Shown here in pieces: positions 1-55,130 of a DNA stretch of 55,130 nucleotides. The position numbers and the translations under genes were made by a program. The notes under the pieces were generated by a model. It had not been told where the DNA came from and made no database searches. It saw nothing but the letters and a program-made list of their open reading frames with translations. Numbering within the stretch: position 1 is the stretch's first letter; the number at the start of each line of letters is the position of its first letter. The DNA is from Verrucomicrobiota bacterium. Its GTDB lineage: Bacteria > Verrucomicrobiota > Verrucomicrobiia > Opitutales > Opitutaceae. The DNA is taken from the NCBI GenBank assembly GCA_028293565.1, contig JAQGON010000143.1, positions 1 through 55,130 of the forward strand, given 5' to 3'.

Positions 1-46
1 GCGAAGGTCGATCCATCGGATAGGGTGCTCCGGGGTCGACCTTCGC
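1..46. repeat. Inverted repeat at the window edge
   Basis: Bases 1-11 (GCGAAGGTCGA) are the exact reverse complement of bases 36-46, so the first 46 bases can fold into an 11-bp stem. The element may continue to the left of the window, so it could be a terminator of an unseen upstream gene or part of a larger palindromic repeat. Confidence 0.4.
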
Positions 47-47
47 G

Positions 48-72
48 TGCTTCGCGCCCTTCGTGGTAAAAC
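48..72 (+). repeat. Dispersed intergenic repeat, 'cttcgtggtaaaa' tail, copy 1
   Basis: The stretch reads tgcttcgcgcccttcgtgg and then taaaac. Close relatives occur at 32621-32654, 45517-45550 and 49405-49427. At the second and third sites it follows the large palindrome by 25-50 bases, so it may be part of a composite element. The rest of bases 73-188 shows no other recognisable feature. Confidence 0.5.
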
Positions 73-188
73 ACCCTCGTCGCCGGTCAGGGACCCGGAG
101 TTGCGGACGGCATCGGGATTTCTCCGATGGGAAGATCAGGCCGGCGCCGGATACTCATGCGGGCCCACGCTGCTATCGTCTGCGGGCC

Positions 189-1472
189 ATGAATGCCGGG
201 AATTCCCCTTTGTTCTCCCTGCCCGCGGTGCGCTGCCTCACGCGCCGGCGGTTTGTCCAGCTCGCCGGCACCGCGGCGACCGGGCTCCTGATGACTAAAC
301 CCCTGCGGGGATTCACGGCCGACGAGTATCGCGTCGATTTGCCGCCCTTGCAGGAAGAGCAGACCGAGGGCGAGGAGCCCAAGCCTTCGCCGGGCGACCC
401 GCCGGCCGAACGGATCGGTTTCGCGGTGGTGGGGCTGGGCCATCTGGCGCTGGAGCAGGTGCTGCCCGCGTTCAACGCCTGCAAGCATTCGCGTCCCGTG
501 GCGCTCGTGAGCGGGCACGCGGAGAAGGCGCGACGGGTGGCCGCGCAGCATGGGATTCCCGCGAACCAGATCTACGACTACGCCAGTTTCGACCGCATCC
601 GCGACAATCCTGCGATCCAGGCCATCTACATCGCGCTGCCCAACAGCCTTCACGCCGAGTACACCGTGCGCGGAGCCCAGGCCGGCAAACACATCCTGTG
701 CGAGAAGCCGATGGCGGTCTCGGTGCCGGAATGCCAGCAGATGATCGACGCCTGCCGGCAGGCGGGCGTGAAGCTGATGATCGGCTACCGCTCCCAGTAC
801 GAGCCCCTCGACCGCCTGATCGTGCGGGCCGTGCGCGAAAAGAAACTCGGCACGCTGCGGGAATTCGTCTCCGCCAACTCCATCCACCAGGGCGACCCGA
901 AGCAGTGGCGGCTGAACAAACGTCTCGCGGGCGGCGGACCGCTGCCCGACGTCGGCATCTATTCGATCAACGCCGCGCGCTTCATGTCCGGCGAGGAGCC
1001 CAGCGCCGTCTTCGGCCACACCGTGCAGTGGGCCGACGATCCGCGGTTCAAGGAGGTCGAGACCTCCGCGCAGTTTGTGCTCCAGTTCCCGAGCGGCTTC
1101 ACCGCGACCTGCAGCTGCAGCTACGCCAGCCACCGCTCCCAGTTTCTCCGGCTCAACGGTTCCGAGGGCTGGGCGGAAATGGACCCGGCCTTCGCCTACA
1201 AGGGGCTCCATCTCCGGATGTCGCACCTGAAGGACGGACACCCCGCGATCGTCGAGCCCGGCGTGGAATCGCGAAACCAGTTCGCCCTCGAGCTCGATCA
1301 TTTCGCCCAGTGCGTCGGCAGCGGCGCCGACCCCCACACGCCGGGCGAGGAGGGACTCCAGGATATGCGGATCATCGAAGCCATCTACGATTCCGCGCGC
1401 ATCGGAAAAACCGTCCAGGTGGAAACTCCCGCCGCGGCCATCCGCGGCCCCGACCTCAAGGTCGAATCGTAG
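189..1472 (+). CDS. Tat-exported Gfo/Idh/MocA oxidoreductase, glucose-fructose oxidoreductase-like
   Basis: This is a 427-residue NAD(P)-dependent sugar oxidoreductase, probably periplasmic. The ATG at 189 was chosen because it places a twin-arginine signal (RRRF, residues 19-22, then a hydrophobic stretch) at the N-terminus. An acidic, proline-rich linker (about 42-73) leads into a Rossmann fold with VGLGHLA near residue 81. The family EKP motif lies at 172-174, and an AGGGPLPDVGIY stretch at about 247-258 resembles the glucose-fructose oxidoreductase of Zymomonas. That enzyme is also Tat-exported and keeps NADP tightly bound; the same is inferred here. The ORF could be extended upstream to 63, but that would bury the signal peptide. 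Substrate is unknown. The gene stands alone; the next gene converges on it. Confidence 0.85.
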   Translation: MNAGNSPLFSLPAVRCLTRRRFVQLAGTAATGLLMTKPLRGFTADEYRVDLPPLQEEQTEGEEPKPSPGDPPAERIGFAVVGLGHLALEQVLPAFNACKHSRPVALVSGHAEKARRVAAQHGIPANQIYDYASFDRIRDNPAIQAIYIALPNSLHAEYTVRGAQAGKHILCEKPMAVSVPECQQMIDACRQAGVKLMIGYRSQYEPLDRLIVRAVREKKLGTLREFVSANSIHQGDPKQWRLNKRLAGGGPLPDVGIYSINAARFMSGEEPSAVFGHTVQWADDPRFKEVETSAQFVLQFPSGFTATCSCSYASHRSQFLRLNGSEGWAEMDPAFAYKGLHLRMSHLKDGHPAIVEPGVESRNQFALELDHFAQCVGSGADPHTPGEEGLQDMRIIEAIYDSARIGKTVQVETPAAAIRGPDLKVES

Positions 1473-1507
1473 CTCGCGCGGAGAGGACGGGCTTGGACTT
1501 CCGCGGG

Positions 1508-1843
1508 TTACCGGCTGTAACGGCGCTCGCGGGTCTTTGCGGCCTTCCGCGCGCCGCGCGACCGGCTGGGCGAGGGTTTCGCCCGGCCCTGGCCCACGGC
1601 CAGGTCGCGCTGCGCCTTCCGGCGGGTCTCCGACGGTCCTGACTTCGGCGAGCCCAGGCCCACGCCGGCGCGCCGCGCCTCCGAGAGGCCGATCGCGATC
1701 GCCTGCTTCCGCGAGCGGACGTTGCCGCTCCCCTTCCGCAGCGAGTGCATTTCCTCGCGCACAAATTCGCCCGCCTGCGTCGACGGCTTCTTTCCCGCGC
1801 GCGCATCCGCCCGGGCGCGCTGCAATGCGATTTCCTTCGGCAT
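1508..1843 (-). CDS. DUF6496-type small basic protein
   Basis: A 111-residue protein very rich in Lys and Arg. The core (about residues 28-60) has EEMHSLRKGSG followed by RSRKQAIAIGLSEARRAG, the signature of DUF6496 proteins, which have no established function. The tail is low-complexity (Ser/Arg/Lys) and probably disordered, which suggests nucleic-acid binding (inference). The start at 1843 lies 4 bases after the stop of the upstream phosphoribosyltransferase, so this is the last gene of the minus-strand run that begins at 5309. A longer reading to 2020 would overlap that enzyme and is unlikely. Confidence 0.75.
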   Translation of the reverse strand: MPKEIALQRARADARAGKKPSTQAGEFVREEMHSLRKGSGNVRSRKQAIAIGLSEARRAGVGLGSPKSGPSETRRKAQRDLAVGQGRAKPSPSRSRGARKAAKTRERRYSR

Positions 1844-1847
1844 CGGT

Positions 1848-2528
1848 TCAGGGCATCGACGTGCCGGTTGAGTAGTTCGGCTGCCCCGAACGGCACAGCC
1901 ACGCGCGGACCTCGACGTCGTCGGTCGGCGCATAATCCTCATAATACTGGCCGATCGAGTGAAACGATGCGGGCCGCCAGGGACAGACCAGCAAGTCGGC
2001 CTCGCGCGCGAGCACCGCACACATCTCGGGGGACCCCACCGGCATGCCGACCGTGATCCGCGCGCATCCCAGCTGCCGCAGCGCCGCCACCGCCGCGCGC
2101 GCGGCGAACCCGCCGGCCAGGCCGTCGTCCACGAGGATCACTTCCCTCCCGCCGACTTCCAGCGGCGCGCGCCCTCCGCGGTAAAGCTCCTCGCGCCGCT
2201 CCAGCTCGCGCTCCTCGCGCCGCGTGACGCGGTCGATCTCCAGCGCCGAAACTCCCGCCTCCTGGATCAGCGAGTGGTCGAGCAGGAGGAGCCCGCCGGT
2301 CACCAGCGACCCCATCGCGAATTCGGGCTGGATGGGCAGGCCGAGCTTGCAGACCAGAAACACGTCGAGCGGCGCCGCCACTTCGTTCGCCACCTCGAAA
2401 CCCACGGGGACCCCGCCGCACGGCAGCGCGAGCACCAGGGGATCGTCGCCGACCGGCTGGTCCATCAGGTAGGACGCAAGCACCCGCCCGGCGTGCCGAC
2501 GATCCAGATAGCGGATTGGCGTGCTCAT
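1848..2528 (-). CDS. Phosphoribosyltransferase-family protein, divergent paralogue
   Basis: A 226-residue PRTase-fold protein, co-linear without gaps in its first 140 residues with the homologue at 3937-4623. That alignment fixes the start at 2528 rather than the longer options at 2543 or 2615. The PRPP-loop region reads VILVDDGLAGGF (131-141), where the homologue has VLIDDGLATGY, so Thr139 is replaced by Gly. Two more conserved-looking Arg positions are Cys here (LPCGGVP, Cys37; FLVCK, Cys60). These changes suggest weakened or altered PRPP chemistry. The upstream gap to the esterase-like gene is 83 bases. The physiological substrate of this PRTase group is not known. Confidence 0.85.
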   Translation of the reverse strand: MSTPIRYLDRRHAGRVLASYLMDQPVGDDPLVLALPCGGVPVGFEVANEVAAPLDVFLVCKLGLPIQPEFAMGSLVTGGLLLLDHSLIQEAGVSALEIDRVTRREERELERREELYRGGRAPLEVGGREVILVDDGLAGGFAARAAVAALRQLGCARITVGMPVGSPEMCAVLAREADLLVCPWRPASFHSIGQYYEDYAPTDDVEVRAWLCRSGQPNYSTGTSMP

Positions 2529-2611
2529 GGTCGTGGTTTTCATTAGCGACCGCATCCGCCCGGCGCGGTTCCTGCCGGGGGCCGCGCGCGCAAGGCAATA
2601 ATTTTCAAAAA

Positions 2612-3940
2612 TCAAATGCCCGACGGGAACGTTTCCGCCGGTTCGCGATCCGGCGCCGGCTGCGCGGACTCGAGCGGCGACACCGCCTTCGTCTCGTCGA
2701 AGTGGAGCACCGCATCGAACTGCTCCGGCAGCGTCGCCCAGAAATAATGGCTCTGGCGCTCGGTCTCGGGTCGATAGATCACGCCGATCGCGCGCTCGAG
2801 CCGGCGCTCCGCCAGCACGCGGCTCGCGACGCTGCCCGGATCGAGCGGCAGGAAAAACCGCGCCAGCTCCACCTCGTGAAACAGGTCCTCGCAGCTCCCC
2901 TTGAGCGCCGGCAGCACGCGCTTCCGCCGCGCCGGTCCGCCCCAGTCCGAGGCGGCCATCACGGTCCCGTGATGCGTCGTGAAGCCGATGAGCTTCGCGG
3001 CGTGCGCGTGTTTCTGCCGCACCAGCTGCCCGAGGTTCAGCTCGCCAGCCTCGCCCATCTGCGTCGCGCGCGCGTCACCGAGATGGGAGTTGTGCGCCCA
3101 CACGACCACCTTCGGCTCCGGCCCGCGCGCGCGGAGGTGCGCGAGCAGCCCCTCCAGTGTCTCCGCCATGTGCTCGTCGCGGAGGTTCCACGAGCTCACC
3201 CGGCCCTCGAACATCGTGCGGTAATAGCGCTCCGCATTGACCGCGAGGCGGGCGTTCTGCTCCGCGTGGAAAAACTCCTCGTCCGCCGCCTCGCCGTCCC
3301 GCGCGAGTAGCCGGCTCCGCTCCTCGTGCAGCGCCGCCAGCTGCCGCGCCACCGCCTCCTGGCAGTCGCCGTCCGCGCGCGTCCGGAACGCCAGCGCATA
3401 TGCATCCGTGTCCGGGCCGAACTGGTCGAAGCACGCATAGCACGACCGCGCGGCGCGCGCCGCCGCGGGATCGCGATGCTCGAGGTACGCGATCACCTGC
3501 TCGATCGACGTGCGCAGGCTGTAAAGGTCGAGCCCGTAGAATCCGGCCCGGCTTGCAGCGGGCCGTGACGCATTGGACTCGCGGAGCCAGCCGGCAAATT
3601 CCCGGACGGTCCGGTTGCGCCACATCCAGGAGGGGAATCGCTTGAACCCCGCCAGCGCCGCCTCGGCATCGTGGCCGAGCCGCCCGTGGACAAACCGGTT
3701 GACCCGATAGGCGTCCGGCCAGTCGCCCTCGATCGCCACCGCGTTGAATCCCTTTTCGGCGATCAGCCGCCGCGTGATTGCCGCGCGCGAGGCGTAGAAC
3801 TCCTCCGTCCCGTGCGACGCCTCGCCAAGCAGCACGAGCGAGGCCCCGCCGATGAACGAGATCACCGGCGCAAAATCCGAGTCGGGCGCGAGCGCGACAG
3901 CCTCGCCGCGCAAGGCCGCCGCCGGGGACCAGGGTCTCAT
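2612..3940 (-). CDS. Erythromycin-esterase family protein
   Basis: A 442-residue cytosolic protein of the Ere-like family (EreA/EreB, succinoglycan-associated hydrolases). GEASHGTEEF at 39-48 supplies the conserved His43 and Glu46/47, AIEGDW near 69-74 supplies Glu71, and VVWAHNSHLGD near residue 280 supplies a second conserved His. Length fits the family. The start codon overlaps the stop of the upstream phosphoribosyltransferase by 4 bases (ATGA), implying translational coupling. Chromosomal members placed beside phosphoribosyltransferases and hydrolases are widespread in environmental bacteria, and their substrate is unknown. I would not infer macrolide resistance from the family name. Confidence 0.85.
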   Translation of the reverse strand: MRPWSPAAALRGEAVALAPDSDFAPVISFIGGASLVLLGEASHGTEEFYASRAAITRRLIAEKGFNAVAIEGDWPDAYRVNRFVHGRLGHDAEAALAGFKRFPSWMWRNRTVREFAGWLRESNASRPAASRAGFYGLDLYSLRTSIEQVIAYLEHRDPAAARAARSCYACFDQFGPDTDAYALAFRTRADGDCQEAVARQLAALHEERSRLLARDGEAADEEFFHAEQNARLAVNAERYYRTMFEGRVSSWNLRDEHMAETLEGLLAHLRARGPEPKVVVWAHNSHLGDARATQMGEAGELNLGQLVRQKHAHAAKLIGFTTHHGTVMAASDWGGPARRKRVLPALKGSCEDLFHEVELARFFLPLDPGSVASRVLAERRLERAIGVIYRPETERQSHYFWATLPEQFDAVLHFDETKAVSPLESAQPAPDREPAETFPSGI

Positions 3941-4623
3941 GAACCGGCTCCCTTCCCCGCGATCCCAGCCTCCGGATTCCCCGCCCGCGCGAGGCAGGCG
4001 ATCACCTCGCTGTCATCCGTGGCCGAAAAATCCTCGTACCATTCGCCGACCGACCGGAAATGACGCGGCTGCCGCGGACACACCAGCAGGTCGACTTCGC
4101 GCTCGATCATCGCGCAGGTCTCGACGGCGCCGACCGGCACCCCCGCGCTGATCCGCGCGCAGCCCATCCGGCGCAACGCCGCGATCGCCGCCCTCAGGCT
4201 GTAGCCGGTGGCGAGCCCGTCGTCGATCAGCACGACGTTGCGGCGCCGGAGGTCCAGCGGAGGACGTCCGGGCCGGTAGAGTTCCTCCCGACGCGCGAGC
4301 TCGGACCATTCGCGCTGCGTCTGTTCCTCGACTTCGCCGGGCGAGATGCGCGCGCGGGCAATCAGCTCGCGGTCGAGCAGGAGCACGCCGCCGCTGGCGA
4401 GCGAGCCCATCGCCAGCTCCGGCTCTTCCGGCAGTCCGATCTTTCTCACGATGAAGACGTCGAGCGGCGCGCCGACCGCTTCCGCCACCTCCGCCGCCAC
4501 GGGCACGCCGCCGCGCGGCAACCCCAGCACGAACGGATCGCGCCCCAGGTCCCGGTCCATCAGCACCGACGCCAGCACCCGGCCGGCCTCGCGCCGATCG
4601 CGATAGCCCAGCGGAAGATTCAT
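3937..4623 (-). CDS. Phosphoribosyltransferase-family protein
   Basis: A 228-residue PRTase-fold protein with an intact PRPP-loop motif (VVLIDDGLATGY, about 130-141), LPRGGVP at 35-41 and FIVRKIGLP at 57-65. The start at 4623 overlaps the stop of the upstream alpha/beta hydrolase by 4 bases, and its own stop overlaps the esterase start by 4. Reading back to 5001 would run through the hydrolase gene in another frame and is rejected. The best guess is a base or nucleotide phosphoribosyl transfer or hydrolysis; the exact reaction cannot be read from sequence. Confidence 0.9.
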   Translation of the reverse strand: MNLPLGYRDRREAGRVLASVLMDRDLGRDPFVLGLPRGGVPVAAEVAEAVGAPLDVFIVRKIGLPEEPELAMGSLASGGVLLLDRELIARARISPGEVEEQTQREWSELARREELYRPGRPPLDLRRRNVVLIDDGLATGYSLRAAIAALRRMGCARISAGVPVGAVETCAMIEREVDLLVCPRQPRHFRSVGEWYEDFSATDDSEVIACLARAGNPEAGIAGKGAGS

Positions 4624-5309
4624 ACCGGCATCTCTTCCGGGGAAAGGTGCTCCCCAAACCATGCGGCCGCGAGATCGGCCACGGCCTCGAGCGCGCCGGG
4701 CTCCTCGAACAGGTGCGTCGCCCGCGACACGACAGCGAGGTGCTTGACGCCGCGCAGGCGGTCGAACGCCTCGTGGTTCAACTCCAGCACGGGCGCATCG
4801 TCGCCTCCGACAATCAGCAGAGTCGGAGCGAGGACCTTGGACAAGGCGTCCGCCGCCAGATCCGGCCGGCCCCCGCGCGAAACCACCGCGCGAATCCGCT
4901 CCCCCTCCGCCGCGGCCGCCTGCAACGCGGCTGCGGCCCCCGTGCTCGCGCCGAAATATCCGAGAGAGGGCGGCGCGCCGGCGAAGTGGCGAAACGCCCA
5001 CGCGGTCGCCATCCGCAGCCGGTGGGTCAGAAAATCGATGTCAAACCGGAGCCGCCCGTCCCCCGCATCGCGCCGCTCCTCGGGCGCGGTCAGCAGGTCG
5101 AACAGCAGCGTGGCAATCCCGTGCGACTGCAGCATCTCGGCCACGTGCCGGTTCCGCGTGCTGTGCCGGCCGCTCCCGCTGCCGTGGGCAAACAGCACCA
5201 GGCCCCGCGCCGCCGCCGGCGTCGCCAGGATCCCTTCGAGAACCGCGTCGCCTACCCGGATCCGGACGTCGCCGGACTGGACTGACGTCGATGCCAGCCG
5301 GACATTCAT
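4620..5309 (-). CDS. Alpha/beta hydrolase, dienelactone-hydrolase-like
   Basis: A 229-residue cytosolic alpha/beta hydrolase. The oxyanion region is FAHGSGSG (40-47), the nucleophile elbow is GASTGA (Ser122), the acid is one of Asp170/Asp171 (VGGDDAP), and the catalytic His is His199 (RATHLFEEP). It is the first gene of a tight minus-strand run: hydrolase, phosphoribosyltransferase, esterase-like protein, second phosphoribosyltransferase, DUF6496 protein, with ATGA overlaps at the first two junctions. The promoter should lie in 5310-5400. Substrate unknown. Confidence 0.85.
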   Translation of the reverse strand: MNVRLASTSVQSGDVRIRVGDAVLEGILATPAAARGLVLFAHGSGSGRHSTRNRHVAEMLQSHGIATLLFDLLTAPEERRDAGDGRLRFDIDFLTHRLRMATAWAFRHFAGAPPSLGYFGASTGAAAALQAAAAEGERIRAVVSRGGRPDLAADALSKVLAPTLLIVGGDDAPVLELNHEAFDRLRGVKHLAVVSRATHLFEEPGALEAVADLAAAWFGEHLSPEEMPV

Positions 5310-5401
5310 CGGGGAACCTACACCGCGCGCCCAGGATCCGCCATCGGGCGCCCGTGGAGAGAGACCATCGGGACCGCGCCCGATTGCGTCGTCAGGGATC
5401 G

Positions 5402-5785
5402 TCAGACCGGCCGCTGGAACGACGCCGGATCCTCACCGGCGCGCAGCGAGAGGATCGCGCCCTCGCGTCCGAGCTCGAGGCACTCGAAAAGATTGCGCAC
5501 GCACTGGCCCAGCCGGTCATGCCCGAGGCGCCCCGCTTCGATCTGGTCCACCAGCTGCCGCCCGAGCACCGCGGCCTGGTCCCGGACCCGCGCCGCCAGA
5601 TCCGGCCGCGGATTCTCGTCGCTGTCAGCGTAGGGTTGAAGAATCGCCACGAGCTTGTCGGCGGTCTTTTCGACGCCGGCCGCCGGGACGCCTTCCCGGT
5701 CAAGCAGCGAAACGATCCGGCCGGCGATGCGCCCGGCGTGCGGCAGATTGAGCGGAATCTGGAAGTGAGGAATGTCGGAATTCAT
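5402..5785 (-). CDS. Hypothetical protein, 127 residues
   Basis: I do not recognise this protein. It is predicted mostly alpha-helical, with a basic middle and several Leu-rich amphipathic stretches (such as RIAGRIVSLLDREG near 19-32 and LGQCVRNLFECLELGREG near 90-107), and has no signal peptide or membrane segment. The start ATG at 5785 gives MNSDIPHFQIPL. It lies 92 bases upstream of the hydrolase operon on the same strand and may be co-transcribed. Codon use matches its neighbours and no overlapping frame gives a better protein. Confidence 0.6.
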   Translation of the reverse strand: MNSDIPHFQIPLNLPHAGRIAGRIVSLLDREGVPAAGVEKTADKLVAILQPYADSDENPRPDLAARVRDQAAVLGRQLVDQIEAGRLGHDRLGQCVRNLFECLELGREGAILSLRAGEDPASFQRPV

Positions 5786-5986
5786 CGGCGCAACAGCCGC
5801 AATGCTGTACGCGCCGGCCGGAATTCGGAAAGCTCAAACCGAAATTCGCCTCCACCCGTCCGCTGCGATCCATGCGAGGTGGAGCAGGTTCTCCCGACGC
5901 GCCGGAGGTGTGCGCCGCCCTGCCGTCGTCGGCGGAGCCGCCAACGCGTCAGGGTCAACGCATACCACCGCGTCGAATCGTTTCGC

Positions 5987-6349
5987 TCACGCCGAATGCG
6001 ACGTCGACCAGAGCGGCTTTCCCGACTCAGTCGGTTCCGGGCGGCTGCCGTTCTTCACGGGGACTTTCGGGCCGCGCGCCTGCTTTTTTTGCAGCGCGGC
6101 CTTCACCGCCTGGTCTTCCGAGATGGCAGGAGAAATATGAAATTCGGCGATGCTTTCCGCCGCGGTCTCGGCTTTCAGGCGGTCGACCATCGAAGTCGAC
6201 GCCAGGCGTTGCCGGAACTCTGGAGTGCCCTGCTGGAGCTGCTGCTCGGCCTCGAACCAGATGTCTTCGTCGCGTCCGTTCGGACAGCCGTAATCCTGCC
6301 AGATCTGATATGCGCGCTGCGCAATTTCGTCATGCGTGGATGTGTTCAT
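5987..6349 (-). CDS. DUF2934 domain protein
   Basis: A 120-residue protein. Residues 4-40 (HDEIAQRAYQIWQDYGCPNG, then RDEDIWFEAEQQL) are the DUF2934 signature, a short helical domain common in proteobacterial and verrucomicrobial stress-type proteins with no known biochemical role. The C-terminal half is polar and ends in a low-complexity Lys/Pro/Ser stretch, probably disordered. The start at 6349 was preferred over 6397 because DUF2934 proteins usually begin a few residues before the HDEI motif. There is no Shine-Dalgarno; the leader is C-rich (catccccaaaATG). The downstream interval 5786-5986 shows no gene. Confidence 0.8.
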   Translation of the reverse strand: MNTSTHDEIAQRAYQIWQDYGCPNGRDEDIWFEAEQQLQQGTPEFRQRLASTSMVDRLKAETAAESIAEFHISPAISEDQAVKAALQKKQARGPKVPVKNGSRPEPTESGKPLWSTSHSA

Positions 6350-6627
6350 TTTGGGGATGGCGGGAGACCCCGACGTGGGGCCGCGCCGCATCCGCAAAGA
6401 CCGACTTTCCCGCGAGCGGTTCCAAAACCACCTGAAATTAAATCGAACTTCGCCGGAATTTTATCGTTGATCACTTACAATACTAAAATCCTGCTGGGCC
6501 TTTCGCATCGTCTCCTACGCAATTACCGTCTGATTTTAAACGTTGGCCATCGGGAACAACGTTGCCCGCCATCGTACGAAAACCCGCCCGGGATTCCTTG
6601 GATTCTCGGGCTCTCCTGCCCCTCCTT

Positions 6628-7251
6628 ATGCTTCGCTCGGCTCCGATTCCCACGTGCAGAAAACCCGCGATCCCCGCGGAAAAGGAACGCCGCAGCTGGC
6701 GCTCCACCTCTGCGACCGATCATTTTGTCCAGTTCTACCACACGGACGAATACCTGATCAAATGCCTCGCCGAATTCGTCGACGACGGCATGTGGAAGAA
6801 CGAGGCGGCGATTGTCATCGCCTCGCCGGCCCACCGCCAGGCGCTCGAAAACGGACTCCGGGCGCGCGGGATCGACCTCGCAGCGGCGAAGACCAGCGGG
6901 CAATACGCGGCCTTCGACGCCGAGGAAACGCTCGCCCTGTTCATGGTGAACGGGGAGCCGGACCGCAGCCGCTTCAACGAGAGCGTGGGCAAGCTGGTCT
7001 GGCGTGCGCGCGGCACTCGCCGGCTCCGCGCCTTCGGCGAAATGGTCGCCCTGCTTTGGGAACAGGGAAACCGCCGCGCCGCGATCCAGCTGGAGGAATT
7101 GTGGAACGAACTCGGAGGCCAGTGCGACTTCTCCCTCTACTGCGCCTATCCCGCCGCGTGCAATACCCCGAGCGCCGACGGACTGTCGCTCGACCACGTC
7201 TGCACCGCGCACTCCGCCGTCCTCGCAGCCGTCTCCGGCGCTGACATGTAG
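6628..7251 (+). CDS. MEDS-domain sensory protein
   Basis: A protein of about 207 residues. From HFVQFYHTDEYL to CAYP near the C-terminus it matches the MEDS (DcmR-type sensory) domain: an aromatic start motif, a central region EAAIVIASPAHR, the EETLALFMVNGEPD block, and a closing FSLYCAYP strand. MEDS domains are usually fused to a histidine kinase or an HTH; here the domain stands alone, so its output partner is not visible. The true start is uncertain: 6628 is used here, but 6562 is also open and neither has a Shine-Dalgarno. A second stand-alone MEDS protein lies at 48493-49308. Confidence 0.75.
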   Translation: MLRSAPIPTCRKPAIPAEKERRSWRSTSATDHFVQFYHTDEYLIKCLAEFVDDGMWKNEAAIVIASPAHRQALENGLRARGIDLAAAKTSGQYAAFDAEETLALFMVNGEPDRSRFNESVGKLVWRARGTRRLRAFGEMVALLWEQGNRRAAIQLEELWNELGGQCDFSLYCAYPAACNTPSADGLSLDHVCTAHSAVLAAVSGADM

Positions 7252-7360
7252 CGCGATCAGGGACTCGGGCGTGAACCGCGAAATTGCCGCGCGTTCATTG
7301 CGGCTGAAGCGTTTTAATAAAACTGCGGCCGTGCCGCTGAATCCTCCTCGTGGGCGAGGA

Positions 7361-7508
7361 ATTCCGGCTCGGACCTCGGCCGCAAAAATGCGCAAGGGCT
7401 CCGGGGCTCCGACCTGAATCCCGCGTGCGCCTCTGGGCGCGATGGCGACTCCTTCGCAGCCGCGGCGCCCTTGTGCTTTTTTGCGGCGAATCCTTCCGAG
7501 CCCGAATT
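7361..7508. repeat. Large palindromic repeat, family A, copy 1
   Basis: A 148-base imperfect palindrome. The left arm holds CCGCAAAAATGCGCAAGGGC and the right arm its near reverse complement (gcccttgtgcttttttgcgg), around a loop near gtgcgcctctgggcgc. The flanking arms ATTCCGGCTCGGA and TCCGAGCCCGAATT also pair. Related copies lie at 32438-32595 and 45321-45470. The 7252-7768 gap holds only this element, the smaller palindrome at 7568-7608 and unassigned sequence. The element could fold into a hairpin with arms of about 70 bases. Confidence 0.8.
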
Positions 7509-7567
7509 TGCCGGCAGTTTCGGGCATCGGCTTTAGCCGGGAATAACCTGCCAGCCTGACTGCCTCC

Positions 7568-7608
7568 TGACGTCGGCTGCTACGCGTGTCGTGTAGCAGC
7601 CAAGGTCA
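7568..7608. repeat. Palindromic repeat, family B, copy 1
   Basis: TGACGTCGGCTGCTAC (7568-7583) pairs with 7593-7608 (14 of 16 positions) around a 9-base loop. The core cctcctgacgtcggctgctac recurs as inverted pairs at 30568-30656 and 48215-48268 and once singly at 23856-23877. It lies 160 bases upstream of the RraA-like gene. Confidence 0.75.
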
Positions 7609-7768
7609 CGAGACTGATTCGCGTCCTTCGCGTTCTTCCTCTTCAAATTCCGTTCCGCCTGTTGGCGGTTTGGTCTGGAAACCTGACCAGACGGCGCACT
7701 TTGTCAGAAGGCCTTCCCGCCTCCAGTTCTCCAACGCCTTGGAATCCACCGCGCCCAACCCGCCTCCC

Positions 7769-8485
7769 ATGTCCCTCGCTCCCCTCCTCCGTCCCCTGCT
7801 CGAGTTCGACGCCGCCCTGCTCGCGAACACGCTCCTCTACATCGACCCCACCCCGGCGGAGGAAATCTACCTCGGCGGCTCGATCCAGTGCCAGACTCCG
7901 GGCTACGGCCCGATGATCGGTGTCGCGGTGACCTGCGAACTGGATTCGAGTTCGCCGGGCGGCACGAACAACATGGATGCCTATTTCGAGCAGCTCGACC
8001 GCATCCGCGAGGTCGGCGCGCCGGTCGTCTGGGTGGTCAAGACGATCGGATCGCGCCCGGACCACGAGTGCGTGCTGGGCGACGGCATGGCCAAGCTGCT
8101 CTACGCCGCTGGCTGCATCGGTGTCGTGACCGACGGCGGACTCCGCGACGTCGCCGGTTTTGCCTCGGTGCCGTTCCACGCGTTTTCCCGCGGCCGGGTG
8201 ATTCACCACACGCCGTACCGCTTCGGGAAATTCAACGTGCCCGTCACGATCGGCGGCCTCACGATCCTGCCCGGCGACGTCCTCCACGGCAGCGCCGAAG
8301 GCGTGATCCGAATCCCCAAGGCGTCGCTCCCTTCGCTCCCCGAGCGGGCGGCCAAGATGCGTGCGTTCGAGAACGAGGCCCATTTCATTTTTCGCCACCC
8401 CGACCTTCCGCCGCGCGTCAAATCCGCCCAGGTCGGCGAGCTTCTCGTCCAGTACGGCTTCGCGAAGGCGAAACCGGCCCGGTAG
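7769..8485 (+). CDS. RraA-family protein (aldolase/decarboxylase-like)
   Basis: A 238-residue member of the RraA / 4-hydroxy-4-methyl-2-oxoglutarate aldolase fold. The signature VVTDGGLRDV is near residues 124-133 and a second family motif, GDVLHGSAEGVIRIP, near 169-183. Family enzymes cleave 4-hydroxy-4-methyl(or carboxy)-2-oxo acids using a divalent metal, while RraA itself binds RNase E. Here the metabolic role is more likely, because the gene sits next to a carrier, a regulator and a sugar-acid operon. The start at 7769 was chosen because upstream codons are non-homologous repeat sequence. It converges on the MFS gene across a perfect inverted repeat. Confidence 0.8.
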   Translation: MSLAPLLRPLLEFDAALLANTLLYIDPTPAEEIYLGGSIQCQTPGYGPMIGVAVTCELDSSSPGGTNNMDAYFEQLDRIREVGAPVVWVVKTIGSRPDHECVLGDGMAKLLYAAGCIGVVTDGGLRDVAGFASVPFHAFSRGRVIHHTPYRFGKFNVPVTIGGLTILPGDVLHGSAEGVIRIPKASLPSLPERAAKMRAFENEAHFIFRHPDLPPRVKSAQVGELLVQYGFAKAKPAR

Positions 8486-8511
8486 GAAAATGCTGAGGCC
8501 GGCGGAGCCGC

Positions 8512-8615
8512 GTAGCACGGGTCTCCGACCCGTGAAGGTGGACTCGAGCTAAACGGGTGTGCTCGACGTTCTCCGTTGGCAGAGCCCGCCCACACGGGTC
8601 GGAGACCCGTGCTAC
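8512..8615. repeat. Perfect 23-bp inverted repeat between convergent genes (family C)
   Basis: Bases 8512-8534 and 8593-8615 are exact reverse complements over 23 positions (GTAGCACGGGTCTCC... against ...GGAGACCCGTGCTAC). Each arm is itself partly palindromic (CACGGGTC/GACCCGTG). The element fills the 145-base gap between the RraA-like gene and the convergent MFS gene, so it could act as a bidirectional terminator. It has no T-tract, so it may instead be an inserted repeat. Confidence 0.75.
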
Positions 8616-8630
8616 CCGCTCCAAGGCGCA

Positions 8631-9878
8631 TCAGCGTTCGTTGGCGGCGAGAAGTTCCGAAGGTCCGGCCGCGCGGGGTTTGAGCGCGAAGAGCAGCAGC
8701 GACGTGACCAGCAGTCCGGCCGCGGCGCACTGGAACACGATCGCCAGGCTGACCTGCCGGTCGCGGAGCACGCCGCTCACATAGGTCATCCCGCCGCCGG
8801 CCAGGCACCCGATCATGTTCAGGAAACCGTAGCCCGTCGCGCTGTAACGCTCGTCGACCAGCGTCCGCAGAATCGGCATCAGGTTTGCGTCGTAGAAGCC
8901 GCGCCCGATTCCGAACAGGACCAGCCCGCCCAACGCGACCGCCAGCGTGTCGCTCCACCCGAGAACGAAGAGCGCCGGCGCCGCCGCCAGATATCCGATC
9001 GCCGGCACGAGCATGCGCCCGCGCGGCCGCCGCCGGCTCCACTGGTCCGCGAGAGCGCCGCCCGCCAGGATGCCGCCAAACGAGGCCACCTGCAGGTAAG
9101 CGGTGGCCGAAAGGCCCGCGCTGCCCAGCCCGAGTTTGAAATGCTCGCGCAGGTACGTCGGCAGCCATCCATAGACCGCCCAGTTCGCGACCCCCACGAG
9201 CGCATTCAGCAAAAGCAGCACGGAAAAGGACCCGCGCGAAAAAAGCTCGCGCAGCGAAGCGCCTCCGCGGACGGGCTCCACAAGTGAGGCGGTCTCGTCC
9301 CCCCGCGGCGCGTCGCGCAAAAAAATCACCAGCACCAGCGCATAACCCACGCCCACCGCGCCCAGCAGCGTGAACCCGGCGCGCCAGCCGTAGGCCTCGG
9401 CGATGAACCCGCCCAGCCCTCCGAGCGCGCCGCCCGCATACATTCCGCTCCCGTGCAGCGCCGTGGCCAGCGACCGCGTCGATCCCCGATGATGATCGGA
9501 AATCAGCGCGAGCGCGGCCGGCAAATAACAGGCCTCGCTCACGCCCATCAGCGCCCGCGCCCAGAAAAGTCCCGAATACGAATGCATCTGGCCGGTCAGC
9601 CACGTCACCACGGACCAGATCAGCAGGCTGGCGAAAATGACGCCACGGCGGCTGTAACGGTCGGCGAGAAAGCCGCAGAAGGGGCTCGCGAGGCCGTAAA
9701 CCCAGAGAAAGACCGAAGTAAGTAGCCCGAATTGCGCCTCCGTCATCGGGATGTCCGCGATGATCGGCTCGCGCATCGTCGTGATGACGAGCCGGTCGAG
9801 GTAATTCAGCAGGGCCACGACCCAGAGGAGCGCGACGGCGGCCCAGGCCAGGCGGCGGGTGACGGTGGATCGGGGCAT
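8631..9878 (-). CDS. MFS transporter, organic-anion/hexuronate-type
   Basis: A 415-residue inner-membrane carrier with about 12 predicted membrane helices. TM1 is near 10-27 (LAWAAVALLWVVALLNYLDR). The loop 2-3 motif is GFLADRYSRRG near 68-78, and a second copy of the motif in the C-half reads GGALADQWSRRRPRGR. The N-terminal NYLDR and the overall pattern fit the anion:cation symporter branch of the MFS, whose members carry hexuronates and other acids. It faces the RraA-like gene and follows the regulator at 10033-11127 on the same strand after 154 bases, so regulator and carrier may be co-transcribed. Substrate inferred only from the neighbouring sugar-acid operon. Confidence 0.85.
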   Translation of the reverse strand: MPRSTVTRRLAWAAVALLWVVALLNYLDRLVITTMREPIIADIPMTEAQFGLLTSVFLWVYGLASPFCGFLADRYSRRGVIFASLLIWSVVTWLTGQMHSYSGLFWARALMGVSEACYLPAALALISDHHRGSTRSLATALHGSGMYAGGALGGLGGFIAEAYGWRAGFTLLGAVGVGYALVLVIFLRDAPRGDETASLVEPVRGGASLRELFSRGSFSVLLLLNALVGVANWAVYGWLPTYLREHFKLGLGSAGLSATAYLQVASFGGILAGGALADQWSRRRPRGRMLVPAIGYLAAAPALFVLGWSDTLAVALGGLVLFGIGRGFYDANLMPILRTLVDERYSATGYGFLNMIGCLAGGGMTYVSGVLRDRQVSLAIVFQCAAAGLLVTSLLLFALKPRAAGPSELLAANER

Positions 9879-10032
9879 CAGGAAAAGCTTTCGCGGATCC
9901 GGGCACTGCGGCGTTTCACCCGAAAAAAAAGGGGGGCAGGGAAACGGGGAACCGGCGCGGAGAGCGTCGCCGGCACAAGTCGCCGCTCAACGCAATTTTT
10001 GTGGTCTGCTCACCGGATCAGCATCGACGCGC

Positions 10033-11127
10033 TCATGCCGGGCCCGGCGCCGCCAGCCGCCGCAGCGAGCCGCCCGGGATGAACTGCGGGGTCAGGTAAA
10101 CCGCCTCGGTGTTCCCGCTCGACGAGCGCAGCAGGCCGCGCGCGATCTGGCGCGCGAACTGCGCCGGGGAGATTTCATAATGCGCGATGCGCGGCACCAC
10201 CATGTCGAGGAAGGACTCCCACTCGATCGACAGCAGCGAGATGTCCTGCGGCACCCGGAGCCCCAGCCGCATCAGGTGGCTGAAGGCCGTGAGCATGACC
10301 GCCGCCCGGGCGCCGATCAGCACGGTCGGACGCACCGGATCGGCCAGCAGCCGGTCGACCGCGCGGCAGATGTCGGCGGTCTCCTCGTCGCAGGAAACCG
10401 CCGTCAGGTTCGCCGCGGCATACTTCGCCTTGCCGATCGCCTGGCGCAGCCCGGTTTCCGTCGCGAGCACGCCGGCGGTGCCGACGCGCGGCGTGAAGAG
10501 CGCCAGCTGGCGGTGCCCGAGCCCGAGCAGCGTGTGCGCGGCGTGCACGCCCGCCGCGTGGGAGGTGATGTCGACCGCGGGAAGATGGATGCCCTCGAAG
10601 CGCGTGCCGGCGATCAGCACGAATTCGCTGCGGGTCTGGAACCAGTCCTGCATCGGCCGCGTGCTCAGCACCGGCACCCAGTCGTTGTAGGGGTGCTTGT
10701 CGACGAGGCTCGCAAGCACGTGCCGCGGGTTGGCCCGGTAGGCCTTGGGCAGGTCATGGATGCTGAGCTGGATGCCTTCCCCGTTGAGGATGATGCGCAG
10801 CTCGTCGACCCACAGGGAGACAAACAGGCGGAGTTTCGTGAGCGGCGCGGGCAGCAGCAGCGCGACCTTCCGCGACGCCGGCGCGCGCTGCCGGGACTGC
10901 ACCGCGCGCGGGGTGATGGCGCAGGGCATTCCCTGCGAGATCCGGAGGTAACCGTTGCGCGAGAGCTCGGCCAGCGCCGCGCGTAGCGTCCAGCGGCTGA
11001 TCCGCAGCTCGCGGCTCAGCACCCGCTCGCCCGGCAGCTCGTGCTGCCAGCGCCGCTGCCGCATCCCCTCGAGCAGCACCGCCTGCGTCTGGGCGATGAG
11101 CGAGATCTTCTGCGGCGTGTGGTGCAT
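10033..11127 (-). CDS. GntR-type HTH / LacI-type ligand-binding transcriptional regulator
   Basis: A 364-residue hybrid regulator. Residues 5-65 form a GntR winged helix (LPGERVLSRELRISRWTLR at 31-49, then LAELSRNGYLRISQG). From about residue 80 the protein has a periplasmic-binding-protein fold of the LacI type (KVALLLPAP, VLIGARAAVMLTAFSHL, DISLLSIEWE). This arrangement is typical of AraR/GntR-LacI regulators that sense sugars or sugar acids. Start 11127 gives MHHTPQKISLIAQ; 11163 is also possible. It is divergent from the aldolase operon, with 119 bases between starts, and a candidate operator at 11149-11160. Confidence 0.85.
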   Translation of the reverse strand: MHHTPQKISLIAQTQAVLLEGMRQRRWQHELPGERVLSRELRISRWTLRAALAELSRNGYLRISQGMPCAITPRAVQSRQRAPASRKVALLLPAPLTKLRLFVSLWVDELRIILNGEGIQLSIHDLPKAYRANPRHVLASLVDKHPYNDWVPVLSTRPMQDWFQTRSEFVLIAGTRFEGIHLPAVDITSHAAGVHAAHTLLGLGHRQLALFTPRVGTAGVLATETGLRQAIGKAKYAAANLTAVSCDEETADICRAVDRLLADPVRPTVLIGARAAVMLTAFSHLMRLGLRVPQDISLLSIEWESFLDMVVPRIAHYEISPAQFARQIARGLLRSSSGNTEAVYLTPQFIPGGSLRRLAAPGPA

Positions 11128-11148
11128 CTGCGTCGTTCGTCCGGCCAC

Positions 11149-11160
11149 TGGTCCGGTCCA
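11149..11160. promoter_or_regulatory. Candidate GntR-type operator in the divergent promoter
   Basis: TGGTCCGGTCCA is a 12-base near palindrome (10 of 12 positions symmetrical) between the divergent regulator and aldolase genes. It resembles the TGGTC-N-GACCA style of GntR-family operators such as FadR/HutC sites. Assignment is inference from position and form. Confidence 0.4.
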
Positions 11161-11246
11161 CATAACTGTGACTTGGGTTTGCCGGGCAAGCCGAATCACC
11201 AAAGCTTCGCGCCACCTCGCCCCGGGTGTGCCGGCGGCGCTGGCCC

Positions 11247-12212
11247 ATGTCTCATCCGACCGCCTCATTGAAAACGTCCCGCCTCCTCACCGGCTTGATC
11301 GCCGCCCCGTTCACGCCGCTGCGCGCCGACGCGAGCCTCAACCTCGCGGCTGTCCCGGCCTACGCCGCCCACCTCGCGCGCGACGGCGTGAAGGCCGCGT
11401 TCGTCTGCGGAACGACCGGCGAGGGTCCGTCGCTGACGACGGCCGAGCGCATGCGCGTGACGGAGGCCTGGTGCGAGGCGAAGCCGGGGATCCCGGTGAT
11501 CGTGCACGTGGGGCACAATGCGATCGCGGAGTGCTGCGACCTGGCGCGGCACGCCCAGGAGACCGGCGCCGTAGCGATCGCCACGCTGGCGCCGGGATTT
11601 TTCCGGCCGCCCGCGACTTCCGGCCTGGTCGACTGGTGCGCGCCCATCGCCGCCGCGGCGCCGGACCTGCCTTTTTATTTCTATCACATGCCCTCGATGG
11701 TGGGCTCGGAATTTCCGATGGCGGAATTCCTGCCGAAAGCCGCGCAGGCGATTCCGACCTTTGCCGGAATCAAGTACACGCACAATGACCTGATGGATTT
11801 TGGCGACGCCCTCGGCGCCGCCGCGGGCCGCTATTCCGTCCTGTGCGGCCGCGACGAGATCCTGCTTCCCTGTCTCGCGCTCGGGGCGGAAGGCGGCGTC
11901 GGGAGCACCTACAATTATGCTGCGCCGCTTTTCCAGCGCCTCATCGCCGCATTCGCCCGCGGCGACCTCGCCGAGGCGAGGAAATGGCAGGCGCTCGCGC
12001 GGGCGTTCATTGGCGTCATCACGCGCTTCGGCGGGCTCGGCGCCAACAAGATGGCGATGAACCTGGCGACCGGCATCGACTGCGGGCCCACGCGGCCGCC
12101 GCTCGGGAATCTTCCGCCTGCGCAGGTGGCGCTGCTCCGCGCGCAGCTGGAGGCCGTCGGCTTCTTCGCCGGAATCGCCGCGGCCAAAAACGGGGCGGCG
12201 CCGGGCCCTTGA
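11247..12212 (+). CDS. Dihydrodipicolinate synthase / N-acetylneuraminate lyase family aldolase
   Basis: A 321-residue class I aldolase of the DapA/NanA family. CGTTGEG lies at 54-60, the catalytic Tyr is likely Tyr146 (YFYHMPS), and the Schiff-base Lys is Lys176 in GIKYTHNDLMDF, a sequence very like that of N-acetylneuraminate lyases. The reaction would cleave or form a 2-oxo acid with pyruvate. With a sugar-acid dehydratase and a hydroxyacid dehydrogenase downstream, a 2-keto-3-deoxy sugar-acid aldolase is more plausible than sialate lyase, as no nanE or nanK is present. The start at 11247 follows the regulator's divergent promoter. Its stop overlaps the next gene's TTG. Confidence 0.85.
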   Translation: MSHPTASLKTSRLLTGLIAAPFTPLRADASLNLAAVPAYAAHLARDGVKAAFVCGTTGEGPSLTTAERMRVTEAWCEAKPGIPVIVHVGHNAIAECCDLARHAQETGAVAIATLAPGFFRPPATSGLVDWCAPIAAAAPDLPFYFYHMPSMVGSEFPMAEFLPKAAQAIPTFAGIKYTHNDLMDFGDALGAAAGRYSVLCGRDEILLPCLALGAEGGVGSTYNYAAPLFQRLIAAFARGDLAEARKWQALARAFIGVITRFGGLGANKMAMNLATGIDCGPTRPPLGNLPPAQVALLRAQLEAVGFFAGIAAAKNGAAPGP

Positions 12213-13162
12213 GGACACTTTCCATCCTGGTCTGGGCGCATCTCGACTCCCGCGCCAAAGCCCTCATCGGCGAAAGCCTGCAGGGGGACCTGGTGCATTT
12301 TGCGGACCGGGCTCAACCGAGCGCGCTGGACCTCGAACGTCTCGCCGCAGCGGAAGTCGTGTTCGGAAACATTCCCGCCCGCCTTTTTCCGGCGGGCGGC
12401 AAGCTCCGCTGGATCCAGCTCGAGTCCGTCGGCTTCGAATATTACCAGAGCCTCCCCGGCATTTCGCCGCCGGTGCAGATCACGAATCTCAAGGGCATGT
12501 TTGAATGGCCGGCGGCGGAGACCGCCTTCGCCGGCCTGCTCGCGCTCTCCCGCGGCCTCCCGCGGCTGATCCTGGCGCAGGCCGAGGCCCGCTGGATCGA
12601 ACTCGAGGTGCGGCCGGGCACGTGGATTCTCCGCGGCCGGCGCGCGCTCGTGCTCGGCGCCGGTTCGATCGGCCAGCGGATGGTCCGCCTGCTCCAGGCC
12701 TTCGAGTGCGAGACCGACGTCTTCGCGCGCACGAGTCCCGCCGCCACCGTCCGCACGAGGGAGGAACTCGCGCGGCACTTCGCTTCCGCCGACCTGGTGG
12801 TCTGCTGCCTGCCGAAGACGCCGTCGACCCTCGGCCTGGTCGACCGGGCCCTGCTGCAGTCGATGAAACCGTCGGCGGTGTTTGTGAACATCGGCCGCGG
12901 CGCAGTCGTGGACGAGGCCGTGCTGGTGGAACTGCTGCAGCGGCGCCGGATCGGAGGCGCCGTCATCGATGTCACGCACGCGGAGCCGCTGCCCCCGGCG
13001 CATCCCCTCTGGAAATGTCCGAACACGATCCTCACGCAGCACACCGCTGGCGGGTACGCCGACGAGCTCGTGGACAAGGCGCGGACGTTCCTCCAGAACC
13101 TCGCGCGCTACCGGCGCGGCGAGCCGCTGCAGAATCCCATCGACCTCGAGAAAGGTTACTAG
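12209..13162 (+). CDS. D-isomer-specific 2-hydroxyacid dehydrogenase
   Basis: A 317-residue NAD-dependent dehydrogenase. The nucleotide-binding motif is GAGSIG (150-155), and the catalytic set is Arg230 (NIGRGA), Glu259 (THAEPLP) and His278 (TQHTAGG). No ATG is suitable; a TTG at 12209 forms a TTGA overlap with the aldolase stop and starts the homology region, so it is taken as the start. It would interconvert a 2-hydroxy and a 2-oxo acid in the pathway encoded by its neighbours. The N-terminal substrate domain is shorter and more divergent than in phosphoglycerate dehydrogenases. Confidence 0.85.
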   Translation: MRTLSILVWAHLDSRAKALIGESLQGDLVHFADRAQPSALDLERLAAAEVVFGNIPARLFPAGGKLRWIQLESVGFEYYQSLPGISPPVQITNLKGMFEWPAAETAFAGLLALSRGLPRLILAQAEARWIELEVRPGTWILRGRRALVLGAGSIGQRMVRLLQAFECETDVFARTSPAATVRTREELARHFASADLVVCCLPKTPSTLGLVDRALLQSMKPSAVFVNIGRGAVVDEAVLVELLQRRRIGGAVIDVTHAEPLPPAHPLWKCPNTILTQHTAGGYADELVDKARTFLQNLARYRRGEPLQNPIDLEKGY

Positions 13163-13164
13163 CC

Positions 13165-14361
13165 ATGTCCAAGATCGCCCGGATTCGAACCGTCTTGCTC
13201 AGCGCCCCCTACTCCGAGCCGCCGACGAGCGCGGAGGTGCAGCTTCATCTGCCCGCCGGCTGGCGGACGATCGGCATGGTCGAGATCACGCTCGAGAACG
13301 GCATCACCGGTCTCGGCGAAGGCTATCTCGCCGTCTTCGCGCCGCAGGTTTTCCGCAGCATCGTCGACCTGGTGACGCCCATGCTGGTGGGGCGGGATCC
13401 GCTCGGGTTCGACCAGATCCTGCGCGACCTGACGCTCACGACGGGCTACTGGAGCTGGCAGGGCGCCGCACGGCACGTCGTCAGCGCCTGCGAGATCGCG
13501 CTCCAGGACGTCCGCGCCCAGCTGCTCGGCGTTTCCGTGGCGCGGATGCTGGGCGCCGGAGAGCGGCGGACCCTCCAGCTCTATGCGAGCGGCGGCGACT
13601 CCCTCACGCCCGCGGCAATGACCCGCGAAATCGCCGCGGTGAAATCGCTGGGGATCGACCTTTTCAAGATCCGCGCGCGGAACCACGAGGCCGCGAAAAC
13701 CGCGTGGTGCCAACGCCACGCCTCGGCGCACGGGATCGGGATTGCGGTCGACATGACGCAGAATCTGGCCGTGCCCTCGCAGTCGATCGCGGACATCCGG
13801 CGTTTTCTCGAGGCGGTTTCGAGCGCGGAGGGCGGCGCGCCGTTCTTCCTCGAGGAGGCGCTCGGCCCGGACGAGATCGGGCGTTACCGGGAGCTGCGCG
13901 CAGCCGTCCCGCAATGCCGGATCGCCGGAGGGGAGATTGTGACGACCGCCGCCGAGCTTCGCCACCGCCTCGGGGAGGGCTGTTACGACATCGTCCAGCC
14001 CGATGCCACGGTGATCGGCGGCATCGCCGAGACCCTGGAAGTTTTTTCCGCCGCGCGACGTCACAAGGCCGAGGTGTTCGTCCACTGCTGGGGCGGTCCC
14101 GTGGGAATGATGGCCAATTACCACGCGGCCCTCGCCGGCGGAGGGCGTACCGCCGAGTGGCCGATGCCGCGTTTCGAGCTGCGCGATGCACTCGTGTCCA
14201 AGCCGTGGATTGTCCGCGCGGGAACCCTCGAGCTTCCGGAAAGCCCGGGCCTCGGAGTGCGACTGACGCCCGAGATCGAGGCGAAGTATCCGTTTCGGGA
14301 GGACGCCGTGTACCGCTGCCTCACGGATCCGTCGCGCTTGCTTCAGGCTGACTGGAGTTAG
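13165..14361 (+). CDS. Enolase-superfamily sugar-acid dehydratase (mandelate racemase/muconate lactonising type)
   Basis: A 398-residue enolase-superfamily enzyme. The metal ligands are readable as Asp196 (AVDMTQN), Glu230/231 (FLEEAL) and Glu257 (AGGEIVT). The catalytic Lys is in FKIRAR (Lys168), and a general-acid/base His is in VHCWGGP (His307), with Asp280 as a possible dyad partner. This set fits acid-sugar dehydratases that make 2-keto-3-deoxy acids. It starts 2 bases after the dehydrogenase stop and closes the three-gene operon; its product would feed the aldolase. The exact sugar acid cannot be read from sequence. Confidence 0.85.
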   Translation: MSKIARIRTVLLSAPYSEPPTSAEVQLHLPAGWRTIGMVEITLENGITGLGEGYLAVFAPQVFRSIVDLVTPMLVGRDPLGFDQILRDLTLTTGYWSWQGAARHVVSACEIALQDVRAQLLGVSVARMLGAGERRTLQLYASGGDSLTPAAMTREIAAVKSLGIDLFKIRARNHEAAKTAWCQRHASAHGIGIAVDMTQNLAVPSQSIADIRRFLEAVSSAEGGAPFFLEEALGPDEIGRYRELRAAVPQCRIAGGEIVTTAAELRHRLGEGCYDIVQPDATVIGGIAETLEVFSAARRHKAEVFVHCWGGPVGMMANYHAALAGGGRTAEWPMPRFELRDALVSKPWIVRAGTLELPESPGLGVRLTPEIEAKYPFREDAVYRCLTDPSRLLQADWS

Positions 14362-14414
14362 GCGTTAAAAAAGGACGGCGGCCAGGCTGCTGAATCCTCG
14401 GGGGCGTTTTTGAA

Positions 14415-14530
14415 GGTGGAGCGCATTGCCCCAATGCGCTGGAGGCTCCGTCTGACTTTAAGGTCAGCTCAAGTCTCCAGCGCGTTGGGGCCGTTCGACA
14501 AGCTCAGGGTCTGCGACGACGCGCTTCACC
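14415..14530. repeat. Palindromic repeat, family D, copy 1
   Basis: The element starts ggtggagcgcattg and ends with the near reverse complement gcgcttcacc. Inside it are ttcgacaagctcagggtctg and further pairing arms (ccccaatgcgctgga / tccagcgcgttgggg). A longer, better-paired copy lies at 43322-43475 and a fragment at 23891-23910. It occupies the gap between two convergent genes. Confidence 0.7.
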
Positions 14531-14544
14531 TGCTCGGCTGCGAG

Positions 14545-16116
14545 CTACGGGGTTTTTCCGCCCGCCGCGGGCTGCGCGGCGGATTGGCTCAGGTACAAGG
14601 CGTAGAGCCGGGCGTCTTCCGGGCGGACGCCGACGAACTCGATCTGGAGATGAAAGGGCCGCGCGGAAATCGGCAGCGCCGCGCCGTTTTTCCAGGGGAC
14701 GGGCGTGCGGAATCCGTTCGCCGTCACCACTGCGCCCTCGTTGCCGCTGTAGCCCGGTACCGGATGAAAGCCCTCGTCCAGCAGGCTCACGCGAATGCTC
14801 GTGTATTCGCCCAGCCCGCCGACGTTCAGGAAGGCGCGCACGTCCCCGCCGGTGACCTGGACCGGACACGTGATCGCCTGGGCCTGCGTCGGCTTGAACG
14901 GTGCGATCGCGCCGATCCGGTCCCGCGGCCAGGTCACGAGGCGGACGCCGCTGCCCGTGTTCCCGCGCCAGAGCGAATACCAGTAGAGCGTCTCGTCGCC
15001 GACGTTCTCCATCCCCTGCCCCTGCATCAGCGCCGGAATCACTCCGACCGGACTTTCCGGCTGTTCGCGCGCGGGAATGAGCCGGAAATCCCGGATCGGC
15101 TCGATGTAGTGGATGCCGTCGTGCGTGAGCGCGAGGCCAAGGTCGATGCCCGTCAGGCGGCGGTCGCCGGGAGTATTGCCGTGCCACATCCCGTAGATGC
15201 CGAGGAGCACATTGCCCCGGTTCCAGAGCGCGGCGCCGAGATGGACCTCCTCGTACTGGTGGACCCTGTCGTCGGAGGAGGGACCGGACAGATCCGTGCC
15301 GCGGTCGAGGCCGACGGCGCCGGCGGGCGACCAGGTTTCGAAATCGGACGAGACAAAGGTCACCAGGCGCCGGATGGGAACGGCGTGATGCGCGGTCAGG
15401 GTCGCCTGGCCATTGACGTAATAAAGCCCCTGGTGTTTCGCCACGCCGGCCATTTCCAGAAACTGGCCGATCGGATTCCGCGCCGACGGCGTCCAGTGCA
15501 GTCCATCGGGGCTGAAGGCGACGCAGAACTTCAGGCCGTCGTTGTACCTGGCCTCGTATGCCATCTTGAAGCGGCGGCCGGAATCCGGGTCCTCGGGATC
15601 GTGGAGGATCGCGCAGGTCGACCACAGGGCCGCCACGGGAAAGTCGACAATGTTGTTCCGCTTCGAGCCGTTGAACTCGACGAGGTTCAGTTCCGGTTTC
15701 TCCCAGTGGACGCCATCCTTGCTCGTCGCGTAGGCGAGGACGCATTTCTCGCGTTCGAATCCCGGGAGCGGCCGCATGGGCCCGTAGTTCCCGTTGTACC
15801 ACATGTGAAAGGTGTCCCCGATGCGGATGACGGTCCCGTAGTACAGCACCGCCTCGTCATGCGATCCGGCCGGCCCGGGCAGCAGGACGAGCCGCGGCTT
15901 CTGGCCGGTGTAGAGCCGGATCTCCGCGTTGTTGCGGAAGGGAAACGCGAGTTCGTCGAAACTGAACAGCACCGCGTCCTGAAACGGCCCGGACGCCGCC
16001 GATCCCGGCAGGAGAATCGCACCTGCCGGACCTTGGCCGGCGGCGCGGCCCCGACCCGGGGCAACGATGAGGAGAGCGGCGAGAACGAGCGCAAGGCGGA
16101 GCGAAACTTTGGACAT
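14545..16116 (-). CDS. Secreted beta-propeller protein, GH32/GH43-like
   Basis: A 523-residue exported protein; signal peptide about 1-26 (LRLALVLAALLIVAPG then RGRAA). Repeating blade motifs are visible: IGDTFHMWYNG, YATSKDGVHWEKPELNL near 129-145, AFSPDGLHW and LTHDGIHY. This is typical of five-bladed propeller glycosidase-like proteins. The C-terminal part (about 395-510) is a beta-sandwich shared with the proteins at 18687, 20181 and 22021. It is probably a periplasmic or extracellular carbohydrate-active enzyme; the linkage cleaved is unknown. It follows the TonB receptor after 164 bases and has its own candidate operator at 16166-16180. The start context is ctcccgaccATG. Confidence 0.75.
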   Translation of the reverse strand: MSKVSLRLALVLAALLIVAPGRGRAAGQGPAGAILLPGSAASGPFQDAVLFSFDELAFPFRNNAEIRLYTGQKPRLVLLPGPAGSHDEAVLYYGTVIRIGDTFHMWYNGNYGPMRPLPGFEREKCVLAYATSKDGVHWEKPELNLVEFNGSKRNNIVDFPVAALWSTCAILHDPEDPDSGRRFKMAYEARYNDGLKFCVAFSPDGLHWTPSARNPIGQFLEMAGVAKHQGLYYVNGQATLTAHHAVPIRRLVTFVSSDFETWSPAGAVGLDRGTDLSGPSSDDRVHQYEEVHLGAALWNRGNVLLGIYGMWHGNTPGDRRLTGIDLGLALTHDGIHYIEPIRDFRLIPAREQPESPVGVIPALMQGQGMENVGDETLYWYSLWRGNTGSGVRLVTWPRDRIGAIAPFKPTQAQAITCPVQVTGGDVRAFLNVGGLGEYTSIRVSLLDEGFHPVPGYSGNEGAVVTANGFRTPVPWKNGAALPISARPFHLQIEFVGVRPEDARLYALYLSQSAAQPAAGGKTP

Positions 16117-16165
16117 GGTCGGGAGTTGGGATTGAGAGTCGTCCAGGAGGGAGCGTTTCCAAATA

Positions 16166-16180
16166 AATCAGCGCCTGATT
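16166..16180. promoter_or_regulatory. Candidate operator upstream of the beta-propeller gene at 14545
   Basis: AATCAGCGCCTGATT is an exact 6-base inverted repeat (AATCAG/CTGATT) with a 3-base spacer, 50 bases upstream of the start at 16116. A regulator-binding site is inferred from symmetry and position only. Confidence 0.35.
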
Positions 16181-16237
16181 CCGTTATCACGGGACCGACG
16201 GCGCGCCACGAGATTAACCGGGAGGAGCGAACAGACG

Positions 16238-16264
16238 GGCTGACGGGAATGAAACCCGTCAGCC
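16238..16264 (-). terminator. Hairpin just after the TonB receptor gene
   Basis: GGCTGACGGG (16238-16247) and CCCGTCAGCC (16255-16264) form a perfect 10-bp stem with a 7-base loop, 17 bases beyond the receptor's stop on the minus strand. The following bases are only moderately T-rich, so it may be a weak terminator or an mRNA-stabilising hairpin. Confidence 0.5.
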
Positions 16265-16280
16265 GGCTGTTCTTTGTTCA

Positions 16281-18473
16281 TTACCACCGATACCTGACAG
16301 TGAGCCGCGGCTGGAACGGATCGGAGCCGATCACGAGGCCGTTGGCGGCCATGCCGACGATATAACGTTTGTTGGTGAGGTTGTCCAAGTTGACCTGGAC
16401 GTTCCAACTATGGTTGAAATCGTAGCCGGCAAAAACATTCACGACGAGCGGGTAATCCACGTTGTACGTCAGGTTCCGCTTGCCGGACTGGTCCATGATC
16501 CCCGCGCCGAACATCAGGCCCTTCAGTCCGCCGTCGGTCCAGGAGTACTTGCCCAGGATGCTGTATTTCCGCGGCGCGAAGTCCACCGCCTGCAGGGTCG
16601 GATTCGCCGCGGTTGCGGACTCGCCGTCGAAATAGGTGAGGACGACGTCGGCGTGGCCGCCGCCGAAGCGTGCGGTCATGCCGTAGTCGAACTCCCAGCC
16701 ATGCGACGAGTCCTGCGCGGAGATGATCTGTCCCGCCACGCCGTTGGGGAGGAGGCCGACCGTCTTGATGTTCGTGAGCGACATCTCGAAATGCGCCACC
16801 GAACCATAGACGGTGAACGTGTCGTTGAACTTGTGGTTAAACTTGAGCCCGTACTCCTTGAGCTTGCCCTCCTGATTGCCCGCGGCGGCGCCGAGCGCGT
16901 CGCCCGCGACGAACTTGTCGGCAAAGCCGGTTTGGACGAAGATGTTCTGGGCGTCGGTGTAATACGCGGAGACCGACGGGAGGATTTTCACCACCGCGCC
17001 GTACTTGTGCACCTTGAAGTGGCGCGCGTCGCGGTTTGTCACGACGTGGGTGACATAATTCTCGTTCGTGCCCGCCGGATTGAACCAGCGCACGCCGCCG
17101 ACCAGGATCAGCCGGTCCTTCAGGAACGAGAGGTTTTCCTGGAAGTAATAGGAAAAGTTCAGCGGCTTGCTGGCGGTGTCGGTCTGGTAAGGCAGGCCCG
17201 CGCCGGATTGCGGCGCCGAGAAAAAGGCGGCGTCCGCCGTGAAGTCCGGATTGCGCGTGTCGATCGACGGGGGCGTGTTCACCGATTGGCTCTGCCGGCT
17301 GTAGGTGATCGAACCGTCGGCCCCGAGCGTCGAATCCACCTTCATGACCGAGAGCTCGAGATGATGGAGGTAGTCGAGCTGGAGGTTGTGGTTAACCTTC
17401 TCGATGAAGAACGGGATGTCCTGCCGCGCGAGCGTGTAGTTGTCGGCGGCCACCGAGATCCCGCGCACGTGCCGGCGGTGCTCCCGGATGCTGGTGCCGG
17501 AGTAATAGAACCGCACGTTGCCGTTCTCGGAGAGCCGGGTCAGATATTGGACGTCGAGAAAGCTGTCCTCCGACTTCCAGTAGTTGTCCTGCGGCCGCGA
17601 GGGCGAGAAGCTCTTGGTCGAGTACCGGTTGAACTTCGCGTCGACCGTCGAGGTCAGGTCCAGGAAGTCGTCGTAATAGAGATAGCTGTCGTCGCGGAAA
17701 TAGTAGGCGTTGACCAGCAGGCTCGACGCGGAGCCGAAATAGACGTTGAAGGCGGTGCCGATGAACTTCTGCTTGAGGTTCTCCACCGACTTTTCCCGGT
17801 CGCCGGTCAGCCCGCCGACCGTCACGCGGTAATTGATGTTCACGTCGCGGCTCTTGTACATCGGCCCCGACGCGTTGGCCGCGACGCGCACGTACGAGTC
17901 ATTCGAGAACGTGGTCTCGACCTGCGCCGTGGGCACGGCGGACGGCTGGTACGAGACGAGGTTGATCGCCCCGCCGAGAAAGCTGTTGTTGCCGAGCAGC
18001 ATGGCGGCCGGGCCCTTGATCACCTCGACGCGCGACACGTCGTACATCGGGTTCGAGCGGTTGGCGTTTTTCGTCACGCCGTTGCGCATCGCCTGCTCCG
18101 TCCGGAAACCGCGAATGTTGAAATCGTCGGAGATGTTCGTGTTCTGGGTCACGCCGCTGACGCCAAAGCGGACCGCCTGGGAAAGCGTGGACACATTGAG
18201 GTCGTCGAGGAGCTCCTTGTTGATGATCGTGATGTTCGCCGGAATATCGATCAGGTTGCGGGCGGACCGGCTGCCGATCAGCGTCTGCTGTCCGGAGTAG
18301 CCTTGTTCGTTCTCACCCCGCACCACGAACGGTGAAAGATGAGTGACGTCTTGCGGATCCGCATCGTTGGCGGGAGCGGGGTTGTTCGTCTGCGCGAATG
18401 ACGGAACCGAAGCGGCGGACAACGCCGCGAGCGAAGCCAGGCTTCGCCGGAGAGCGAGCAGGTGTCGTTTCAT
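16281..18473 (-). CDS. TonB-dependent outer-membrane receptor
   Basis: A 730-residue receptor. Signal peptide about 1-27 (LAALSAASVPSFAQ). LSPFVV near residue 46 is a likely TonB box; the same motif opens the receptor at 39305. The plug domain runs to about 170, with DDFNIRGFRTEQ and RVEVIKGPAAMLLG, followed by a beta-barrel ending in the aromatic residue Trp (LTVRYRW). Size is like siderophore-type receptors, but the neighbouring secreted enzymes point to glycan or glycan-fragment uptake. The start context has no Shine-Dalgarno (catcccccaATG). A motif shared with the enzyme operon lies at 18565-18580. Confidence 0.9.
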   Translation of the reverse strand: MKRHLLALRRSLASLAALSAASVPSFAQTNNPAPANDADPQDVTHLSPFVVRGENEQGYSGQQTLIGSRSARNLIDIPANITIINKELLDDLNVSTLSQAVRFGVSGVTQNTNISDDFNIRGFRTEQAMRNGVTKNANRSNPMYDVSRVEVIKGPAAMLLGNNSFLGGAINLVSYQPSAVPTAQVETTFSNDSYVRVAANASGPMYKSRDVNINYRVTVGGLTGDREKSVENLKQKFIGTAFNVYFGSASSLLVNAYYFRDDSYLYYDDFLDLTSTVDAKFNRYSTKSFSPSRPQDNYWKSEDSFLDVQYLTRLSENGNVRFYYSGTSIREHRRHVRGISVAADNYTLARQDIPFFIEKVNHNLQLDYLHHLELSVMKVDSTLGADGSITYSRQSQSVNTPPSIDTRNPDFTADAAFFSAPQSGAGLPYQTDTASKPLNFSYYFQENLSFLKDRLILVGGVRWFNPAGTNENYVTHVVTNRDARHFKVHKYGAVVKILPSVSAYYTDAQNIFVQTGFADKFVAGDALGAAAGNQEGKLKEYGLKFNHKFNDTFTVYGSVAHFEMSLTNIKTVGLLPNGVAGQIISAQDSSHGWEFDYGMTARFGGGHADVVLTYFDGESATAANPTLQAVDFAPRKYSILGKYSWTDGGLKGLMFGAGIMDQSGKRNLTYNVDYPLVVNVFAGYDFNHSWNVQVNLDNLTNKRYIVGMAANGLVIGSDPFQPRLTVRYRW

Positions 18474-18564
18474 TGGGGGATGTTTGGTCAGGGGTCGTGA
18501 GGTAACTGGGGCGGAGCGAGCGAACGCCGGGGCGCCGCCGCGCTCAAGAGCACGATGCTGCTCT

Positions 18565-18580
18565 GTTTAACACACCAGCG
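18565..18580 (-). promoter_or_regulatory. Shared upstream motif, TonB receptor copy
   Basis: GTTTAACACACCAGCG lies 92 bases upstream of the receptor start. The same sequence with one change (GTTTAACGCACCAGCG) is at 23833-23848, 76 bases upstream of the three-enzyme operon. The shared sequence and position suggest a common regulator site (inference). I see nothing else in the 18474-18686 gap. Confidence 0.45.
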
Positions 18581-18686
18581 AAAAACCCGGCGACGCGGCG
18601 CCCCGCCCAGACCGGCGGATTTGGAATCCGTCCGGGAAACAACCCGTCCGATCCGCGCGACGATCCTTCCCCCTCGCGCGTGGAAA

Positions 18687-20162
18687 TCACCGCAGCCCGA
18701 ACGAATACAGTTTCGCCCGCTGCAGCGTGAATTTGAACCGGACCGCGCCGTGTCCGAGCGACCCGAGACCTGCGCCGCCGCGCCACGCGACCGGCGTCGC
18801 AATCCCGTCGATCCCCGAAACCACCGCCGCCCGTTCACCGGAAAATCCGTCAACCGGCGCCAGATCGGAATCGAGCACCTCCACCCCGACCTCCCCCTGC
18901 GGCGCCTCGAGGTTCAGCACGAGCTGGTTTCCCGTGAGCGCGATCGGCTGCGTGATGATCACGCCGGCATTCTCGCCGGCCGCGTAACCCGCAAACCGAT
19001 CGGTGCGCAAAGTGGCAAGGGCCAGAAAACTGTCGCGCCACGCGGTATGCGGCCCGTTGCTCGCTCCATAATACAGCCGAATCTCGTCGCCTTCCGTCAC
19101 GGGTCCGGTGCCGGCATAGACGCAGCCCCAGTCATAGTCGCCGGGAACGTTCGAGTTGGGAATCAATGCGTGACCGGCGTCGACACGCCGCCACGAAACC
19201 GTGTCGGGACTCCACGCCAGTTCACAGCTCACCCGGTCGGTCTTCAGACTGATGACCATCACCAATCCAAGGTAAAGGTCGCGGTAGGAAAAGATCGGCA
19301 TGGCGTACGTCTGGTTTTCCTCATCGCCGCGCATGATTTCCTGCGCGGGAGTCCAATGTGTGAAGTCGGTGCTCTCGGACCGCATGACCAGCCGCTGGCC
19401 GGCGAGCCATCGCCGGGTGATGCCAACGTATTTGCCGAGAGCCGGCGCCCAGATCGCATTGTTATGCGTGTCGCCCTCGACGCCGATTTCAGGACAGAGA
19501 ACCGGGTCGGACCAGTGGATGCCATCGAGCGAGAACGCGACCTGGAACCGGCGTTTTTGCCCGGGGATTTGCCGGCCGCCGAATACCTTGTAGCGCCGGG
19601 CCGGATCTTTTTCCGCGCGGTCCCACAGGACGCCGGCCCCGTGACTGGCTCTGAGCACCAGGTTGTTTTTCCGGCCGCCATCGAATTCAACCACGCCGAG
19701 ATCGGGCTTCTCCCAGTGGATGCCGTCGGCGGACGTGGCATAGCACAACGCCATTTCGCGCGTCGGCGTCGAGTGATAGGGCACGCCGGCGCGTTTCTCC
19801 TTCGGGGTCGCCGCGGTGAGTTCGTCGACGATGAAAGGACTGTACCAGCAGACATAGCGGCGGGTCTGCGCGTCATAGGCGAGGTTGGGATAGACGTTAT
19901 CGAAGCGGACCTCCCAAGGACGGTCTTCCTTGAACAGCGGATTCGCGGGATGCTTGGCGACCGAGCCGACCTTCAGCTGAACATGCTCCGCCCGGTCCAC
20001 GACGCGGTCGTCCAGCAGCAGGTAGGACGATCGCGCGGGCAGCACGTCCGACCGGCCGCTGACCGCCCCGAAAATCCCGAGCAGCAGCGGAAAGAGCCGG
20101 CGCGCCGTTCCAGATCCGGCACCGTTTGCTGCCTCGGTCACCATACCAGCGACGATGCGCAT
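18687..20162 (-). CDS. Secreted beta-propeller protein, GH32/GH43-like
   Basis: A 491-residue protein with a probable signal peptide near 20-40 (RRLFPLLLGIFGAVSG). Blade motifs include YATSADGIHWEKPDLGVVEF near 147-166, AFSLDGIHWSDP near 216-227 and AWSPDTVSW. The N-terminal YLLLDDRVVDR resembles the LFIDD element of its neighbours. The C-terminal beta-sandwich (about 385-491: LVLNLEAPQGEVGVEVLDSD to AKLYSFGLR) is shared with the other cluster members. It starts 18 bases after the stop of the upstream gene, so it is the third gene of the 23757-18687 operon. Substrate unknown. The start could also be at 20144. Confidence 0.75.
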   Translation of the reverse strand: MRIVAGMVTEAANGAGSGTARRLFPLLLGIFGAVSGRSDVLPARSSYLLLDDRVVDRAEHVQLKVGSVAKHPANPLFKEDRPWEVRFDNVYPNLAYDAQTRRYVCWYSPFIVDELTAATPKEKRAGVPYHSTPTREMALCYATSADGIHWEKPDLGVVEFDGGRKNNLVLRASHGAGVLWDRAEKDPARRYKVFGGRQIPGQKRRFQVAFSLDGIHWSDPVLCPEIGVEGDTHNNAIWAPALGKYVGITRRWLAGQRLVMRSESTDFTHWTPAQEIMRGDEENQTYAMPIFSYRDLYLGLVMVISLKTDRVSCELAWSPDTVSWRRVDAGHALIPNSNVPGDYDWGCVYAGTGPVTEGDEIRLYYGASNGPHTAWRDSFLALATLRTDRFAGYAAGENAGVIITQPIALTGNQLVLNLEAPQGEVGVEVLDSDLAPVDGFSGERAAVVSGIDGIATPVAWRGGAGLGSLGHGAVRFKFTLQRAKLYSFGLR

Positions 20163-20180
20163 GAGGATCGGCCGGCCCTG

Positions 20181-21974
20181 CTATTTCACCTGAAACCCGT
20201 AAAGGTCGGCGTCGAGCAATTCGATGAAAAGCACCACGGTGCGCCCGCGCAGCGCGGCGAGGCTCGAGCCGTTCCGGAACTGCACGACCTCGTCAATTCC
20301 GTCGCCCTCGATCGGCCGGCAGTCGTCGCGGGCAAATCCCGCGAGAACGTTCTGCTCGAGCAGGTGCGGCGCCGTGCTGGAGGTCGTGTCCTTCAGGGTT
20401 AGCACCGGCCTGAGCTCCGCGATGCCCACCCTGACGCGGCCCCGGGTGGCGTCGACGTTGAGGTGCAGCGCGTCGCCGTTCACGACGAACGGCTTCGTCA
20501 CCAGGGTTTCCCGCTGCGTCGCGGCGCTCAGGCTGACGTAGCGGTCGTGTTTCTGGGTGTAGAGCGCGATCCGCCCGATGCGGACGCGATCGCGGGAGTA
20601 AGGCGTGCGCTGCGCGTTGGCCCGCGAAACGAGGTGGTCGCCATCGCAGACCCCAAGATAAAACCAGTCCTCGTCGCCGACCCGCACCGGCGGAGTCGCG
20701 GTGATGACCAGCCGGTCGAAACTGTCCTGCTCGGTGCCGTGGGGAATCCACGCCTCGCGGCTCGAGGTCCGGTCCCAGGAATGCCCCCCGTCGCGGCTCA
20801 GCGTGATCCGCATTTCGTTCACGCCCTTCCGCGCCCACGGCCAGACGAACGGATTCTCGTCCGTCGTCGGCCAGGGCCAGCCTTGGTGGCGAGCGCGCAC
20901 TGCCGGGGAATTTTTCTCGAGGACCGGTCCGCCGTCCGGCGTCGTGCGGTCGCCGTGAAACCAGCTGAGCAGGCCGAAGACCACCCCTTCGGAATGAAAC
21001 GGCGTCAGCATCATGGGCTCATCGTAGCGGTTGGGCTCGTGCGGGTCGTCGGCGTCCGGATCGAGCACGATCTCGGAGGTCCAGCGCTTGAGGTCGGGCG
21101 AGGAAAACCGCGCAATCTCCCGCGATGGCAGCCAGTGCGGAACGGCGTTCTGGACCATCGCGACCCACTCGTGGTGGGCGTCGTCCCAAAAATTCAGTCC
21201 ACCCCACCGGGTGCTGAACGTGCCGTCGATCGGCGCCAGTTTTTTCCGCCAGTCGGGATCGTGAAGGAGATCGGGAATTTCCGCCGCAAAGTAACCGTGG
21301 CCGTCGACCTGGATCGCGTAGTGCCGCGCCGGATCGGAGACGTTTCCATGCTGGCCGAGATCGGTGAAATGAAACGGGCTGTACGCATTGTTGTTCCGGC
21401 TGCTGCCCGTCGGATGGGGAAACGGTGGAAATTTCTTCCAGTCGGTCCCGCTCGGCGCGTCGAGCAGTCCAAGGTTCGGCTTGATCCAATGCACTCCGTC
21501 GGGGCTGGTCGCGTAGCACCCCACTTCGACGTACTGCTGGTCGCGGTCCTGGGGACGCGCGTCGGGCGTCCGCGTGCGCCACGCGCCGTCGACATAGACC
21601 ATGTCGTTGATCGTGGCCGAGCGCGCGTCGGTGTTCGGCACCCACCAATGCGAGCTGTAATAACCCACGAAGGTGCCGTCGGCCTTCCGGAGGAAATGGA
21701 CCGGCGCGACCCCGTGCGTCTCCCACGGCTGGTCCGCATCGATCACCACGCCCAGCGATTTGGGATGATGCACGACGCGATCCAGACCCGTGCTTCTCGC
21801 GACCGCATGGTCGTCGATGAACAGCTGCCAGTCCCCCGCGTCGATTTCCTCGGCCGCCAATTTTCCGCCGGTCGCGGCCAGCGTCAGCGCCAGCAGCCAG
21901 CTGAAGGTCGGCGGCGAAGAGGCACGAAAGGCGTGGGGAAATTTACCGGAAAGTCTCAGGAGCTCGAATTTCAT
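20181..21974 (-). CDS. Secreted beta-propeller protein, GH32/GH43-like, paralogue of 22021
   Basis: A 597-residue exported protein; signal peptide near 15-41 (SWLLALTLAATGGKLAA). WQLFIDDHAVA near 49-59 and RVVHHPKSLGVV follow, then YATSPDGVHWIKPNLGL in the first blades. The C-terminal sandwich reads LHLNVDATRGRVRVGIAEL to ADLYGFQVK. It is strongly similar along its whole length to the gene just upstream (22021-23757), so the pair is a tandem duplication that has diverged. The gap between them is 46 bases. The start context is ctcccgacgATG. Probably acts on glycans outside the cytoplasm; no specific activity can be assigned. Confidence 0.75.
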   Translation of the reverse strand: MKFELLRLSGKFPHAFRASSPPTFSWLLALTLAATGGKLAAEEIDAGDWQLFIDDHAVARSTGLDRVVHHPKSLGVVIDADQPWETHGVAPVHFLRKADGTFVGYYSSHWWVPNTDARSATINDMVYVDGAWRTRTPDARPQDRDQQYVEVGCYATSPDGVHWIKPNLGLLDAPSGTDWKKFPPFPHPTGSSRNNNAYSPFHFTDLGQHGNVSDPARHYAIQVDGHGYFAAEIPDLLHDPDWRKKLAPIDGTFSTRWGGLNFWDDAHHEWVAMVQNAVPHWLPSREIARFSSPDLKRWTSEIVLDPDADDPHEPNRYDEPMMLTPFHSEGVVFGLLSWFHGDRTTPDGGPVLEKNSPAVRARHQGWPWPTTDENPFVWPWARKGVNEMRITLSRDGGHSWDRTSSREAWIPHGTEQDSFDRLVITATPPVRVGDEDWFYLGVCDGDHLVSRANAQRTPYSRDRVRIGRIALYTQKHDRYVSLSAATQRETLVTKPFVVNGDALHLNVDATRGRVRVGIAELRPVLTLKDTTSSTAPHLLEQNVLAGFARDDCRPIEGDGIDEVVQFRNGSSLAALRGRTVVLFIELLDADLYGFQVK

Positions 21975-22020
21975 CGTCGGGAGTTTTTTTGCGCTGCGGT
22001 GCTTCCTGGCGGCGAGACCG

Positions 22021-23757
22021 TCACTTCACGCGAAACGCGTAGAGGTCGGCGTCGGCGACCTCGATGAACAGCACTACCCGCCGGCCCTGGAGCGCCTTGA
22101 GGCTTGAACCGTTTTTGAACTGCACGACGCGCTCGATCGAATTGTCCTCGATCGGCACGCAGTCGTCCCTCGTGAAGCCTTCGAGGAGATTCTGCTCCAT
22201 CAGATGCGGGTCGGTGCTTTCGGTGGTGTTCTTCAGCGTGAGCACCGGCTTGTATTCCCCGATGCCGACCCGCACGCGGCCCCGGCTCGCGTCGACGTTC
22301 AGCTGGAGCGCATCGCCGTTGATGACGAACGGCCGGGTGATCAGCGTTTCCAGCTGGCTTCCGGTGCTCAGGCTGACGTACCGGTTCCGTTTCTGGACGT
22401 AGAGTGCGATCTGCCCCTGCCGCGCGCGGTCGTGGTAATAGGTTTCCTGGTGCGCCGTCGTCCGCGTGACGAGGTGGTCGCCGTTGTAATTTCCGGTGTA
22501 GAACCAGTCCTCGTCGCCCACCTGGACCGGGGGCGACGCCCAGATCACGAGGCGGTCATAACTGTCCTGCTCGGTGCCATGCGGGATCCACGCCGTGCGG
22601 CTCGACCGGCGGTCCCAGGTGTGTCCGCCGTCGCGGCTGATCGTGATCCGCATTTCGTTCATGCCCTTGCGGGCCCAGGGCCAGAGGTACGGATTTTCCG
22701 CGGTCTTCGGCCAGGGCCAGCCCTGCGCCGGGTCGCCCGGCTTTTTTTCCATGACCGGCCCGCCGTCGGGCGTCGTCCGATCCGTGTGGATCCAGCTCAG
22801 CAGGCCGAGGACGACTCCCTCGGTCGCGTACGGAAAGAGGATCATCGGCTCGTCATAGCGGTCCGGCCGGTGCGGGTCGGCCGGATCCGGCGCCAGCGCG
22901 ATTTCCGAGCGCCATTCCTTGAGGTCCTTCGAGGCGAACCGCGCGATCTCGCGCGACGGCATCCAGTGCGGCACCGCGTTCTGGACCATCGCGACCCATT
23001 CCTGGTGCTGCTCGTCCCAGAAATTCAGCGTGTTCTCGCGCGGGCTGAAACTCCCGCCCGCCGGCACGAGCTTGTTGCGCCAGTCGCGGTCGTTGATGAA
23101 GTCGGGCAGCTCCGCGGTGAAGTAGCCCTTGCCATCGATCGAGAGCGCGTAGCGCCGCGCCGGATCCGCGACGCTGCCGTACTGGCCGAGATCGATGAAC
23201 CCGAAGGAAAGGCCGAGGAGGTTGTTCTCCTTGCTGCTCCCCACGGGCGACGGAAACGGCGGGAATTTTTTCCAGTCCAGGGAAACCGCCGCCTCGGTGA
23301 AACCCAGGCTGGGCTTGTCCCAGTGGAGGCCGTCCCTGCTCGTGGCCAGCGCGAGGCTGTTCAGATACTGCTGCGCCCGGTCCTTCTGGAGTTTTCCCCG
23401 CACCATCGCGCCATCGGCGTTGGCGACCCACCGGACGGCATCATAAAAGCAGATGAAAGTGCCGTCGGATTTCCGCGCGAAATAGAGCGGATTCATCCCG
23501 GCGGTCTCCCAGGCCTTGTCGTTCGGGATGACGACGCCCATCGGCCGCGGATGGTGCACGATGCGGTCGAAGCCGGTGCCGCGCGCGACCGCGAAATCGT
23601 CGATGAAAAACTGCCAGTGGCGCGCGTCCATTTCTGTGGCGCGCAGAGCGCCCGGCGCGGCCGCGAAGAGCGACCCGAGGAGGCAGAGGAGCAGCTTCGA
23701 TTTCAGCGAAGCGGCATAGTTCACCAACACGGCGGGAGGGGCAGACGCGTGCATCAT
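22021..23757 (-). CDS. Secreted beta-propeller protein, GH32/GH43-like, paralogue of 20181
   Basis: A 578-residue exported protein; signal peptide near 20-42 (LLLCLLGSLFAAAPGAL). WQFFIDDFAVA near 48-58, LATSRDGLHWDKPSLGF in the first blades, then two extended arms with WEMKP-like aromatic content and the C-terminal sandwich LQLNVDASRGRVRVGI to ADLYAFRVK. It is the first gene of a three-enzyme operon (22021, 20181, 18687). Start 23757 is one of two adjacent ATG codons. Upstream reading to 23901 would place a long non-signal stretch before the signal peptide and is rejected. Confidence 0.75.
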   Translation of the reverse strand: MMHASAPPAVLVNYAASLKSKLLLCLLGSLFAAAPGALRATEMDARHWQFFIDDFAVARGTGFDRIVHHPRPMGVVIPNDKAWETAGMNPLYFARKSDGTFICFYDAVRWVANADGAMVRGKLQKDRAQQYLNSLALATSRDGLHWDKPSLGFTEAAVSLDWKKFPPFPSPVGSSKENNLLGLSFGFIDLGQYGSVADPARRYALSIDGKGYFTAELPDFINDRDWRNKLVPAGGSFSPRENTLNFWDEQHQEWVAMVQNAVPHWMPSREIARFASKDLKEWRSEIALAPDPADPHRPDRYDEPMILFPYATEGVVLGLLSWIHTDRTTPDGGPVMEKKPGDPAQGWPWPKTAENPYLWPWARKGMNEMRITISRDGGHTWDRRSSRTAWIPHGTEQDSYDRLVIWASPPVQVGDEDWFYTGNYNGDHLVTRTTAHQETYYHDRARQGQIALYVQKRNRYVSLSTGSQLETLITRPFVINGDALQLNVDASRGRVRVGIGEYKPVLTLKNTTESTDPHLMEQNLLEGFTRDDCVPIEDNSIERVVQFKNGSSLKALQGRRVVLFIEVADADLYAFRVK

Positions 23758-23832
23758 TATTGAGGGGGCAACCGGAAAGCCCCTTGACCAGATCGTCTCT
23801 CCCGCCGGCCGGCAAGCCCGGCGCACTACTCC

Positions 23833-23848
23833 GTTTAACGCACCAGCG
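23833..23848 (-). promoter_or_regulatory. Shared upstream motif, enzyme-operon copy
   Basis: GTTTAACGCACCAGCG matches the site upstream of the TonB receptor (18565-18580) at 15 of 16 positions and has nearly the same distance to the start codon. It is a candidate operator for a common regulator of the glycan cluster. Confidence 0.45.
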
Positions 23849-23855
23849 GCGCTCC

Positions 23856-23910
23856 GCCTCCTGACGTCGGCGGCTACCGGAAGATGTCGCCCGTTCGACA
23901 AGCTCAGGGT
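23856..23910. repeat. Single family B core and family D fragment
   Basis: 23856-23877 carries the family B core (cctcctgacgtcggcggcta), and 23891-23910 carries ccgttcgacaagctcagggt, the inner arm of family D. Neither has its partner arm here, so both look like decayed or partial copies in the gap before the kelch gene's 3' end. Confidence 0.55.
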
Positions 23911-23966
23911 CAGGGTCTTGGTCGGGGATCAGGGCTCAGGATCCCCGCCAATGCGTTCCGTCCGCT

Positions 23967-24941
23967 CTACGGCAGCAGGTCCGAGGCCTTGATCCGATAG
24001 GCGGCGTTCGAGCGGTGCTTGATCCGGTCCTCGCCGCCGAGGCAGTAGACGAAGTCCCCCTCCCGCACGAGGTGCGGCGCGGACTTGTAGGGCAGCGGCC
24101 TGGAGGGAAGGTACCGATCGGCCTGGATGTCGTAGACCAGCCCCTGGTCGACAAAATCGTTTTCGGCGAATCCGCCGCCGAGGTAGATGTAACGATCGTT
24201 CAGCACCGCCGCCGCCGTGCCCCGCAATGCCTGCGGCAGCGCCTTGAGTTCGCGCCAGCGGTTGCCGGCGGACGAATACACCCAGGCCCGTGCGAGATTT
24301 CGCACCCCTTCCTTTTTCGCATCCCACGTGACGCCGCCAAAGACATAAACGTCGCCGCCAATCACCGCCGACGCCGCCGTGCCGAAATCCTCGCCCGGAA
24401 TCGGCGCCAGCACCCGGACCTGCCCCGTGCGCACATTCCACGCGCAGGCTTTCGTGCTGAAACCCTTCAGGTTAGCCGCGTCGTCGGAACCGCCGACCAC
24501 GATGATTTCGTCGCCGATTCCGCCGCCGGCGCTGAGAACCGCCGGAGTGGACACGCCGCCAGCGGGCTGGTCGGTTATCTTCCCGTTTTCGCAGCGAACG
24601 ACACCGGCGAAGGGACCCGCGCCAGTGCTGCCACCGACGACGACGAAACTGCTCCCCAGCGTGGCGCCCGTGCCGTACGCCAGCGGCTGCTTCAATCGTC
24701 CCGCGAGAGTCCAGCGCTGGGTCGCGGGGTCGAACCGCTGCACCGTATCGAGCCAGTTCTTTTTCGGGTCGGTTTCCCAGTTGGTCCCGCCGATCACGAG
24801 GATCTTGCCGTCGGCCGCTCCGCAAACCATCCCGCCGTTGGGCGCGGGAAGCGGTTCGAGGGCCTGCCACGTGCCGGCGTACCCGCTGACAGTGCCGGCG
24901 ACGACCAACGCGGCGAGTTTGGAGGAGGCATTCGATTTCAT
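23967..24941 (-). CDS. Secreted kelch-repeat protein, NanM-like
   Basis: A 324-residue protein with an N-terminal signal-like segment (LAALVVAGTVSGYAG). Kelch blades are marked by repeated glycine pairs: ILVIGGTNW, FVVVGGSTG, IIVVGGSDD, VYVFGGVTW, IYLGGGFAEND and VYCLGGEDR, which gives a six-bladed propeller. This resembles N-acetylneuraminate epimerase and the cyclically permuted mutarotases. In this cluster it could be a sugar mutarotase or epimerase in the periplasm. It is the last gene of a minus-strand run with the SDR (76 bases upstream) and the TIM-barrel isomerase. Confidence 0.75.
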   Translation of the reverse strand: MKSNASSKLAALVVAGTVSGYAGTWQALEPLPAPNGGMVCGAADGKILVIGGTNWETDPKKNWLDTVQRFDPATQRWTLAGRLKQPLAYGTGATLGSSFVVVGGSTGAGPFAGVVRCENGKITDQPAGGVSTPAVLSAGGGIGDEIIVVGGSDDAANLKGFSTKACAWNVRTGQVRVLAPIPGEDFGTAASAVIGGDVYVFGGVTWDAKKEGVRNLARAWVYSSAGNRWRELKALPQALRGTAAAVLNDRYIYLGGGFAENDFVDQGLVYDIQADRYLPSRPLPYKSAPHLVREGDFVYCLGGEDRIKHRSNAAYRIKASDLLP

Positions 24942-25017
24942 AGTTTAAAAAAAAACAGATCGGTTGAAAAAGGATTTTACGTGGGGGACGGCGCGCGCAC
25001 GCCCGGCTCGACCGGCG

Positions 25018-25806
25018 TCATCGCGGGCTTCTCGCCTGCATCCGGCCGATCATCGGGAACTGCTCGATTTCCATCACGGTCCCGTTGATGAGCGGGGCTT
25101 CGTCGGAGAGAAAATAAACGGCGGCCCACGCGATGTCCTGCGGATCGAGCAGCCGCCCGGACGGCGCGAATTCCGGCGAAACCCGCGACGGCCAGTTCGC
25201 GGGCAACCCTTCCTTCTGCTTCAGTTTTTTCTCGTTCGGGGTCAGCGTCCAGCCGACGTTGAACTGGTTGATCCTCACGCCTTCGACGGCGTAGGCGTCC
25301 GCAATATTTCGGGTCAGCGTCATGAGCCCTCCCTTGCTCACCGAATAGGCGAACTGGTTCCGCTCGCCGCTGTAGGCATTGACGGAGCCGATGTTGAGCA
25401 CCCGCCCGCCCTTCTGCTTCCGGAAATGCGGCAAGGCGGCCTGGATGAGGAGAAAGGGCGCGCGAAGGTTGATCGCGACGGTGCGGTCGAATTTCGCGAG
25501 ATCGGTCATCTCCATGTTGCCCCGCGTCATGACGGCCGCATTGTTCACCAGGCCGTCGATCCGGCCGTGATGCCGGATCACCGCGGCGATGAGCTGCGCG
25601 GGAACGGCCGGATCCGCCAGATTGCCCAGCAGGTGGATCGCCTTTCCCTTTCGGCGGCGGATGTCGGCCACCACGCGCCGGGCCTCCTCCCCGCGGGTGC
25701 CATGGACCACGACGCGCGCGCCTTCGCGCGCAAAAAGCCGCGCCATGCCCTCTCCGATCCCGGTCGTGGAACCGGTGACGAGGATGACCTTCCCTTTCAG
25801 GCGCAT
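25018..25806 (-). CDS. Short-chain dehydrogenase/reductase
   Basis: A 262-residue cytosolic SDR. The cofactor motif is TGSTTGIG (11-18), then NNAAV at 88-92, and the catalytic triad is Ser141, Tyr154 and Lys158 (YSVSK). Length is normal for classical SDRs, and it ends with a typical ING-x-V-x-E strand. It overlaps the upstream TIM-barrel gene by 10 bases, implying co-translation. It probably oxidises or reduces a monosaccharide or sugar acid produced by the cluster. Confidence 0.85.
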   Translation of the reverse strand: MRLKGKVILVTGSTTGIGEGMARLFAREGARVVVHGTRGEEARRVVADIRRRKGKAIHLLGNLADPAVPAQLIAAVIRHHGRIDGLVNNAAVMTRGNMEMTDLAKFDRTVAINLRAPFLLIQAALPHFRKQKGGRVLNIGSVNAYSGERNQFAYSVSKGGLMTLTRNIADAYAVEGVRINQFNVGWTLTPNEKKLKQKEGLPANWPSRVSPEFAPSGRLLDPQDIAWAAVYFLSDEAPLINGTVMEIEQFPMIGRMQARSPR

Positions 25807-26693
25807 GTCTTCCTCCAGATCCTGCGGAACGACGCGCGGCCGTCGGCGACGGTCCTGGCCGGATCCTTCCAGAGGGAATCCGCCAGCTTCAGGTCGGAGA
25901 AGACCTCGAGCGTATAGATGCCGTCGTAACCGGCTTTTCGGATGGTCCGGAGCAGATCCACGATCGGAATTTCACCGTCGCCGGGAAGATGGCGATCCGC
26001 AAATGCGCGCGGCCGCCGCCAGTCGCTGACGTGCACGCCGAAGATTTTCGCCGCGTCCCGGATCAATTTCGGCGCGTCGGGCTCCTCCCAGAAATGCCAG
26101 AGATCGAGGAACAGCCCGAATGCGCGATGGTTCACGGTTTCCACCATCTCCGCCGCGCGACGCAGCGAGCAGATGAAGGTGTCGGTGTTCATGTAAACCG
26201 GATTGAGGGATTCGAGTGCGAGGCGGACCCCGTGGTCCTCGGCGTACTGCGCGGCGGCGCCGAATTCACGCACCGCGACCCGCTGTGCCAGCGCGAAATT
26301 GCCGCCGGGCGCGACGCCGGTGTTGACGACGAGCGTCGTGCCCGGGAAATACCGCCCGAACAACCGGATCGTTTCCCGCAGCCGCCGCATGCGCTCCTTC
26401 GGGCTCGCGGGAAATTTCCGCAGCGAGTTCGGAAACGGCGAATGGTAGCGCGGCTGCACGCTCGAGACCTTCAGGCCCGAATCGCGCAGCATGCGCAGCT
26501 GGTAATCGGGCTCGACCGCCGAGACCTTGGCCTCGCACACCTCGATGTTTTTCACGCCGAGTTTCCCGCAGAGCAACACGTCCTCGGCGAAGGGAAGCGT
26601 CCAGGTCGTGTACTGGCTGATTCCAAACGGAAGATCGTTCAGGGCCGCGGTCCTCAAGCGAACGAGGCTTTGAGCCTCGCGCCGCCCGCGCAA
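25797..26693 (-). CDS. Sugar phosphate isomerase/epimerase (xylose-isomerase-like TIM barrel)
   Basis: About 286-298 residues. The divalent-metal ligand set expected of this fold is visible: Glu in ALESLNP, Asp and His in LDLWHFWEE, His/Asp in VHVSDWRRP, and Glu in TLEVFSDL near the C-terminus. It probably isomerises or epimerises a keto- or aldo-sugar. The start is uncertain: the ATG at 26693 gives an Arg-rich leader, while a TTG at 26657 gives a start close to the first conserved strand (LPFGISQYTTW). The first gene of the TIM-barrel, SDR, kelch run. Confidence 0.75.
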   Translation of the reverse strand: MRGRREAQSLVRLRTAALNDLPFGISQYTTWTLPFAEDVLLCGKLGVKNIEVCEAKVSAVEPDYQLRMLRDSGLKVSSVQPRYHSPFPNSLRKFPASPKERMRRLRETIRLFGRYFPGTTLVVNTGVAPGGNFALAQRVAVREFGAAAQYAEDHGVRLALESLNPVYMNTDTFICSLRRAAEMVETVNHRAFGLFLDLWHFWEEPDAPKLIRDAAKIFGVHVSDWRRPRAFADRHLPGDGEIPIVDLLRTIRKAGYDGIYTLEVFSDLKLADSLWKDPARTVADGRASFRRIWRKTCA

Positions 26694-26794
26694 TCTTCCG
26701 CCGGTGGTCCTGCCAGCAGACCAGCGGCGAAAAAAGGCGGAAGGCGGACTCCGGAATGCGGAGGGTTTTCGGAGCGGCCTCTTTTTCCTCGGAT

Positions 26795-26834
26795 GACGGA
26801 AGGGACGCGGATTGCCACGCGGATCCCCTCCGTC
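26795..26834. repeat. Inverted repeat downstream of the PKD gene
   Basis: GACGGAAGGGA (26795-26805) pairs with TCCCCTCCGTC (26824-26834) with one mismatch, and two CGCG blocks lie inside the loop. It is 28 bases past the stop of the gene at 26863 on the minus strand. It has no T-run, so a structural repeat is as likely as a terminator. Confidence 0.4.
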
Positions 26835-26862
26835 GTGGCGTTGGAGCGACGGGGCAGATCGT

Positions 26863-28014
26863 CTAAGGAGTCAGGGCGGCCAGCGCGCTTTTTAGCGCGG
26901 GATAGATCTGGGCCTGGGCCGCGCTGTCCGTAATCCAGTCGCGTCCCGGACCATTCAGATCCGGGGTGCCGCGGATCGCGCAACCGTCCGTTCGCTCGAG
27001 CGCCGCCCGCAACTTTGCAATCGCCAGGGCGGTGTTGCCCGAATTGAGGGCCGCCAAGGCCTGGCTGAGGAAGTTCGACAACGCGTTTTGGTTGCCGGCT
27101 GTGGTCACCTGCCCGGGCGGAAGGTTCGCGATCACCGCGTCGGTCTGGACTACGACGATATTGGCGTAACCCGCGGCCGTGGTCGCTGTGACTATGGCGG
27201 TCGCCGGAGTGCCCGCGCCTAGCGGATCGTACACCGTCAGCATGATCGCATAGGTGCCGGCGACGTTGGGGACAAACGACGGCGTCGCCGTGGTGGCACC
27301 GGACAACGTCGCGGCGCTGCCGGCCGGCGCAGAGGCAATTGTCCAGAAGTAACTCAGGGGATCGTTCTCGGGGTCGGTGCTCGCCGTGCCATTCAGGGTC
27401 ACGCTTCCGCCGATGATGACAAGTGCCGGCGCGGCCGTGGCGACCGCGGTGGGCGGGAGGTTCGCGCTGCTGATCGTCACAAAAGCCGGTGCGCTCGAGA
27501 GGCCGCCCGCATCGGTGACGACAAGTTTGAAAATATAGGTGTCCGCCACATCGGCCACAAACGACGGCGCGGCGGTGTTCGGGCCGCTCAGGATCGCAGT
27601 ACTGCCGGCGGGCCGCGTTCCGAAGCTCCACGAATAGGAGAGCGAGTCCGTGGGCGTGTTGTCGTCATAGGACGCCGTGCCGTCCAAAAACACCGTGACG
27701 CCGGCGCGGATCGATTGATCCGGTCCCGCCATCGCCGTCGGCGCCACATTGGGAACGGGCAGCACCGGGGTGGCGAGGAACCCCTTCTGTCCGTTTTGAT
27801 ATAGGCCCACGATCCTTCCATTGGAGACGCTCGACGGTTGGGTCGCGATCCCCGCCGGATTGTCCAGCAAAGAGAACGCGGCGCCATCGTAGCGGAATCC
27901 GTGGGTACCGGTCCCGTCGATGAAGAAGCCTACGATTTCGTTGCCTTCGATGCCCACCGCATATGTCCCGTTGTTGCTGCCGGCGGAGAACGTCGAGGGA
28001 TAGGCGAGCGACAC
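26863..28014 (-). CDS. C-terminal part of a HAF/PKD-domain surface protein (frame broken at 28018-28023)
   Basis: As an independent reading it is 383 residues, starting at a GTG at 28014. It opens in the middle of a HAF-type repeat (GTYAVGIEGNEIVGFF), continues through the last repeats to about residue 85, then has two PKD/REJ-like beta-sandwiches (VAPTAMAGPDQSIRAGVTV and LPPTAVATAAPALVIIGG, each with a SYSW/SYFW-type tyrosine corner). It ends in a helical segment (NALSNFLSQALAALNSG). Without the upstream part it lacks a signal peptide. It belongs with 27930-28661; a one-base difference in a six-C run separates them. Confidence 0.7.
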   Translation of the reverse strand: MSLAYPSTFSAGSNNGTYAVGIEGNEIVGFFIDGTGTHGFRYDGAAFSLLDNPAGIATQPSSVSNGRIVGLYQNGQKGFLATPVLPVPNVAPTAMAGPDQSIRAGVTVFLDGTASYDDNTPTDSLSYSWSFGTRPAGSTAILSGPNTAAPSFVADVADTYIFKLVVTDAGGLSSAPAFVTISSANLPPTAVATAAPALVIIGGSVTLNGTASTDPENDPLSYFWTIASAPAGSAATLSGATTATPSFVPNVAGTYAIMLTVYDPLGAGTPATAIVTATTAAGYANIVVVQTDAVIANLPPGQVTTAGNQNALSNFLSQALAALNSGNTALAIAKLRAALERTDGCAIRGTPDLNGPGRDWITDSAAQAQIYPALKSALAALTP

Positions 28015-28661
28015 AAACCCCCCGTGCTGATCCGGTAAATGAATCCCCGCACGACACCGTTCAGAAAATAATTGCCGACCACCTGGTCGCCCGAAATCCC
28101 ATAGGGCGAGACGCTCTCTCCCGTGGACGCGATGATCGTGGTGAACACACCCGTCGAGATGCGGGAAACGTAGCCGTTGCCATTGCCATAAGAACCCACG
28201 ATGTAATCGCCCGACTTGGCCTGGATGGTGGTTCCGCCGGGCACCACGCCGGGGTAGTCGATCGTGGTCCAGCTGCCGGACACCAGATTATAGATAAACC
28301 CGTGCACCGGCGGCGAGGGCCAGTTGGGGAAATAAAATCCGACGACATCGTCACCATCGATGCCATACGGAATGGACACGTTCGACCCCGGGGCAGCCGG
28401 CAGGGTTTGATACGTGCCGAGGGCGATATCGTATAAATAGCCATGTCCCGTGGAGCCGCCGGTGTATCCGATCACCCGGTTTCCCAGAATGGCGATCGGC
28501 GACGTGACCAAGTCCTGAAAAACGTAGTTGGGTGCTCCGGCTTGGGCGAAAGCCGGGCTGGCCGAGAATGCCATCAAAACGACGATCGAAACGACGGAGG
28601 CGAGCAGCCTCGACGAAAACTCACGATACGGCGAAACCCAGGATCCATTGTTGGGGTGCAT
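27930..28661 (-). CDS. N-terminal part of a HAF/PKD-domain surface protein (frameshifted)
   Basis: Start 28661 gives MHPNNGSW and a signal peptide near 16-39 (LASVVSIVVLMAFSASPAFA). HAF-type repeats follow, each with a GYLYD/GFIYN/GFIYR strand and a DDVVGFYF/DQVVGNYF strand. Around residue 213, at the six-C run 28018-28023, the frame leaves the repeat pattern (STGGLCRSP instead of STGGFVSLAYP) and runs out at 27930. Adding one base to that run restores a continuous protein of about 600 residues with 26863-28014. Either a real pseudogene, slippage, or an assembly error. It lies 43 bases after the AraC-type regulator on the same strand. Confidence 0.7.
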   Translation of the reverse strand: MHPNNGSWVSPYREFSSRLLASVVSIVVLMAFSASPAFAQAGAPNYVFQDLVTSPIAILGNRVIGYTGGSTGHGYLYDIALGTYQTLPAAPGSNVSIPYGIDGDDVVGFYFPNWPSPPVHGFIYNLVSGSWTTIDYPGVVPGGTTIQAKSGDYIVGSYGNGNGYVSRISTGVFTTIIASTGESVSPYGISGDQVVGNYFLNGVVRGFIYRISTGGLCRSPIPRRSPPAATTGHMRWASKATKS

Positions 28662-28703
28662 GCGGGCGCAGCGTGCCAGATCACAAAACACCTGTATTGA
28701 ACG

Positions 28704-29522
28704 TTATTGCTGCGTCACCATCGCCGCGTACTGCCCGGGGGTCACTTTCATCGATTTCTTGAAATGACGGATCAAGTGACTCTGGTCGGCGAACCCGGCC
28801 TCGATCGCCTGGATCGGCACGCCGAGCTTGAGCAGGTTGCGGATCTTCTCGATGCGCAGGTTGATTTGATAGGCATGCGGGGGCACCCCGAACTGTTGCG
28901 CAAACGAGCGCAGGAAATGAAACCTACTCAGCCCCGCGACGCGGGCGAGGTCGGCCAGGGAAATATGCTTGGCCGCATGCGCGTGCAGGTAATCCCGCGA
29001 GCCGCGGAGCGCCGCGCCGACCGCGACCGGAATGTGCACCGGTCTCCTCTCGCTACAGTTGAGCAGCAGCAGATTGATGCACTCGGTCAACCGGCTCTGG
29101 CGTTCCAGCAATGACGCTTGGTTCGCCAGTCCGCCATGAAACCGTGCAAAGGCCTGGAACAGCCCGGGCAGAGATGCCTGCCCGGCGCAAAGGTGCGGCG
29201 GCGAATCCACTCCGACTTCCTTCGCCAACGTTCCGACCAACTCCGGCGAAATCTGCACCACATAAAAATTGGCGCTGCCGGTGTGCTTCGTGGTGCGATG
29301 AACCTCCCCTGGCTCCATCAATCCGACGTGATGCTTGTAGAACACGTGATTCTTTCGCCGGTAAGTCCATTCGGTCAAACCGCCATGCTCCATGATGGTG
29401 CAAACCGTATAAGTCTGATGATATACGCACCAGGGCCGCCGTGAATTCTCGGCCGCGAGAATCTCGATCTCGGGCATATCCGCCGGACGGCCCCAGACGA
29501 TTTTTTCGGCGGGCGCGACCAC
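28704..29522 (-). CDS. AraC-family transcriptional regulator
   Basis: A 272-residue regulator. The N-terminal half is a cupin-like sensor (HHVGLMEPGEVHRT near 69-82), and the C-terminal about 100 residues carry two HTH motifs: ISLADLARVAGLSRFHFLRS and VPIQAIEAGFADQSHLIRHF, then the closing MKVTPGQYAA of the AraC/XylS family. It probably senses a small sugar-like ligand and is a candidate regulator of the glycan cluster just downstream on the same strand. Another start, at 29477, would shorten the N-terminus by 15 residues. Confidence 0.85.
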   Translation of the reverse strand: MVAPAEKIVWGRPADMPEIEILAAENSRRPWCVYHQTYTVCTIMEHGGLTEWTYRRKNHVFYKHHVGLMEPGEVHRTTKHTGSANFYVVQISPELVGTLAKEVGVDSPPHLCAGQASLPGLFQAFARFHGGLANQASLLERQSRLTECINLLLLNCSERRPVHIPVAVGAALRGSRDYLHAHAAKHISLADLARVAGLSRFHFLRSFAQQFGVPPHAYQINLRIEKIRNLLKLGVPIQAIEAGFADQSHLIRHFKKSMKVTPGQYAAMVTQQ

Positions 29523-29750
29523 GGGATGGAGTTCAATACAATCAATCGACGAATCACCTTATCCTTGCACCGCTGGGCGTTGATTCGGTTGTGCCGAATA
29601 TCAAGGGACAACTACATATCGCACGCGGATTGCAGTAGTAGCTGGGTGAGATCGCGCCACCTGACCCGATCCGCTTCCGGATGAGCGGAGGCCGGCGCCG
29701 ACTAGCGGTTAGCGATTGAAAACTTCGGTGGTCTCCCGAGGTGCGGGAAG

Positions 29751-30461
29751 TCACGCGGCGGCGGGCGTCCGCTGTCGGAGGCGGCGGGCGATCAGCTCGG
29801 CGGCCTCGTTGAGCGACACCTGCGCCGTGTTGATCACCAGGTCGTAGGCCGTCGGGTCGTCGACGTCCGTGTTGAAATAAGTCCGGACGTAGCGTCGCCG
29901 GGCGGCCTCGCAGCGCACGTTACAGGCCAGGGCGGCTTTTTCGGAGAGATTGTAGAGCTGGGCGAGATAGCGGGCGCGGTGGTCGGCGGGCGCGACGAGG
30001 CGGACGTTGACTCCGTGCGGCAGGTCCTTCGTGGCGAAGTTCGCGCCCCGCCCCACCAGGATCGCATAGCCTTTGGACGCGAGCTGGCGCATGGTCTCGT
30101 TCGTTTTCTGGACGAGCTCCCAAAGATTTGGATGAAGACCGACGAGTTCGCCGATGCAGGCGTTCACCTCCGGCAGCCGGTCCTCGGGCAGAAAACGCGC
30201 GAGCCGCGTCGGCAGGCGGCACGCCTGCAGCATCCGCGCCGTGAGGTTGTGATCGAAGATTTTCCAACTGGCGTCGTGAGCCGGGTCATCCTCCAGCCGG
30301 CGCGCGAGGAGGCGCGCGAGACGGGACCCGCCCGAGCCGGCCTGGCGGGAGAGCGTGATGAAAGGGGCCGGGAGTTTTTCGGCCCAAGGGCTCCGGGAGG
30401 AGCCGGTCCACTCCGCGGCGAGATAGCCGGTCGTGCCGCGGGAGAGATGAAACATGTTCAT
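29751..30461 (-). CDS. Cytidylate-kinase-like family protein
   Basis: A 236-residue P-loop protein. The nucleotide-binding segment is ITLSRQAGSGGSRLARLLARRL (about 36-57), a variant of the kinase Walker A motif, followed by FDHNLTARML and the closing LVINTAQVSLNEAAELI, as in the cytidylate-kinase-like family rather than true Cmk. The start at 30461 has an AGGAA Shine-Dalgarno about 8 bases upstream, unusual in this window and useful for start choice over 30509. Function of this family is not well defined. The gene stands alone; no feature is recognised in 29523-29750. Confidence 0.8.
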   Translation of the reverse strand: MNMFHLSRGTTGYLAAEWTGSSRSPWAEKLPAPFITLSRQAGSGGSRLARLLARRLEDDPAHDASWKIFDHNLTARMLQACRLPTRLARFLPEDRLPEVNACIGELVGLHPNLWELVQKTNETMRQLASKGYAILVGRGANFATKDLPHGVNVRLVAPADHRARYLAQLYNLSEKAALACNVRCEAARRRYVRTYFNTDVDDPTAYDLVINTAQVSLNEAAELIARRLRQRTPAAA

Positions 30462-30567
30462 AGTCGTGGTTCCTTTCCGTGAGGAGAGTTTCGTGCAACG
30501 GTCATCCAACCTGGCGACTCAATGGAGCACATTCCATGCCCCGGAGAACGCCTGCGTGCGCATCCTC

Positions 30568-30656
30568 GTAGCCGCCGACGGCAGGAGGCGGGAGGCCGAA
30601 TTCGTCCCGCTTCACCGGTCGAACCCACGCGACAGCCTTCTTATGTCGGCTGCTAC
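30568..30656. repeat. Palindromic repeat, family B, copy 2
   Basis: gtagccgccgacggcaggag (from 30568) and ccttcttatgtcggctgcta (to 30655) are imperfect reverse complements about 47 bases apart. The element lies in the 334-base gap 30462-30795; the rest of that gap shows no gene. The intervening DNA is unrelated to copies 1 and 3. Confidence 0.65.
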
Positions 30657-30795
30657 CAGAGTCCATGAATCCGGGTCCAGCTAGGGGCGCGTCGTTCCAG
30701 GGCAAAAAGTGGAATTCGCCCAAGCTTAAGGATTGCACCCGCCGAAGGAGGCAATCTTGGTGCTGGCGCCCATTCCGGGTCACCCTCGTCCTTCC

Positions 30796-31251
30796 ATGAA
30801 CCTCCTTGGCCGCATTCTTTACGCCGAAGACAATGCCCACGATGTGGAGCTGACCTTGAGCGCTCTCGCCGAATCCCATCTCGCGAACGAGGTGGTCGTC
30901 GTGGGAGACGGAGCCGAGGCCCTCGACTATCTTTACCTGCGCGGCCGGTTCAAGGATCGACGGAAGGGCAACCCCACGCTCGTTCTCCTGGACCTCAAGA
31001 TGCCCAAGGTCACCGGGCTGGAGGTGCTGGCGGCCATCAAGCAGGACGAAAAACTCCGCGCGATTCCGGTCGTGATCCTCACCTCCTCGCAGGAAGAGCA
31101 GGATCTCGCCCGCAGCTACGCCCTGGGCGTCAATTCCTTTGTGCTCAAACCCGTCGGCTTCGAAGGGTTCATGGATGCCGTGAAAAAACTCGGCATCTAC
31201 TGGGCGCTGGTCAACCAGGCTCCGCTCGGCAGCCTGGAACCGCGCCCCTGA
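30796..31251 (+). CDS. Single-domain response regulator (CheY/Rcp1-like)
   Basis: A 151-residue receiver domain with no output domain. The acidic pocket is Glu11-Asp12 (YAEDN), the phosphoacceptor is Asp66 (LLDLKMPK), the conserved Thr is Thr96 (ILTSS), and the Lys is Lys118 (VLKPV). The insertion LRGRFKDRRKGNP between strands is typical of the Rcp1 family, which works with phytochrome-type or PAS histidine kinases. No kinase is within reach in this window. The start at 30796 was chosen over 30733 because the receiver fold begins at GRILYAEDN. Confidence 0.85.
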   Translation: MNLLGRILYAEDNAHDVELTLSALAESHLANEVVVVGDGAEALDYLYLRGRFKDRRKGNPTLVLLDLKMPKVTGLEVLAAIKQDEKLRAIPVVILTSSQEEQDLARSYALGVNSFVLKPVGFEGFMDAVKKLGIYWALVNQAPLGSLEPRP

Positions 31252-31418
31252 GCGCCCGTCCGGACCGCCTGGCGGCACGCTCAACCGGCGGCCAGGCTCC
31301 CGTCCGATGCCGAAAATTCTCGCGGGAGCGATGCTCCCCAAATCGCGGGTCCTCGTCGGGTAGCTTGCTCTCTTTCCGGAAACGGCCAGTCCTTTTCCGT
31401 CCGCCCGCGAGTCCTTCG

Positions 31419-31844
31419 ATGTCCCGCCTGTCTCTCAGCCTGCTCGTTTTTTTCGCGTCGACCGCTTCGACGAAAGCGGCGGACGATTCGTTTCGGACGC
31501 CCGCCCCGCAGGTCCGTCCCAAGCTCGATCCGGCAACGCGGACCGCCGCGATTGTGCGGCCGGCGCCGGCCGCGAACCAGACGGAGCCCGCGAAAGCGCC
31601 GACGCTCATGGAGCGTTATGTGGTGAAGGAGGAGAGCCTGCTCTATCTTCTCAAACGTCCGCGCACGCTCGAGGATCCGCAGGGGAAGTTCACGCTCAAG
31701 AACGGAGGACGCATTTACCGCAAGGACCGCGGGCCCTTCCGGGTCGAAGTCGGCATGTGGCCGCACATCAGCATCAGCCCGGAGGAGGATGCTTTCACCG
31801 GACGCGGAAACCAGGCCTTCGACTTCGTGCGGATCAAGTGGTGA
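31419..31844 (+). CDS. Small secreted protein, unrecognised
   Basis: A 141-residue protein with a clear signal peptide (LSLSLLVFFASTASTKAA, cleavage near residue 20). The mature part is Ala/Pro-rich up to about residue 62, then has a short conserved-looking region: ERYVVKEESLLYLLKRPRTLEDPQ, GGRIYRKDRGPFRVEVGMWPH. I do not recognise the family. The start at 31419 was chosen for the signal peptide; an upstream ATG at 31365 would add an unlikely Arg/Phe-rich leader. Confidence 0.65.
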   Translation: MSRLSLSLLVFFASTASTKAADDSFRTPAPQVRPKLDPATRTAAIVRPAPAANQTEPAKAPTLMERYVVKEESLLYLLKRPRTLEDPQGKFTLKNGGRIYRKDRGPFRVEVGMWPHISISPEEDAFTGRGNQAFDFVRIKW

Positions 31845-31938
31845 GCCGCGATGAGTTCCCGTCGAAGGCGCAGATCTGCCGTCGTCAGCCGACCGCTTCG
31901 CGGTCTGGCGTGGCCGCGATGGCAGCGCTGTCGAAGAA

Positions 31939-32334
31939 TCAGCGGCCGTACTGCTCGTCGCTCACCTTTTCCATCCAATCGACAGCCTTGCCGTTGAGCT
32001 GCTCGTGGACGGCGATGTGCGTCATCGCCGTGGCCGGGGCGGCGCCGTGCCAGTGCTTTTCTCCCGGCGCAAACGAGACGACATCGCCCGGACGAATCTC
32101 CTCGACGGGACCTCCCTCGCGCTGCGCGCGACCGCCGCCCGCCGTCACGATCAGCGTCTGGCCGAGCGGATGCGTGTGCCACGCGGTGCGAGCGCCCGGC
32201 TCGAATGTGACGCTCGCTGCGGCCGTGCGCGCAGGAGCGTTTGACTGGAACAGCGCATCGATGCGGACGGTGCCGGTAAACCAGTCGGCCGGACCCTTGG
32301 CCGAGGGCTGAGAACCCGCTCTTTTGATTTCCAT
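31939..32334 (-). CDS. Cupin-domain protein
   Basis: A 131-residue single cupin. Motif 1 reads [16 protein letters not shown] (His52 and His54 as metal ligands) and motif 2 [17 protein letters not shown]. This small-cupin type is often annotated as carboxymuconolactone- or (R)-mandelonitrile-lyase-related; function unknown. A GGAG Shine-Dalgarno about 7 bases before the ATG at 32334 supports the start. It is the only gene of its strand in this part; the stop faces the small secreted protein gene at 31419. Confidence 0.8.
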
Positions 32335-32437
32335 GGTGAACTCCTATTGTCCGATTCGGGCAGGTTTGCAAATTCGGGCCGGCGCCGGCGAGGAGGTTAG
32401 GGCATTTTCCAAAAAAGCGGGTCCGCGAGGAAGCCGG

Positions 32438-32595
32438 CGAAAAATTCGGGTTTGGAAGGGTTGGCCGCAAAAAAGCACAAGGGCTCGGCGGCTCCGGATC
32501 GAATCCCCCGTGCGCCTATGGGCGCGATGGCAGCTCCTTCGCAACCCCCGAGCCCTTGCGCATTTTTGCGGCCAACCTCCTCTCGGAATTCCTCG
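32438..32595. repeat. Large palindromic repeat, family A, copy 2
   Basis: Arms around GTTGGCCGCAAAAAAGCACA (from 32460) and TGCGCATTTTTGCGGCCAAC (to 32576) pair over most of about 70 bases, with a loop near gtgcgcctatgggcgc. It fills much of the 388-base gap 32335-32722. The related tail at 32621-32654 follows 25 bases later, and then the 3' end of the beta-helix gene. Confidence 0.8.
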
Positions 32596-32620
32596 CGGAG
32601 GATCAGGATTCAGCACCCCG

Positions 32621-32654
32621 CGCTTCGAGCGCTTCGTGCCCTTCGTGGTAAAAC
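32621..32654 (+). repeat. Dispersed intergenic repeat, 'cttcgtggtaaaa' tail, copy 2
   Basis: The sequence reads cgcttcgagcgcttcgtgcc then cttcgtggtaaaac, nearly the same as 48-72 and 45517-45550. It lies between palindrome A copy 2 and the beta-helix gene. Confidence 0.55.
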
Positions 32655-32722
32655 CGCTCGACCGAAAGCCGCAAGACCTGGCTCCATCAATTTGGCCTGA
32701 ACGGTCCTCCTCGATGAAGCGG

Positions 32723-34507
32723 TCAGCGAGCCGGTGCGCCGGGCAGTCTGAAATTAACGGATTCGTTCCGGATATCGGCGATCTGCGAATCGACCACCTG
32801 CGCGCGGCCGGATGCGTCGCGGTGAATCCAGACGTCGTGGCTGGGCGAGCCGCCGATTCCGCTGTTGATGATCTTCACCTGTTCGAGCCGTGCCTCGGAA
32901 AGCGTGCCCTCCCCCTTTTTGCTGCCGGGCGCCACGATCGTCAGGCCGCTGGAGAGGCTGTCGCGAATGGTGACGCGGCGGATCGCGAGGCCCGAGATGC
33001 TGCGGCGGTCCAGGCAGATCTGGAACGACCCCCGCCAGGCCCAATTGTGGTCGTAGCCGCCACAGCGGAGGAGCTCGCAGTCGCGGATCTCGGTCGTGCC
33101 GCTGAAGTTGTTGTCGACCTTCCTCTCCTCGTCGGAGGTGGGAAAAGTCGTGCTGACCAGGATGCCGCATCCGGACGCAATGTCGGTGAAAAGGCAGTCC
33201 TCGATGCGGTTGTCCGCCCCGCCATAGATCGCCCCGCCGTTCGCCAGGAAAGTCAGTTGTCCAGTGCAGTGACGGATCACATTGTTGCCCGGCCGCGGGC
33301 CTTGTCCGACGAAACCCTGATCGGATGGCGCCGGCCAGATGGCAAAGCAGTCGTCGCCCGTGCCGCGGGCCGTGCAGTTCCGGATGACCGTTCCGCCGGT
33401 GCCCACACAGAGATTCACGCCATCGGCGAGGAGGTCGCGGAAGCGGCAGCCGTCGATGACCAGATTCGTCCCGTTATAGATCCAGATGCCGACCTTGGTG
33501 TGTTCCAGCCAGACGTTCGAAATCACCGAGTCGGCGCAGCCTGCGCCGACGACGCCGTCGTTCGGCTCCTGGTCGTTGCGATAGTCCAATTTGCCGACGA
33601 TCGCGAAATCGGCGAGGTGAATGTGGCTGCCGACGAGCTTGAACCGCACGCGCCGCGCCGGCTGACCGTAGAGTTTCCCGTCTCCGACGAACGTGGTGTG
33701 CCACATGCCCGCGCCTTGGATCGTCACGCCGGACGGCACCCGGATCTCGCCGGTCAGCTGGTAGTCGCCGGCCGGAACCCAGGCGGGCCTGCCCTGTTTT
33801 TGGGCCTCGGCCACGCACCGGCGCAGGGCGTCGGTGTCGTCGGTCCCGCCCTTTCCGCCCGCGCCGAAATCGAGAACGGAAAGCGCGTTGGTCGGAGCCT
33901 CGAGCGCAGCCGGGACGTTTTCGAGGTCGACCAGATCGACGATGCACTCCGCCGCGTCCCCGGCGCCGCGCTGGAGCCGGATCACATCGCCCTTCGCGAT
34001 CCGGAGATCCTTGACGCGAACCTCATCGTAGAAATTGCGCGGCTTGCCGTCGTCGGGCCGGTTGGAGAACGGGTAGGTTCCATAGAGCCACGCATAGCGG
34101 GAGGAAAGCGCCAGGGTCCTGACCGCGTTCCCGTTGATGAAGAGCTCGAGGTTCGTGGCGGTGCCGCCGCCTTCCTTGGCGTCCAGTAGGCTATAGCGGA
34201 TCACCAGCGCATTGGCCGTCGCCGCCGCGGAGAATTCCACGAAATCTCCGGGAGCCGCGAGCTTCACGCATTTCTGCCCGGAGGCTTCGGTCTCGACCAG
34301 ATGGGGATCGTAGCGGGGACCCAGCACGCGGCCGGTGGTTTTCATGGCCTCGGCCTCATAGGTAACCCACGGCAGATCGGCGCCCACTCCGGCGCGCGCC
34401 TGGCTCGAACACGCGGCGCACGCGAGGATCAGCGCGATGCGCGGGAGAAGTGACGTCGCGGCCGGAGCTCTTGCCTCCGGCGCCGCCTGACTGAGGGAAA
34501 AATTCAT
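32723..34507 (-). CDS. Secreted beta-helix glycanase, GH87-like (putative alpha-1,3-glucanase)
   Basis: A 594-residue exported protein (signal peptide about 20-39). Residues 47-198 form a CBM35-like module (YEAEAM, SRYAWLYGTYPFSNRP, NFYDEVR) of the kind joined to mycodextranases and alpha-1,3-glucanases. From about 209 a right-handed beta-helix follows. Candidate catalytic Asp residues are Asp362 (LADGVN) and the pair Asp385-Asp386 (GTGDDCFAIWP). The 23/24-residue spacing matches what I recall for GH87. Start 34507 overlaps the GH65 stop by 4 bases, so it is the last gene of the operon. It would release nigerose or nigero-oligosaccharides; pectin-lyase activity is the main alternative. Confidence 0.7.
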   Translation of the reverse strand: MNFSLSQAAPEARAPAATSLLPRIALILACAACSSQARAGVGADLPWVTYEAEAMKTTGRVLGPRYDPHLVETEASGQKCVKLAAPGDFVEFSAAATANALVIRYSLLDAKEGGGTATNLELFINGNAVRTLALSSRYAWLYGTYPFSNRPDDGKPRNFYDEVRVKDLRIAKGDVIRLQRGAGDAAECIVDLVDLENVPAALEAPTNALSVLDFGAGGKGGTDDTDALRRCVAEAQKQGRPAWVPAGDYQLTGEIRVPSGVTIQGAGMWHTTFVGDGKLYGQPARRVRFKLVGSHIHLADFAIVGKLDYRNDQEPNDGVVGAGCADSVISNVWLEHTKVGIWIYNGTNLVIDGCRFRDLLADGVNLCVGTGGTVIRNCTARGTGDDCFAIWPAPSDQGFVGQGPRPGNNVIRHCTGQLTFLANGGAIYGGADNRIEDCLFTDIASGCGILVSTTFPTSDEERKVDNNFSGTTEIRDCELLRCGGYDHNWAWRGSFQICLDRRSISGLAIRRVTIRDSLSSGLTIVAPGSKKGEGTLSEARLEQVKIINSGIGGSPSHDVWIHRDASGRAQVVDSQIADIRNESVNFRLPGAPAR

Positions 34508-36807
34508 TTTGCCGGTCGATAATTGACTGTCACCGATCGGCCGGGGCGGCATTTCACCGGCCGGCCCGCCACGAGGAAAGTGTGAATGCGCGCATTGGCG
34601 CGGGAAGGGACGATGGTCAGCGAAGTCCTCGTGATCCTGATCCGGAAATCGTCCCCTTTGTAGGCGAGGTGGAAGCGCAGGCTTTTCCATTTCCGGCAGA
34701 GCCGGGGGTTGAGGGCGACGCGGTTCTCGTCCGCCTGCACGCCGCCGAAACCCAGCACGGCCGTCATCCAGGCGCCGCCGTTCGCCGCCGGGTGCGATCC
34801 CCCCATGAAAACGGTGCCCACGTAAACCTTGTATTTGGCTTCGAGATCGATCTTCGCCGTCTGCAGGAAATAGTTGTAGGCGAAATCGAGATGGCCGAAT
34901 TCGATCGCCACCATCGCGTAGGCGCAGGCGCTCAAGCTCGAGCCGTGCTCGGTGCGCGGCTCATAATAGTCCCAGTTCGCCTTCTTGATTTTCGCCGAGA
35001 AGCGGCTCCGGAGCAGGTTGAGCATCGCCACCACGTCGGCCTGTTTGATGATCTTGGTCGCCACCGCCAGACCCTGCGCGGCGCCGAGATACTCGTTCGG
35101 GTGAACCATCTTCGCCTTGAGTTCCTCGACGGTGGCGTCCTTCAGCTGGAAGTAACCGTCGAACTGCTCGATGACTCCCGTCCTGGCATCCGGCGCGGGG
35201 ACATACAGCAGGTTCTCCGCCTCGCGAAAGCGCGGCAGTTCGCCCTGGATGTCGATCTTCGCCAGCAACGTCCGCAAGGCCTTCGGATGATTCCGCCTCA
35301 GGTAGGCCACCGTCGCGTTGGCGATCGCGAAAGTCTCCTTCGCCACCATGCTGGTGAAGGCGTTGTTGTTGACGCGCTCGTGGTATTCGTCGGGCCCGAT
35401 GACATCGAGGATCTCGTAGCGGCCTTTGTCCTTCTTGAAGTAGGCATAGGAGTAGTAGAAACGGGCGCACTCCAGGATCACCTCGGCGCCCCCTTCAAGC
35501 AGCAGCGAGTCGTCGCCGGTCAGCTTGAAATACTCCCACATCGCGATGGCGACGTCGCCGGTGATGTGAACCTGCTTGTCGCGGAAGTGCGTGCGCAGGT
35601 CGCGCCCGGTGAACGGATCGCCGACGTTGAAATAAGTGCAGGCATCGTCGCCCGCCTCCTGGCTCTCCCAGGCGTAGAAGGCGCCGCGATAACCCGGTCC
35701 CTCCGTCTTTGCCTTCCGCCGGGCACCGTCGAGGGTCTTGATCCGGTAGCGCACCAGCTCGACCGCCTTCTCCGGATCGGTGTGCAGGAAGAACGGCAGC
35801 ATGAATATTTCCGTGTCCCAGAAAACCGCGCCCTTGTAGACCTGCCCCGACAACGCGCGCGCCGGGATCGAGTTCGCGCTGCCGCGCACCGGCGCCACCA
35901 TCAGCAGCTGGAGAATGCTGTAGCGCAACGCGTGCTGCGCTTCGTCGTCGCCCGCGATCTCGACGTCGCAGCGCTCCCACTTGCGGGCCCACTCGGCGTC
36001 ATGTCTTTCCCGGCAGCCCTCGCGGCCCAGCGCCCGGGCCTGCTGGACGGTCTCGATGGCGGCCTCCGTCAGCGGTTTGTTGACGGTGTCGTTGTCGGTG
36101 AAGACCGCGAAATATTTGTGGAACGTGTAGGTTCGGCCCGCCTCGGCGCGCAGCTGGATTACGCGGAGGTTGCGGTTGTCCGTGGTCTCGTGGGTCTCGG
36201 TTCCGAAAGGGAGGTCGATGGCTTCGGCGACGACGACCCGCTTGGAATTTTCGTGGGTGACGCCCTGCACGAGCAAAACCGGCCCGTGTTTCTCCGCGGT
36301 CATCTGCCGCAGGTGGGGGCCGTTCAGGTCCCAGATGTTGCAGTCAATCCCGGTGCGGATCGTGACGCGAGCCGCCTGCGCGCAGCGCACGCTGAACGTC
36401 ACGACGCCGAGGTTGGGCGTCGCGGCGCTGAGCCAGCGGGACGACTCGAGCGTGAGGGTCTTCGCCTTCGCCGCGAACACCGTCTTCCGCCCGAACACGG
36501 CATTGGCGAAATTCAGCGTCTGCTCGTGGCGCGTGACCCTGCTGCCCAGGGCGGAAAGTTCGACGCCCTCGAGCGAGACGCGCGTGAAGGCCGCGTTGGG
36601 GGCATTGACAGGTTCCCGCCACGCGGAGCCGACGCGATCGAAGATTCCGGCCAGGGTGATGCCGACCAGCTCGTCCGGGCCGAATTCATCCAGCGTGCCG
36701 CGGTAACCCATGTAGCCATTCGCGATCTGATAGACGTTGCCGCGGCGCATGATGCTCTCCTTGCCGCCGACGAACCCGTTCGCGCTGAGTGACCACAGAT
36801 TTTTCAT
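34504..36807 (-). CDS. Glycoside hydrolase family 65 disaccharide phosphorylase
   Basis: A 767-residue cytosolic inverting phosphorylase. The family motif FWDTEIFMLPF is at 329-339, the general-acid Glu474 is in IGPDEYHERVNNN (470-482), and the phosphate-binding loop HGSSLS lies at about 642-647. The product would be beta-glucose-1-phosphate plus glucose. Specificity (maltose, kojibiose, nigerose, trehalose) cannot be read directly. The substrate loop LSGQVYKGAVFWDTE differs from the GEGYxGHxFWDTE that I recall for maltose and kojibiose phosphorylases. It starts 6 bases after the MFS stop. The partner beta-phosphoglucomutase is of the Mycobacterium Rv3400 type, next to GH65 Rv3401 there. Confidence 0.85.
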   Translation of the reverse strand: MKNLWSLSANGFVGGKESIMRRGNVYQIANGYMGYRGTLDEFGPDELVGITLAGIFDRVGSAWREPVNAPNAAFTRVSLEGVELSALGSRVTRHEQTLNFANAVFGRKTVFAAKAKTLTLESSRWLSAATPNLGVVTFSVRCAQAARVTIRTGIDCNIWDLNGPHLRQMTAEKHGPVLLVQGVTHENSKRVVVAEAIDLPFGTETHETTDNRNLRVIQLRAEAGRTYTFHKYFAVFTDNDTVNKPLTEAAIETVQQARALGREGCRERHDAEWARKWERCDVEIAGDDEAQHALRYSILQLLMVAPVRGSANSIPARALSGQVYKGAVFWDTEIFMLPFFLHTDPEKAVELVRYRIKTLDGARRKAKTEGPGYRGAFYAWESQEAGDDACTYFNVGDPFTGRDLRTHFRDKQVHITGDVAIAMWEYFKLTGDDSLLLEGGAEVILECARFYYSYAYFKKDKGRYEILDVIGPDEYHERVNNNAFTSMVAKETFAIANATVAYLRRNHPKALRTLLAKIDIQGELPRFREAENLLYVPAPDARTGVIEQFDGYFQLKDATVEELKAKMVHPNEYLGAAQGLAVATKIIKQADVVAMLNLLRSRFSAKIKKANWDYYEPRTEHGSSLSACAYAMVAIEFGHLDFAYNYFLQTAKIDLEAKYKVYVGTVFMGGSHPAANGGAWMTAVLGFGGVQADENRVALNPRLCRKWKSLRFHLAYKGDDFRIRITRTSLTIVPSRANARIHTFLVAGRPVKCRPGRSVTVNYRPAK

Positions 36808-36813
36808 CTCGAA

Positions 36814-38316
36814 TCAGGCCGCGGCCCCCTCGTCCCTGACCCGCAGCATGAGCAGCGCGGCGACGACCATCGAAATCCCGCCCATCACGAGCGCATCGAT
36901 CGCATGCCCGTGAAACACGGTGCGGACCAGCAGGCCCAGCAGGGCGGAGGCGAGGATCTGCGGGACGACGATGAAGAAATTGAACATGCCCATGTACACC
37001 CCCATCTTTCGATAGGGCACGACGCTGCTGAGGATCGCGTACGGCATCGTCAGCAGGCTGGCCCAGGCGACGCCCAGCGCCGCCATGGAGACGATCAGCA
37101 ATCCGGGCTGCCTGAAAAAGCCCATCGAACACAGCCCCGCTCCGCCGATCACCAGACAGACGACGTGGGTCGTGACCCGGCTGGTGCGGCGGGCCATGAC
37201 CGGAAGCAGAAAAGCGACCAGCGCCGCCACGCCGTTGTAGACCGACATCAGCACGCCGACCCAGTTGGCTCCCAGGTTGTAGGCTTCGCTTCGCGGATCG
37301 CTGCTGCCGAAATGATAACTGGTGACGGCGGCGGTGGAGTAGATGAAGAAGGCGAACAGCGCGAACCACGTGAACATCTGCGCCAAGGCGAGCTGTTTCA
37401 TCGCCGGGGGCATGTGGTTGAGATCGTGCATCAGCTCCACCAGCCCGCGCTTTTTTCCGGCGGCGTAACGCCGGGCGGCCACCCACTGCAGGACACCGTA
37501 GCAGCAGGCGCCAAAGGAGAGGATGTAGAGGCCCTGGTCCCACGAGAGCTGGCGGATGACGAAACTGCCGACCAGGCCTCCCGCGAGCAGCAGGACGGCG
37601 GAGACGCGGTATTTCCCGGCATCCAGCGTGAGGTCCGCTTCCGCCTTGCCGTCGGCGGCGGACGCCTGGGAATGAAAAGCCTCCTGCTCCTCCGGCGAAT
37701 ATTCCCTCACCGAGAAAATGGTCCAGAGCACGGCGAGCAGATAGACCGCGCCGCCGCAGTAAAAGGACCACTTCACCGACTCGGGCACCTGCCCTTCGGG
37801 CGCGGTGTTGGCGAAGTGGAACCAGTTGGTCAGCAGATACGGCATCAGCGAGCCGACCACGGAACTGGCGCCGATGAAGAAGGTCTGGACGGCGAACCCC
37901 ATGGTCCGCTGCTCGTCGGGCAGCATGTCGCCCACGAAGGCCCGCATCGGCTCCATCGTGAGATTGATGGAGGCATCCATGATCCAGAGCATGCTCGCGG
38001 CAAACCACAGCGCGGGCGAATTGGGCATCACCAGCAAGGCCAGCGATGCGAGAATGGCGCCAACGAGGAAGTAGGGTTTCCGGCGCCCGAGCCGGTTCCA
38101 CGTCCGGTCGCTCAGGTAGCCGACGATCGGCTGCACCAGCAATCCCGACACGGGCCCGGCAATCCAGAGAATCGGAATCTCGTCCACCCTCGCGCCCAGC
38201 GTTTCGAAGATCCGGCTGACGTTGGCATTCTGCAGCGCGAAGCCGAACTGAATGCCCACGTAGCCGAAGCTCATGTTCCAGAGTTGCCAGAATCTCAACC
38301 GGGGTTTTTTGCGCAT
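36814..38316 (-). CDS. MFS sugar transporter, SLC45/GPH-like
   Basis: A 500-residue inner-membrane carrier with about 12 predicted helices and a long central loop (about 210-235, Glu/Ala-rich). The motif SDRTWNRLGRRKPYFLVGA near 68-86 matches the RxGRRRP signature of SLC45/sucrose-maltose proton symporters, and MWIMDAS-type WIMDASINLTMEP near 115-127 is also typical. It would bring the disaccharide into the cytosol. It sits between beta-phosphoglucomutase (11 bases upstream) and GH65 (6 bases downstream), in one transcription unit. Confidence 0.85.
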   Translation of the reverse strand: MRKKPRLRFWQLWNMSFGYVGIQFGFALQNANVSRIFETLGARVDEIPILWIAGPVSGLLVQPIVGYLSDRTWNRLGRRKPYFLVGAILASLALLVMPNSPALWFAASMLWIMDASINLTMEPMRAFVGDMLPDEQRTMGFAVQTFFIGASSVVGSLMPYLLTNWFHFANTAPEGQVPESVKWSFYCGGAVYLLAVLWTIFSVREYSPEEQEAFHSQASAADGKAEADLTLDAGKYRVSAVLLLAGGLVGSFVIRQLSWDQGLYILSFGACCYGVLQWVAARRYAAGKKRGLVELMHDLNHMPPAMKQLALAQMFTWFALFAFFIYSTAAVTSYHFGSSDPRSEAYNLGANWVGVLMSVYNGVAALVAFLLPVMARRTSRVTTHVVCLVIGGAGLCSMGFFRQPGLLIVSMAALGVAWASLLTMPYAILSSVVPYRKMGVYMGMFNFFIVVPQILASALLGLLVRTVFHGHAIDALVMGGISMVVAALLMLRVRDEGAAA

Positions 38317-38327
38317 GGGTGGTTTCC

Positions 38328-39164
38328 CTAGCCAGAGGCAGAGTGGCTGCAGGCGCTAGCGCGTTTGTGCCGAATCAGCCGGTTGATCTTCTCCAAGCTG
38401 GTCTCGGCGAGATCGCGAACGACCACGTCGGCGCCGTGATCGCGGAGTTCTCCCGCGTTGTTTTCCCGGGCGATCCCGACCACAAGGGCGAAGCCTCCCC
38501 TCGCCCCGGCCTGCACGCCAGTCACCGCATCCTCGACGACGATCGCTCGTCCGGCCGGCACCCCGAGGTTGGCGGCCGCGACGACAAAAATGTCCGGGGC
38601 CGGCTTACCCTTGAGTCCGAGCTGCGCGGAGACGACGCCGTCCACGACCGTGGCGAACAGCGACGCGGTGTGCGTCTTGCCGAGGATCGTCGCGGAATTC
38701 CGGCTGGACGTCGCCAGACCCACCCGAATGCCCGATGCGCGCAGCTTCTGGATGAAAGCGACCGTGGAATCGTAGACCCCTGCGCCCTCTCGTTCGATCA
38801 TCTCGTTGAAGAGCGCATTCTTTCTGTTGCCGAGGCCGCACACGGTTTCGCACCCGGCCGGATCGCGCGGCGAGCCCGGCGGCAGGACGATCCCTCTCGA
38901 CTGCAAAAAGGACTCCACTCCCTTGGAGCGCGGGCGTCCGTCCACATGCACGAGATAATCCGCGTCATGGGTGAATTCCCGGAACGGCACGCGGTGCGTG
39001 GCTTCGCGGCTCCGGAGGAATTCGTCGAACATCCGCTTCCAGGCCCTCGAGTGAACCGCGGCCGTCTGGGTGACGACGCCGTCCATGTCGAAGATCGCCG
39101 CAACGAAGTCCCGTTGGCCGGCGTGGTTCGACTGGAGGTTTTCGCGATGATTTCCGCGCTGCAT
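38328..39164 (-). CDS. pgmB: Beta-phosphoglucomutase-family HAD phosphatase/mutase
   Basis: A 278-residue HAD enzyme. Motif I is FDMDGVV (nucleophile Asp in the first position after Phe, acid two residues later), motif II is ATSSRN, the Lys is in LKGKPAPD, and motif IV is VVEDAVTG. The cap reads YLVHVDGRPRSKGVESFL and GLGNRKN, typical of the Rv3400-like beta-phosphoglucomutase group that occurs beside GH65. It converts beta-glucose-1-phosphate to glucose-6-phosphate. The start at 39164 (C-rich leader ctccccaagcccaATG) was chosen because the domain begins there; the frame stays open upstream to 40094 but lies across the TonB receptor gene. Confidence 0.85.
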   Translation of the reverse strand: MQRGNHRENLQSNHAGQRDFVAAIFDMDGVVTQTAAVHSRAWKRMFDEFLRSREATHRVPFREFTHDADYLVHVDGRPRSKGVESFLQSRGIVLPPGSPRDPAGCETVCGLGNRKNALFNEMIEREGAGVYDSTVAFIQKLRASGIRVGLATSSRNSATILGKTHTASLFATVVDGVVSAQLGLKGKPAPDIFVVAAANLGVPAGRAIVVEDAVTGVQAGARGGFALVVGIARENNAGELRDHGADVVVRDLAETSLEKINRLIRHKRASACSHSASG

Positions 39165-39268
39165 TGGGCTTGGGGAGCGCGGCGGTTTGCGACGCGGAAA
39201 ACGGCGAAAACGTCCGCCACCGGTTGCAGTCGGCAAGGTGATCTGAAACGCGACTCGCGCCCGGGCAC

Positions 39269-39294
39269 CGCGTTTGGCGCCGCCGCCAAACGCG
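39269..39294 (-). terminator. Strong hairpin between receptor and pgmB
   Basis: CGCGTTTGGCG (39269-39279) and CGCCAAACGCG (39284-39294) form a perfect 11-bp stem with a 4-base loop, 10 bases after the receptor stop on the minus strand. No T-tract follows. It could stabilise the receptor mRNA or reduce read-through into pgmB. Confidence 0.5.
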
Positions 39295-39304
39295 ACGCGC
39301 CGGA

Positions 39305-42300
39305 TCAGAAGTAGAGGGTGCTGGTGACGAAAAGCTTCTGGGCCGGGGCGATCCGGTAACCGGCCGGAGTGCCAGCGGGCTGTCCCGGGATCGGGCCCTG
39401 CGCCGTGATGGGAATCAGCTCGTTGCCCTTGAAGGCGTTTTGGACGTTCAGCTGGAGGTGCCAATTGACCTTGCTCGTCAGCCTCCGGCTGTAACCGACC
39501 CAGAGATCGGCGTTGGTCTCGGTCGGCCCCTTGTAGGGACTGCCAAGATTCACCCCGTAATCGGAGGGATTGTCCGGATTGCCCGTCGGCGGATAGCCGA
39601 TGGTAACCGCGCTCTGATAACGCAGGCCGCCACCATAATTGACCCCCTTCAGGAAGCCAGTGGTGATGTCGTAGTTCGAGATGAGGTTGACGCGCCACTC
39701 GCGCAGTTCGGGAACATTGGAGCCCTCGAGGAGCGTCCGGCTCACCCATTGGGCGCCGGGATTGTTGAGGTAATTGTACCACGTGTCCTTCGCGCGCGGG
39801 ACGTCGGCGGTGCCCCACCAGAAATGGAGCTGGCCCGCCGGGCCCTGGACCGAACTCGCGATCAGATTCATGAGCGCCTTCATGTTCTCGCCGCCGATGT
39901 TGTTTCGGACGGCCTGCGACTCGCTGGCGTTGAGCGTGAGCCGCCAGTGCTTGGTCGGCTGGGCGTTGAGCTCGATTTCCCAGCCCTTCGAGACGCTGTC
40001 TTCGGAAACCGTGAACCCGGCCGGCACGTGGACCTCGCCCGGGATCGGAATCGCCTGGCCCGACTGAGCGTACGCCAGGCTCGTGTAACCCCACGCGGAC
40101 CAGAAACGCGGATCGACTTTCGCCTGGAACGCACGATAGCCGGCGATCGCCGCCGCCTCTCCCGCGGTGTCAAAGGTGCCGTCGGCGTTCTGGAAGTTGA
40201 AGCGCTGCGGATTGCCCTGCTGGAAATTCGAGGCCGACCGCACAAACTCAAAGTTGCCGATATCGTATTGGAAGACGTTGGCGAAATTAGCGCCGTGACC
40301 CAACCAGTTGCCGATGTCGTACCCGATCGAGCTGTCGCCCGAGGAGTTCAGGTTCGTCGTCACGTAGCGATTGACCTTGAGCGAAAACCGGCCGTCGCGC
40401 GATTCGATCATGATGCCACGGTCGATCGTCTTGCCGGACGGGGAAGGCAGCGCCACGCCTAGGATGTCCACGCGGCTGGCATCGGGCTTGAAGTTCGTCG
40501 ACACGTTGTAGGACAGGCTCACCTCGAAGGGCCAATGCTTCGTCACCTCCTTGAGCACGGGGAGATCCATCAGGTGCCCCACGACGCTGTAGGCGCGCGA
40601 CTGCACTTCCACGCGGCCGTCCTCGGCGCCGGGCAACGCGTAATTGTTGAAGTCGATCCGTTTGTAGTCCGCGCTCGCGGGGTTCGTGCTCACAAGCCGG
40701 TCGAGCTTCCACGACTTGTTGATGTCCCGGCGCCACCCGTACGTGCCGACGATCGCGTTGCCGAGCATCTTGCCCTGCCAGACCAAGGCCTGGGACGTGG
40801 TGGCCGACCTGCGCAGCGACGCGGCGGTCGTCAGTTTGTCGCGATTTCCAGGCGCCGCCTCGGAGTCCGTCACCTCGAGCCGGGCATTCGTCCAGCCGAC
40901 GTAGTTCGCGGGGTTTTCCGATTGAGTGGAATTCATCGCCGCCGGATTTCCCGGCTGGCCCGGCGCCAGCAGCGCCGGATTTCCGGTGAAGAAATAATTG
41001 GTCCACGGCGCGGCCGGATCGACATAGCCAGCCGCGGCCGGATCCAGGGGGTACTTCCAATGATCGTCAAAGTAACGGACCTGCCCGCTCGTGATCGTGG
41101 GATTCCCCGCAATTCGCGGAATGTTCGCCCCCGTCACTGCCTTGCCCTTGAGCGTCGACCCGAGATAGACGATCGAGGTCGGGACCATGCCGGCGGAGTT
41201 GAAAGCCGACGTCGCCGGATTGAGATGCTCGATGGCATAGGCCGTGTCCGAGAGATAGCCGTACCGCTGCCAGGCGCGACTGTCGGTCTTCTGCTTATCG
41301 TCCGAGAGCAGGCCGGTAAGCGTTTGCACGCCGAGAATGCGGTTCAGCCACGATTTCTCCCCTTTCGAAAAGTCGTGGGTGACGAAGCCCGTGACCCGCT
41401 TCGTCTCGCGGTCGCTCGTGAAGGAGTTGTTGACCCCTCCCGTCGACGAAACAAACGCGCGGCCCACATTCGGGTTCGCGGTGCCATCCGAGAAGGGGTC
41501 TCCGTTTCGGCCCGCGTCCGGCGTGCCATCGGCGAAGACCGCCATCGGGTCGACATACAGCCCCACGTTGCCGCCGAGCAGCGCGACTTGCCCGCTTTGA
41601 TAATGCTCCTTGTTATAGTCGAGCGAGAAGCCGGCTTGGTCGTTCAGGAACGTCTGCGTGAGATTCAGGGTGCTGGAGTTGAAGCGCTGCCACTCCCGCT
41701 TGGTGTCGCCGTCGATCAGATTGTTGTAGAAGTCGAAGATCGAAGGGTTCGTGAGGAGGTTGTCCTTGTGGATGCCGGCGGCAGAATACGGCAGCTTGCT
41801 TTCCGCGGCCCAGAGCGCGGTGCCGTTGATGCCCCGCATGCGGCCGGGAGCGGCGACAAAGCCGCCGATATCGCCGTCCCTCTGTCCATTGGGCCCGATG
41901 CCGTTGCTCTGCAGTCCCGCCGAAACCTCCGTGAGCCAGAGCGCCGGCGAGCCGCCGCTTCCGAAGAAGGCGACCGGCTCGGGCCCGCCCGAGGTGCCGA
42001 AATTGGCGTTGGCGATCCACGGTGAAAAATAGGGAATGGGCCCCGAGTTCGGCGACGCGTAACCGGCGTCGCGGGCCTGACCGTGATTCACGCGGCCGGA
42101 AAGGTGATCCCAGAGCTGCATTCCCGAATAAGTCGCCTGCTTCAGGTCCGTGAACCATGGCGTGAGGTTGTCGGTCGGAGGCAGCTCGCGCGGATTATTG
42201 CTGTCGACCTGGCCGTTCTCGAAGCTCGCCTTGAAGATGGTGCGGTTCCCGTTGCGTTTCAGGAATTCCGGCTCGATGCGGATCGCGCCATAGAGGCGCT

Positions 42301-43051
42301 GGTCCTTCGAAAAAGCCGGCTCCTGCTGGAATTTCTCGTTGTCGCGCAGCGCATCGAGGCGGAAGGCGACCTGTCCCGGAACGATCACCTGGTTGAGATC
42401 GAGCGACAGGCGGTTGCTGCCGAAACTGCCGTAGCGCGCCTCGAGATTCCCCGAGTTGCGGAAACTGGCGCCCTTCGTCCCCGCGTTGATGATGCCGGCG
42501 GGGCTGCCCTGACCGAACAGGATCGAGTTGGGCCCGCGCTGGAGATCGATGCGATCGACGTTGTAGCTGTCCCACGGGATTTCCGTGCGGAAGAAATCGC
42601 GGGTGTTGTCGGCGGCGGCGAGGCCGCGCACGCGGGTGTTTTCGTTTGGCCGCTGAAGCGGCTCGCTGAGATGGGCGGTGTCGCCGGTGCCGGCAAAATT
42701 GCCCGAGATGCCGCCAACCTCGGAACTGGGCGTGTAGAGCAGCAGCGAGGCATTGTTCACCGCGCCGGTGTCCTTGAGGAACTGGCTGGAGATGACCGTC
42801 ACGGCGCTGCCGACGTCGCGCAGCTGGGTATTGAGCCGGTTGCCGGCCAGCGTGGTCGCGGCATTATAACCACCGGAATCGTCGGCGGCCACTTCGAAGG
42901 GCGACAGGAAAACGATCTCTTCCTCCGGAGAGGCGGCGGGGGCGGAGGGTGTGGCGGGGTCCGGTTTGACCTGCGCCTGGAGATACGCACAGGGAATGAG
43001 CAAGGTGGCCAGAACGGCGAGCGGCCGTGAAAGCCTGGGGTGGATCTTCAT
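39305..43051 (-). CDS. Large TonB-dependent outer-membrane receptor (1248 residues)
   Basis: Signal peptide about 1-27 (LAVLATLLIPCAYLQAQ). LSPFEV near 49-54 is a probable TonB box. The plug (about 70-200) contains NTRVRGLAAADN and RIDLQRGPNSILFGQGSPAG. The long barrel ends in Phe (LFVTSTLYF). Size and the RGPNSILFG sequence fit the large Opitutaceae carbohydrate-type receptors. It is the first gene of the alpha-glucan operon and would import oligosaccharides over the outer membrane. Start 43051 gives MKIHPRLSRPLAVL; the leader is ttccccaaacATG, no Shine-Dalgarno. It is followed by the hairpin at 39269-39294. Confidence 0.9.
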   Translation of the reverse strand: MKIHPRLSRPLAVLATLLIPCAYLQAQVKPDPATPSAPAASPEEEIVFLSPFEVAADDSGGYNAATTLAGNRLNTQLRDVGSAVTVISSQFLKDTGAVNNASLLLYTPSSEVGGISGNFAGTGDTAHLSEPLQRPNENTRVRGLAAADNTRDFFRTEIPWDSYNVDRIDLQRGPNSILFGQGSPAGIINAGTKGASFRNSGNLEARYGSFGSNRLSLDLNQVIVPGQVAFRLDALRDNEKFQQEPAFSKDQRLYGAIRIEPEFLKRNGNRTIFKASFENGQVDSNNPRELPPTDNLTPWFTDLKQATYSGMQLWDHLSGRVNHGQARDAGYASPNSGPIPYFSPWIANANFGTSGGPEPVAFFGSGGSPALWLTEVSAGLQSNGIGPNGQRDGDIGGFVAAPGRMRGINGTALWAAESKLPYSAAGIHKDNLLTNPSIFDFYNNLIDGDTKREWQRFNSSTLNLTQTFLNDQAGFSLDYNKEHYQSGQVALLGGNVGLYVDPMAVFADGTPDAGRNGDPFSDGTANPNVGRAFVSSTGGVNNSFTSDRETKRVTGFVTHDFSKGEKSWLNRILGVQTLTGLLSDDKQKTDSRAWQRYGYLSDTAYAIEHLNPATSAFNSAGMVPTSIVYLGSTLKGKAVTGANIPRIAGNPTITSGQVRYFDDHWKYPLDPAAAGYVDPAAPWTNYFFTGNPALLAPGQPGNPAAMNSTQSENPANYVGWTNARLEVTDSEAAPGNRDKLTTAASLRRSATTSQALVWQGKMLGNAIVGTYGWRRDINKSWKLDRLVSTNPASADYKRIDFNNYALPGAEDGRVEVQSRAYSVVGHLMDLPVLKEVTKHWPFEVSLSYNVSTNFKPDASRVDILGVALPSPSGKTIDRGIMIESRDGRFSLKVNRYVTTNLNSSGDSSIGYDIGNWLGHGANFANVFQYDIGNFEFVRSASNFQQGNPQRFNFQNADGTFDTAGEAAAIAGYRAFQAKVDPRFWSAWGYTSLAYAQSGQAIPIPGEVHVPAGFTVSEDSVSKGWEIELNAQPTKHWRLTLNASESQAVRNNIGGENMKALMNLIASSVQGPAGQLHFWWGTADVPRAKDTWYNYLNNPGAQWVSRTLLEGSNVPELREWRVNLISNYDITTGFLKGVNYGGGLRYQSAVTIGYPPTGNPDNPSDYGVNLGSPYKGPTETNADLWVGYSRRLTSKVNWHLQLNVQNAFKGNELIPITAQGPIPGQPAGTPAGYRIAPAQKLFVTSTLYF

Positions 43052-43247
43052 GTTTGGGGAAATACGGGATTGAAAGTGGGGTGGTTGATCAGGAACCGGC
43101 ACGAATGGCTTCGGCGGTGGGAGAGAATGGCGCGGTCAAGCGCTGTTCGGGGTGATGGCATTCATTCGAGAAAACCGGTGACACATTGGGGAGGGGTGGA
43201 CGGGGTGGTCCAGGGTATCTATCGCAGCCTGCTGTGACGGATTTCGA

Positions 43248-43291
43248 GGAAACGTTTTCCCGACGCGACTTCGTTGCTTTGCAAACGTTGC
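43248..43291. promoter_or_regulatory. Candidate LacI-type operators between the receptor operon and its regulator
   Basis: GGAAACGTTTTCC (43248-43260, with the palindromic core AAACGTTT) and GCAAACGTTGC (43281-43291) share the AAACGTT centre of LacI-family operators. They lie between the divergent starts at 43051 and 43549. The match is by eye. Confidence 0.4.
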
Positions 43292-43321
43292 GAAACCCGC
43301 CGAAGACGGTCCGCTTCCACG

Positions 43322-43475
43322 GGTGGAATGCGTTGTCGCAGACCCTGAGCTCGACCCGGTGGAACGCGTTGCCCTCAACGCGTGGGATGCTCCGCCGACA
43401 ACCAAAGTCCGCTCGCGTCTCCAGCGCATTGGGGCCCGTTCGACAAGCTCAGGGTCTGCGACAATGCGCTCCACC
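43322..43475. repeat. Palindromic repeat, family D, copy 2
   Basis: The left arm (from 43322, ggtggaatgcgttgtcgcag) and the right arm (to 43475) are reverse complements at 27 of 30 positions. It shares the right arm gttcgacaagctcagggtct with copy 1 at 14415-14530. It lies just upstream of the LacI-type gene. The rest of the 43052-43548 gap holds the candidate operators. Confidence 0.75.
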
Positions 43476-43548
43476 TCCGGGCAAACTGTACTGCTGCAAA
43501 AGCGTCGGGTGCTATTGACGCCGCCTTCGTGCCGCCGCACAAAAGGGC

Positions 43549-44646
43549 ATGAACTCCGTTGTGCTACCCCGCACGACGCCCACCCTGCACGAGGTTGCGA
43601 GAAGGGCGGGGGTTTCCGTTTCCACGGCGTCACGCTGCCTGAGCGGCGCGGCGAAAGTCGCGAAATCCACGGAGGTGCGCGTCCTGGCGGCCGCCACGGC
43701 GACCGGCTACCACCACAACACGCTCGTCGGCCAGGTCATGCGGGCGACCCGCCTGGGGACGCCGCTGAATCATCTCGGGACCTTGGCCTTCGTCACGCCG
43801 GTGGCGGATTCCCACGTCTGGCGCGCCACGCCCACCCTTTGCCGCAATTGGGAGGCGGCTCGCGAACGCGCCGAATCGTTCGGGTTTGCCATCACCGAGT
43901 TCACGCTGAGCTCCCGCGGCATGACCGGACGCCGCCTCGGCGAGATCCTCACCGCCCGGGGAATTTCCGGCGTGCTGCTCGCGGCGTTCCCGATGGAGCC
44001 GCACGAAATATCGCTGCCGTGGGATGACTTCGCATTTGTCCAGGTCGGGCATCGACTCAAGTTGCCGCGCCTCGACTGCGTGGTGAGCGACCACACCGAG
44101 TCCGTGACCATGGCGGGGCGGATGATCGCGGGCTGCGGTTCCCGGCGGGTCGGGCTCGCGATCGAGAAGTACCAGGACGAGATCACAGACGGACGGTGGT
44201 CGCTCGGTTATGCCGGGCTTCGCGCCAGCGTGCCGGGCCTCGCCGAAATTCCGGCGCTCCTGCCCGCGCAGATGAATGCCGAGGTTTTCCTGAAGTGGGT
44301 CGACCGGCACGCGGTCGATTGCGTCCTGACGCTCTCCACCTTTCGCAACGAACCGAATCGGATGGAAGCCTGGCTGGCCTCGGTCGGACGCTCGGTTCCG
44401 GGGGAGGTTGGCCTGGTCTCGCTCGACGTGACCTCGGTGCACGCGGACTGGAGCGGGGTCGAGCAGCATTCGGAAGAGATCGGCCGCGCCGCGGTCGACG
44501 TGCTGTTTTCCAAGCTCGAGGCAGGAGAACGCGGCGTTCCGCGGCTTCCGCGGACCCTCCAGGTTCACGGCCACTGGCACGACGGCCGGACCCTCCGCCG
44601 CCCAGGACAGGTCAAGGCTGACGCCTCCGAGGTTTGCGCCGTTTGA
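43549..44646 (+). CDS. LacI-family transcriptional regulator
   Basis: A 365-residue regulator. The N-terminal HTH is TLHEVARRAGVSVSTASRCL (12-31), followed by the hinge region, and the rest is a periplasmic-binding-type effector domain (LGTLAFVTPVADSH, GVLLAAFPMEP, VGLVSLDVTS, QHSEEIGRAAVDVL). Divergent from the TonB receptor operon and its likely regulator, with GGAAACGTTTTCC-type sites between. The C-terminus reads GQVKADASEVCAV; a near copy of these last codons plus downstream sequence occurs at 45639-45701. The start at 43549 has no clear Shine-Dalgarno. Confidence 0.9.
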   Translation: MNSVVLPRTTPTLHEVARRAGVSVSTASRCLSGAAKVAKSTEVRVLAAATATGYHHNTLVGQVMRATRLGTPLNHLGTLAFVTPVADSHVWRATPTLCRNWEAARERAESFGFAITEFTLSSRGMTGRRLGEILTARGISGVLLAAFPMEPHEISLPWDDFAFVQVGHRLKLPRLDCVVSDHTESVTMAGRMIAGCGSRRVGLAIEKYQDEITDGRWSLGYAGLRASVPGLAEIPALLPAQMNAEVFLKWVDRHAVDCVLTLSTFRNEPNRMEAWLASVGRSVPGEVGLVSLDVTSVHADWSGVEQHSEEIGRAAVDVLFSKLEAGERGVPRLPRTLQVHGHWHDGRTLRRPGQVKADASEVCAV

Positions 44647-44772
44647 GAATCGCGCTTTCGGGACGGGCCGCGCCGGACCTGTTTTATTCTCCCATCTGGA
44701 AACCGGAGTCCAAGTCCCCTCCCCTGTCGATTGGCGTTCATCAGTGTCCGTTCTCGGTTAACTTTCCCGCCC

Positions 44773-45300
44773 ATGGAAAAAATACCTTCTGAATGGCGCC
44801 CTCTCCGGATCGTCGATCTCAAGGGTGAGCTTGCGGGCTTCGACGACTGGGTGCTTTGCGGCGGATACTCCGTCGCGCTGGTCGCAAATGGCGACACGAG
44901 GGACCATGGCGACATTGATATTGGCGTATTCCGCTCGGAGATTGACGGCTGTCTTCACGCGCTCGGCAAAGAAAGGGTGTTCCTATGCGTCGACGGAAAG
45001 CATGTGCGCTGGTCGGGAGAGACCGTGCCGGCTGAAGTCCACGACATCTGGATCACCGACACGGTCGGCAAATATTGGGTGCTGCAGGTGATGCTCTTCG
45101 ACGACGAAGGCGACTTTGTCGTCTACCGTCGTGATCGTCGCATCCGCTGGTCGAAGCGTCACCACAGCCGAATCGCTTCCGGCATCAGGGTCCTGAACCC
45201 CTTCGTCACGCTGCTGTTCAAGACCCACAAGCCGACATTGGCGGACAAGGAAGTGCACGACGTAATCGCGCTCATCGAAAGCGGGCCGGAAAAAAAATAG
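44773..45300 (+). CDS. Nucleotidyltransferase-fold protein
   Basis: A 175-residue protein of the minimal nucleotidyltransferase group similar to ANT(2'')/GrpB-like families. The core reads WVLCGGYSVALVANGDTR then DHGDIDIGVF, giving the GG motif (30-31) and a D-x-D pair (Asp47, Asp49). A conserved HDVIAL lies near the C-terminus. Whether it transfers a nucleotide, and to what, is unknown; I do not infer antibiotic resistance. Start 44773 replaces 44731, which would add a non-homologous leader. It lies between the LacI gene and the scar region 45612-45701. Confidence 0.75.
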   Translation: MEKIPSEWRPLRIVDLKGELAGFDDWVLCGGYSVALVANGDTRDHGDIDIGVFRSEIDGCLHALGKERVFLCVDGKHVRWSGETVPAEVHDIWITDTVGKYWVLQVMLFDDEGDFVVYRRDRRIRWSKRHHSRIASGIRVLNPFVTLLFKTHKPTLADKEVHDVIALIESGPEKK

Positions 45301-45320
45301 TCAGCCAGGCTTTCTGATTC

Positions 45321-45470
45321 GAATTCCGGCGCGGAGATTGGCCGCAAAAATGCGCAAGGGCTCCGGCGCTGCGACGGAGCTGCCATCGCGCCTATGGGCG
45401 CACGGGGGATTCAATTCGGAGTCCCGGAACCCTTGCGTATTTTCGCGGCCACTCCTTCCGAGCCCGGATT
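45321..45470. repeat. Large palindromic repeat, family A, copy 3
   Basis: ATTGGCCGCAAAAATGCGCA in the left arm pairs with tgcgtattttcgcggccact in the right arm, with a loop near gcgcctatgggcgc. The loop-flanking part is inverted relative to copies 1 and 2 (ggagctgccatcgcg is on the left here, cgcgatggcagctcc on the right in copy 2). The element lies in the 429-base gap 45301-45729. Confidence 0.8.
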
Positions 45471-45516
45471 TGGCCCCGGCTTCCTCGGCAGACGCATGGA
45501 CGAGTGGCGTTTCCTC

Positions 45517-45550
45517 GCGCTTCGAGCACTTCGCGCCCTTCGTGATGAAA
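45517..45550 (+). repeat. Dispersed intergenic repeat, 'cttcgtggtaaaa' tail, copy 3
   Basis: The sequence reads cgcgcttcgagcacttcgcg then cccttcgtgatgaa, close to 32621-32654. As there, it follows the large palindrome and precedes sequence like the beta-helix 3' end. Confidence 0.5.
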
Positions 45551-45611
45551 TAGCCCGGGCTTCTCAAGGCGTGTGGATCTCTCCCTTCGCGATCCAGGCC
45601 CTGCTTCCCGA

Positions 45612-45701
45612 GCAGTCCGAAATTGACGGATTCGTTCGGGACAAATCAAAGCCGATGCCTCCGAGATTTGCGCTGTTTAAGAAACGCATTTTCAGGACGG
45701 G
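45612..45701. pseudogene. Collapsed remnant of a second glucan-locus copy
   Basis: 45612-45641 matches the 3' end of the beta-helix gene (32743-32772) at 27 of 30 bases; on the minus strand it still reads NESVNF. 45639-45701 matches the 3' end of the LacI gene and 21 bases beyond it (44605-44667) at 51 of 63 bases; on the plus strand it reads GQIKADASEICAV and stop. The two ends meet at the shared bases GGA. They have the same order and orientation as the ends of the intact locus, and most changes in the LacI part are G-to-A or C-to-T. I infer a tandem copy with its interior deleted. A shared repeat that happens to include both 3' ends is the alternative. Confidence 0.6.
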
Positions 45702-45729
45702 GTCATGCCCGGCCGCAAAGTTTCCCGCC

Positions 45730-46965
45730 TTATTTAGGCTGCGGCGGGACGAGCGGCAACTTCAGCCACGCCAGGCCGACATCGCGCTTCATGTGGCTCA
45801 TTCCCTTTCCTCCGGGCGCATCATAAAGGATCGCGAGGCGGTCCTTCACCCGCACAACGGACGGCAGTCCGATGCAGACGCTGCTCCAGGTGCAGTTTTT
45901 TCGATCCAGCACGATCGCCTTGTCGGCTGAATTCCAGTGATTCAGATCCTTCGTCCAATAGACCCAGATCGAGTCGGTGTATTCAACCGTGCCGGCGCCC
46001 GTCTGGTTTCCGAGCTCGGGCGGCAAATTGGCCGGATCGAGGCCGAGTTCCTGGAAAGTGGAGATGCCAATATGATTGGTGAACAGAAACCAGGTCTGGT
46101 TGGCCGCCTCGAAGTAGAGGGAGGAATTTTCCACCTGCTCCTCCGGCGGAACGATGGGTGCGGAATCGATTTTCCACGGCTGGTCGAGATCGCCGGTGCG
46201 GGCGATGCTCAGGGTGCGCTTGATCGGCTTGTTCGTGGACGCGGAAAAAAACATCAGATACTCATGGCCGTGGCGGACAATTTGGCCGGGGCTGGCGGTG
46301 TCGGAATAATAGGTGCCCGCCTTAGGCTTAAAGGGCGTAACGTCCCGTTGTTTGGTCCAGGGACCCGCCGGCGATGAAGACCATGCCTTCATGGTCGTAT
46401 AGGGGAACCATGGCACGCGATCTGGCGCGGGGGAACTGTTCGGGGTGCCGAGATAAAACATATGCCACCGGCCGCCGTCCCAATAGGTCACCCCGTAACT
46501 CGCCGACGCGGAATCCATTTCGCCTGGCCTGCCCAGGGAAAGGACCGGGCCTTGCTTTGTCCAGTGGACCAGATCGTTGCTGGTCGCGAGGCATGCCAGC
46601 CACCCCTGCACGCCGGCGCCGTCGTAATTCATGTAGTAGGTCCCCTGGGACTCGACGACCGAGATGTCGCGCGCGCCGAGAAAATCGCATTTTCCCGGTC
46701 CGTCGCCATGCTCGAGCACGATGCCTTGATCGAGAGCGTCGAGGCGCAGAAGCGCATGGGGTCGACCGTCCACATACCTGGCGACTTCCTTCGCCGGCAC
46801 CACCCGGGACATTTCCACGTTCGGCTGCACCGCCGGAGAAGCCCGTCCCACCGATGCCATGAACAACAGGCCCGTGGCCAGGATCGCGCATTTTAACAGG
46901 GGACCCAACAGCCGCGGTTCAGGCCGACTGTCCCCGAAACCGTCAGACAAGATTTTATAGTTCAT
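45730..46965 (-). CDS. Secreted beta-propeller protein, GH43/GH117-like
   Basis: A 411-residue exported protein; signal peptide near 22-48 (LLKCAILATGLLFMASVGRA). Propeller strands include GARDISVVESQGTYYMNYDG, LATSNDLVHWTKQ, MDSASASYGVTYWDGGRWHMFY and NSSLYFEAANQTWFLF. The acidic GARD, MDSAS and ENSSLYFE positions are candidates for the three carboxylates of GH43-like enzymes. It lacks the C-terminal sandwich of the 14545-23757 group, so it is a separate subfamily. The start at 46965 was preferred over 47142 because of the signal peptide. Divergent from the lipoprotein gene at 47248. Confidence 0.7.
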   Translation of the reverse strand: MNYKILSDGFGDSRPEPRLLGPLLKCAILATGLLFMASVGRASPAVQPNVEMSRVVPAKEVARYVDGRPHALLRLDALDQGIVLEHGDGPGKCDFLGARDISVVESQGTYYMNYDGAGVQGWLACLATSNDLVHWTKQGPVLSLGRPGEMDSASASYGVTYWDGGRWHMFYLGTPNSSPAPDRVPWFPYTTMKAWSSSPAGPWTKQRDVTPFKPKAGTYYSDTASPGQIVRHGHEYLMFFSASTNKPIKRTLSIARTGDLDQPWKIDSAPIVPPEEQVENSSLYFEAANQTWFLFTNHIGISTFQELGLDPANLPPELGNQTGAGTVEYTDSIWVYWTKDLNHWNSADKAIVLDRKNCTWSSVCIGLPSVVRVKDRLAILYDAPGGKGMSHMKRDVGLAWLKLPLVPPQPK

Positions 46966-47247
46966 CGATAAAATAAGGCGTCGGGAGTGCGGCTCGACTT
47001 TCAACCGCGGACAATAGAGTACCGTTTTCGGATATAATCTAAAATCGCGCAATTGATCTTTTGCATACGATAAATGCCAAATCGCTCGAGTCAGGAAAAT
47101 TGGATCCTTCAGCATGAAAGGCGGCAGAGGAAAGTGCGCCATTTACAGCGACCGATCCACACTGGGACGAACCGTGTCCGCGGCCTCGGCAGTTGCCGCT
47201 TCAGACCGGCGGCGAACCCCCCGTATGTTTTCGGTCTCCCCTTCACC

Positions 47248-48141
47248 ATGAGACTTCGATTCTGCTGGCTGGTTGTCCTCGGTGCACTCGCTGGAGCGTG
47301 CGCGCTTCCGGCGAAGGAGATTTTGCCGCCCCAACCCACTGTCCCGGCCGCGGACACCACCATCCTGCCCGCGCCTGGCGGGCCGAGACAGGTCAGCATG
47401 CAGGTCGTCCTCGCGACCACGGCGACGATGTCGGAGTTTTCCCTTTTTCCTCCCTCCGCGATCGATGTCGTGCCGGGCACGCATCTCACTTTTTCCGTGC
47501 GCGGAGGGATCGGGCTGACGATCCAGAGTGTCGTGTGGTACCGGAACGGCGTCAGGCTGGACGTGCCCGGGCCGACGCTGGAGGTGTCGTCGGCGACGCG
47601 CGAGGACTCCGGTTACTACACGGCCGCGATCGCGACGTTTCCCGCGTCCTCGCTGTATGCCGAGAAGGTGCTCGTGCGGGTCGAGCAGTCGTGGCGGCAA
47701 AGGATGGTGAATTTGTCCTCGCGCGCGAGGATCAGCGCGGCGCAGCCATTCTTCATCGGCGGCTTCGTCGTGTCCGGGCAGGCGGGGTCGACCCGGGAAA
47801 AGAAATTTTTGCTGGTCCGTGCGGTCGGGCCGACGTTGGCGAGCTATGGCGTGTCTGACCCGCTGGCGGATCCCGTGGTGGAGCTGTTCGCGGCGGACGG
47901 CAAACCTGTGGAGACTCCGGCCTTACTCGCGGTTTACCCGGGTCCGGTCGAGTTCGCCACGGCGCGGGTCGGGGCCTTTCCGCTGCCGCTGCCGTCGGCG
48001 GATGTGGCGATCCTGTATCAATTGCCGGAGGGCGTCTACAGCGCGCGGATTTCGAGTGGGAGCGGTGGCGCAGGCAGCGTGCTCCTGGAAATCTACGACG
48101 TGCCGGACGATTATTTCTTCCCGCCCCTCCCGGGTTCCTGA
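47248..48141 (+). CDS. Ig-like-domain lipoprotein
   Basis: A 297-residue exported protein. The N-terminus MRLRFCWLVVLGALAGAC ends in a lipobox (LAGAC), so it is probably a lipoprotein. After a Pro-rich linker, residues about 75-145 form an Ig-like sandwich (VVWYRNGVRLDVPGPTLEVS, REDSGYYTAA). The rest (NLSSRARISAAQPFFIGGF to LLEIYDVPDD) is a second beta-rich module that I recall as common in Opitutaceae surface proteins, with the stretch RAVGPTLASYGV. Role unknown. The 282-base divergent gap 46966-47247 contains a TATAAT at 47033-47038 but no convincing -35. Confidence 0.7.
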   Translation: MRLRFCWLVVLGALAGACALPAKEILPPQPTVPAADTTILPAPGGPRQVSMQVVLATTATMSEFSLFPPSAIDVVPGTHLTFSVRGGIGLTIQSVVWYRNGVRLDVPGPTLEVSSATREDSGYYTAAIATFPASSLYAEKVLVRVEQSWRQRMVNLSSRARISAAQPFFIGGFVVSGQAGSTREKKFLLVRAVGPTLASYGVSDPLADPVVELFAADGKPVETPALLAVYPGPVEFATARVGAFPLPLPSADVAILYQLPEGVYSARISSGSGGAGSVLLEIYDVPDDYFFPPLPGS

Positions 48142-48214
48142 CGCGAGCGCGGCGCCGACGCACCCGAGGGATCGGCGTCCGAAAGGAATTCCCGCGCGGT
48201 GGGCCTTGCCCCAG

Positions 48215-48268
48215 CCTCGTGACGTCAGTTGTTACCCGCATTCTCACGTAGCAGCCGACGTCAGGAGG
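48215..48268. repeat. Palindromic repeat, family B, copy 3
   Basis: cctcgtgacgtcagttgtta (from 48215) pairs with tagcagccgacgtcaggagg (to 48268) over about 21 bases with few mismatches. It lies in the 351-base gap 48142-48492; otherwise that gap holds only a weak relative of the tail repeat (ccgtggttaaa near 48350) and no gene. Confidence 0.7.
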
Positions 48269-48492
48269 CGGTTCCGCGGCACCCGTCCGGACGCCCATCC
48301 CAAGATCTTCTGGATCCGTTTGTTGGCCTGATCCATGCGATCCGTGAACTCCGTGGTTAAATGTCCGACAGACCGGCGCCCGATTTCGCGCGCCCGATGC
48401 GGACCATCACGGCCGCGATTGATTTCCTTGAAAAAGATCGGGCGCCGATTTTCTTCGGTTTCGCTTTTTCCCAACCTCCTGAAAGAAAAACC

Positions 48493-49308
48493 ATGAATTC
48501 ATCCGACTACCCAAACGAGTCGCTCCGGAAGAAACTGGTGATCGCGGGCATTCCGGAATCGGAGCACAGCATGGAATCGCTTGCGGCCAAGGTGCCGGAT
48601 TTCAACGCGCGGTCGTTTCAAGGCATCTCCGCCGACATGATGGCGGAACTGCTTTTGTATTTCATCGCCAAAGGCATCGTCACCCTTCCCGTCGCCAGCG
48701 ACAAGGCGCTGCTCGACATGCCGTGGGGCTCCCATGTGTGCCAGTTCTACAATGACAAAGCGGATCTCGTCAAAATGCTCGTGCCGTATTTCAAACAGGG
48801 GCTGGAAAGAAACGAAGCCTGCGTGTGGCTGGTGGGCGATTTGACGGTTGAAGAAGCGAAGAATGCGCTGGCGGCGGCGGTGCCCGACATCGAGCGTTAC
48901 ATGGCCAAGGGACAGATGCTGATCCGGCATTACACGGAGCTGTATACGAACCCGGACGGAACCGTGAAGCCGCCGGACCAGCTGAGCGACCAGTTCGCCG
49001 CGATGGAATCGACGGTGGGGCCCAAAGGCTTTGCGGGTCTTCGCGCTTCCGGGAGCGTCAGCTGGGTCGATAACGAGGAGAGCATGTCCCGGTTCATGGC
49101 TTACGAAACCAAGGTGAACTGTGCGATCCAGAATTCCCGCATCATGGCCGTCTGCACCTATCCGGCCCAAGCCGCCGCGATGTGCGGGTGCCGGGAACTC
49201 ATCCACAATCACGGCAAAATTTTCGTCCAGCGCGGCGAATGGGTGCACGACAAGTCCAAGGACGCGGAAAAGATCGAAGCTGTCTTCGCCTCGCTGGCCG
49301 CGGTATAG
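48493..49308 (+). CDS. MEDS-domain protein (second copy in window)
   Basis: A 271-residue protein. The MEDS domain runs from about residue 75 (WGSHVCQFYNDKADLVKMLV) to the C-terminal third, with NEACVWLVGDLT, an EES block before SRFMAYETKVN, and a closing AVCTYPAQA. Residues 1-60 are a separate, mostly helical part (RKKLVIAGIPESEHSMESLA). As at 6628 there is no kinase or HTH, so its partner is unseen. Start 48493 chosen over 48361, whose extra N-terminus looks like non-coding sequence. Cysteines in AAMCGCREL near 225-233 may be of interest for redox or metal sensing. Confidence 0.75.
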   Translation: MNSSDYPNESLRKKLVIAGIPESEHSMESLAAKVPDFNARSFQGISADMMAELLLYFIAKGIVTLPVASDKALLDMPWGSHVCQFYNDKADLVKMLVPYFKQGLERNEACVWLVGDLTVEEAKNALAAAVPDIERYMAKGQMLIRHYTELYTNPDGTVKPPDQLSDQFAAMESTVGPKGFAGLRASGSVSWVDNEESMSRFMAYETKVNCAIQNSRIMAVCTYPAQAAAMCGCRELIHNHGKIFVQRGEWVHDKSKDAEKIEAVFASLAAV

Positions 49309-49404
49309 TTGCCCCGCGTCGTTCTCCGCACAGCGCACCCCGAGCGGTGCACCTCAAAACGTCCTCGACGACGAAACACGGGCCGTGCTGCGTCTTGGTG
49401 TCCT

Positions 49405-49427
49405 CTTCGAGCGCTTCGCGGTTAAAT
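49405..49427 (+). repeat. Dispersed intergenic repeat, tail copy 4
   Basis: The stretch ttcgagcgcttcgcggttaa plus aat resembles 32621-32654. It lies between the MEDS gene and the tRNA gene; no palindrome A precedes it. Confidence 0.4.
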
Positions 49428-49533
49428 ATTCTGGAGCGAGGAAACGAGCCCTCCTTCGCCCGTTGGGCTTCGGCGTGGCAAACTTCGCATCGCGAAGTTT
49501 GGCCTGCCATCCGAAGCTGCTCGGAGCGAAGGA

Positions 49534-49608
49534 TGGTGCGGGCGGCGGGAGTCGAACCCGCTTCTCATGCTTGGGAAGCACACATAATAGCCGGTATACT
49601 ACGCCCGC
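49534..49608 (-). tRNA. tRNA-Gly (anticodon CCC)
   Basis: Read on the minus strand, GCGGGCG (acceptor) pairs with CGCCCGC; the anticodon loop is TTCCCAA between TGTGC and GCATG; and GCGGG-TTCGACT-CCCGC is the T arm. Anticodon CCC reads GGG (Gly). The gene encodes an A discriminator and 3' CCA (49534-49537 as tggt on plus). The D arm is short and AT-rich (GTATA...TATTA). Confidence 0.9.
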
Positions 49609-49782
49609 TCAAACAACCCGCCGAAGAAAAGTGGCTTTGCGGCGCGCCGCAATCCCCGAATAGGGGTTTCGGCCCAGGCCCACGGAGCCTTCGCGGAATT
49701 CACCGAACGCTTCTCGTCGGCTTGCTCCGGGACTTCCCTCCTTCGTGATCTCCGCGGCTCCTCCCTGACCTCCGGGCCCTCC

Positions 49783-50382
49783 TCAGAAATAACTCCTCCG
49801 CCCCTCCAGCGCGCTCTTGAGCGTCACCGAGTCGGCGTACAGCACGCCGCCGCCGCTCGGGAGGCCGAAGCCGATGCGGGTGATCTTCACGGTGCGACCG
49901 GTGGCACCGAGCTGCTGCGTGAGATAATGACACGTCGCCTCGCCCTCCACGTCGTTCGACAGCGCGAGGATCAGCTCCTGCACCGCCCCCGACTCCACCC
50001 GCGCCTCCAGCGACGCGATGTTAAGATCCGCCGGGCCGATCCCGTGGATCGGCGAAAGTTTTCCGTGCAACACGTGATACCCGCCCCGATACGCCGCGCT
50101 CCGCTCGATCGCGACGAGATCCGGCACGTGCTCCACGACGCACACCACCGACGCATCGCGGCGCTCGTCGGCACAGATGGCGCACAGCTCGCCCTCCGCG
50201 AGATTTCCACACCGCGAACAGCGCCGCACCGCCGCCGCCGCCTCCTCCAGCGCCGCCACCAGCGCCGGCAGACGCTCCGGCTTTTCGACGAGCAGATTCA
50301 GCGCAATCCGCTCAGACGACCGAAACCCGAGGCCGGGAAGCTGCTTTAGGTGCTTCTGCAACTTTTCAAACGCAGGAGTCAT
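49783..50382 (-). CDS. recR: Recombination mediator RecR
   Basis: A 199-residue RecR. N-terminal helix-hairpin-helix (LPGLGFRSSERIAL, 15-28), a C4 zinc finger (Cys55, Cys58, Cys67, Cys70), then the Toprim domain (VVCVVEHVPDLVAIE, LALSNDVEGEATCHYL) and the C-terminal closing GFGLPSGGGVLYAD. It acts with RecF/RecO in loading RecA at gaps. It follows the ybaB-family gene on the same strand, the usual pairing, although 241 bases separate them here instead of the usual few. Confidence 0.95.
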   Translation of the reverse strand: MTPAFEKLQKHLKQLPGLGFRSSERIALNLLVEKPERLPALVAALEEAAAAVRRCSRCGNLAEGELCAICADERRDASVVCVVEHVPDLVAIERSAAYRGGYHVLHGKLSPIHGIGPADLNIASLEARVESGAVQELILALSNDVEGEATCHYLTQQLGATGRTVKITRIGFGLPSGGGVLYADSVTLKSALEGRRSYF

Positions 50383-50623
50383 TCGATTTCGACGGGCGGA
50401 TTTCGGATTGCGGGAAAATCAGACGAGTTCCCAGTTCCCATCAACGGGATCTGGACGGCCCAAGTGAAGGCGCGGCGCCGGCTTGTTCAATCCGCAATCC
50501 TGGATTCCCAAGCCCGGCGCGCACGCCGACCGCTCAAGCGAATAATCTCCGGCAGCCCGCGTCCGGGCTTTTTCCGCACTCCGAAATCCGCCGTCCGAAA
50601 TCCAGGTCGACAGTCCGCGATGG
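50383..50623. repeat. Inverted-repeat filler between recR and ebfC
   Basis: Several copies of a short word occur in both orientations: atttcggattgcggg (50399 onward), caatccgcaatcctgg near 50490, and ctccgaaatccgccgtccgaaatccag near 50580. This appears to be a palindromic intergenic repeat that has separated two genes usually adjacent. No gene is seen. Confidence 0.5.
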
Positions 50624-50932
50624 TCAGAATCCGGTCGGAAGCTTGAACGCCGACGTCACCTTTTCCATCTCGGCGTCGTTGTAGGCCTTGGCCTGCTTCG
50701 CGGCATCCTGCATCGCGGCCAGCAGGGTGTCCGAGACGGTTTTCGGCCCTTCCTTCAGGAACTCGGGGTCGAGCGAAAGCGCGAGGAATTTTCCCGCGCC
50801 GTTCACCTTCAGCTTCACCGCGCCGCCGCCGCTGGTAATTTCGATTTCCTTGGCCTCGAGCTGCGCCTGGAGCGCCTCGATGCCACGCTGCATTTTCTGG
50901 GCTTGTTTGAGAAGGGTGCCGACGCCGGCCAT
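50624..50932 (-). CDS. YbaB/EbfC-family nucleoid-associated protein
   Basis: A 102-residue protein. N-terminal helix KQAQKMQRGIEALQAQLEAKE, then the beta part ITSGGGAVKLKVNGAGK and FLALSLDPEFLKEG, and a C-terminal helix AAMQDAAKQAKAYNDAEMEK. This is the YbaB fold, which binds DNA as a dimer. Typical neighbours dnaX (upstream) and recR (downstream) would fit; recR is present, dnaX is not in this window. Confidence 0.9.
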   Translation of the reverse strand: MAGVGTLLKQAQKMQRGIEALQAQLEAKEIEITSGGGAVKLKVNGAGKFLALSLDPEFLKEGPKTVSDTLLAAMQDAAKQAKAYNDAEMEKVTSAFKLPTGF

Positions 50933-50995
50933 GGTGGTGTGAGAGTTGAGGGTTTGCCTGCCGAGGAGTTGGAAGGTCAGAATTAGGTCGCGCCG

Positions 50996-51934
50996 CTAGG
51001 GCGACAAGAACTTTGCGTAGCCTTCGCGAAAGCTTGGAAACAGCGGCGCCCAGCCCAGCTCGCCCTTCAGCCGCGTATTCAGGATGATGCGGTCGGGCGT
51101 CACCGCCCGACGCCCACCCGCGGGAGCGCCGGAAAAGCGCGGCGGGGAAACCCCCAGCCGGGCGGCGAGCCAGGCCGCGACCTCCGCTTTCCGCGAGGGC
51201 TGGTCGTCGACGACGTTGTACACCTGGTGAAGCGCGTGGCGCTCAAGGCGCCGCCAGACAGGTTGCGAGCGGCCCGCTCCACCCTCAAGAGCCGCCCAGA
51301 TGGCGGAGCAGACATCGTCGCGATGGATGAGATTGAGAGGATGGTCCGGCCATCCCGAGACTTCGCCCGCGCGAACCTGCTCGACGAGGTGTGTCCGCCC
51401 GGGCCCATAGATTCCGGCCAGACGGAGAATGACCGGCCTCGGGCCCGGTTCATCTTGGGGCCGCCCCAAAATGAGCGCTTCGGTTTCGATCAACACCGCG
51501 GCGCGTTCGTCGCGCGGCGAAACCGGCGCCGATTCGTCCACGGCGACACCGCCGTCCTGCGGATAAACCGACGTGCTGCTGGTGTAAACCAGGGCGCACG
51601 CCGGGGATTTCGCGTCTCGCCATGCGAGCACGGATTTCATTCCCGCCAGGTAACTCCGCCGATAACCTTCCACGCCGCCGCCGCCCGAGCTCACGGCATC
51701 GAGCGCGAAATCGGCCGCCGGAACTTTTTCGTGCCAGGCGTCGGTGGCGAGATCGGCGACGACCGCCGTGACGCCCGAGCTCCGCAGCGCTTCGGCCGTG
51801 ACGGCGTTGCGGGTGAGTCCCGTGACGCGCAGGTCGCGAGCCAGCGCCTGCCGCGCGATTTCGCCGCCGATGTAACCGCAGCCAAAAACGACGAGGTGTT
51901 TTCCCGCAAAATTTCCTTGGGCTTCCGGCGGCAT
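50996..51934 (-). CDS. NAD-dependent epimerase/dehydratase-family protein (atypical SDR)
   Basis: A 312-residue protein. The nucleotide motif is VVFGCGYIGGEIA (15-27), a GxGxxG of the type found in the YeeZ-like atypical SDR group. YTSSTSVYP in the middle marks the Ser/Thr and Tyr region, followed by LRLAGIYGPGR and NLIHRDDVCSAI. It lacks the full YxxxK of classical epimerases. Substrate unknown; possibly nucleotide sugar or another NAD-linked metabolite. Divergent from the DJ-1 gene, with 18 bases between their starts. Confidence 0.8.
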   Translation of the reverse strand: MPPEAQGNFAGKHLVVFGCGYIGGEIARQALARDLRVTGLTRNAVTAEALRSSGVTAVVADLATDAWHEKVPAADFALDAVSSGGGGVEGYRRSYLAGMKSVLAWRDAKSPACALVYTSSTSVYPQDGGVAVDESAPVSPRDERAAVLIETEALILGRPQDEPGPRPVILRLAGIYGPGRTHLVEQVRAGEVSGWPDHPLNLIHRDDVCSAIWAALEGGAGRSQPVWRRLERHALHQVYNVVDDQPSRKAEVAAWLAARLGVSPPRFSGAPAGGRRAVTPDRIILNTRLKGELGWAPLFPSFREGYAKFLSP

Positions 51935-51952
51935 GCCTGCTCAACTCAGCTC

Positions 51953-52501
51953 ATGCCGACGGTCCTAGCAATCCTCGCGGAAGGGTTTGAGGAAATCGAA
52001 GCCGTGGCGCCGATCGATCTCCTGCGCCGCGCCGGCGCCGAGGTCACGGTCGCCGCACTCGGGGAAGGCATCCACGTCACCGGCCGGACCGGCCTCACGC
52101 TGCACGCCACCACGACACTGGCCGCCGTCGACGCCCTCCCGGGCCAGGCGTACGACTGCCTGTTTCTTCCCGGCGGCCCGGGCGTGAAGCACCTGCGCGC
52201 CGACCCGCGGGTCCGGGCGCGCGTGCTGGCCCAAAACACCTCGCGGGGCTGGATTGCCGCCCTCTGCGCGGCGCCCGCAGTGCTGCACGACGCGGGCTTG
52301 CTGCAGGGCCGCCGTTACACCGCGCATTTTTCGGTCGCGAACGAGCTGCCCAACATTCTTTCGAACGAACGCGTGGTCGAGGACGGCAACCTCCTCACTT
52401 CCCGCGGCGCCGGCACGGCCGTCGAGTTCGGCCTGTTCCTGGTGACGAAACTTTTCTCCGCCGAGAAATCCCGCGAGATCGCCCAGTCGATCTGCGTGTA
52501 G
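51953..52501 (+). CDS. DJ-1/PfpI-family protein
   Basis: A 182-residue protein of the DJ-1/PfpI (YajL-like) group. AEGFEEIEAV places Glu14 next to the active site, and Cys105 in AALCAAPAVL is the nucleophile elbow, preceded by FLPGGPG. It is the size of DJ-1-type proteins, which are linked to protection from oxidative damage or to glyoxalase/deglycase activity (disputed). The ATG at 51953 was chosen; the open frame upstream to 51227 crosses the divergent epimerase gene. Confidence 0.85.
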   Translation: MPTVLAILAEGFEEIEAVAPIDLLRRAGAEVTVAALGEGIHVTGRTGLTLHATTTLAAVDALPGQAYDCLFLPGGPGVKHLRADPRVRARVLAQNTSRGWIAALCAAPAVLHDAGLLQGRRYTAHFSVANELPNILSNERVVEDGNLLTSRGAGTAVEFGLFLVTKLFSAEKSREIAQSICV

Positions 52502-52966
52502 CGCGTCGGAGCCGCGAGCAGGGGCCAGGCACCGGGGCTCACCCGCCAGGAACCGCGCCGGCGGTGCCGCCTGCCCAGATCAGAATTCGACGTTGGAAGT
52601 TGAGCGTTAAAAGTTCGATGTTCGACCGCGGCGCGCCGCGCCGCCTCGCCTCCCTCCGACCGCGCTTGCCAACGAGCACCGTTCGCATTCGCCTCCTGTC
52701 ATTAGGGGTTTAACCCCAACGAACTACCCCGCGATGGCAACCCGACCATCTGCCCGCCTGTCCGGTCACTTCCCGCCGGAAGTGACGGGGCGAAGCCTTG
52801 GGCCTCGCGGAATGCGGGCGGTTGAAAGTCAAGGATTGAAAGTGGAAGGATCGAGCCGCCGATCGCTCGGTGCCGGACACGACCCCCGGAAGGCGATCGC
52901 TGATCACGACGGGCTTTCAACGTTCAACCTCCCGCTTTCAACCGGACCGTTCCGGTCCAACGCCCC
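52502..52966. other. 465-base gap with hairpins and repeat words
   Basis: No gene is visible. Contents seen: GGGGTTTAACCCC (52705-52717, near palindrome); GTCACTTCC (52765-52773) pairing exactly with GGAAGTGAC (52778-52786); and an inverted pair of ggttgaaagtcaaggattga (near 52819) against ctttcaacgttcaacctccc (near 52914), a common intergenic repeat type. A related word (gttggaagttgagcgttaaaa) is near 52591. No T-tract follows the hairpins. Confidence 0.5.
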
Positions 52967-54871
52967 ATGTGCGGCATAGCTGGCTTCGTCAGCACGCGTG
53001 ATTCTGCCGAGGCCCGCTTCATGGCGGTCGACCGGATGTGCGCGGAAATGGTTCACCGCGGACCGGACGATTCGGGAATCGAGGCGAGCGCGATCGCCAC
53101 GCTCGGAATGCGGCGGCTGGCGATCTTCGATCCGGCGCACGGACATCAGCCGATGAGGACCGCCGACGGCCGTTTCACCGTGGTCTTCAACGGCGCGATC
53201 TACAATTTCCGCGCGCTGCGATCGGAACTGGAAGGCGCGGGCCACCCGTTTCGGACGGAGTGCGACACCGAGGTCCTCCTCGCCACGTACGCGGAATGGG
53301 GCGAAGCCTGCCTGCCGCGCCTGCGCGGGATGTTCGCCTTCGCCGTGTGGGACGAGCGCGAGCAGACCCTGTTCGTCGCGCGCGATCCGTTTGGAATCAA
53401 ACCGCTGTACTACCGTCACGACGGCGCCCGGTTCGTGTTCGCGTCCGAGCTCAACGCGCTAACCCGCTCGGGCGCCTGCGACGGAGAGATCGATCCGCGA
53501 TCGGTGGCCGATTACCTCGGTTGGTTCGCCGTGCCGGCGCCGCGCACGATTTATCGCGGAGTGTTCAGCCTGCTGCCGGGCGAATGTGGGACATTCCACG
53601 CGGGACAGCTGACGCTGAAACGCCACTGGACGTTTCGCACGATCCCCGGCGGTGAAAAGATCGCTCCGACCCGCGTGGAATTTATCCACGAGCTGCGCGC
53701 GCGCCTCGACGACACGATCCGCGCCCACGTGCTGGCCGACGTGCCGGTCGGCGCGTTTCTCTCGGGCGGGCTCGATTCCGCCGTCGTGGTCGGACTCATG
53801 GCCCAGGCGGCCCCCGGCACGCTGCGCACGTTTTCGATCGGGTTCGGCGAGACGAGCTACACGGAGGCCGACGCCGCCGCGGCGACTGCCCGGCATTTCG
53901 GCACGCAGCATCACGCGAACATTCTCACCGGAAACCAGGTCAGCGCCGACATCGGCACGCTGATCGCCTCGATGGACCAGCCGACAGGCGACGGCATCAA
54001 CACGTATTACGCCAGCCAGGCGGCGCGCGCCGGCGGCGTCACGGTCGCGTTGTCCGGCCTTGGCGGCGACGAGCTTTTTGGCGGCTATCCCTCCTTCCGC
54101 GATCTGCCCAGGGTCGACTCGTGGCTGCGCGCCTGGCGCCTGCTGCCGGCCCTCGTGCAACGCGCGCTGCTCGCGCGGCTCCGCCGCGGCGGGACGCGCA
54201 GCCGCAAGCTCGGAGACTTTTTCGAGCACGCGACGAACCTCAACGAACTCGGCTCGCTCCAGCGCCGCGTTTTCTCCGAGGCGGGCCGCCGTGCGCTGCT
54301 CGCCCCGGACGCGCTCGACGTCCTCGGCTCAACGCCGCCGCATCATCCGGCGCTGCCCGACCTCGCAGGCGATCTCGCGGGCGCGGATGCGTTCGAAATT
54401 CTCAGCGCGTGGGAACTCCGGACCTACATGGCCGACGTGCTGCTGCGCGACAGCGACGTCATGAGCATGCGCCATTCGCTCGAGCTGCGCGTGCCGCTGG
54501 TCGACCGCCCGCTGGTCGAGTGGCTCTGGCGGCAGCCATCCGCGTTCAAGCACGACCCCCGCCGGCCCAAGGCGGCGCTGTTCGACGCCGTCCGCGACCT
54601 GATGCCTGCGGGATTGGAGAGGCGTCCGAAGAAAGGCTTCAGCCTGCCGTTCGCGGTCTGGATGCGCCGCGAACTGCGGCCGTTTCTCGAGTCGACGTTC
54701 AGCGATGCGAGCATCGACCGCAGCGGAGTGTTCGCGCGCGGGCCGGTGCAGCAGTTCTGGCGCCGGTTTCTCGACGGCAGCGATGCCCGCGAATGGTCGC
54801 GGGTCTGGTCGCTCGCGGTCCTGATCGCATTCGTGAACCGGCCGAAGGCACCGGATTTGAACAGAAGGTAA
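52967..54871 (+). CDS. asnB: Asparagine synthase (glutamine-hydrolysing), AsnB-type
   Basis: A 634-residue two-domain enzyme. Cys2 (MCGIAGF) is the glutaminase nucleophile, with HRGPDDSG, NGAIYNF and ECDTEVLL (29-105). The synthetase domain has the PP-loop SGGLDSAVV and LSGLGGDELFGGY. The stop codon lies inside a 36-base inverted-repeat arm (54855-54890), so the last residues (DLNRR) come from the repeat. Its place beside a probable glycosyltransferase suggests that it modifies a surface polysaccharide or peptide rather than making free Asn; that is inference. The start is fixed by Cys2. Confidence 0.9.
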   Translation: MCGIAGFVSTRDSAEARFMAVDRMCAEMVHRGPDDSGIEASAIATLGMRRLAIFDPAHGHQPMRTADGRFTVVFNGAIYNFRALRSELEGAGHPFRTECDTEVLLATYAEWGEACLPRLRGMFAFAVWDEREQTLFVARDPFGIKPLYYRHDGARFVFASELNALTRSGACDGEIDPRSVADYLGWFAVPAPRTIYRGVFSLLPGECGTFHAGQLTLKRHWTFRTIPGGEKIAPTRVEFIHELRARLDDTIRAHVLADVPVGAFLSGGLDSAVVVGLMAQAAPGTLRTFSIGFGETSYTEADAAAATARHFGTQHHANILTGNQVSADIGTLIASMDQPTGDGINTYYASQAARAGGVTVALSGLGGDELFGGYPSFRDLPRVDSWLRAWRLLPALVQRALLARLRRGGTRSRKLGDFFEHATNLNELGSLQRRVFSEAGRRALLAPDALDVLGSTPPHHPALPDLAGDLAGADAFEILSAWELRTYMADVLLRDSDVMSMRHSLELRVPLVDRPLVEWLWRQPSAFKHDPRRPKAALFDAVRDLMPAGLERRPKKGFSLPFAVWMRRELRPFLESTFSDASIDRSGVFARGPVQQFWRRFLDGSDAREWSRVWSLAVLIAFVNRPKAPDLNRR

Positions 54872-55030
54872 CCGAGGCAACGAAGCGCCGCTCGTGTGCG
54901 GGGCCCGGGTTGCGGGCAGAGCGTGATCCGGAGGAGGGTTTGGAAATCACAAAAACTTTGGACGCTGCATGCAAACCCGGACGCTATCGACGGACGGCGC
55001 TTCGTTACCTTGGTTGGCTTCTGTTCAAAT
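54855..55030. repeat. Inverted repeat, family E, overlapping the asnB stop
   Basis: Arms at 54855-54890 (starts ATTTGAACAGAAGGTAACCG) and 54995-55030 (ends GGCTTCTGTTCAAAT) are reverse complements at 32 of 36 positions. The asnB stop codon (54869-54871) is in the left arm. The sequence type (GAACAGAAGGTAAC) is one I recall from intergenic repeats in related genomes. The 104 bases between the arms show no feature. Confidence 0.75.
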
Positions 55031-55051
55031 GATCGGAAAAAAAGAAAGCAC

Positions 55052-55130
55052 ATGAAGATTCTCCTGCTGGCGCCGGAGCTCCTGACGACGGATAGCGGGA
55101 TTCCGCGCATCCTGCGGCTTTACCTGAAGG
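55052..55130 (+). CDS. Probable glycosyltransferase, N-terminus only
   Basis: The window ends inside this gene. The first 26 residues (starting MKILLLAPELLTTDSGIPRI) match the beginning of GT4-type glycosyltransferases, where a KILLLAPEL strand precedes a glycine-rich or SGI loop. The ATG at 55052 follows the family E repeat by 21 bases and has a purine-rich leader (aaaaaaagaaagcac). Assignment is tentative because only the first strand and loop are seen. Confidence 0.5.
   Translation, partial: MKILLLAPELLTTDSGIPRILRLYLK

Follow-up and report, generated by a model that had tools for sequence, protein, structure and literature searches.

We propose that the 94 bases at positions 45608 to 45701 are the scar of a second copy of an alpha-1,3-glucan utilisation locus, which would once have lain directly downstream of the copy that is still intact and in the same orientation, and we put the probability of this reading at roughly 70%. 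The window, i.e., the whole stretch of 55,130 nucleotides analysed here, is contig C52 of an Opitutaceae genome of 4.16 Mb in 239 contigs. Within the scar, A2 (45608 to 45641, minus strand) is presumably what is left of the 3' terminus of another gene for a beta-helix alpha-1,3-glucanase; it is identical to 32739 to 32772 at 30 of 34 positions and codes for NESVNFGLLG. The adjoining B2 (45639 to 45701, plus strand) is the corresponding remnant of a second lacI 3' end, comprising the last 13 codons, the stop codon, and 21 nucleotides beyond it, and it is identical to 44605 to 44667 at 51 of 63 positions.

The intact locus (32723 to 44646) comprises six genes, which Pfam names as a beta-helix alpha-1,3-glucanase with both catalytic domains of that enzyme (CatAgl_D1 and D2), a GH65 protein, an MFS transporter, a HAD-family protein, a TonB receptor (a protein with the TonB receptor plug domain), and LacI. 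Judging by these names, the locus may serve the use of alpha-1,3-glucan. The intact counterpart of A2, A1 (32739 to 32772, minus strand), lies at the 3' end of the beta-helix gene, whose stop codon is at 32723 to 32725, and that of B2, B1 (44605 to 44667, plus strand), lies at the 3' end of lacI, with its stop codon at 44644 to 44646. The nearest named records that carry the locus are Opitutaceae or Opitutia MAGs. In one relative, G016, the locus is complete and its genes keep this order and orientation, with DNA homology that is continuous over 32731 to 39118 and then runs in pieces to 44609; gene order and orientation are likewise as in the window in L132, as far as its contig stretch goes. 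A different arrangement, glucanase then lacI in one direction, is found in G003 and G023. At a threshold of E 1e-60, a glucanase match was present in 27 of the 252 family genomes (our own included), a looser set than the locus itself. Our own genome has a single glucanase match, and its other listed lacI matches are only 31 to 33% identical. Two side observations concern this stretch: a cupin gene of G016 (L096:17142-17564) encodes a protein 74% identical to that of the window cupin gene at 31939 to 32334 but lies on the opposite side of the locus, and between the TonB gene and lacI (43311 to 43494) there is another dispersed repeat with dozens of genome matches.

A repeat finder recovered both parts of the scar as direct repeats on the same strand, D7 (32739 to 32772 versus 45608 to 45641, 34 nucleotides at 88%) and D1 (44605 to 44667 versus 45639 to 45701, 63 nucleotides at 81%), with the GGA at 45639 to 45641 common to both. 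The next best matches on either strand of the window reached only 21/34 for A and 31/63 for B. Of 400 random plus-strand probes of each length, a set unfiltered for other real repeats of the window, an equally good second match was obtained for 1 (34 nucleotides) and 7 (63 nucleotides). When the locus was compared with the 10.4 kb to its right, the sole matches better than E 0.12 were its two extreme ends (E 2e-5 and 2.6e-10; 60.8 bits for B1 and B2), and these lie adjacent and colinear, arranged and oriented as in the 12-kb locus. The initial annotation, which had reported the two outer 3' ends recurring side by side at 81 to 90% identity with a partly preserved coding signal, was borne out in these respects: NESVNF can be read in A2, and B2 reads GQIKADASEICAV-stop against GQVKADASEVCAV-stop in B1, with 17 of the 21 nucleotides beyond the stop codon identical as well. 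The homology of A2 to the glucanase end breaks off within that end at 45608, and no significant extension into the longer C termini of three relatives was detected (p 0.25 to 0.95). A search of our own genome for interior remnants of the locus returned only a dispersed repeat among the 40 of 348 candidates that were scored. That the homology of A2 breaks off where it does, and that the signal is confined to the 94 bases of the scar, weighs against our reading.

Comparison with relatives bears on whether A and B are gene ends. Among the 22 genomes with a readable glucanase gene end, our own included, 18 carry the C-terminal motif N-[ED]-S-x-x-F, and the other 4 have variants of it (by eye); this part reads IRNESVNF in our genome and in G071, and IRNESVQF in G016. 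For lacI, the first 27 bases of B were compared in register with the ends of 14 related genes and with 20,000 shuffles, at a cutoff of p<0.005. B was recognisable in three of them: G016 (ending GQI-stop-AD) shares 16 bases with B1 and 19 with B2, L137 (ending VQIQADTSKV-stop) 19 and 20, and L131 14 and 15, the match to B2 being equalled by none of the 20,000 shuffles for the first two and having p 0.0015 for the third. None of the remaining 11 passed the cutoff, G113 coming closest with 14 (B1) and 13 (B2) of 27 (p 0.011 and 0.015), and L132, at 82% LacI protein identity, had no similarity to B. That B goes unrecognised in these 11, L132 among them, speaks against the scar reading. Hence lacI ends vary, with B representing one branch of them. 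On these alignments, A and B are gene ends of this locus family, a case that is strong for A and that for B is made by a minority of relatives.

The differences between the copies may also tell something about the order of events. B1 and B2 differ at eight coding positions, yet only two of these change an amino acid, both from valine to isoleucine; in simulations, so few changes arose from eight random differences with a probability of 0.004 to 0.018, depending on the transition bias. This preponderance of synonymous differences suggests that the copies diverged as working genes before the deletion. On the simplest reading of this small sample, coding constraint acted on both copies over much of that period. 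The substitutions had previously been described as mostly GC to AT, in the sense of decay. Taken at face value, the comparison of B shows this trend, but the direction is mis-polarised: changes occurred on both copies, and at three of the B differences it is the intact copy that changed, to G or C. When the differences were polarised by eye with the relatives, three in B were derived on B1, two on B2 (one of them by virtue of L137 alone), and seven were open or conflicting, while in A one was derived on A1, two on A2, and one was conflicting; one of the two A2-derived sites is right where the two sides join and could be part of lacI instead.

We therefore envisage the following course of events. 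The locus would first have been duplicated; both copies would then have diverged, with the lacI end under coding constraint; and a deletion by illegitimate recombination, presumably a single event, would finally have joined the glucanase gene to lacI. The breakpoints would lie 47 nucleotides before the stop codon of the glucanase gene and 39 nucleotides before that of lacI, and the deletion would have removed about 11.8 kb if copy 2 equalled copy 1 in size. The gene interiors of A2 and B2 face each other, as expected for what is left over from an interior deletion in a copy of the same orientation. No function of the scar is visible.

At the junction itself (45637 to 45641), the overlap between the two sides depends on the ancestor that is assumed and amounts to either one nucleotide (the C at 45637) or three (the GGA at 45639 to 45641). 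The shared GGA, at which the initial annotation placed a fusion by microhomology, is real, but this version needs a later C-to-G change at 45638. By eye, the relatives' lacI ends read CGACCGGGGCAAAT in G016 and CGACCGGTGCAAATC in L137 at this point, which suggests CCGGGACAAATC for copy 2, and with that sequence a one-base overlap results without any extra change. Since this fits equally well, microhomology is uncertain. According to passages of PMC11111574, bacterial duplications can join with little or no homology, and microhomology was unnecessary in an earlier study by the same paper's authors; that work differs from the present case in that it concerns an engineered duplication system and not a deletion scar.

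How the second copy arose is a separate question. The same direction and the closeness of the two copies make a tandem duplication the likely source. Strict tandem arrangement, as put forward originally together with the interior deletion, is nevertheless unproven. Between B1 and A2 lie 940 nucleotides with an open reading frame of 175 amino acids, which has no Pfam match and is present in only 1 of 57 genomes (our own), and with the palindrome and tail repeats discussed below. A plain tandem unit predicts either that B1 adjoins A2 or that a copy of this spacer lies to the right of B2; B1 is not directly beside A2, and no counterpart of the spacer was found right of B2, which argues against a plain tandem. 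Likewise, we found neither duplicated flanks nor a unit boundary consistent at both ends: flanks and spacers are unalignable, and the palindromes are inverted. Either the spacer is a later insertion, or a second deletion took its copy, or the second locus came separately.

The last of these options would mean that two related loci, with different Opitutaceae as possible donors, entered one accessory site near a tRNA gene independently, and that the older one was deleted to leave a xenolog scar. We consider this unlikely. Synteny with the genus extends from the tRNA-Gly gene (49534 to 49608) rightwards to about 54840; left of the gene there are only scattered genus matches, such as a GH43 gene of G152 that lies on another contig, and this region looks accessory, as would suit repeated acquisition at one site. 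In addition, the other 11 genomes of the genus have no glucanase match at E 1e-60, and their listed lacI matches are at best about 33% identical. The divergence of 12 to 19% between the copies is large, at some sites where A1 and B1 carry derived states A2 and B2 agree with other relatives, and G071 is nearly as close to A1 (28/34) as A2 is (30/34). Against this, separate acquisition would make the shared orientation within 1 kb a coincidence, the similarity extends into the 21 nucleotides beyond the lacI stop codon, and the copies are closer to each other (30/34 for A, 22 of the first 27 bases for B) than to G016 (25/34 for A, 16 and 19 of 27 for B). Elsewhere in the window, 20185 to 21443 and 22025 to 23277 are neighbouring related stretches that are 73% identical, and 54847 to 55040 belongs to a further dispersed repeat family with many genome matches.

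The palindromic repeat (45321 to 45496, plus strand) and the tail, a short dispersed repeat (45513 to 45557, plus strand), do indeed lie upstream of both A ends at similar distances, as first noted, but they do not hold up as part of the duplicated unit. We do not count the palindrome in the scar, and the tail is not a proven part of it. A count by eye gave about 40 additional palindrome sites in the genome, in both orientations, with 40 of 110 candidates scored; copies in the window include those at 45321 to 45496, 32426 to 32591, and 7359 to 7510. The copy left of A1 (32426 to 32591) is on the other strand, being 83% identical in inverted versus 74% in direct alignment; both palindromes near A1 and A2 have closer kin elsewhere in the genome; and the spacers between palindrome, tail, and A at the two sites do not align. 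By eye, we measured 163 and 156 nucleotides from palindrome and tail to A, versus 148 and 142 in the first account. The core pattern of the tail has 76 matches versus 11 in a reversed control, and it occurs within 300 nucleotides of only 2 of the 28 other palindrome copies that best match the one at 45.3 kb. Within the fetched set, the two tails match one another best, though only narrowly (47.3 versus 46.4 and 43.7 bits); contig C176 of our own genome matches the second tail better (50 bits). A joint duplication of the tail may still have taken place. That both A ends have a palindrome and a tail upstream is a coincidence without explanation and cannot be counted in favour of duplication. Unequal crossing-over mediated by the palindromes is unsupported on the same grounds, namely, their inverted orientation, their closer kin elsewhere, and the unalignable spacers. 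For genome annotation, this implies that repeats beside such a scar are no evidence for the same event.

We regard it as very improbable that the adjacent A and B are instead an old empty site and that the 12-kb locus inserted into another copy of it with a 3-bp target duplication of GGA. This insertion model was first favoured on account of the drop in blastn homology to the G016 lacI at 44609. The GGA at both ends resembles a short target duplication, and 11 of the 14 related lacI ends lack a clear continuation into B. The model was dropped because the glucanase end is conserved as coding sequence through A in most relatives and because in G016, L137, and L131 the lacI frame carries on in register into B; an old empty site is not expected to consist of two gene ends, and the scar is better derived from a locus. 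Moreover, no inverted repeats were seen by eye at the locus ends, nothing scar-like lies beside the GH43 genes of G152 and G007 (p 0.385 and 0.79), and none of the other 251 family genomes gave a strong match to A-B as a contiguous unit without the locus. Comparison of empty sites within the genus yielded nothing, since block-wise conservation does not extend to the left of tRNA-Gly.

A short dispersed repeat or a chance match is scarcely credible as an explanation of the unit: the genome is rich in dispersed repeats, some of them beside A1 and A2, but the runner-up matches in the window are poor, the two good ones are the extreme ends of one locus in adjacent and colinear order, and many dispersed copies of the 90-base unit, which had been named as the observation that would speak against a scar, were not listed in searches that also missed the known B1. 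In our own genome, A1 was the only other place listed with a 116-base or 101-base query, and B1, 1 kb away, was likewise unlisted, perhaps because B1 and the query were treated as one candidate; other copies may have been missed as well. Across the 252 family genomes, our own gave the sole strong match, and two other genomes gave marginal ones (E 0.004 and 0.008).

The same scar was accordingly not found among the other 251 family genomes, nor did any of the relatives examined have two tandem loci. Ten stretches beside relatives' loci or GH43 genes contained no significant scar (lowest p 0.065). G237 has two copies of the beta-helix glucanase gene (L141 and L142), 90.5% identical over 749 nucleotides and each running to a contig end; the genome may itself be a two-copy one, or the bin may be mixed.

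Among the titles and abstract openings covered, we found no published description of such a scar. Kugelberg et al. (2006, 2010), cited in passages of PMC3857721, described internal deletions in duplicated and amplified segments, which resemble the scar in that interior DNA is deleted from surplus copies of a segment. In contrast to the amplification under selection treated in those passages, the present case is an old natural remnant with the copy divergence given above, and no amplification is seen. The same passages describe the loss of one duplicate by deletion as the fate of most gene copies, and here, too, one copy is intact and the other gone; what differs is that both ends of a six-gene locus are still readable. 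Most likely, this is a genuine deletion scar, ordinary in its mechanism though unusually readable as a trace of gene-cluster loss.

A bolder version of the preferred reading strikes us as improbable, namely, that two alpha-1,3-glucan loci, diverged but both functional, lay next to each other and that one of them was lost nearly in full, its breakpoints both falling within the last 16 codons of the outermost genes. If true, so clean a loss would point to selection against an expressed leftover or to an excision process acting on whole sugar-utilisation loci. In either form, the deletion of a second locus copy would make the scar a legible fossil of how an entire polysaccharide-utilisation locus was lost, and would illustrate how few bases, here 94, may be left of 12 kb. 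It also suggests that a pair of diverged copies of such a locus can persist in a bacterium over long periods until one is deleted.
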